The position numbers and the translations under genes were made by a program. Below are positions 1 to 27,334 of a stretch of DNA of 27,334 nucleotides, piece after piece (positions within the stretch are counted from its first letter, which is position 1; the number at the start of each line of letters is the position of its first letter). Location: IMG/VR virus record IMGVR_UViG_3300021420_000107, positions 1 through 27,334 of that record; one strand, 5' to 3'. The stretch is from a virus. The notes beneath the pieces are model-generated. The model was not told the origin of the DNA. It searched no databases and was given only the letters and a program-made list of their open reading frames with translations.

Positions 1-930
1 GGTGCCCCACCAGGGGGCCAAAGCGGGGCTCTCAGTGACGCCATGATGTCCAAAGGTGGTGTGACACGGCCACCTGGTTCGGCATTGCCTACCAGTGATT
101 TGATCGCGGCGCGTGGCAATCAGTTATCTAGTGCCGTGCAAAATCTCGAACAAAATACTGATCTTCAGGTGACGCCAGGGTTGCAACATGGGTTGGCCAA
201 TATTGTAGGCCAGCACAGGCTTGCCTATGGCGGCACGTCGCTTGAAAATCCAGATGTTGAGAAGGCACTTACCGATTTCAGTACATTATCGTCTACTGGC
301 CAATTGAGCGGGAAGCAGTATCACGCCCTTAGCGATAGCTGGAAGAACTCAGGCGTGCCCGAATTGCGTAATATGGGCAGTCAGCTTGATAGTGCCATAG
401 ATAGTTCCAATAATGGAAGTGCCTATAATGGGGCATGGCAGAAGTGGCGGGGCGATTGGGCTGACTTTCAGGGCTTGAAAGCGGCAAGCGAAGCAGCCGG
501 CGGAAAAGGGACTACGGGGCCGCTCAGCCCTGGCCCGGTGGTGGGTGCCATGATGAAGAATACCCCCGTCAAGCAGTTGGCCGAAGCCGGGCAAGGCATC
601 CTTGGCACACGGCCCCAACCCTATTCCATGTCGTGGTTGCCCCCAGCGGCGGCAACTGCCGGTGCGGCCGGTGGCCTGTATGCACATAATCTTGAAGCTG
701 GGGTCCTTGGTGCTTTGGCCCCTTATTATATCGATACACCATTGAAAATGATCGGTAAGGGCATCAATGCGATTGCAAAGAGCGCCCCGGCCCAAGCCTA
801 TGCTCAAAATCAAATGTGGCTGCCATCACCGGCTACCTCACTTGATCCTGCTTCTGCAATCAGACTGTTATCTATGCGTGCCCCCGATGCGGCTCAGGCT
901 GCGCTTAATCAGCCACAACAGGGCCAATAG
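1..930 (+). CDS. Virion-associated protein, C-terminal part (5' end outside window)
   Basis: The reading frame is open from base 1, so the methionine at 43 is probably internal and the gene begins upstream. The visible 309 residues are rich in Gly, Ala, Pro, Gln and Asn. There is one hydrophobic Ala/Gly-rich stretch around positions 640-740, and the C-terminus is low-complexity and Gln-rich. No enzyme motif is visible. The place just before tail-fibre genes, the composition and the single hydrophobic patch suit the end of a large structural or DNA-ejection protein; this is inference from context. The last 63 nt overlap, antisense, the end of the small gene at 868-1086. Function is not otherwise recognisable. 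Confidence 0.7.
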   Translation, partial: GAPPGGQSGALSDAMMSKGGVTRPPGSALPTSDLIAARGNQLSSAVQNLEQNTDLQVTPGLQHGLANIVGQHRLAYGGTSLENPDVEKALTDFSTLSSTGQLSGKQYHALSDSWKNSGVPELRNMGSQLDSAIDSSNNGSAYNGAWQKWRGDWADFQGLKAASEAAGGKGTTGPLSPGPVVGAMMKNTPVKQLAEAGQGILGTRPQPYSMSWLPPAAATAGAAGGLYAHNLEAGVLGALAPYYIDTPLKMIGKGINAIAKSAPAQAYAQNQMWLPSPATSLDPASAIRLLSMRAPDAAQAALNQPQQGQ

Positions 931-1086
931 GCAATCCATGGTGAAGGAAATTATAAAAGTCAGGGCATAGGCAACCAGGGATGCAAAGATTACTATGTCA
1001 CCTAATGGTTGATGCGGGGCTAATTGTGTTGTGTAAAGGTGGACGAGCCATACGATGACAACGATTTGCAGGAAGTACCAAAGCAT
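868..1086 (-). CDS. Small two-transmembrane protein, holin-like in form
   Basis: The 72-residue product has two hydrophobic segments (about residues 2-20 and 31-60, the second long), a short polar linker with Pro-His-Gln-Pro, and a basic C-terminus (KRSLSR..THR). Its ATG follows AAAGGAG (1094-1100) by 7 nt, a strong ribosome site, which is why I accept it although it is the only minus-strand gene in the left block. It fills the only stretch between 930 and 1118 with no plus-strand gene. A class II holin-like or other inner-membrane role is possible from topology alone, and a holin-like candidate also exists at 7269-7700. It could be an inserted accessory gene. Confidence 0.62.
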   Translation of the reverse strand: MLWYFLQIVVIVWLVHLYTTQLAPHQPLGDIVIFASLVAYALTFIISFTMDCLLALLWLIKRSLSRIGGTHR

Positions 1087-1093
1087 AATAAAG

Positions 1094-1112
1094 CTCCTTT
1101 AACGGCAGGAGG
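1094..1112. promoter_or_regulatory. Back-to-back Shine-Dalgarno sites of divergent genes, forming an inverted repeat
   Basis: CTCCTTT at 1094-1100 is the minus-strand Shine-Dalgarno of the 868-1086 gene. AGGAGG at 1107-1112 is the plus-strand Shine-Dalgarno of the collar gene. Because they face each other, a plus-strand transcript can pair CTCCT (1094-1098) with AGGAG (1107-1111) around an 8-nt loop. This 5-bp hairpin would mask the ribosome site. Only 31 nt separate the two start codons, so there is little room for two promoters. Confidence 0.7.
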
Positions 1113-1117
1113 TTAAG

Positions 1118-2038
1118 ATACCTCGAAATTCGTCAGGAACGTACACGCTTCCACAGGCACCGTTTACGCCTGGGTCGGTTATTTCTTCTGCTGCCGTCAA
1201 TTCTGATCTTGCCGATATTGCTACCGCCCTGACCGGCTCCCTTGCCGCTAATGGCAGTACACCCATTATTGGTCCCTTAAAGTTCTTTGCCGGTTCGGCA
1301 AGCTTGCCCGGTGTGACGTTTATTGGGGATGCCACTACAGGGCTTTATCTTAGTTCCCCTGGGGTATTGGGCCTCAGTGCAGGGGCGGGCACAGGTGGTG
1401 TATTTCTTGACAGCACTCAAGTAGGCACCGGGAAAAGTGGTAATCAACTTTATTATACGAACGGTGCGTTCCTCAACCCGGTAGGAATGGTCACTGATTT
1501 TGCCGGCGGCACAGCCCCGGCCGGTTGGTATTTGTGTTTTGGGCAAGCCATATCAAGAACTAATTATCCTGAACTCTTTAATACTATTGGCACTACTTAT
1601 GGGATTGGTGATGGCAGCACCACATTCAACTTGCCCGATTGCCGGGGTAGAATTTCGGCAGGTGTGGATAATATGGGGGGTACCGCTGCCAACCGTATTA
1701 CTTCAGCCGGTTCGGGTATAGCCGGTACCACTCTTGGGGCCACAGGCGGCGCTCAAAATCAAATCATTGCTCAGGCAAATCTCCCAAGCGTGAATCTAAG
1801 TTCGGCTGGCTTAGCCGCTGCGTCAGTATCGGTTGTATCAGGTGGCATAAATGGTGGCACGGCTTTAGCAACAGCAAGTGCCGGTGCCGGTTCCATTAAT
1901 GCAAACTTCCAAGCAATTGTTGTCACCACTACGACGACCATCAGCGGCACGGTGCCATTAGGTGGTAGCGGCACAGCGCTTACAACAATGCCCCCCGTGA
2001 TCATGTTCAACAAGATCATCTTCGCCGGAAGGCCATAG
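1118..2038 (+). CDS. Tail fibre protein with phage tail-collar domain, AUA start
   Basis: The 306-residue product opens with PRNSSGTYTLP, a common N-terminus of phage fibre proteins, followed by a segment on the pattern of DIATALTGSLAANG. The tail-collar domain lies at about residues 123-182 (GGTAPAGWYLCFGQ, then a YGIGDGSTTFNLPD..GR motif). The C-terminal third is rich in Ser, Thr and Gly and ends in a typical receptor-side MPPVIMFNKII segment. The frame upstream contains no ATG, GTG or TTG after the stop at 1100-1102. AGGAGG sits 5 nt before an ATA codon that would encode the expected first residue. The first conventional start, TTG at 1304, would remove 62 conserved-looking residues and has no ribosome site. 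I therefore call ATA at 1118 as the start. Confidence 0.85.
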   Translation: MPRNSSGTYTLPQAPFTPGSVISSAAVNSDLADIATALTGSLAANGSTPIIGPLKFFAGSASLPGVTFIGDATTGLYLSSPGVLGLSAGAGTGGVFLDSTQVGTGKSGNQLYYTNGAFLNPVGMVTDFAGGTAPAGWYLCFGQAISRTNYPELFNTIGTTYGIGDGSTTFNLPDCRGRISAGVDNMGGTAANRITSAGSGIAGTTLGATGGAQNQIIAQANLPSVNLSSAGLAAASVSVVSGGINGGTALATASAGAGSINANFQAIVVTTTTTISGTVPLGGSGTALTTMPPVIMFNKIIFAGRP

Positions 2039-2044
2039 AGGAGG
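2038..2044 (+). promoter_or_regulatory. Shine-Dalgarno GAGGAGG deciding an AUC start
   Basis: GAGGAGG ends 5 nt before the ATC at 2050. This is the same spacing as for the ATA at 1118, the TTG at 9765 and the ATG at 26497. It argues that translation starts at 2050, not at the GTG at 2074, which lies 29 nt downstream of the site. Confidence 0.75.
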
Positions 2045-2049
2045 CTGAT

Positions 2050-2490
2050 ATCCCTTTCAATCCAAGTTCAGGGGTGTACACTCCACCGAATGGCGCTGAA
2101 AATGCTTTCCCCGGCGAAATCATTGCGTCGGCTACATGGAATTCTATTTTTACCGATATTTCAAACGCCCTTACTCAGCTTGGGCAGCAACAAATTGTTT
2201 ACAATCCACGTATTGTGAATTCGGCCGGTACAATCAATGTTGGTGTCAGTGATCGTCTCATCTACATAGAAGCGGCCGTACCAAATATTTACCTGCCCCC
2301 CAGCGCTACCAAGACAAACCCGGTCACAATCATAGGCAATGCTTCGGGCATTTTCAGCACTACAAATGCTACTTTGACGCCCAATGGCAGTGAGAAGATT
2401 GATGGACAATCAGCCAACCCGGTGCTAACTCAGGATTATCAGTCAATCACTCTTCTTCCACTTTCAACAGGTGGCTGGCTTGTACAATAA
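2050..2490 (+). CDS. Short tail-fibre/tip-like structural protein, AUC start
   Basis: The 146-residue product begins PFNPSSGVYTPPNGAENAFPG, then ..SATWNSIFTDISNAL, a pattern I associate with short fibre-associated proteins next to collar genes. The remainder is beta-rich without catalytic motifs. No ATG, GTG or TTG lies in frame between the previous gene's stop and 2074. The ATC at 2050 follows GAGGAGG by 5 nt and supplies the expected residue before the PFNPS motif. If GTG 2074 were used, this N-terminal motif would be lost. The stop is 12 nt after the collar gene's stop plus its ribosome site, so the two are surely co-transcribed; the 3' end overlaps the next gene by 11 nt. Confidence 0.8.
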   Translation: MPFNPSSGVYTPPNGAENAFPGEIIASATWNSIFTDISNALTQLGQQQIVYNPRIVNSAGTINVGVSDRLIYIEAAVPNIYLPPSATKTNPVTIIGNASGIFSTTNATLTPNGSEKIDGQSANPVLTQDYQSITLLPLSTGGWLVQ

Positions 2491-4501
2491 GATTAAACTC
2501 TTTCTAATCATATGGCTGTTTGCACTTTTGCCGAGTGCTGCTTTTGCTCAAGCAAATTGCAGCGGGGTGTTTCCGGCAAATACAGTTTGTGGGAGTGTTG
2601 CGGGTGGTTTTCCTAAGGCCATCCCCCTTTCAAATTTTACTATCCCTCAGACGATAGCCAAAGTCACGCATCAATGGCTCGATTCGTACACGGCCGGCAC
2701 CGGCCTTTTCACGCAATCGCAGCCCGGCTTTCCCGATATTGCCGGCCCGTTTTCGATTGCCGGGAATGTATTTACGACAATCTCGGCCAATCAAAACAAT
2801 TGGACGCCATCCGGCACCGGAACGTATAGCACGGCGAGCACGGTCTATATTAGCGGCGGCGCGGCGGATCGCACCATCACCGGCCTGACAGGCGGACTTG
2901 CGGGCCGCATCGTCGTGCTGGTCAATAACGGCACGACCAACAATATTATTCTCGCGAATCTTTCCGGCTCATCGAGCGCAGCAAATCAGTTCTCCCTCGG
3001 CCAGAACGTCTATCTGACACCCGGCGCAAGTCAGGCGTTGCAGTACGATAGCACTAATTCGTTGTGGCGAACGAACGGTAGTGCAAGTGCTGGCATCATC
3101 GCAGCGGTGACGCCAACGGTCGGCTTTACTGTTGGCGATCTTATTTCCAGCAATTCGTCAAATCAGGCGGCTGATAGCGGCTTGGCTATTGGAACCGCAG
3201 GCACCGTTGCGGTCACGTCTCAACTTGCCTCGTTGCCACTGGCCGGTGCGAGCGGTGGGACTGGCATCAATAACGGATCGAGCACGATCACCGTTGCGGC
3301 CTCGCTAACGACAACCGGGGCGGGTGCTCCGACACTTGCTTTCCCGGCATCGTCATTCACTTATACGTTCCAGGGATCGTCCGACACAATCCTTGGCCGC
3401 GCCACAACCGACACGCTGACGAACAAGACACTTGCGGCTACTTCCGATGTTCTGGGCCAAGTAACGACAACGCTTGGCTCAGATGCTACTGGCGACATTT
3501 ATTATCGAAGCGGCGGCGCGGTCCTAACTCGCCTCGGTATTGGCAGTACCGGGCAAGTTCTAACTGTGGCAAGTGGTCTGCCTAGCTGGGCCACAGCCGC
3601 TTCCGGCACCTTGACGGCCAATAGCACGGCGACAAGCGGTTTCACCGCCGGGCAGTTTGTCTATTCCGATGGATCGCTAGCTCAAGCCTCCGCAGGCATC
3701 ACGACGCCCGGCACAGGGCAATTGCTGCTCGCGCTCGGCACGATCACGACAAATCTCAAGGCGCTCAATACGACCGCAACATGGAATGCGTCAGGCACAA
3801 CCTTCGACGCGCCATGGTTCATGAACATAACGAACACGGCCAGCCATACGCTAAGCAAATACGTCGATATTCAATTGGGAGGAACGACGCAGTTCGCACT
3901 TGGCATATCGCAATCACTCCCGGCAATGTGGCTAGGCTCTGCAACTCCGAGTTCTACGAATTATGCCTTTGAAGAGGATGGCTCCAACCTTTATGCTAAT
4001 ACACCCGGCGCCTTTCAGGTATTTATGACCAATTCGATTGGCCTGTTGGATGTAGGAACTTTATTTACCTCTATAGGCAATACCGCTGAATTTTGTTGGT
4101 CTGGCAGCGCCGATGCGACAGGAGCCTGTGATACGGCGTTCTACAGAAACGCTGCCGGTGTGGTCGAGATCGACAATGGAACGCACGGTACCTTCCGCGA
4201 AGCAAAGTTACGCAGTGTCGTGTACGGCGGTTCGGCTCCAACTGGCTCAGGCTCATGTTCAATTACAACTCAAGTGGGTGGCAATACCTCTGGAAAATTC
4301 ACTGCGAGCGGTGCCTGTGTTGCCGGAACTGTCATCCTCACTTTTGCCTTTACCGCTCCTAACGGATGGGCATGCTTCACAAACGATCAAACAACGCCAA
4401 CTGATATCATTAGTCAGACCGCGACCACCACTACGACGGCCACACTGAGTGGGACAATGGCTAATAATGACGTAGTGCAGTTCTCATGCGCCGCTTATTA
4501 A
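2480..4501 (+). CDS. Large tail-fibre-like protein with N-terminal signal peptide
   Basis: With TTG at 2480 (AGGTGG 5 nt upstream) the product is about 673 residues; GTG at 2471 is an alternative in the same frame. It begins with a textbook Sec signal: Lys, a hydrophobic core FLIIWLFALLPSAAFA and a cleavage site at AFA/QA. A CSGVFPANTVCG motif follows. The body is Gly/Ser/Thr/Ala-rich with fibre-type sequence such as GASGGTGINNGSSTITV and TTDTLTNKTL, as in many phage fibres. The C-terminal region has several Cys residues and a possible carbohydrate-binding-like beta fold, unproven. A signal peptide on a protein lying among virion genes is odd, since tails assemble in the cytoplasm. It may be a secreted adhesin-like accessory protein. 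Confidence 0.75.
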   Translation: MYNKIKLFLIIWLFALLPSAAFAQANCSGVFPANTVCGSVAGGFPKAIPLSNFTIPQTIAKVTHQWLDSYTAGTGLFTQSQPGFPDIAGPFSIAGNVFTTISANQNNWTPSGTGTYSTASTVYISGGAADRTITGLTGGLAGRIVVLVNNGTTNNIILANLSGSSSAANQFSLGQNVYLTPGASQALQYDSTNSLWRTNGSASAGIIAAVTPTVGFTVGDLISSNSSNQAADSGLAIGTAGTVAVTSQLASLPLAGASGGTGINNGSSTITVAASLTTTGAGAPTLAFPASSFTYTFQGSSDTILGRATTDTLTNKTLAATSDVLGQVTTTLGSDATGDIYYRSGGAVLTRLGIGSTGQVLTVASGLPSWATAASGTLTANSTATSGFTAGQFVYSDGSLAQASAGITTPGTGQLLLALGTITTNLKALNTTATWNASGTTFDAPWFMNITNTASHTLSKYVDIQLGGTTQFALGISQSLPAMWLGSATPSSTNYAFEEDGSNLYANTPGAFQVFMTNSIGLLDVGTLFTSIGNTAEFCWSGSADATGACDTAFYRNAAGVVEIDNGTHGTFREAKLRSVVYGGSAPTGSGSCSITTQVGGNTSGKFTASGACVAGTVILTFAFTAPNGWACFTNDQTTPTDIISQTATTTTTATLSGTMANNDVVQFSCAAY

Positions 4502-5874
4502 TTTTATTCGTCGCATTTATTGGGCTGAGCCAATTAGCTCATGCCCAGACTATCGGCTGCTGTGGTAACCTTCCCGGCGGCACAACCTATCTCGGTCAGG
4601 TCGCCACCCGCTCAATAATAAACGACGCTGGCGCATCTGCAACAGTTATGAGCAGAGCGGCGCATTTTTTCCCGGCCAGCCAGACTAGTTTCCAAATTGT
4701 TATGCAGAACTTCAATATCACACTCAACAATAACGAAGGCAGTGCCGATGGCACTATAGGAGTGTTTACGTCCCATTCGGCGCGTGCCAGCATCGAATAT
4801 CCAGTCGGCACTTGCACGCAGGTAACGTGGGGCGGTCAGTCTACGGTAACTACCTCGAATGCACTCTACCCAATTTCCGATCCGATCAGTGTCAGCATTC
4901 CGGCCAATACGAAATTCTTCGAACGCATCTACAGTTTTAGCGCTGCTGGCAATTCAACGTCGGTCAATGTGTTCACGGCCGGGGCAACGGGAGCGGGCGG
5001 CACAAATACTGCAATTGGTGATCAATTTGATGCTGGGGTCGGTACGCCAGACCAAACAACATCATGCGATGCGATTACAGGCAATCACGGACAAGGAAGT
5101 TTGGGCATCCTAACGTCGGCGGCAATCGTCGCAAACACTACCGCGCCATCGGCCTGTCTGATCGGCGATAGCATTCAACAAGGTTTTCTTGCCGGGCAAA
5201 ATACCGTAGGCGACATGGGCGTGATGGCTATGACCATCGGGCCAAAGTACGGCTATATTATGATGGGCATAGGAGGCACTCAGGCTGGTCAATATGTCAA
5301 CTTCAACTTGGTGAATGGCCGTTATGTCTCGAACAGCACCGTGCGGCAGTCACTCTACAAATATTGCTCGCACATGGGCGACAACTACGGAACTAACGAT
5401 ATCATAAATGGGCAGAGCGCAACGAATCTAGAATCGTATGAACTACAAATTTGGTATGGTCAGCAGGCCAGTTCATTAGGTGGCGTGCCAATCAGCGGCA
5501 CAATTGGTTTCAACGGACCTATATTTCACACGACCCTCACGCCGCAAGTAACAGCAACGCAGGTGGCGACCCCAGGCGGTCAGTCCGTTCTCTCGACCGA
5601 AGCGCAACGCGTTGCTTTTAATACATGGCTTCGCCAGTCCTCCAATGGACCGAACGGAAGTTACTTCGATATCGAGGCACAGTTAAGTACCTTGTCGTCA
5701 GGAAATATCGTTTGGAAAGACGGCGCGACATTTTCAGCACAATGTTGCAGCACGACGCCTTATTGGGTAGCTTTGACGGGAAGCAGTCCATTCGGTGCAA
5801 TTCATCCAACCTTGGCGGCGGATGAGTATTTGGCTACAACGGGCATAATCGCGCTATCCAGAATCGCGCGATGA
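4486..5874 (+). CDS. Secreted SGNH/GDSL-family hydrolase
   Basis: The 462-residue product has a signal peptide (MRRLLILFVAFIGLSQLAHA/QT) and an N-terminal beta-rich domain of about 200 residues. The hydrolase part shows the SGNH blocks: IGDS at 226-229 with the nucleophile Ser229, GTND at 302-305 (Asn block III), and IHPT with His440 near the end. The usual Asp three before that His is not present in the same place (sequence reads FGAIHP), so the acid member may differ. Family members are esterases or deacetylases of polysaccharides, lipids or peptidoglycan. Next to a fibre gene, a capsule or LPS O-deacetylase role is plausible inference. The start overlaps the previous gene by 16 nt. Confidence 0.8.
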   Translation: MRRLLILFVAFIGLSQLAHAQTIGCCGNLPGGTTYLGQVATRSIINDAGASATVMSRAAHFFPASQTSFQIVMQNFNITLNNNEGSADGTIGVFTSHSARASIEYPVGTCTQVTWGGQSTVTTSNALYPISDPISVSIPANTKFFERIYSFSAAGNSTSVNVFTAGATGAGGTNTAIGDQFDAGVGTPDQTTSCDAITGNHGQGSLGILTSAAIVANTTAPSACLIGDSIQQGFLAGQNTVGDMGVMAMTIGPKYGYIMMGIGGTQAGQYVNFNLVNGRYVSNSTVRQSLYKYCSHMGDNYGTNDIINGQSATNLESYELQIWYGQQASSLGGVPISGTIGFNGPIFHTTLTPQVTATQVATPGGQSVLSTEAQRVAFNTWLRQSSNGPNGSYFDIEAQLSTLSSGNIVWKDGATFSAQCCSTTPYWVALTGSSPFGAIHPTLAADEYLATTGIIALSRIAR

Positions 5875-5885
5875 AAGGAAGCTAC

Positions 5886-6101
5886 ATGCGCTTTATCTTC
5901 GCTCTTTTTGTTGCTCTGATTGTTACGTCGGCATTGGCTCAGCAGCCACTAACGCCGAGCCAGATGGCGATTCAAATCGACGCGGCGGTCAATGGTATGG
6001 CGCAGGCCATCGAGCAACGCGACGCGGCCATTGTGCAGTTGCAAGCCAAGGTCAAAGAGCTTGAGGACAAGTACGAAAAGAAGCCGGAACAGAAGAAATG
6101 A
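5886..6101 (+). CDS. Small exported coiled-coil protein
   Basis: From the ATG at 5886 the product has 71 residues: a signal peptide (MRFIFALFVALIVTSALA/QQ), then a helical region of heptad character (IVQLQAKVKELEDKYEKK) and a Lys-rich end. AAAGGA lies 6-7 nt before this ATG. An in-frame ATG at 5871 overlaps the previous stop as ATGA and would add five residues. It sits directly before the endolysin, overlapping it by 4 nt. A periplasmic role in lysis (spanin-like coiled coil) is possible from place and shape, but it lacks both a lipobox and a retained membrane anchor, so I leave the function open. Confidence 0.75.
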   Translation: MRFIFALFVALIVTSALAQQPLTPSQMAIQIDAAVNGMAQAIEQRDAAIVQLQAKVKELEDKYEKKPEQKK

Positions 6102-6685
6102 CCGGCATCCCGGATCTCATTGTTCTGAACGAGTCGCGCTGGCAGAAATGCCAGATAACACCTAGCCGTGAGCTAGAGGTTGAGCGCGTGGCCGCCGCTC
6201 TCGTGGCTCCGAAGGCCAAAGCGCTCTACCAACAGATTGAAACGACAACCAGCGTTCCGTGGTGGGTTATTGCCGTCATCCACGAACGCGAAGCGTCTCA
6301 AAACTTCGCGTGCAGCCTTGCGCAAGGTGATCCTTGGAATCAGATATCGACGCATCAGCCTAGAGGCATCGGGCCGTTCCAAAGTTTCATTGATGCTGCT
6401 GTTTTCTCTCTGACGCGGTGTGCTCCCTACGCAGCAAAATGGAAAGACTGGACGGCTGGTGGCACGCTGACGCTCTTGGTGCTATACAACGGCACTGGTT
6501 ACGAGCAGTATCATAACGAAGCATCTCCTTACGATTGGGGGGCAACAAACATTGAGCAGGAAGGCAAGTACATTGCAGACCGCCAATGGTCAGCTACCGT
6601 ATGGGACCAGCAAATTGGCTGTGCGGCGATGCTAAAATCCATGATGACGCTCGATCCCTCGATTAAATTTGCAGAGGCGGCATGA
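6098..6685 (+). CDS. Endolysin, lysozyme-family peptidoglycan hydrolase
   Basis: The 195-residue protein matches the lysozyme-family endolysins common in phages and prophages of Rhizobiales: VPWWVIAVIHEREAS with His62, Glu63 and Glu65, then an LAQGDPWNQ segment, GIGPF, APYAAKWKDW, GGTLTLLVLYNGTGYE and a C-terminal DPS. Glu63 in the HER-E motif is the likely general acid by analogy with lysozyme folds. No signal peptide or membrane segment is seen, so it would need the holin-like protein nearby. It overlaps neighbours on both sides by 4 nt (ATGA), consistent with translational coupling in a lysis operon. Confidence 0.87.
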   Translation: MTGIPDLIVLNESRWQKCQITPSRELEVERVAAALVAPKAKALYQQIETTTSVPWWVIAVIHEREASQNFACSLAQGDPWNQISTHQPRGIGPFQSFIDAAVFSLTRCAPYAAKWKDWTAGGTLTLLVLYNGTGYEQYHNEASPYDWGATNIEQEGKYIADRQWSATVWDQQIGCAAMLKSMMTLDPSIKFAEAA

Positions 6686-7266
6686 CAGTTCACGTTACGA
6701 TTTCCTTCGGATTGGGTGGCTCTGTCGTTGATGATTCCGCGAGCGGCGGATATGGTGAGAACTATCTAATAAAGCGCCTACGCGCGGTGCCGAACACCGA
6801 TGTAATGAGCAGCCCTTATGTCTGGAGTGCCGGTCAATCTCGCTTTGACGACATCATGCGCTTTCCCAAGACCGACAAGATAGCGATGGTGGGTGACAGT
6901 CTCGGTGATAACGCGCTCGGCAGCGATCTTCATAACCTTGAGGGCAAGCGAGCTGTTGATTTTATCGGCGGTTTCCAGGGTAGCGTATGGGGCCAACATA
7001 CGTCGGTTTCAAGCAACTGCCGACGCGCGCTTCTAGTGTTCAATCCGGTGTGGTGGCAGACGGCAGGCTTGGGAGATTACCCGTTGCCGCTCGATTCACC
7101 GCCTACGGTTGCCGATGGTGAAAGCCTCTATGACGGTAAATGGCGGCTCGGTAACAATGGCAATACATGGGTCCGCTACGTTCAGATTGAAGCACCTCAC
7201 CCGGACGATTGGGGCTTGGCGCAAGACATCATTTTCTCGGAAATCAAACAATTGGCAGGAGCGTGA
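6682..7266 (+). CDS. Alpha/beta-hydrolase-like protein with GDSLG nucleophile elbow
   Basis: The 194-residue product has KIAMVGDSLGDNA, an esterase/lipase-type G-x-S-x-G elbow with Ser73 after a hydrophobic strand. An Asp (VDFIGGFQGS) and a late His (EAPHPDDWG) follow in the order expected for a Ser-Asp-His triad. No signal peptide is visible. The gene is fused by ATGA overlaps into the lysis cluster, directly after the endolysin. By place it may be a second lytic enzyme acting on envelope lipid esters, as LysB does in mycobacteriophages. That analogy is functional only; I do not claim homology to LysB. Confidence 0.7.
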   Translation: MTVHVTISFGLGGSVVDDSASGGYGENYLIKRLRAVPNTDVMSSPYVWSAGQSRFDDIMRFPKTDKIAMVGDSLGDNALGSDLHNLEGKRAVDFIGGFQGSVWGQHTSVSSNCRRALLVFNPVWWQTAGLGDYPLPLDSPPTVADGESLYDGKWRLGNNGNTWVRYVQIEAPHPDDWGLAQDIIFSEIKQLAGA

Positions 7267-7268
7267 TT

Positions 7269-7700
7269 ATGGAAATGCCGACGCAAGGCCAAATCAATAC
7301 GGCCATACGCTATACTGGGCAGTCCGCCGCTACAATCGGCGCTATGGTTGTCGCTGCTGGCGCATTTCCTGCGGCTAATGTTCATGCCCTCGTTGATGCC
7401 GCACAAAAGGTTCTCACTGATCTACAGCAATTGGTCGGCGACAGTTATGTGCTTGCCGGTCTTGCCTTCCCGGTTGTTATGTTTGTGATTGGCAAACTGG
7501 GCTGGAACTCGGCCCGTCCCGAAAATCAAAAACAATCCATCATCGCGGCGCAGCCGAATACAGTCATCGTCGAGACACCTTCGGCTGCTACAGCGGTTAC
7601 TGCCGCGAATGCTATCGTTGCAGCCGTGCCAAACGTCAGCAAAGTGATTACGTCTCAAATCACTGCGGATGCGTCAGGACCGAAAGTGAAGTCATCATGA
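7269..7700 (+). CDS. Holin-like membrane protein
   Basis: The ATG at 7269 follows GGAG by about 8 nt and starts two bases after the previous stop. The 143-residue protein has two hydrophobic stretches (about residues 18-37, Ala/Gly-rich, and 61-77, LAGLAFPVVMFVIGKL), then a long Ala/Thr/Val-rich, mostly soluble tail ending in GPKVKSS. Place within an endolysin cluster and two membrane segments suggest a holin. The long tail is unusual for a holin, so an anchoring role is possible. Longer in-frame starts upstream would overlap the hydrolase gene and have no ribosome site. Confidence 0.7.
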   Translation: MEMPTQGQINTAIRYTGQSAATIGAMVVAAGAFPAANVHALVDAAQKVLTDLQQLVGDSYVLAGLAFPVVMFVIGKLGWNSARPENQKQSIIAAQPNTVIVETPSAATAVTAANAIVAAVPNVSKVITSQITADASGPKVKSS

Positions 7701-7912
7701 ACATTTTCGATATTGCGGGGATTGCATCGAAAATCCCTTTCGAGCTTGTTCAAAAGCTTGAAGCGGACATCCCAAAAATCCAGAGACTTCAAGTTCTGCT
7801 CCAACAAGCAGAACCACACATCAATGCGTTGATACCGATTGAGAAAGAGGCGCAAGGTATCTATGATACACTCAGCCCCGACATCATGAACCTCTTAGGA
7901 GCATTAAAATGA
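7697..7912 (+). CDS. Small helical protein of the lysis cluster, unknown function
   Basis: The 71-residue product is predicted largely alpha-helical (FELVQKLEADIPKIQRLQ, then IEKEAQGIYDTL) with no membrane segment or signal. Its ATG overlaps the TGA of the holin-like gene, and its own TGA overlaps the next ATG, both in ATGA form, so it is translationally coupled on both sides. I do not recognise a family. The repeated LEAD/PKI wording also occurs in the next protein (LPKIETAVEADI), hinting at a shared helical module, but too short to be sure. Confidence 0.8.
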   Translation: MNIFDIAGIASKIPFELVQKLEADIPKIQRLQVLLQQAEPHINALIPIEKEAQGIYDTLSPDIMNLLGALK

Positions 7913-8376
7913 GCTTTCTGTCCGATACCGAGGCCCGACTGGGAATTATCGAAACCGATGTGGTCCAGTTTTTCTCTGTCACGCTTCCCAAAATTGAAAC
8001 GGCGGTTGAGGCTGATATTACAGCCGCCGCAAGTTGGCTAGTCAATAAGGCTCTGCCATGGATGAGTGCCCATGGGCAGGAAATATCTACCGACGTGCTT
8101 GGACTCGTCGGCGTTGTGGCATCTCTTGGTATCGGTGTCCCGGCCCCCGTCATGGCCGCTGCGGCTGCGCTGAATGAAGGAACAACTCTCGTTAACGCCG
8201 CTATCGCCGCCGCGCAGCAAGCAGCCGCTGGAAATAAAAGTGCAGTACAGCAGGCGGTCGCTGCCGGCACTGCGGCCTATCAGGGGCTCAAGACTGCGCA
8301 GATAGCGACTTCGCAGGCACAATCGAGTGCGGTGGCCCCGAGCGCCACCGGAGTGCCGGTCGCGGCCACATCTTGA
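7909..8376 (+). CDS. Ala-rich helical phage protein, unknown function
   Basis: The 155-residue protein has an amphipathic N-terminal half (TVLPKIETAV-like helix, then ASWLVNKALPWM) and a long Ala/Val/Gln-rich C-terminal half with a moderately hydrophobic patch (LGLVGVVASLGIGVPAPVMAAAAAL). That patch may be a buried helix or membrane-associated. No catalytic motif is visible. It follows the preceding gene by ATGA overlap in the lysis cluster. It could be part of the lysis machinery or an accessory protein travelling with it. Confidence 0.78.
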   Translation: MSFLSDTEARLGIIETDVVQFFSVTLPKIETAVEADITAAASWLVNKALPWMSAHGQEISTDVLGLVGVVASLGIGVPAPVMAAAAALNEGTTLVNAAIAAAQQAAAGNKSAVQQAVAAGTAAYQGLKTAQIATSQAQSSAVAPSATGVPVAATS

Positions 8377-8391
8377 CGGCAGGCTATCCCG

Positions 8392-8796
8392 ATGGAGCAG
8401 AATACCGGGTCCGTCCCCGTACCTGATCCGACAAAGCTGACGACGGATGCGGTTGCTCTTGCAAAGACCGAACTGAAAGAGATTTTCGACGTAAAGCTAA
8501 ACGGCTTTCGGGAATTGGTTATTGAAAAATTTGCTGGTCGCGATACGGCGCTTGCTGCTGCGCTCAAGGCGGCTCAAGAGTTGGTGAAACAGCAGAACGA
8601 TAGCAATACGCTTGCAAATGACAAAATGGAAGCGTCGTTCGCAAAGCAGATTGAAAACCTCGATACCAAGATAACCGATCTAAAGGATACGGTATCGGAG
8701 TTGTCCGGGCGCAATTGGGGAACTGTAGGGGCCTATATTGTTGGTGCGCTCGGCACGGCCATGCTCATTGCGTCGGTTCTAATCCATCGGGGTTGA
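8392..8796 (+). CDS. Coiled-coil protein with C-terminal membrane anchor
   Basis: The 134-residue product has a Pro/Thr-rich start, a long charged coiled-coil region (about residues 25-103, with heptads such as IENLDTKITDLKDTVSEL) and one C-terminal transmembrane helix (VGAYIVGALGTAMLIASVLI) followed by HRG. Tail-anchored, it would project its coil into the cytoplasm or, if inverted, the periplasm. It lies between the lysis cluster and the exported-enzyme cassette. An i-spanin normally has its membrane helix at the N-terminus, so this is not a regular spanin. It could be a membrane-tethered lysis regulator; unproven. Confidence 0.8.
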   Translation: MEQNTGSVPVPDPTKLTTDAVALAKTELKEIFDVKLNGFRELVIEKFAGRDTALAAALKAAQELVKQQNDSNTLANDKMEASFAKQIENLDTKITDLKDTVSELSGRNWGTVGAYIVGALGTAMLIASVLIHRG

Positions 8797-8822
8797 CCTG
8801 GCCCATGACAGTTTTGTAAAAT
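8793..8822 (+). promoter_or_regulatory. Candidate sigma70-type promoter before the exported cell-wall cassette
   Basis: TTGACC (8793-8798, 5 of 6 matches to the -35 consensus) and TAAAAT (8817-8822, 5 of 6 matches to the -10 consensus) are separated by 18 nt. It falls in one of the few gaps of the plus-strand block, 33 nt before the lipoprotein start. It could drive genes 8855-10690 separately from the tail and lysis genes. This is a by-eye match only. Confidence 0.45.
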
Positions 8823-8854
8823 GCCCTTGGCAAACTAGCACAGGGGTTAATACC

Positions 8855-8938
8855 ATGCGAATAGTTGCTATCATTGCGCTCGCCGCGCTGCTCACTTCAT
8901 GTGGCCATCAAATGCCGACCGGCCTGAATATCGGCTAG
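8855..8938 (+). CDS. Micro-lipoprotein (27 residues)
   Basis: Below the usual length cut-off, but convincing: ATG 8 nt after AGGGG, a Met-Arg start, a hydrophobic core IVAIIALAALL and a lipobox LTSC, then only eleven more residues (GHQMPTGLNIG). It would be exported by Sec, lipidated on Cys16 and leave a very short mature peptide. Size and form recall Rz1-type outer-membrane spanin subunits or entericidin-like lipoproteins, but the mature part lacks the Pro-rich stretch of Rz1. It is the first gene after the candidate promoter and 23 nt before the first RlpA-like gene. Confidence 0.72.
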   Translation: MRIVAIIALAALLTSCGHQMPTGLNIG

Positions 8939-8961
8939 GAGAGCGAGCGGAAACCCAAAAC

Positions 8962-9351
8962 ATGAGACTTTTATCAACGACGCTCACTGCGGCGGTACTT
9001 TTGCTTGTCCCGGTTTGTGCGATGGCTGGCACCGTCATTGCTTCAACCTACGCTCCAGGAGACGGCATTGTTCCGCGCAACGATTACCAGACCAGTAGTG
9101 GCCGACGTTATGACCCGGAAGCCATGACTTGTGCTCATCACAATCTGCCGTTTGGATCGAAACTGTACTTGCGCCATGGCAACAATGCCGCTGAAATCAC
9201 AATCACGGATCGTGGCCCATGGTTGAAGGGCCGAGAATTGGATTGCTCGATAGCAGTCGGTAAGGCGCTTCATTTAGGTGGCCTTGGCAGCGTTCACGTC
9301 GAGCCATTTCCGCCCCTCCCCCGCTCCAGACCAAAGGAAGCCCCACAATGA
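8962..9351 (+). CDS. Exported RlpA-like double-psi beta-barrel protein (copy 1)
   Basis: From the ATG at 8962 the product has 129 residues. It has a signal peptide (MRLLSTTLTAAVLLLVPVCAMA/GT) and an RlpA-like barrel: ASTYAPGD, SSGRRYDPEAMTCAHHNLPFGSKLYL, ITDRGPW, GRELDCS and an ALHLGGLGSVHVE end. These are the family's hallmark blocks with the DRGP motif. RlpA of some bacteria is a lytic transglycosylase on naked glycan, and short forms are often found in phages and rhizobial genomes. The in-frame region from 8899 to 8961 is rejected as N-terminus because it would bury the signal peptide. It overlaps copy 2 by 4 nt. Confidence 0.87.
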   Translation: MRLLSTTLTAAVLLLVPVCAMAGTVIASTYAPGDGIVPRNDYQTSSGRRYDPEAMTCAHHNLPFGSKLYLRHGNNAAEITITDRGPWLKGRELDCSIAVGKALHLGGLGSVHVEPFPPLPRSRPKEAPQ

Positions 9352-9755
9352 GACTTCTATGGATTGCCATCACGATCTTCGCGGTGATGCTACTTGGCAC
9401 GGCAATATCGTATGCGCAAGGATGGGAATATTTCCGACTGCATGTCCATCCTACCGGCCAGTGTGGTGGCACTCGCGAGGTCGGGGCTAGTTTCTACAAC
9501 ACCGGAAAATGGACCGCGAGCGGGGAGCGCTTCGATCATTCCGCACTTACCGCCGCGTCCCGCACCCCCGGCGGTTGGGCTATCGGCGAGCACGTCACAG
9601 TTCGCAATCCCCGTACTGGCTACGCCATAACCGTAAGGATAAATGACCATGGACCATTTGGTGCTGCGTGGAGCGCGGGTGTCCGTCTTGACTTAAGCCC
9701 AGCGGCATTTCGAGCATTGGGGATGAGCCAATCAACGTGGGTATGTGCACAATAG
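9348..9755 (+). CDS. Exported RlpA-like double-psi beta-barrel protein (copy 2)
   Basis: This 135-residue paralogue follows copy 1 by ATGA overlap. It has a signal peptide (MRLLWIAITIFAVMLLGTAISYA/QG) and then the barrel blocks GASFYNTGKWTASGERFDHSALTAA-type start, VRNPRTG, VRINDHGPFG and a final RLDLSPAAFRALGM. The sequence is diverged from copy 1, so the pair is either an old duplication or two acquisitions. Both keep the acidic residue before the H/R-G-P loop. A double set of RlpA-like enzymes suggests distinct substrates or a heteromeric role in wall remodelling; this is inference. Confidence 0.86.
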   Translation: MRLLWIAITIFAVMLLGTAISYAQGWEYFRLHVHPTGQCGGTREVGASFYNTGKWTASGERFDHSALTAASRTPGGWAIGEHVTVRNPRTGYAITVRINDHGPFGAAWSAGVRLDLSPAAFRALGMSQSTWVCAQ

Positions 9756-9759
9756 GAGG
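9754..9759 (+). promoter_or_regulatory. Shine-Dalgarno AGGAGG before a TTG start
   Basis: A perfect AGGAGG ends 5 nt before the TTG at 9765, which begins a clear signal peptide. It supports the UUG start and shows the standard spacing used by this phage. Confidence 0.75.
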
Positions 9760-9764
9760 AAGTC

Positions 9765-10571
9765 TTGAATTATTTTATTTCGGCTGCCCTTGCATTGTTT
9801 CTAGTAACGCCGGCTTTTGCTTCCCGGCACCCGATTGAGGCACAGACGGTGTGTATTGATGTGGCGGCTACCCCCTCATACGCCATAGATACCCCAGTAA
9901 AGGCAATCTGGCATGCCCGTAGGCATAGGGAAGCCCGTCACGAAGCCCCAAGGCGCGCTAGGCCAGAAATCTACTATACCGCGCCGTCGCTTATCCAAGC
10001 CCCTGTAGACGCTGCTATGGTAGCCTTGGGAGCCATTCTGGGCATTCCTGAGGGCTGGGAGGACGGCTTATCAGCTCCACTCCCCAAGGTCATACAGGGA
10101 CGCCCTAAGCGCCTGGAAGGCCCTTTGACTATTGGCGATAGCACCTATGAGTTTGCCAGCGGGGGCCATGGCTGGTCGATCCCACTCGGCACGGTCAAGA
10201 TCACACCGGAAGCAGTAGGCTCATGGGGAAGCCGCCATGGGGCGATAGGGCTGAACAACGATTCAATCTACGATCCGCAGCTTGGCCGTGACCGTGAGGG
10301 CATCGAGCTTCACCCGGCTTCGCACATGGCGAGCGCCGGCTGTGTTGTAATCGACCGTAGCCGATGGGCTGAGTTCAAACGCCAAGTTTTGGCGATGATT
10401 GAGGAAGCTGGGCAAGCGTTCCTGCACATTGGGCCGAACGGGGCCGCGATCACGCCAACGCGAGTTTCACCATTGCCGCCGGTCATTTACATCGCAACGA
10501 AAGAGCGTGAAGAGCCGCGTCAGCGTATCCACTATGCACATCGTCACCACGTTCGTTTGGCCGGCGCGTGA
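9765..10571 (+). CDS. Exported L,D-transpeptidase-like peptidoglycan enzyme (Tlde1/DUF2778-like)
   Basis: The 268-residue product starts at TTG after AGGAGG. It has a signal peptide (MNYFISAALALFLVTPAFA/SR) and a basic linker rich in Arg/His. The C-terminal domain has WSIPLGTVKI, GAIGLNNDSIYDP and the catalytic-type block ELHPASHMASAGCVVIDRSRW, with His and Cys at the spacing of L,D-transpeptidase-fold enzymes (H...S-x-G-C). Such enzymes cross-link or cut tetrapeptide stems with the Cys as nucleophile. The wording is closer to the Tlde1/DUF2778 branch than to classical YkuD; that is my estimate by eye. A Pro- and His-rich tail follows. It would act on the periplasmic wall beside the two RlpA-like proteins. 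Confidence 0.72.
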   Translation: MNYFISAALALFLVTPAFASRHPIEAQTVCIDVAATPSYAIDTPVKAIWHARRHREARHEAPRRARPEIYYTAPSLIQAPVDAAMVALGAILGIPEGWEDGLSAPLPKVIQGRPKRLEGPLTIGDSTYEFASGGHGWSIPLGTVKITPEAVGSWGSRHGAIGLNNDSIYDPQLGRDREGIELHPASHMASAGCVVIDRSRWAEFKRQVLAMIEEAGQAFLHIGPNGAAITPTRVSPLPPVIYIATKEREEPRQRIHYAHRHHVRLAGA

Positions 10572-10690
10572 TCTGGACTTGGATTTACGTTGGTGTGCCA
10601 ATTGTTATTGTTGCTGCACTATTGCTGGCGTGGCAAGCGGAAATAATAGAACCGAGCCCATGTTCATGGTTTACTTATCCACCAGATTAA
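10568..10690 (+). CDS. 40-residue single-pass membrane protein
   Basis: A GTG at 10568 overlaps the stop of the preceding gene (GTGA) and opens a 40-residue frame: a Trp-rich start (MIWTWIYVG), one membrane helix (VPIVIVAALLLAWQ) and a short tail with EIIEPSPCSWFTYPPD. There is no strong ribosome site, so it would depend on translational coupling. The hydrophobic-then-polar layout and the absence of any other gene in this gap make it credible. It is the last plus-strand gene before the convergent block, ending 5 nt from the stop of the nuclease gene. Function is unknown. Confidence 0.6.
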   Translation: MIWTWIYVGVPIVIVAALLLAWQAEIIEPSPCSWFTYPPD

Positions 10691-10695
10691 AGCAA

Positions 10696-11691
10696 TTATT
10701 TATCGCCTAGTAAATCAAAACCCGCTTGCCTGATATTAGCCGGGGTACTTTCGGCTTTGCAATACAATTTAAGAATATCACGCGGGGATTTTTTGTGGGG
10801 GTATTCTTCTGGCTTGATATGTTTAAGCTCGGTTGGCTCATTCAATTTTAGTTCTACCCCAAAGACCTCAAGACCAAGATCGCGGCAGGCAGCAAGGATA
10901 CGATTTTTATTGGCTTGCCATCCCGTAGCATCCTCACGGGGCGTTTCGATAATCAGCTTGACTTGATCACCACGTCGTAACTCACAATTATTGACTATAT
11001 CTTTTGCATCGTGCACACTCAGGGTCAGCTTGCGTGGGCAATCAAAGTGTAGATCGGTTTCTTGGTTGTTTTTGATCAATAGCACCCGTGGCGTGAAGCA
11101 GTCACCAAACCTTACGTGATAAGGTGCCCCTACGTAGGCCACAGGGCCGCACTGCTGAGGTACATGCACGTCCCCTGCATACACCCTAGCTGGTTTCAAA
11201 GCCTCAATGGGTGAGGCTTGTAAGCCCGTTAAACGTGCCCCGGTTTCAGCTACGGCCCCATCGAACGTATTATGAGCTAGAAACATGTTGGGTTTATGTG
11301 GCATCTCCTTGCAAGCACTATCAAAAATAGCTTGGCTGGCACAGTGAGGCATGAAAACTGTATCCAGCTTTTTGTTGTAGGTTGGCTGGATGATAAAACG
11401 AAGCCCTTCAATACAATTCAGGAATTTGAAGAATGGGCTATTGGGCGAAGTGCCATCATGATTGCCCCTGAGAATATAAATAGGGGGCTCTAAGCCGGTC
11501 AATTCATCAATTATCTTATTTACTAAGGTTGAGGAGTGACGGTCTTTGTTCTCCGTCATATCACCTAAGAAAAAAGTAGCATCGATGTTATACTTTTCTT
11601 GTTGCTTTATTATCCATTTGAAAAGGCCAAACCTGTAAGCGTCACGAGGGCGGTCAGACAGATGCAGATCGGTTGAAATCAGAAAATTCAT
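10696..11691 (-). CDS. SbcD/gp47-type recombination nuclease subunit
   Basis: The 331-residue protein is a calcineurin-type metallophosphoesterase of the Mre11/SbcD/T4 gp47 group. The metal-binding blocks are in order: D8-L-H10, GDMTEN (43-48), GNHD (76-79), H140 in AHNTF and GDVH (173-176). It would pair with the SbcC/gp46-like ATPase (13148-14986) to resect DNA ends for recombination-dependent replication, as gp46/gp47 do in T4. It begins with a 4-nt overlap with the resolvase gene and is the last gene of the minus-strand block; no clear terminator hairpin is visible in the 5-nt convergent gap. Confidence 0.9.
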   Translation of the reverse strand: MNFLISTDLHLSDRPRDAYRFGLFKWIIKQQEKYNIDATFFLGDMTENKDRHSSTLVNKIIDELTGLEPPIYILRGNHDGTSPNSPFFKFLNCIEGLRFIIQPTYNKKLDTVFMPHCASQAIFDSACKEMPHKPNMFLAHNTFDGAVAETGARLTGLQASPIEALKPARVYAGDVHVPQQCGPVAYVGAPYHVRFGDCFTPRVLLIKNNQETDLHFDCPRKLTLSVHDAKDIVNNCELRRGDQVKLIIETPREDATGWQANKNRILAACRDLGLEVFGVELKLNEPTELKHIKPEEYPHKKSPRDILKLYCKAESTPANIRQAGFDLLGDK

Positions 11692-12128
11692 CCTAACTCA
11701 CAATTTGCTTCGGCGTAGGCGAGCAAACATACCGCATCGGCTTCGTGTTCGTTATTGTTTGTGTACCCAAATTTACGTGATGCTTCAATCATCCCATCCT
11801 TGGGGGCTTTGCCATGCCCAGTGGCAAACTTTTTGATGGTTGGGGTTGCCACGTCAAGAACTGCAATGTTTGCGTTGGTGGCGCAAGCTTCAATAATACC
11901 GGCTATTCCCCACAGTGATCGTGTTGCATCGCGGCCACGGGCAAATGGTGTTTCGTAGACTGCCACGTCAAATTGATGCTTATGAAAGATGGAAGGTAAG
12001 AGCTTTGCCAATTCACCTAATCTGTGTGATCTGATCCCCTGAAGTTCTATCGTTTTGGCAATAATGCCTTTTTTGTCCCGCCACGCCCAAGCGAAGTTTT
12101 TGCCAAGATCGAATGCAATTATCTTCAT
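11688..12128 (-). CDS. RuvC-like Holliday junction resolvase
   Basis: The 146-residue protein has the RNase H/RuvC layout: an N-terminal strand with FDLGKN (Asp7), VAVYETPFARG (Glu59), a basic TPTIKKFATGHGKAPKD block of RuvC type, and a final NEHEADAVCLLAYA helix with Asp131 and acidic partners. These acidic residues would bind two metals and cut four-way junctions. It is placed between a recombinase and a nuclease gene, which fits resolving recombination intermediates before packaging. It overlaps both neighbours by 4 nt. Confidence 0.88.
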   Translation of the reverse strand: MKIIAFDLGKNFAWAWRDKKGIIAKTIELQGIRSHRLGELAKLLPSIFHKHQFDVAVYETPFARGRDATRSLWGIAGIIEACATNANIAVLDVATPTIKKFATGHGKAPKDGMIEASRKFGYTNNNEHEADAVCLLAYAEANCELG

Positions 12129-13147
12129 TGGTATTTAGCTCTCTTGGGCAGGAAACTGGTCTCAATTTCACGCCAAGCTTGCTTGACGGCTGCTGATACG
12201 GTTTCACGTTCTTTATTGTACTCAGCCACATCCATTTCATCAATGCCTTTAAGGTAATCCTTGACTTGAGTGGGGTTGATTCCTGCATCTTTCAAACGCC
12301 CAATTTCCTTGAGCCATTCAACACTGGCCCCCAGGTCTTCAACTCCGTATCCAAAAATAAATTGGAAGTCACAGTCACGAAATGGCAGGCTCACTTTATT
12401 CTTTTTGCATTTGGCTTTGATGGTTACGCCATACGGCCGCTTGACCTTGCTGATCTCTCGCCTGAGAGTTTCAATATGAGCCAGCCAAAGAATCTGGGAG
12501 GCATAAAAATCCAAAGCACGGCCACCGGAGCGCTTATGCTTCTCACCAAACATGGCCCCAATGTTATCCCGTACTTGCGAAATAACAAGGAGAAGTACCC
12601 TGCTTTGTTCAATGCGGTGTGCTGTCTTCCTGAAGAATATGCTCAGCAGCTTAGCCTTGGCAGCGCCAAAAGTTCCCTTCTCAATATCACGTTCCATTTC
12701 AGCGTCATCTGAAAGGGCATCAAGACTGTCAACCACATAAATACCGGGTGTCTCGGTTTTCAGCCGGGCTTCCAAGAATGCATCGAAGTCATGGGAAAAT
12801 TGTTCAACCGTAATCAGCGGTTCGTCTTTGTCTCCAAAATCAACTTTGTCAAGATCAAGCCCCATGGCTTTGGCGTAGCCCTGGTCAAAGGCAGCCTCGG
12901 TGTCACGGTAGGCCGCTACACCGTTAGGGTAGATTTGACTGAAGTTGATAAGGGCTTCAGTGGCCAATGCGGTTTTTGCCGTCGACTTATCCCCGACAAT
13001 GTTAACTATTCTGCCAAGTGGGAAGCCGCCACCAAGTACACAATCCAATAATGTACATCCGCTTGAAACGAAACTGTAGTCTGTTTTATCTTCAACAAAA
13101 TAGGCATTTTTGGATTCGGTTAATTTTGCACGCTCTCGTTTAGACAT
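12125..13147 (-). CDS. uvsX: UvsX/RecA-family recombinase
   Basis: The 340-residue protein has a RecA core: GGGFPLGRIVNIVGDKSTAKT with a Walker A at 52-59, an aromatic-acidic YRDTEAAFD block, Walker B in GIYVVDSLDAL, an ISQVRDN sensor-type segment and a GGRALDFYAS block typical of RecA and UvsX. The C-terminal region contains KEIGRLKDAG. Length and the absence of RecA's usual long C-terminal domain agree with phage UvsX. It would carry out strand invasion for recombination-dependent replication, with the gp32-like SSB and the UvsY-like protein encoded in the same block. Confidence 0.88.
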   Translation of the reverse strand: MSKRERAKLTESKNAYFVEDKTDYSFVSSGCTLLDCVLGGGFPLGRIVNIVGDKSTAKTALATEALINFSQIYPNGVAAYRDTEAAFDQGYAKAMGLDLDKVDFGDKDEPLITVEQFSHDFDAFLEARLKTETPGIYVVDSLDALSDDAEMERDIEKGTFGAAKAKLLSIFFRKTAHRIEQSRVLLLVISQVRDNIGAMFGEKHKRSGGRALDFYASQILWLAHIETLRREISKVKRPYGVTIKAKCKKNKVSLPFRDCDFQFIFGYGVEDLGASVEWLKEIGRLKDAGINPTQVKDYLKGIDEMDVAEYNKERETVSAAVKQAWREIETSFLPKRAKYQ

Positions 13148-14986
13148 TTACACCCTCTCAAAATAGGAACCGTCTGAACTTTTCACGATGGGCAGCGTTG
13201 CCGTATAGGGGTAATCTGTCAAGTTGTGTTCTACTACGAATATACGTTTTTTTGAATCTATGGCCCGTTGATGTAGAGTTTCGGCCAGATCAAGCATTCC
13301 TTCTTGGCTTAGATGCCGTGACGGTTCGTCGAAGAACTCAATAGTGCTTCGCAACCCCGCGTTTTCCATAATCAGGTTGGCTAGGCCCAAGTCACCTGCC
13401 AGCCGTAACCGTTGGGTTTCACCGCCCGACCATGCCTCAAACTTGACTGGCTTTTCATTGCCTGAGGCTTGTATGGCTACCGTAAACCCTTTGGTAATGC
13501 CACCTGATTTGTTCTCACGTTCCACGTCCAATTCTACACGCCACGTCAGCAAGCCCAGACTGGCAAGATTGTTATTGATCTCAAGTTCCAATTGTCTGAG
13601 GGTTTCTTCAATAACAAACAAGCGTATCTTCTTAAAACCACCTATCCAATAATTGACGGTTAGATTATCCTTGGCTAGTTGATCTATCTCTTCGGTGGTT
13701 TGTTTAATGGCCTTTTTTAGTAGGGCTTTTTGTGCTTGTTTTTCTTCAATCAAGATACTATATGGATTGGGTTTTTTCTGTTCATTAGCAATGTTGGTGC
13801 GGAGCTGCCTCAAGTCAGCTTCACACCGTTCTGATTTAGATGACAGCTTGTTCCTCTCAATCCTAAAATCCTCTAAATTCTGTTCTATGGTTTCTAAATC
13901 TTTCTGGTTTGATTTGATGGCAGTGACGATGTTATCCTTATTGGTAGATGCCCCCTCAAAAGCTTCAATACAGTCTTCTAGTTCTTTTGAAATTGACTGA
14001 TATTGTTTTTTGTACTTTTGTTTTTCTGTTGTTAGGTGAACAGCATCTACTTCCTGCAAACAGGTAGGGCATTCAGCGCCGACACCTTCAAGGCGCTTAC
14101 TGGTAGCGGTTACAGCACTTAACCTGTTTTCTATGACTGATTTTTGAGTTCGTATTTCTGAGTGGTTGGCCTCAAACTTATCCTTCTCATTCAGTAACGT
14201 ATCTATTTTGGCAATGAGTTTGTCTCGTCTTTTTTCAAGCCCATCAATTGCTAATTTGGTTTCGTTTAGGACCTTCCCCTGAACTTTTATAGAAGTTTGT
14301 ATTTCTGTTATTTGCCCAGTCATGGAAGCCATCAAGCTACGTTGATCCTCAGAGAACTTAATTTCCTTTTCAGCTAACTGCCTTAGGTCATCTGTAATTG
14401 TTTCAAGCTGACCATTTTGCCGCGCAGCATTCTTTTCAACGGCTGATTTTTCAATAAGTATTTCTTCGGCCAATTCAGAGGCTCTTTTGCTCTTTTCAAG
14501 CCAGAAATCAAGTTCCATTATTTGTGAAAATAGGGTCAGTTTGTCACTGGGTGTCAGATCAAAGAATGCTTGCCCAAACTGTGGGGCCATCACGGCATAG
14601 GTGAAAGCTTCAGGCCCAATACGTAGGGCTACTTGTAACTCAGTCTGATCCACTGGTTGCCCGTTCAGCATGAGGCTGTTGGGGCTTTGAGTACGGGTGA
14701 CGGTAAGGTGCTGGCCCCCAATAAGTTGCTGTACGGTCACGGCACAGCCTTTGGCACCCCAATTGATCACGTCAGTAGCTTTTAGACCGCGTGTGGTACG
14801 CCCGTAATTGCACCAATAAATGGCTTCTAAAAGAGTTGATTTGCCAACACCGTTAGGACCAAGTTCGGGGTTGTCAAGATTAACGCCGGTTATGGCATAC
14901 AGCCCCGGTTCGGTTGGAAATTCGAAACTGTGTTTTCCCCTGAACGACCTGAAATCTTCCAGTTCAATTTTGATGATGTCAAACAC
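13148..14986 (-). CDS. SbcC/gp46-type SMC-like recombination ATPase
   Basis: The 612-residue product has GPNGVGKSTLLEAIYW (Walker A, about 43-50), a coiled-coil centre split by a zinc-hook motif C-P-T-C at 306-309, the ABC signature AWSGGETQRLRLA, Walker B with TIEFFDEPS and the terminal IFVVEHN H-loop. That is the complete Rad50/SbcC/T4 gp46 plan, with short coils compared with bacterial SbcC. The start is GTG at 14986. The partner nuclease lies 1.5 kb further along, separated by the uvsX-like and RuvC-like genes, whereas 46 and 47 are near neighbours in T4. Function: resection of double-strand ends. Confidence 0.9.
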   Translation of the reverse strand: MFDIIKIELEDFRSFRGKHSFEFPTEPGLYAITGVNLDNPELGPNGVGKSTLLEAIYWCNYGRTTRGLKATDVINWGAKGCAVTVQQLIGGQHLTVTRTQSPNSLMLNGQPVDQTELQVALRIGPEAFTYAVMAPQFGQAFFDLTPSDKLTLFSQIMELDFWLEKSKRASELAEEILIEKSAVEKNAARQNGQLETITDDLRQLAEKEIKFSEDQRSLMASMTGQITEIQTSIKVQGKVLNETKLAIDGLEKRRDKLIAKIDTLLNEKDKFEANHSEIRTQKSVIENRLSAVTATSKRLEGVGAECPTCLQEVDAVHLTTEKQKYKKQYQSISKELEDCIEAFEGASTNKDNIVTAIKSNQKDLETIEQNLEDFRIERNKLSSKSERCEADLRQLRTNIANEQKKPNPYSILIEEKQAQKALLKKAIKQTTEEIDQLAKDNLTVNYWIGGFKKIRLFVIEETLRQLELEINNNLASLGLLTWRVELDVERENKSGGITKGFTVAIQASGNEKPVKFEAWSGGETQRLRLAGDLGLANLIMENAGLRSTIEFFDEPSRHLSQEGMLDLAETLHQRAIDSKKRIFVVEHNLTDYPYTATLPIVKSSDGSYFERV

Positions 14987-14992
14987 TTACAC

Positions 14993-15259
14993 TTACCCCC
15001 ATCGTGGGGCACGCCGTACCGCTTCCTGGTAATTGGCTTTGCAGGTGGCCAAGAAATCACTTTCACCCATCCCAACATCAACCGCTGTGACGGCCGCCAG
15101 ATGGGTGAAGGTTACAATAGATATACGTGAGAACTTTTCTTGGCCTATTTCTTTGTTCAGGTCACGGTGAGTGGCCCAAACCCCCCATCCTTCTTTTAGT
15201 AAAGCCTGATGAATTGAAAATAGCTCAGCAGGAATTACTTCTGACGTGTTTTCGGTCAT
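14993..15259 (-). CDS. Small phage protein, unknown function
   Basis: An 88-residue soluble protein from the ATG at 15259 (MTENTSEVIPAELFSIHQAL). The frame is open further upstream, but starting earlier would run deeper into the preceding gene. It has two likely helices flanking a TFTHLAAVTAVDVG segment and ends in ANYQEAVRRAPRWG. No known motif. It lies 6 nt before the SbcC-like gene and overlaps the previous gene by 35 nt, so it is part of the recombination transcript; an accessory role there is only inference. Confidence 0.7.
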   Translation of the reverse strand: MTENTSEVIPAELFSIHQALLKEGWGVWATHRDLNKEIGQEKFSRISIVTFTHLAAVTAVDVGMGESDFLATCKANYQEAVRRAPRWG

Positions 15260-15446
15260 ATATAGCCTGCAAAAAGCATTGATGGCTTTTATAACCCAAC
15301 CGTTGAATGAGCCACCACTGCCGCTCGAATTTCTCATAAGGTATAGCGTCATTCATAATGGCACTGAGCGGGCGGTTATCAACCCTAACAGGGTCTATGC
15401 CGCCGCGCTTCAGCATTTCAGCCCTGCGGTCAGTCGTCATCCTCAT
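15225..15446 (-). CDS. Small phage protein, unknown function
   Basis: The 73-residue product begins at 15446 (or at the second in-frame ATG, 15440, inside the last codons of the SSB gene). It is basic and polar, with RRAEMLKRGGIDPVRVDN, then a Trp-rich helix FERQWWLIQRLGYKS. There is no membrane segment and I recognise no family. The start overlaps the acidic tail codons of the SSB gene, implying translational coupling. It might bind DNA or the SSB, but the sequence does not show that. Confidence 0.65.
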   Translation of the reverse strand: MRMTTDRRAEMLKRGGIDPVRVDNRPLSAIMNDAIPYEKFERQWWLIQRLGYKSHQCFLQAIYDRKHVRSNSC

Positions 15447-16485
15447 CGGTGCTTTTAGAACGGCGTGCAGCTAACCGTTCACGGATACTTTGGCGTGGCT
15501 TTTCGTCTTGTTCTTCATCTTCATCTCTGGCAGGCTTTGCCTTTTTGCGCGGTTTTTCATCCGCCTCGTCCGGCTCATCCTCGTCCTTCAGTTGAGTACG
15601 GGCACGACGTGGTTTTTCATCCGGTTCATCTTCATCGTCATCTTTGGTGGCCCGACGTTTTGGTTTCTCTTCAGAGTCATCATCCTCATCGGCAACAGGA
15701 CGGCGCTTTGGTTTTGTACCTTCGTCATCTTCATCACGCAATTTTTTGCGTGGCTTTTCGTCATTGTCATCTTTGGTACGAACCTGCCCGTCAAAGGCCG
15801 AGGCAATCTGATCGGCACTGTAGAATTGCAGGCAGTCAGGCACCGGGTTTTCCTTCACAAATTCAAGCCATTCATCCTGAGTGCCTTGATCTTCATGAAG
15901 CGGCGATTCATCAAGAAGCTTCATGCGAGACGCCGGGTATTTGGTGCCAAGCCCTGAGCCTTCCTTGTAAAACCGAAGATCATGTCCATTATCAGGATCA
16001 TCAGGATAGATGACCTCCTTGGTGTCTTCATCAAGGCAGAGGTTGATAAAATCCTTGTCAACACTGAAAGGAATATCCCACAGTTGTGGGCCTTCATCCT
16101 CTTCATTACGATCAATGACCCAAACCAGTACCCGCTGGCGCGGTGATAATGCCTTGGCGGTTTCGTCATCCCCTTCGCGTTGAGCCTGCTTGCGGGCTTC
16201 GGCCAACGGATCGGCTTCGTCGTTCATTTTTGAAAGAGAAAGGTACGATTGGTTATCTGCACCAATGCCGTAATTCACCCAAATATCGTAACCGTAATGC
16301 TTGGGCTTTTCCCATGTTGCTGGCAGGATGCGCACCAAGTTTTTTCCGTCGCGCACCTTGTAGCGCTTGAATTCGGGCTTTACAAAGCTGTCATAGCCAC
16401 CGCCCCGCATATTGGCGCGGGCTTTTACGTCCTCCTTGGAACGGTGTTCGTAATGAAACGATCTTTTACTCTCACTTTTCGCCAC
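15430..16485 (-). CDS. gp32-like single-stranded DNA-binding protein with long mixed-charge tail
   Basis: The start is GTG at 16485, 6 nt after AAAGGAG (16492-16498); the upstream TTG at 16509 lacks a ribosome site. The 351-residue product has a gp32-type OB-fold core: FKRYKVRDGKNLVRILPA, YDIWVNYGIG, RVLVWVIDR, LWDIPFSVDKDF and KYPASRMKLL. The zinc-binding Cys/His set of T4 gp32 is absent. From about residue 236 to the end it becomes a polyampholyte with six KP(R/K)-type basic motifs between Asp/Glu runs, ending DEDDD. T4 gp32 also has an acidic tail, which binds partner proteins, but much shorter and without alternating basic blocks. It lies in the recombination block. Confidence 0.75.
   Translation of the reverse strand: MAKSESKRSFHYEHRSKEDVKARANMRGGGYDSFVKPEFKRYKVRDGKNLVRILPATWEKPKHYGYDIWVNYGIGADNQSYLSLSKMNDEADPLAEARKQAQREGDDETAKALSPRQRVLVWVIDRNEEDEGPQLWDIPFSVDKDFINLCLDEDTKEVIYPDDPDNGHDLRFYKEGSGLGTKYPASRMKLLDESPLHEDQGTQDEWLEFVKENPVPDCLQFYSADQIASAFDGQVRTKDDNDEKPRKKLRDEDDEGTKPKRRPVADEDDDSEEKPKRRATKDDDEDEPDEKPRRARTQLKDEDEPDEADEKPRKKAKPARDEDEEQDEKPRQSIRERLAARRSKSTDEDDD
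15433..15783 (-). repeat. Degenerate coding repeats of the SSB tail (about six acidic-KPRR units)
   Basis: The 3' third of the SSB gene consists of imperfect units of GAT/GAG-rich codons followed by AAA-CCG/CCA-CGC/AAA-type codons, giving EKPRKK, TKPKRR, EKPKRR, EKPRRA, EKPRKK and EKPRQS. Unit length varies from roughly 16 to 20 codons. The sequence is repetitive enough for slippage or recombination to alter copy number. Long spurious frames on the opposite strand arise from this composition. Confidence 0.7.
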
Positions 16486-16633
16486 TGTTGGCTCCTTTGA
16501 GTTTGTCAACTAGCCGATTAACGAAACCGTCCTTTGCTTTAAAGTAGGACCCAATAATTGCTTTGCATGTGAGCCAAAGGATCAATGCTATGACAGCAAT
16601 CGGTAAAATGTACTGCCACAAGGCATCACTCAC
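16472..16633 (-). CDS. 53-residue single-pass membrane protein
   Basis: GTG at 16633 follows GGAG by 5 nt. The product begins MSDALWQY, has one strong membrane helix (ILPIAVIALILWLTCKAIIG) and a basic amphipathic tail (KAKDGFVNRLVDKLKGANSGEK). A longer in-frame reading to 16723 exists but would lie inside the upstream gene and has no ribosome site. It overlaps the end of the UvsY-like gene and the start of the SSB gene. A membrane peptide between two DNA-binding genes is unexpected: it could tether replication to the membrane, or be an unrelated early accessory gene. Confidence 0.68.
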   Translation of the reverse strand: MSDALWQYILPIAVIALILWLTCKAIIGSYFKAKDGFVNRLVDKLKGANSGEK

Positions 16634-17114
16634 GTTTGCTCCGTGCAGTTGCAATGCGTTCCCTGCCCATTCTATACGTCGCATGGTTAGTTTGCCCAGA
16701 GCCACGGGCCGATGATTCTTCAAAATAGTTGGCTGTATAGAGAGAGCAAAGATCTCGAAGCATGTAGGCCCTGGATTGGAAAGCTTCTTTCAGTGCCAAA
16801 AACAAGTCAGCCTGTTCTTTGGCGTCAAAGAACTTCTTGATCGCTGCTTCATGCTTTTTGTCGGTTTGTACGGCATTTTTGACCATGGCTTCGGTATACT
16901 TTTCACCCGCTTTGTCAAAAACACGACGCATGTCACTATCGAGTCTAGCGTCTGTACTGGCAAGCTGCTCCTTGAGCATGTCACGTTCAGCAGTGGCTTG
17001 AGCAAACGCTTCGCTGATTTTGAAAAATAGCATAGGCTGTTCCATGAGTTCTTGATCGAGCCCATGTTTGTCTATTTTCAGATAATTCTTGAATTCTTCA
17101 ATGTCAACGGTCAT
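16626..17114 (-). CDS. Helical protein, possible UvsY-like recombination mediator
   Basis: The 162-residue protein is almost wholly alpha-helical and charged: an N-terminal DIEEFKNYLKID segment, long helices with AERDMLKEQLASTDARLDSDMR, AVQTDKKHEAAIKKFFDAKEQ and ALKEAFQSRAYMLRDLCSLY, then a basic tail. The layout of conserved acidic-basic helices, ending in a segment of SR-x-M-L type, resembles UvsY-group proteins that load UvsX onto SSB-covered DNA. UvsX, SSB, gp46- and gp47-like genes surround it. The assignment rests on pattern plus context, not on a clear motif. It overlaps the clamp-loader gene by 4 nt. Confidence 0.5.
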   Translation of the reverse strand: MTVDIEEFKNYLKIDKHGLDQELMEQPMLFFKISEAFAQATAERDMLKEQLASTDARLDSDMRRVFDKAGEKYTEAMVKNAVQTDKKHEAAIKKFFDAKEQADLFLALKEAFQSRAYMLRDLCSLYTANYFEESSARGSGQTNHATYRMGRERIATARSKRE

Positions 17115-18061
17115 GCTTTATCCAGGTTGAGTGCCATGCCTATCGAGTGCAGGAGTGGCGCAAGTTTATCTATTGGTTGATAGGGGGCAGAAAAACATTC
17201 CAGTAGCCCAAGAAGCGGAATAGCCTTATCGTTGCTTTTGGTATTTGTCAAAACGGCACTTAGATAATTTACAATTATTATCCTGATGCTTTCAGTATCG
17301 GTTCCCTCAAGTGCCTTTACATATTTCATGGCTTCGGCCCAGGTACGGCCACGTTGCCCAAGCAAGAATTTGCACAGGTCACTTACTTCTTTAGACTGCC
17401 CGGCGCTACGCATAACAATACGCGCCTCACCGGCTGTTTCGGCATAGGAACAGGCCTCCAAAAATACTAAAGCCTGACGTGGTGAGCCTGAAGCTTCCTC
17501 AACAATGGCTTCCAATATTGCATCTGGTGTTTCAAGTTTCTCAGCCTCAGCTACGCGCAGTAATAGCTCAAGCAGGTCTTCCTCAGAAACAGGTTTCAGA
17601 TCGTAGCGTAGGCATCGGGTCAGTATTGTTTTCGGTATTTTGCCCGGATTAGTAGAACAGATCATCCAGTAAACGTGAGTGGGTGGTTCCTCGACTGGCT
17701 TAAGGAGGACGTCCCATGCCGCGCCTGACAAACGATGTGCTTCGTCCAAAATGACAGCTTTGATTGGTGAAGTGCCAATAGCCCGGTACAACGTGTGTTT
17801 GATTACTTCGCGCATGGCATCTACGCCGGTAGTATCGGCGGCAGCTATTTCTTCTATATTGGCTGCCGTAGCTTCGTTTTTGGCGAAGGAATTTGCTAAT
17901 ATTCTAGCAAGAGTGGTCTTTCCGGTCCCTGATGGCCCCGTGAACAAGAAAGTTTTGGCACGGCTGTCTTTGACTACGCGCTTGAGGCCCTTGACCACAT
18001 GATCTTGGCCTACCACTTCGTCGAAGATAGTTGGCCTATACTTTGTATGAAGACTGGTCAT
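17111..18061 (-). CDS. DNA polymerase clamp loader ATPase
   Basis: The 316-residue AAA+ protein starts KYRPTIFDEVVGQ, with Walker A GPSGTGKTT (42-50), a DTTGVDAMREV block, Walker B VILDEAHRL (104-112), sensor 1 ICSTNP and the arginine finger as TRC (149-151; SRC in most relatives). The DnaX zinc-binding Cys set is missing, as in T4 gp44 and archaeal RFC small subunits. It would form the ring that loads the beta-clamp-like protein at 21544-22587 for the polymerase. Only one loader subunit is seen in the window. Confidence 0.9.
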   Translation of the reverse strand: MTSLHTKYRPTIFDEVVGQDHVVKGLKRVVKDSRAKTFLFTGPSGTGKTTLARILANSFAKNEATAANIEEIAAADTTGVDAMREVIKHTLYRAIGTSPIKAVILDEAHRLSGAAWDVLLKPVEEPPTHVYWMICSTNPGKIPKTILTRCLRYDLKPVSEEDLLELLLRVAEAEKLETPDAILEAIVEEASGSPRQALVFLEACSYAETAGEARIVMRSAGQSKEVSDLCKFLLGQRGRTWAEAMKYVKALEGTDTESIRIIIVNYLSAVLTNTKSNDKAIPLLGLLECFSAPYQPIDKLAPLLHSIGMALNLDKA

Positions 18062-18124
18062 TTAGATATATCTTTGTTATCTCTATAAGTGAGCTAAGAT
18101 GGGTGGGGGCCGTCTGTACATTTA

Positions 18125-20830
18125 TTATTTCTTAATGTCTTTGTGAGACCAAAACTTTCCAATTTCTTCCATGCCAAACCAGTGCTTTCCTATAGAACAA
18201 GTAACTGATAACGGTACATTAATGAAGTCATAGTTTGGAGTTAGCATAATTCTATATATATCTTTAATGGCTTTTTCAATAATTCTATCGTTGTTTTGTA
18301 CCTGAAATGAGAGATCATCATGAATGTTCAAAATTGGATGTAAGTACCATTTTTTCTCAACCGTCGCTAACTCTGAAAGATCATTCATTGAACGACAAAC
18401 TATATCGCATGCCACGCTTTGAATTGGATCGTTAATTGCCTGATTGCGGGTCATAGGGTAGTGACGCCTACGTCCGGTAGGACTTTCAGCATAACCATCT
18501 TCATAATATTTCTTCATCAATTTATCTTGCCATTCAGCAAGGCCATAGAACGTTTTCCAAAATTCACGCATCAAAACATCAATTTCCTCAACTGGCATAT
18601 CAAGGTAGCCAGCAATAGATGAATTCTGTGCCCCAAATATTGCCGGAAAGACTAATTTGTTCTTTATCTTTGACCTAAACTTCTTCATTACGTCTTTATC
18701 TTGGATGCACTTCTTGCCCCCTATAATGGCCGGGTACTGGTGGGCTGTTTTGATTGCCCATTCCATATGAATATCGTAATCCTCCCACAGTGCTTTTACC
18801 AACACTTTGTCCTGGGAACACATCGCGGCTGTGCAGGCTTCCAATTGGCCGTAGTCAAAGGCCAGCAAAAGATGCCCATCCTTAGCAGCTATTTGATTGC
18901 GCACCCACGCATCAGTGCGTTGAGGATAATTCTGCATATTTGGATCATCGGAACTTGTGCGTCCGGTTTCTGCAAAAGTTGTATTGAAATTACAATGAAT
19001 TGCTCCATCCGGGTAAATCATTTCTCCTTTGCCAAGTTCTAGGCAATCTACATAGGTGCTTTTCAGTTTGGTGCGGTTGCGGAGGTCAATAATTTTTCCA
19101 GCTAGGGGGTGGTCAATCTGCGCAAGAACACCTTTATCAACTGAGTATCGTATTTCAGGCCCTTTATCGAAACGCTTTTTGCTATCGGATGATTTGTTGA
19201 AATTATGTGCTTCGTGACGTTCCTGTTTGATCTGAACTTCGGGCCTTTTCAGGTAATCCTTGAAAATTGTGATAGCATGATCGTTTGAGAGTGGATTGAA
19301 CTCTTTGTGATCCTGTACAAAGGCTTTCACCACTTTCAATTCGGCAATATTGGCCTCTAATACTTTGATCTGAGGGCCAAGCTTCTTTTGGGCTTTCTTA
19401 ACCTCGGCCTGATCCACATTAACGCCGAGGTATTGCATCATGGCTACTGAGGTTTGGCGTGGGCGTGCCTCAAGGTAGGCTTTATAGAGGCCAAACTTCT
19501 TCAGCAGTCTGATCTGCCAATGATGTAACCGCAGCGTTATTTTGGTATCGACGCCATTATAGAGTAACGTTTCGCCAAGATCAGATTTGGACATATCCTT
19601 CTTATTTAGCTTGAACAGCGATTTGTAGGTGAAGCCAAAATGTTGTTTGCAGAGGAAATCTAATGCCTGATAGGCGGCGCGGCGGTCGTTTTCATCTGAA
19701 CTTCGTGACTTGCCACGACGCTCATCGAGAAAATGAGCCTGCATCTGCGTGCAGTGCCACGCATGGTGATTGATTATGTGTTTGCCAAAATACCAGATAA
19801 ACCATTCGAGTTCGAATGGGACATTGTGAGCTATCTTTACAGTGTCATCCTTTAGAATGCTTTCAAGCAATATTCGTATTTTCTCTTTAATGTGCGCGGG
19901 CCATTTAGAATGTGGATGATCCAAGGCAAATGCAAAATTGGTATCCTCAAAACTGAGGGCACAGGTCATGATGGCTGCGTCGGTTTTGTACGGGCGTAGC
20001 CCTTTGGTTTCTATATCTACCGCTTTGAGGGGTGCCTTACGGGCTTCATATAAAAGATCAATAATAGCTTGATGGTGGCTTTGTTTGGAACCGTCAAAAC
20101 ATTGTATTCCTGATCTAATCTCTGCCTCAGTATCAATGTGGGGCAATTCAAGATCGGCCACCAGTTCAAATGCTTTTCTGATGTCCATCCTGAAACAATG
20201 GCCCATCATTGAATTGAGTGGCTTCCTTTTGTTCTTGGCTATTCTCAGAATAAATGATGGATGATAAGTAGGGAGGAACCAGCAATGATGTTCACCAAAT
20301 TTAACGGCAAAGAGCCTGCCACGCATTCCCTGCAAATCAGATGAACCAAGGATAGCCTGTAACGGTACCGCGCCTAATCCCACAATCAGCTTGGGCTTTG
20401 CCTGTTCTATGTATTTCGTACGTCTTGGGCGGCAACATTCAATTTCTTGCCATTGTGGTGTTCTATTGCCCGGCGGTCGGCAGTTTATTATATTATCAAA
20501 CGAACATTCATCTTGCCAATCCTCAGGAATACATTCGCGCAATAATGAACCTGACGGCCCGGTAAGAGGCCTGCCTGTGTTCTCATCTTCATCACGCCCC
20601 GGTGCTTCCGCAAGGAAATAGATTTGCCCCCCTTTGCTTAGGGTTGGTTCCATCAACGGCGTGACTATGCCAGAAGCTTTATTGAGGGGACAGCCAGCAC
20701 AGCCTAGACGTGCCCATACGGCAGGATTCCGCCTTATTGTGGTAGGTAGGGTGCCCGCTAAAAAACCCTTACCAGTGACCGCCTCCGTGGCTTTGGCACG
20801 GGGGGTACTTTTGGTAAAAAAGAATGACAT
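18125..20830 (-). CDS. DNA polymerase I family enzyme with N-terminal uracil-DNA glycosylase domain
   Basis: The 901-residue protein joins two modules. Residues 40-215 look like a family-4 (iron-sulphur) UDG: Cys44/47, LAEAPGRDED, GRPLTGPSG, INCRPPGNR with Cys117, a Cys pair at 132-133 and the TYHPSFILR motif. From about 265 comes a PolA enzyme: 3'-5' exonuclease blocks VDIETKGL (Asp272, Glu274), AHNVPFELEWF and YNGVDTKI (Asp428); polymerase motif A AFDYGQLE (Asp659); motif B ending KLVFPAIFGAQ; motif C IHDDL (837-839, HDD where Pol I has HDE). ATG at 20830 is preferred to the TTG six bases upstream. All key residues seem intact, so this is probably the replicase. Confidence 0.9.
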   Translation of the reverse strand: MSFFFTKSTPRAKATEAVTGKGFLAGTLPTTIRRNPAVWARLGCAGCPLNKASGIVTPLMEPTLSKGGQIYFLAEAPGRDEDENTGRPLTGPSGSLLRECIPEDWQDECSFDNIINCRPPGNRTPQWQEIECCRPRRTKYIEQAKPKLIVGLGAVPLQAILGSSDLQGMRGRLFAVKFGEHHCWFLPTYHPSFILRIAKNKRKPLNSMMGHCFRMDIRKAFELVADLELPHIDTEAEIRSGIQCFDGSKQSHHQAIIDLLYEARKAPLKAVDIETKGLRPYKTDAAIMTCALSFEDTNFAFALDHPHSKWPAHIKEKIRILLESILKDDTVKIAHNVPFELEWFIWYFGKHIINHHAWHCTQMQAHFLDERRGKSRSSDENDRRAAYQALDFLCKQHFGFTYKSLFKLNKKDMSKSDLGETLLYNGVDTKITLRLHHWQIRLLKKFGLYKAYLEARPRQTSVAMMQYLGVNVDQAEVKKAQKKLGPQIKVLEANIAELKVVKAFVQDHKEFNPLSNDHAITIFKDYLKRPEVQIKQERHEAHNFNKSSDSKKRFDKGPEIRYSVDKGVLAQIDHPLAGKIIDLRNRTKLKSTYVDCLELGKGEMIYPDGAIHCNFNTTFAETGRTSSDDPNMQNYPQRTDAWVRNQIAAKDGHLLLAFDYGQLEACTAAMCSQDKVLVKALWEDYDIHMEWAIKTAHQYPAIIGGKKCIQDKDVMKKFRSKIKNKLVFPAIFGAQNSSIAGYLDMPVEEIDVLMREFWKTFYGLAEWQDKLMKKYYEDGYAESPTGRRRHYPMTRNQAINDPIQSVACDIVCRSMNDLSELATVEKKWYLHPILNIHDDLSFQVQNNDRIIEKAIKDIYRIMLTPNYDFINVPLSVTCSIGKHWFGMEEIGKFWSHKDIKK

Positions 20831-20832
20831 CT

Positions 20833-21123
20833 TCAAGCCACCGGGCTTGAAGCTTCATTCACTACTCGAATTACATGAGGGTCCCTATTAAGCAGGGCTA
20901 TCGAAATTTTATTGAAGGCATAAAGGCCAATCTTATGATCGTCGGTGCCAAAAGCTGTGGCTATTCTTTTGAACGATAGATGTGTTTCTTTTCTGGCAAT
21001 GTAACAGGCAATATGACGTGCAAGGCTGATCTCATAGACCCGGCATGATGTATCGCGGGTTGAGCCTTGAGGGACACGGGCGGCTGCTTCTACGGCAGCT
21101 ATGATTTGATCTATTGAGCGCAT
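20833..21123 (-). CDS. Stand-alone DnaA domain IV-like DNA-binding protein
   Basis: This 96-residue protein resembles the C-terminal helix-turn-helix domain of DnaA: RVYEISLARHIACYIARKETHLSFKRIATAFG followed by DDHKIGLYAFNKI. That corresponds to the host pattern of Arg-Q-IAMYL, LT-LS-x-IG, FGGRDHTTVLHA. The initiator's ATPase domains are absent and the product is full length in itself. It might bind DnaA boxes in host or phage DNA, either to start phage replication or to compete with host DnaA. It overlaps the winged-helix gene by 13 nt and ends 2 nt before the polymerase start, so it belongs to the same transcript. Confidence 0.75.
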   Translation of the reverse strand: MRSIDQIIAAVEAAARVPQGSTRDTSCRVYEISLARHIACYIARKETHLSFKRIATAFGTDDHKIGLYAFNKISIALLNRDPHVIRVVNEASSPVA

Positions 21124-21542
21124 CCTGCTGCATTAGCTTGAGTAAAGGCTTCAGGTGACGTGCCGAATGGCACGTTACTCAATGCCACTAATTTGGTGTG
21201 GTTGACTTCATCTATACGCCAGCCCCTACCCCAAATTGTTTCTATATAGATATCATAGCGTTTAATGATTGGCCGAAGTTTACAGATAAAAACATCAATA
21301 ATTTTTGGATCAGGCCATTCATCTTCGTGGCCAATACGGGCAGCGTAAATATTTCGCCATAAGAATTCTTTGGTCAAAACCATTTTTGGGTGCTTAAGAA
21401 AAACGCTTAAAACCAATGCATATGTTGGGGGAAGCCGCAGGGGCCAAGATTCAGCAACTCGTTGTAATTCTTTCACCATCTCAGAAATATGAAATTCCAA
21501 TTCTGCAACGCGGGTCCGTAATCGCTCTATTTCACTATCCAT
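21111..21542 (-). CDS. OmpR/PhoB/CtrA-type winged-helix DNA-binding protein without receiver domain
   Basis: From the ATG at 21542 (GGGTGA a few nt upstream; GTG at 21551 also possible) the product has 143 residues. An N-terminal coiled coil (EIERLRTRVAELEFHIS) replaces the usual receiver domain. It leads to a Trans_reg_C fold: LPPTYALVLSVFLKHPKMVLTKEFLW, a recognition segment around IIDVFICKLRPIIKRYD and the hallmark YIETIWGRGWRI wing. Family members bind promoters in tandem; in Alphaproteobacteria the master regulator CtrA has this domain. The coil may give dimerisation without phosphorylation, making it constitutively active. It is a likely regulator of phage or host genes. Confidence 0.82.
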   Translation of the reverse strand: MDSEIERLRTRVAELEFHISEMVKELQRVAESWPLRLPPTYALVLSVFLKHPKMVLTKEFLWRNIYAARIGHEDEWPDPKIIDVFICKLRPIIKRYDIYIETIWGRGWRIDEVNHTKLVALSNVPFGTSPEAFTQANAAGCAQ

Positions 21543-21543
21543 T

Positions 21544-22587
21544 TTATTCACCCATATTGCTCACAACCATGAACAGGGTAGTGCCCTGTCTATATACCGT
21601 GCAGCGTTCAAGAATGGCCATTTCGTCACAAAGCCCAATAGCCCGTTGCACCATGGCGGCCGAAGCATTGGCGCTAATATCCTCATGTTTAGGGTAAGGC
21701 ATCACATCTCTGACAATGCCCATGTGGGTTTCGGTTATTAGACGAAGCTTCTCACTTGTTATCTCAAATACGGTTTTGGCACTGTCAGGATCAGCAATCA
21801 CGCGGGCGCGTGATAGGGCATGATCCAACCCTTTTGGCAACGGCAGGAAGCTAACCTCACCTTTGACGGTTTTGGTGATCAATTGTTCGTAATCTACTGG
21901 GGCATCAACTTCAATCAAACGGCCGTAGATTTGATAACCGTTATCTAGTTCTGCGTGGGTCCATTCAGAATTAATATTCAGTTGCCCGGCATCGATCTTG
22001 GATTCCTTGCAAATACGAACCAAGGCTTCGCAGAACATATTGGGCATCAAATAAGATAAATTTTCTACGGCTTTGGTATTTGTAAGATGACGAGTGAGTG
22101 CGTCCCCATCACAGGAATACAAAGCTACCTTTTTAGAATAGGATCCAAGGCTAACGCCAAGCAATTTTGGTTGAGCCATATCACGCGATGAAGTCAATAG
22201 GCAGGCTTCCAAGCCCTTCAATAAGTTTTCGTCTATAGTCAGTGTGATAGTCCACTTGTTGGCTGGCTTTTTGAAGAGGAAATCTTCCTTAGGAAAGTAA
22301 GGCAATTTGAAACGGCTCTTGCCGGTTTTTATGACAATATCGTGTTTGTCCTCGATTGAAAACTCAACTTCTTCACTGTGGCTGTTTTTCAGTAGCCCAA
22401 GCAAGGTGGTGCCATTGACCGCAAAAGCATCATTAATCTCACAGGGGGCAATAACCCCGAGTGTATCGTTATAGCAATTGACAGTTTTTGTATCAAAGCA
22501 GAAACACTGAAATAGAGGGACCAAATTATGATCGGCCAAGGCATAGCTGACCAGTTCCAGCTTTGCTGTTAATTCAGCTCTATTCAT
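21544..22587 (-). CDS. Beta sliding clamp-like protein (DnaN-type)
   Basis: The 347-residue protein starts at ATG 22587 (MNRAELTAKLELVSYAL), close in style to the first helix of beta clamps, then FQCFCFDTKTVNCYND, FAVNGTTLLGLL, KSRFKLPYFP and the repeated beta-rich thirds expected of a three-domain clamp. The length is just under the bacterial 366. It would be a ring on DNA tethering the PolA-type polymerase, loaded by the clamp loader of the same block. The identification is by pattern and partner; conserved clamp residues are weak, so a moderate doubt remains. The earlier in-frame start lies within the methyltransferase gene. It overlaps that gene by 8 nt. Confidence 0.7.
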   Translation of the reverse strand: MNRAELTAKLELVSYALADHNLVPLFQCFCFDTKTVNCYNDTLGVIAPCEINDAFAVNGTTLLGLLKNSHSEEVEFSIEDKHDIVIKTGKSRFKLPYFPKEDFLFKKPANKWTITLTIDENLLKGLEACLLTSSRDMAQPKLLGVSLGSYSKKVALYSCDGDALTRHLTNTKAVENLSYLMPNMFCEALVRICKESKIDAGQLNINSEWTHAELDNGYQIYGRLIEVDAPVDYEQLITKTVKGEVSFLPLPKGLDHALSRARVIADPDSAKTVFEITSEKLRLITETHMGIVRDVMPYPKHEDISANASAAMVQRAIGLCDEMAILERCTVYRQGTTLFMVVSNMGE

Positions 22588-23491
22588 CTGCTTCAACCTT
22601 TTTGTTTTCTGGTTGTCTGAAGACAAGTAAATGTTCATGTATCGGGACGAGTTTTTTCCCACGCCATGCGTTAGTGGATCTGATCGTGGCACTCCCAGTG
22701 TTTTTAACCAAGATCACATCTTGCCAAAACACAAATCCAACTTCTTGGAAATTCTCAACAGTGTGTGCTCTGAAATCTACTAATTCACCTTTTTTATCTC
22801 TGAAATTTCCAACAACAATACAAACAAAAGCCCCAGGCTTCATCACCTTGGCGTGAGCTAATGCACAAGAGTACATCCCAAAATTGAACTGCCCATAGGT
22901 AGCCAAATTACTGAGATCATTCTCAAGATCACTGTAAACTTCGAGATCGTAATAAGGCGGGCATGTTAGTGCAACATCGAAAGGACCAATATCATCGGCA
23001 AGATACCGGCCATCTGCAAGGATATAGTTGCACTCGGTAAGGCCCAATTGCTTCAATGTGTTCTTATTTTCATCAATTTGTGACTGGCGTATCTCAAACC
23101 CAGTATACCGATAGCCCATAATGGTTGAAACTAACGCCCGTGGTGGGCCACCGGCAAAGGCATCAAGTATATGCCCACCCGGTTCGCCGCCGTATCGAAG
23201 TAAAATCCATTCTACCAATGGGGCAGCGAATACGCTGTGCGTGCCGGTATACACACTCTCATGATCGGCTCGCATCGTTTCAGCACGTTCGCCAGTGTGG
23301 CCAGTTTCCCCAGTCAGCCTGCGCCAGTCACGTACACTTCGCTTAATGATTTCATCAACACGCCACACGCTGGTTGTAGTGGCAAACCATGCTTTGCCGG
23401 GGCTGGGGCGTGTGTAGGCTTGCTGCGGGGTAAGCAATAGCGGGCGGCTACGGTAAAGCGTCCTGGTACCACTTTTGGTACGGTAGAGCAT
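22580..23491 (-). CDS. DNA methyltransferase, amino-group type (N6-adenine or N4-cytosine)
   Basis: The 303-residue protein has the SAM-binding motif I as LDAFAGGPPRA (about 109-119) and the catalytic motif IV as TCPPYYD (176-182), in that order. The region before motif I (HESVYTGTHSVFAAPLVEW) is like motif X. The order X-I-IV differs from CcrM-type beta enzymes, which have IV before I. The CPPY form occurs in both adenine and cytosine-N4 enzymes, so the base is undecided. No restriction partner is adjacent, so it is an orphan, likely for protection from host restriction or for regulation. It begins by TGATG overlap with the previous gene. Confidence 0.82.
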   Translation of the reverse strand: MLYRTKSGTRTLYRSRPLLLTPQQAYTRPSPGKAWFATTTSVWRVDEIIKRSVRDWRRLTGETGHTGERAETMRADHESVYTGTHSVFAAPLVEWILLRYGGEPGGHILDAFAGGPPRALVSTIMGYRYTGFEIRQSQIDENKNTLKQLGLTECNYILADGRYLADDIGPFDVALTCPPYYDLEVYSDLENDLSNLATYGQFNFGMYSCALAHAKVMKPGAFVCIVVGNFRDKKGELVDFRAHTVENFQEVGFVFWQDVILVKNTGSATIRSTNAWRGKKLVPIHEHLLVFRQPENKKVEADE

Positions 23492-23748
23492 CAGTTGGTT
23501 TTTTCTGGCGGAGCATTATTCTGAGCGTGTTGTTCCATGACGTTTTTAAGCCCAGTCATGAACGGTTCAATAATAGGGGCTGGGATGAACACCGCGATTC
23601 GATGAGTTGGTGGCTCATCCTGAATGAGCGATGTTTCGCCAAATGTTAGCCGTAACCCAAGATTAGTTAAGCTGAATTGGATGTCATTGGAATAAACGGC
23701 TTCTATTTCCAATATTCGTTTGGCAAGCTCCTTTGGATTCCGGTTCAT
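23491..23748 (-). CDS. Small protein, possibly DUF3467-like
   Basis: The 85-residue product contains YSNDIQFSLTNLGLRLTFGE, then HRIAVFIPAPIIEPFMTGLKN, two blocks that recall DUF3467 proteins (a beta strand pair ending LxFG, then a segment before a helix). The match is by eye and the family's function is not known to me. It overlaps its neighbours on both sides by 4 and 1 nt and so belongs to the methyltransferase transcript. Confidence 0.7.
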   Translation of the reverse strand: MNRNPKELAKRILEIEAVYSNDIQFSLTNLGLRLTFGETSLIQDEPPTHRIAVFIPAPIIEPFMTGLKNVMEQHAQNNAPPEKTN

Positions 23749-24368
23749 TTCTTACCCTTTTTAGTCCCTATATCTTCAGCATGAGTTAGCTTGAAAACCC
23801 CACCCGGCAACCGTTCTACGCGGTGGCCTTTTTCTTCAAGTGTTTTAAGGATGTTGTAGAATCTGCCACCAAGCTTCTCTTTGATACCGGCGGATGTGAT
23901 GCCTTCTTCATAGAGTAAGATAGCTTCGTGGGTTTTAGTTCCTACAATGATCCCATAGCGGTTGCGTTCTCCCGTCAAGTTGTCATAACGGGTTTCAGAT
24001 ACTTTTTGTTTCTTGCCTGAAGGCTTGAGTTTAGAAGGCTTGGCTATGACTTCTTGGGCATCCTTCTTTTTAGGAGTTTTTGATCGTGCTGTTTTAGTCT
24101 CAGCCCCTTCTTCCTCAATCTCACTTCCAGCTTCTTCAGCAGCTTTGTAATCGTCAAATTCTGGTATCTCAGCTTTGCCATTTAATGCTTTGATTGCAGA
24201 AGAAACCCAATTTGCTGCATCATCGGTCAGCTCGTCAAATTGATCGTCGGTGAGTTTATTGGCAGCCCGTGCTAAGCCACCCAAATGATCTTGGCGCGCT
24301 GAATAGCCCCCTGGGGGTGTCCTGAACTTAGTGGCTTCGATCAATTCGTTTTCTATATCATTCGGCAT
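23745..24368 (-). CDS. Protein with charged linker and C-terminal winged-helix-like domain
   Basis: The 207-residue protein has an acidic helical N-terminal half, a Lys/Ser/Pro-rich linker (about residues 92-125, rich in KKK and SKTPKK) and a C-terminal domain: GTKTHEAILLYEEGITSAGIKEKLGGRFYNILKTLEEKGHRVERLPGGVFKLTH. That end has a helix-turn-helix plus wing pattern similar to DUF3489-type domains common in Rhizobiales. The layout suggests a DNA-binding or nucleoid-associated protein. The name is only a guess by pattern. Its ATG is 12 nt after the stop of the sigma-like gene. Confidence 0.7.
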   Translation of the reverse strand: MPNDIENELIEATKFRTPPGGYSARQDHLGGLARAANKLTDDQFDELTDDAANWVSSAIKALNGKAEIPEFDDYKAAEEAGSEIEEEGAETKTARSKTPKKKDAQEVIAKPSKLKPSGKKQKVSETRYDNLTGERNRYGIIVGTKTHEAILLYEEGITSAGIKEKLGGRFYNILKTLEEKGHRVERLPGGVFKLTHAEDIGTKKGKK

Positions 24369-24380
24369 TCGGGATGCTCC

Positions 24381-24923
24381 TTAGTTGAGTAGCAGATCGA
24401 TAAGTGCTGCTTTGAAATCAAAAGTGTTCTCAAGACCAAGAATACGTCTCAACTTCATATTCAAGTTCTCACGGGGTTTTCTGGGGTTAATAGGTGCCCC
24501 CAAAGAGGCTGGATCATCGGTTACTAACGCCAATGCCAAACGCAGTTCTTGCGGTGCTTCGTTAAGCAAGAGCATGGTCAGCCCGGCATTGGTAGTCTCA
24601 CCGATATGACTAATACAAAAGTCCGATATATCAACTCCAACGTCGACATGACATTCTTTTTTTCGTTGGAGGTAAATTGATTTGTCATGGATGAAATTAC
24701 TCAGTGATGTTTTGAACAAGGCCATGAAATGGGCCGGTTCAACTACTCTGGGGTAACGCGCTGCCAGCTTTAGAAAAAGAACGTAGGCTTCTTGTAGAAG
24801 GTCCTCAAATTCGTAAATTTTATCGCAGCGCCATTGTTGTTTTTTGATAAAGGAAGTTGCCCAATTTTTGATTGCCCCTTCCCACTCTGGCTCCCACACT
24901 GTTGCTATGCGCTCATGCCGCAT
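24381..24923 (-). CDS. Sigma-70 region 2-like factor
   Basis: The 180-residue protein has a region 2-type block at about residues 38-90: EFEDLLQEAYVLFLKLAARY, a promoter-melting-like HFMALFKTSLSNFIHDKS and a basic continuation. It has the length of ECF or T4 gp55-type sigma factors. The C-terminal half does not show a clear region 4 helix-turn-helix, which is also true of gp55. It could direct RNA polymerase to late phage promoters, perhaps helped by the clamp, as in T4; that is inference. ATG follows a G-rich ribosome site (GGGTGGGG). Confidence 0.65.
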   Translation of the reverse strand: MRHERIATVWEPEWEGAIKNWATSFIKKQQWRCDKIYEFEDLLQEAYVLFLKLAARYPRVVEPAHFMALFKTSLSNFIHDKSIYLQRKKECHVDVGVDISDFCISHIGETTNAGLTMLLLNEAPQELRLALALVTDDPASLGAPINPRKPRENLNMKLRRILGLENTFDFKAALIDLLLN

Positions 24924-24996
24924 GTCACCCCACCCTTAAATTCGAGTAGTCCCAAGAATGCTACAATGCAGTCAGGTCAGGATACAATAAGAAAAA
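24924..24996 (-). promoter_or_regulatory. Intergenic gap with possible promoter upstream of the sigma-like gene
   Basis: This 73-nt gap is the largest in the minus-strand block. On the minus strand it holds TTGTAT and, 18 nt on, TAGCAT, a weak -35/-10 pair, plus a direct CCTGA-CCTGA repeat that might be an operator half-site. The matches are poor, so this is only a candidate. Confidence 0.25.
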
Positions 24997-25950
24997 TTAA
25001 GTTTTAAGGAATTGCTCTACCTGAGGGGGGCAGAGTTCACCGGGATCTTTAACCCCGGTAGGTAGGCTTCCAATAGTTACATTTTTTACAGAGAGTGAAT
25101 CGTGTAATGAAAGAGCCGCTTCAAATGCTTCTGCATCAAATAGAATTACAACCTTCTCAAAACTGGACAGAATAGTATGTAAGATGGCTATCTGACTAAT
25201 TGTAGGGTTGACACCAAAAAGACAAGTGGCTTGTGACCCAAATTTTTTGCCGTAGAAATCTATTTTCAGAGCATCAAATGGCCCTTCGGTTATGTAAAGA
25301 GTTTTGCCCCCATCAGTTAAATGGTCTTCATTGAAGATAGTATGCTTAATTGCTTCTGAAGAGCTTAAGTAGCGCGGGGCTTTGGTGGTGGGCTGAATGG
25401 CACGCCCAGTCCACCCGATTAGTGATTGTTTCTGGTACAGCGGTAGTATTATCCTATCTTTCCAACGGCCGGTTTGGCAGCACAAAAGTTTGTATTCGGT
25501 AATTAATGCAAGAACATCATCAAAGCCCCGCTGCAATAGGTAGTGCCAAAAGCGGCCTGTAAGGCCCGCTGGCTTGATTTGCCTAAATGCACTAGGTAGC
25601 CCCCCTACTAAAGCATTGGGCCGCTGTGGTGGCTTAGCCGTGGCTTGTAGCATTGCCATGGCATCATCAAAAGCACCTGCGTCGGGGGCACTATATTGCT
25701 GCACAATGTTTTGTGCATGACTGAAAGAGCACCCCAATAGAGCAGCTATCAAACGAGTGGGCTTGTAACCGGCATGTTTAGTGTTTCTCCAACATCCAAA
25801 AGCATCTTTGCTTAATGAAATTGATAAATGTTCAGATGGGTCGTCATCACCACACCACGGGCATCTAATGGATATTTCTCCTTTCCTTGTATTTGGCCCG
25901 GCAGTTATATAATCGATATTGTGTGTTGTTAGGAAAGAAGGCCAATCCAT
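24997..25950 (-). CDS. DNA primase (CHC2 zinc finger plus Toprim)
   Basis: The 317-residue protein has an N-terminal zinc finger of CHC2 type (Cys30-x2-Cys33, Cys53, His59), then a Toprim catalytic domain: LYITEGPFDAL with Glu226 and LFDAEAF with Asp276 and Glu278. There is no C-terminal helicase domain, unlike T7 gp4, so the partner helicase must be separate and is not visible in the window. It makes RNA primers for lagging-strand synthesis. The short length agrees with stand-alone phage primases. It starts 17 nt after the stop of the small exported protein. Confidence 0.88.
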   Translation of the reverse strand: MDWPSFLTTHNIDYITAGPNTRKGEISIRCPWCGDDDPSEHLSISLSKDAFGCWRNTKHAGYKPTRLIAALLGCSFSHAQNIVQQYSAPDAGAFDDAMAMLQATAKPPQRPNALVGGLPSAFRQIKPAGLTGRFWHYLLQRGFDDVLALITEYKLLCCQTGRWKDRIILPLYQKQSLIGWTGRAIQPTTKAPRYLSSSEAIKHTIFNEDHLTDGGKTLYITEGPFDALKIDFYGKKFGSQATCLFGVNPTISQIAILHTILSSFEKVVILFDAEAFEAALSLHDSLSVKNVTIGSLPTGVKDPGELCPPQVEQFLKT

Positions 25951-25967
25951 TGTTTACTACTCATCTA

Positions 25968-26303
25968 TCACGAAACTGGTGCTGAACATGGTTTAACGGG
26001 CGGCACCAAAGATTCTTTGTTTGGGTCACCAAGCGTCAAAATCATAATATCATCAGTGCCCGCTTCTCGTTGGGTACGGAACATAAACCAGTTCTCTCCT
26101 GATACATAACCGACGACCTTGAAGGGCTGGCAGGCTGGAATGAATATCTTGATGGCCTCTCCAAACGGAGCAGGCGCACTTGTCTGTCCATTATATTCGA
26201 CGGCCCATTCACCGGGCCAAGGCCATGACGGCGGATTGAATGGTGTTTCCATTGCTGGATCGCGGAGACAAGCGAAGCCCAATAGCACACAGGCAAGTTT
26301 CAT
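25968..26303 (-). CDS. Small exported protein, possible lipoprotein
   Basis: The 111-residue product begins MKLACVLLGFACLRDPAME, a short hydrophobic core with a weak lipobox-like LGFAC, then a Pro/Trp-rich, soluble, probably beta-rich domain (WPWPGEWAVEYNG, KVVGYVSGENWFMF) with Cys residues that may pair in the periplasm. It overlaps the previous gene by ATGA. Early exported proteins of this size often modify the envelope or block superinfection, but nothing in the sequence shows which. Function unknown. Confidence 0.68.
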   Translation of the reverse strand: MKLACVLLGFACLRDPAMETPFNPPSWPWPGEWAVEYNGQTSAPAPFGEAIKIFIPACQPFKVVGYVSGENWFMFRTQREAGTDDIMILTLGDPNKESLVPPVKPCSAPVS

Positions 26304-26497
26304 TTTGAATCTACTTGTTGTCCAGGAGCGCGCTCAATATCTTTGCCAGAAAACCGTTCAAGAAAAAAATGATGAATATGGTCTTGCATCCGCACGACCT
26401 GTCCCTTGTCAGCAAAACCGGAAAGGCTAATGAGCAACACAAACTCATCATCCTCTCCAGCATAAGAGGTACTATCGATTGTTATTTTTGTTGTCAT
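26300..26497 (-). CDS. Small acidic phage protein, unknown function
   Basis: ATG at 26497 follows GGAGG by exactly 5 nt, so the earlier in-frame ATGs (26518) are not chosen. The 65-residue product has a short beta segment (TKITIDSTSYAGEDDEFVLLISLSGF) and a helix (VVRMQDHIHHFFLERF). No signal or membrane segment. I do not recognise it. It ends by overlapping the next gene (ATGA). Confidence 0.72.
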   Translation of the reverse strand: MTTKITIDSTSYAGEDDEFVLLISLSGFADKGQVVRMQDHIHHFFLERFSGKDIERAPGQQVDSK

Positions 26498-26518
26498 AAA
26501 TACCTCCAAACTCATCAC

Positions 26519-26608
26519 TTACATGCGTGAAATTGTGGCGAGAATGGCGAGGCCGCTTAAACCAATCCACATCCAGATCGGCCATGTTTCGATTACAAAT
26601 CTCATCAT
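26519..26608 (-). CDS. 29-residue membrane micro-protein
   Basis: An ATG-ATG start overlaps the TGA of the preceding gene, and the frame runs to a TAA at 26519. The product, MMRFVIETWPIWMWIGLSGLAILATISRM, has one Trp-rich membrane helix. There is no separate ribosome site; coupling would supply it. The gap would otherwise be empty, which in this compact genome supports a real gene. Function unknown. Confidence 0.5.
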   Translation of the reverse strand: MMRFVIETWPIWMWIGLSGLAILATISRM

Positions 26609-26853
26609 TTGGAGTCCGCTTTCTGCTCACAACCGAGCGCCGAATTGATTACCTGGATCGTGTCCGAGAAGTCATCATCATCGCCGGCCACGCGCTCAAG
26701 GTCATCGAGCGCCATTTGCAGCGCCCCACCATCCCGATCAAGCATGTGCGCCGCCTCCTGAAACGGAGCACCATCTTGGCTCGGAAAGCCGGAAGCCGTT
26801 GGGCGTCCATGGGTGCACCCACGCAGCCATTCAATAAGTTGAGCTCTGTTCAT
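26605..26853 (-). CDS. Small phage protein, unknown function
   Basis: ATG at 26853 follows GGAG by 6 nt, giving 82 residues: a helix MNRAQLIEWLRG, a central Gly/His/Ser-rich loop, a helix DGGALQMALDDLERVAG and an acidic turn DDDDFSD followed by a final amphipathic stretch. The longer in-frame reading from 26961 adds a basic N-terminus without ribosome site and is not used. It overlaps its neighbours by 4 nt on each side. Soluble; no family recognised. Confidence 0.7.
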   Translation of the reverse strand: MNRAQLIEWLRGCTHGRPTASGFPSQDGAPFQEAAHMLDRDGGALQMALDDLERVAGDDDDFSDTIQVINSALGCEQKADSK

Positions 26854-26999
26854 GACGTTCTCCATGGTGGTACAGCGAGCCACAGGACGGCACAGGGCGC
26901 GAAGATTGCGAAGGCTGCTATGACTGACAGGATGCAGCCGATCGCGGCTATGGCGTCCCATGCCAGTCTAGCGCGCCAGATGACTTCGGCTCTCAGCAT
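26850..26999 (-). CDS. 49-residue single-pass membrane protein
   Basis: ATG at 26999 (ATGCTGA overlap with the previous stop) gives MLRAEVIWRARLAWDAIAAI and a membrane helix (GCILSVIAAFAIFAPCAVLWL), ending VPPWRTS. Alternative starts upstream (27008, 27056) exist in the same frame, but the overlap and coupled layout favour 26999. Positively charged N-terminus and hydrophobic end suggest an N-in membrane anchor. Function unknown; one of a row of such genes. Confidence 0.55.
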   Translation of the reverse strand: MLRAEVIWRARLAWDAIAAIGCILSVIAAFAIFAPCAVLWLAVPPWRTS

Positions 27000-27091
27000 G
27001 ACCCACATCCCCGGCAGATCGCCATCACAACGGCCACGATCATGAAGATCAGCCATGCGCCGCCAATCAAACTAGCTAAAGTGTCAGCCAT
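26993..27091 (-). CDS. 32-residue membrane micro-protein with Cys-rich tail
   Basis: ATG at 27091 follows GAGGA by about 5 nt. The product has a short polar start (MADTLASLIGG), one membrane helix (AWLIFMIVAVVMAI) and a Cys-rich tail (CRGCGSC) that could bind a metal or be oxidised. It overlaps the next gene by 7 nt. It is short enough to be missed by length filters. Real status rests on the ribosome site, the overlap and the strong hydrophobic profile. Confidence 0.5.
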   Translation of the reverse strand: MADTLASLIGGAWLIFMIVAVVMAICRGCGSC

Positions 27092-27112
27092 TCTGTCCTC
27101 GGTTTGTCATCG

Positions 27113-27334
27113 TCACCGCGCTTGATCTTTAACGACTGCATCAAAGACAGGAGCGCCCTGGTCGTCATTGTGCATTATCATCCAGGGCCCGAGAAAATCA
27201 TCAATAGTGAACGCGCCATCAAATAGCGGAGTGTTTCCAGGCAATTGAGCCATCGTGTTCTTGATCTTGTTCTCATAGTAGAGCGCAAACGGCATTAGAC
27301 TGTTCAGCAACTCCCCGCGTTCGATTTCAGCCAT
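27113..27334 (-). CDS. Small phage protein, unknown function (start at window edge)
   Basis: The frame of 73 residues begins with an ATG formed by the last three bases of the window (MAEIERGELLNSLMPFALYYE), so the true start could be further upstream. It is a soluble, mostly helical-then-beta acidic protein with IDDFLGPWMIMHNDD and ends VVKDQAR. No recognised motif. It is the first visible member of the early small-gene row, 21 nt before the 32-residue membrane protein. Confidence 0.65.
   Translation of the reverse strand: MAEIERGELLNSLMPFALYYENKIKNTMAQLPGNTPLFDGAFTIDDFLGPWMIMHNDDQGAPVFDAVVKDQAR

Follow-up and report, generated by a model that had tools for sequence, protein, structure and literature searches.

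Putative AUH start codons behind strong Shine-Dalgarno sequences recur in tail and DNA polymerase genes of an uncultured phage clade

Introduction

Two adjacent tail genes, which we call gene A and gene B, lie in a 27,334-nucleotide stretch of DNA from an uncultured virus (IMG/VR record IMGVR_UViG_3300021420_000107; hereafter the window). Each appears to begin at an AUH codon (AUA, AUC, or AUU) placed 5 nt behind a strong Shine-Dalgarno (SD) sequence. This locus raises the question of whether these codons are authentic starts and, if so, whether they are selected for a low rate of initiation or are only tolerated. To our knowledge, few AUH starts have been proven experimentally in bacteria.

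Results

The letters at positions 2038 to 2052 agree with the initial annotation and comprise a GAGGAGG SD sequence (2038 to 2044, plus strand; predicted anti-SD pairing of -12.0 kcal/mol), a 5-nt spacer (CTGAT, 2045 to 2049), and the ATC codon of gene B (2050 to 2052, plus strand). In the reading frame of gene B, this ATC is followed by PFNPSSGVYTPP, and the N-terminal codons behind the site encode PFNPSSGVYTPPNGAENAF. Gene B (2050 to 2490, plus strand) encodes a tail-associated protein of 146 aa that is 67 to 70% identical to gene B of G002, a 76-kb contig that is the next relative of the window phage. Its first ~40 residues are similar to the gene A N terminus (E value of 5e-5), and we found no match to gene B in Pfam or among named phages. 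The preceding in-frame stop ends at 1968, and the frame contains no ATG, GTG, or TTG between this stop and GTG 2074 (2074 to 2076, plus strand), the nearest ordinary start. As first annotated, this GTG is residue 9 and lies 29 nt from the SD sequence; its use would delete the conserved PFNPSSG.

Comparison with relatives locates the start of gene B. The seven codons from AUC to GTG 2074 encode PFNPSSG or PFNPSTG (pN/pS of 0.34, over few sites), unlike the 21 nt 5' of AUC, which are only 24% identical. The G002 contig has ATG exactly at the position of the window's ATC, and another clade member, G012, has ATG at the equivalent position, mostly with weaker SD sequences than those of the AUH sites. 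Relatives with ATG had been proposed as grounds for rejecting the start; such relatives exist for gene B, and rather than refuting the start they fix its position, since their ATG occupies the same alignment column. From these alignments, AUC at 2050 is almost certainly the real gene B start. AUH is not conserved at gene B, where a single AUH lineage is compared with relatives carrying ATG.

The sequence support for AUA as the start of gene A is better still. Gene A (1118 to 2038, plus strand) encodes a tail-collar fiber protein of 306 aa with a collar domain (PF07484; 81.2 bits against a Pfam cut-off of 24) and matches to PHROG tail families. Its ATA codon (1118 to 1120, plus strand) follows AGGAGG (1107 to 1112, plus strand; predicted pairing of -11.5 kcal/mol) and the 5-nt spacer TTAAG. 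An in-frame TAA just 5' (1100 to 1102, plus strand) rules out an upstream start, and the first ordinary in-frame start after ATA is TTG 1304. When IMG/VR was scanned for the gene A motif preceded by ATH, irrespective of any SD, nine contigs had gene A with an AUH start: ATA in G001, a longer record of the window phage, and ATT in G002 (behind AGGAGG and 5 nt), G003 (93 kb), five contigs of the one further species represented by G005 to G008, and the distant contig G004. In every case, an in-frame stop lies 4 to 6 codons 5' with no ordinary start between. The motif is preceded by ATG in at least 120 other viral contigs of IMG/VR, and ATG is found at the AUH column in G012 and G022. A search of genome contigs with the gene A N terminus found no relatives, and IMG/VR pattern scans in which ATH precedes a PFNP or PxN motif yielded, outside the window phage, only matches that were internal or due to chance.

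In pairwise comparisons of the 38 gene A codons that follow AUH, pS ranged from 0.63 to 0.88 and pN/pS from 0.14 to 0.32, reflecting synonymous saturation and purifying selection. These substitution patterns indicate that the codons after AUH of genes A and B are translated. In four diverged clade lineages the gene A start codon is ATA, ATT, ATT, and ATT, and AUH is thus kept between species. Because the third base stays A, T, T, T despite saturated synonymous sites and with AUG one change away, the comparison argues that AUG is probably disfavored at the gene A start.

Several features of the neighborhood of genes A and B were also observed. A gene for a small membrane-like protein with an M-x-WY-x-LQ N terminus (868 to 1086, minus strand; weak match to the membrane protein family phrog_2203) lies head-to-head with gene A, and this arrangement occurs in G001, G002, G003, G005, and G012 with start codons only ~11 to 31 nt apart. 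With overlapping transcripts unavoidable, this gene could exert antisense control on gene A. We rejected constraint from the head-to-head gene as the cause of the gene A AUH codon, since G012 has this gene and yet starts gene A at ATG. The gene B initiation site AGGAGGCTGATATC (2038 to 2052) matches the G003 gene A site AGGAGGCTGATATT (L134:2712-2728) over 13 bases, and because the two genes share an N-terminal motif, a start region may have been exchanged between them. The next gene (2471 to 4501, plus strand) also lacks ATG and would start at TTG 2480 behind AGGTGG and 5 nt, yielding a signal-peptide protein. In G002, the homologous gene has its ATG in alignment with ATT 2492 of the window; we dropped this ATT as a third non-AUG start because TTG 2480 has AGGTGG 5 nt upstream.

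A third gene with AUH starts encodes a DNA polymerase (18125 to 20830, minus strand). The product joins a uracil-DNA-glycosylase-superfamily domain to an exonuclease and a family A polymerase in one fusion protein (UDG-PolA; PF03167, PF01612, and PF00476). Its start is ATG in the window (20830 to 20828), ATC in G002, ATT in G003, and ATT in G009, all in one alignment column, where the other clade members have ATG or GTG; the polymerase of G022 is interrupted by the contig end. All AUH starts of this gene have an in-frame stop 2 to 6 codons 5'. On the polymerase tree, AUH is scattered and requires three changes, which are forced by supported branches. Best matches among named-phage polymerases reached only ~30 to 33% identity, and no isolate or host could be linked to the clade. 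The polymerase belongs to a minus-strand replication block (10696 to 23491) that also encodes a RecA-like protein, an SbcCD-like pair (SMC/AAA and metallophosphoesterase proteins), a clamp loader, a DNA methylase, and a protein with a weak sliding-clamp match. The initial annotation had suggested a low-rate start that sets fiber stoichiometry. Because the clade polymerase gene starts with AUC or AUU in three lineages, fiber stoichiometry is not the whole story, and the low-rate part of the proposal is what we retain.

Strong SD sequences accompany all nine AUH sites of these three genes, with predicted pairing, assuming an E. coli-type anti-SD in the host, of -8.5 to -12.0 kcal/mol (median, -10.2). 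The median was -4.4 kcal/mol at 16 orthologous AUG or GUG starts (P = 5e-5 against the AUH sites) and -5.5 kcal/mol for 263 additional clade AUG starts (P = 1.6e-5), in tests that take no account of relatedness among sites. Among ATG-starting gene A homologues of the wider family, the median was -6.6 kcal/mol, and two canonical orthologues reached about -8.4 kcal/mol. Homology alone identified seven of the nine sites, whereas the SD sequences first drew attention to the two in the window. The clearest contrast is at the gene A site of G002 (TAGGAGGCTAGTATT) and G012 (TAGGACTCCACGATG), which are sister phages according to the tree; SD strength and start codon differ together over equal lengths. 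Since all nine AUH sites pair strongly relative to orthologous AUG and GUG sites, weak codons and strong SD sequences trade off. Some observations run the other way: besides the two canonical orthologues near -8.4 kcal/mol, 17% of ordinary clade AUG starts have an SD as strong as that of the weakest AUH site.

The main rival to selection for AUH is that these codons are merely tolerated, with a strong SD making loss of AUG nearly neutral so that codons drift between AUG and AUH. Drift would account well for the scattered polymerase cases, where AUH comes and goes on the tree, and strong SD sequences at AUH sites are equally expected if only genes with a strong SD can lose AUG. This explanation fits poorly with the constancy of AUH at gene A in four lineages despite saturated synonymous sites. 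Nor does it fit the lack of AUH in the other 100 orthogroups of the clade, given that about one in six of the other AUG starts has an SD of comparable strength. We consider drift unlikely, while regarding it as the alternative that deserves most attention.

We surveyed the 103 orthogroups of the clade for supported AUH starts, for which the interval from -10 to +6 codons had to be free of ordinary starts; this filter misses AUH starts near an ordinary start codon, in clade and control alike. Only genes A and B and the polymerase qualified. In all three, the AUH codon lies at the column of the orthologues' ordinary start, and a usable ordinary start is lacking; in genes A and B, the sequence after AUH is translated as judged by pN/pS. 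Most genes in the clade start at AUG. The identical procedure, applied to a control set of 172 further phage loci that total 1.44 Mb and hold 174 orthogroups with 622 canonical starts, returned no convincing AUH start; two nominal ATA/ATT cases had weak SD sequences, lay 43 codons into an open frame, and were discarded.

This restriction to three genes bears on the second proposal of the initial annotation, that infection relaxes start recognition, for instance through an altered IF3 balance, making AUH nearly as good as AUG. Recurrence of AUH across several genes of the clade is what such relaxation predicts. General relaxation is not supported by the survey, with AUH in 3 of 103 orthogroups, and it would make a strong SD unnecessary. 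Searches of six clade contigs for an IF3 homologue and of G001 for tRNA genes were negative, which leaves a phage-encoded change of start recognition unsupported. Relaxed recognition is very improbable as the explanation for these starts.

Alternatives that deny the AUH codons a role as starts fare worse. The nearest ordinary starts, GTG 2074 for gene B and TTG 1304 for gene A, could be the true ones, with the upstream frame untranslated; conserved protein sequence under purifying selection lies 5' of both codons and ATG occupies the AUH column in orthologues, making this scarcely credible. It is just as hard to believe that AUH is an ordinary internal isoleucine codon in a frame entered by frameshifting or from a start further 5'. 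All three AUH triplets do encode isoleucine, and the gene B frame is open for 27 codons 5'. Against this, the AUH codons of gene A and the polymerase have an in-frame stop 2 to 6 codons 5', an opposite-strand gene adjoins gene A on its 5' side, and orthologues show ATG or GTG at the same column. We also rejected programmed frameshifting out of gene A into gene B, as gene A is closed by a stop codon of its own and gene B of relatives begins with ATG.

A sequencing or assembly error that changed ATG to ATA or ATC, conceivable in metagenomic contigs of which G002, G003, and G009 are single records, has a negligible chance of explaining three affected genes in several lineages, given that both window codons recur in G001 and that ATT occurs in five contigs from five data sets; here the initial annotation, which had thought error unlikely, holds. 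The G001 record (78,457 bp) has 1 mismatch to the window across 27,334 bp, at position 7129 (T in the window, G in G001); with so little difference between them, the two records may not represent independent samples.

A genome scan for further AGGAGG-N5-ATH starts had also been suggested. In the window, this motif occurs at just the gene A and gene B sites, with the count itself being weak evidence (expected number, 0.48; 2 reached in 8 of 100 shuffles). Because the motif count is weak, our finding rests on homology.

Discussion

We conclude that AUC 2050 and AUA 1118 are almost certainly authentic starts and that, judging from the sequences compared, AUH with a strong SD is likely interchangeable with AUG or GUG with a weaker SD as a means of reaching a modest translation rate. 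The AUH starts most likely represent initiation tuned to a low rate, like that of infC, pcnB, and ccpN. Among the explanations first offered, a deliberate low-rate start fits best with a gene A AUH codon that occurs in four lineages, is one base away from AUG, and always follows a strong SD.

We propose a model in which the strong SD 5 nt away would position the 30S subunit and the initiator tRNA would accept the near-cognate AUH codon at a reduced rate. Products needed in few copies, namely the tail-collar fiber, the second fiber-like protein, and the DNA polymerase, would thereby be kept scarce. In other clade members, AUG or GUG with a weaker SD would give a similar modest rate. We infer the reduced rate at AUH from two sources: Staphylococcus aureus AUA and AUU starts with extended SD sequences yield ~10% of AUG output in poor medium (PMC13009471), and IF3 represses non-canonical starts (PMC5472188). 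The reduced rate may also have a selective value and may come under the control of host IF3.

Attenuation by AUH starts is already known in bacteria from infC, pcnB, ccpN, and cvfC1. The S. aureus genes cvfC1 (AUU), ccpN (AUA), and infC (AUA) resemble the phage genes in having AUH at a conserved position behind a strong or extended SD, kept across species and with a proposed limit on initiation (PMC13009471). These are cellular genes with measured output, whereas the phage tail and polymerase genes are known from sequence and have AUG counterparts in sister phages. Escherichia coli infC and pcnB likewise start at AUU, which is described as attenuating expression (PMC5472188; cited in PMC13009471). 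E. coli infC differs in being autoregulated by its own product, IF3, a gene for which we found none in the phage contigs searched. The GUC start of Streptomyces sigR is similar in that a non-canonical start keeps one protein scarce relative to its partner, but the codon differs from AUH, and IF3 dependence has been shown for sigR (PMC5472188). We found no phage precedent for AUH starts in the literature searched, which took in few subscription papers. What appears to be new is that AUH starts recur within one uncultured phage clade, in genes for structure as well as for replication, and that SD strength and start codon are naturally exchanged there.

Together with one distant contig, this clade provides nine evolutionarily supported AUH cases. 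They fall in three genes whose counterparts in sister phages naturally start at AUG, which allows testing of whether output stays constant as SD strength and codon are exchanged, and of whether AUH is under selection or only tolerated. Gene finders limited to ATG, GTG, and TTG miss such starts, so that these tail and polymerase genes would lose up to ~60 residues or be given a wrong start. More tentatively, and with somewhat less than even confidence, we suggest that AUA, AUC, and AUU may constitute a selected, recurrently invented attenuator in structural and replication genes of these phages, in which SD and start codon would co-evolve as exchangeable elements and through which the genes may respond to host IF3.
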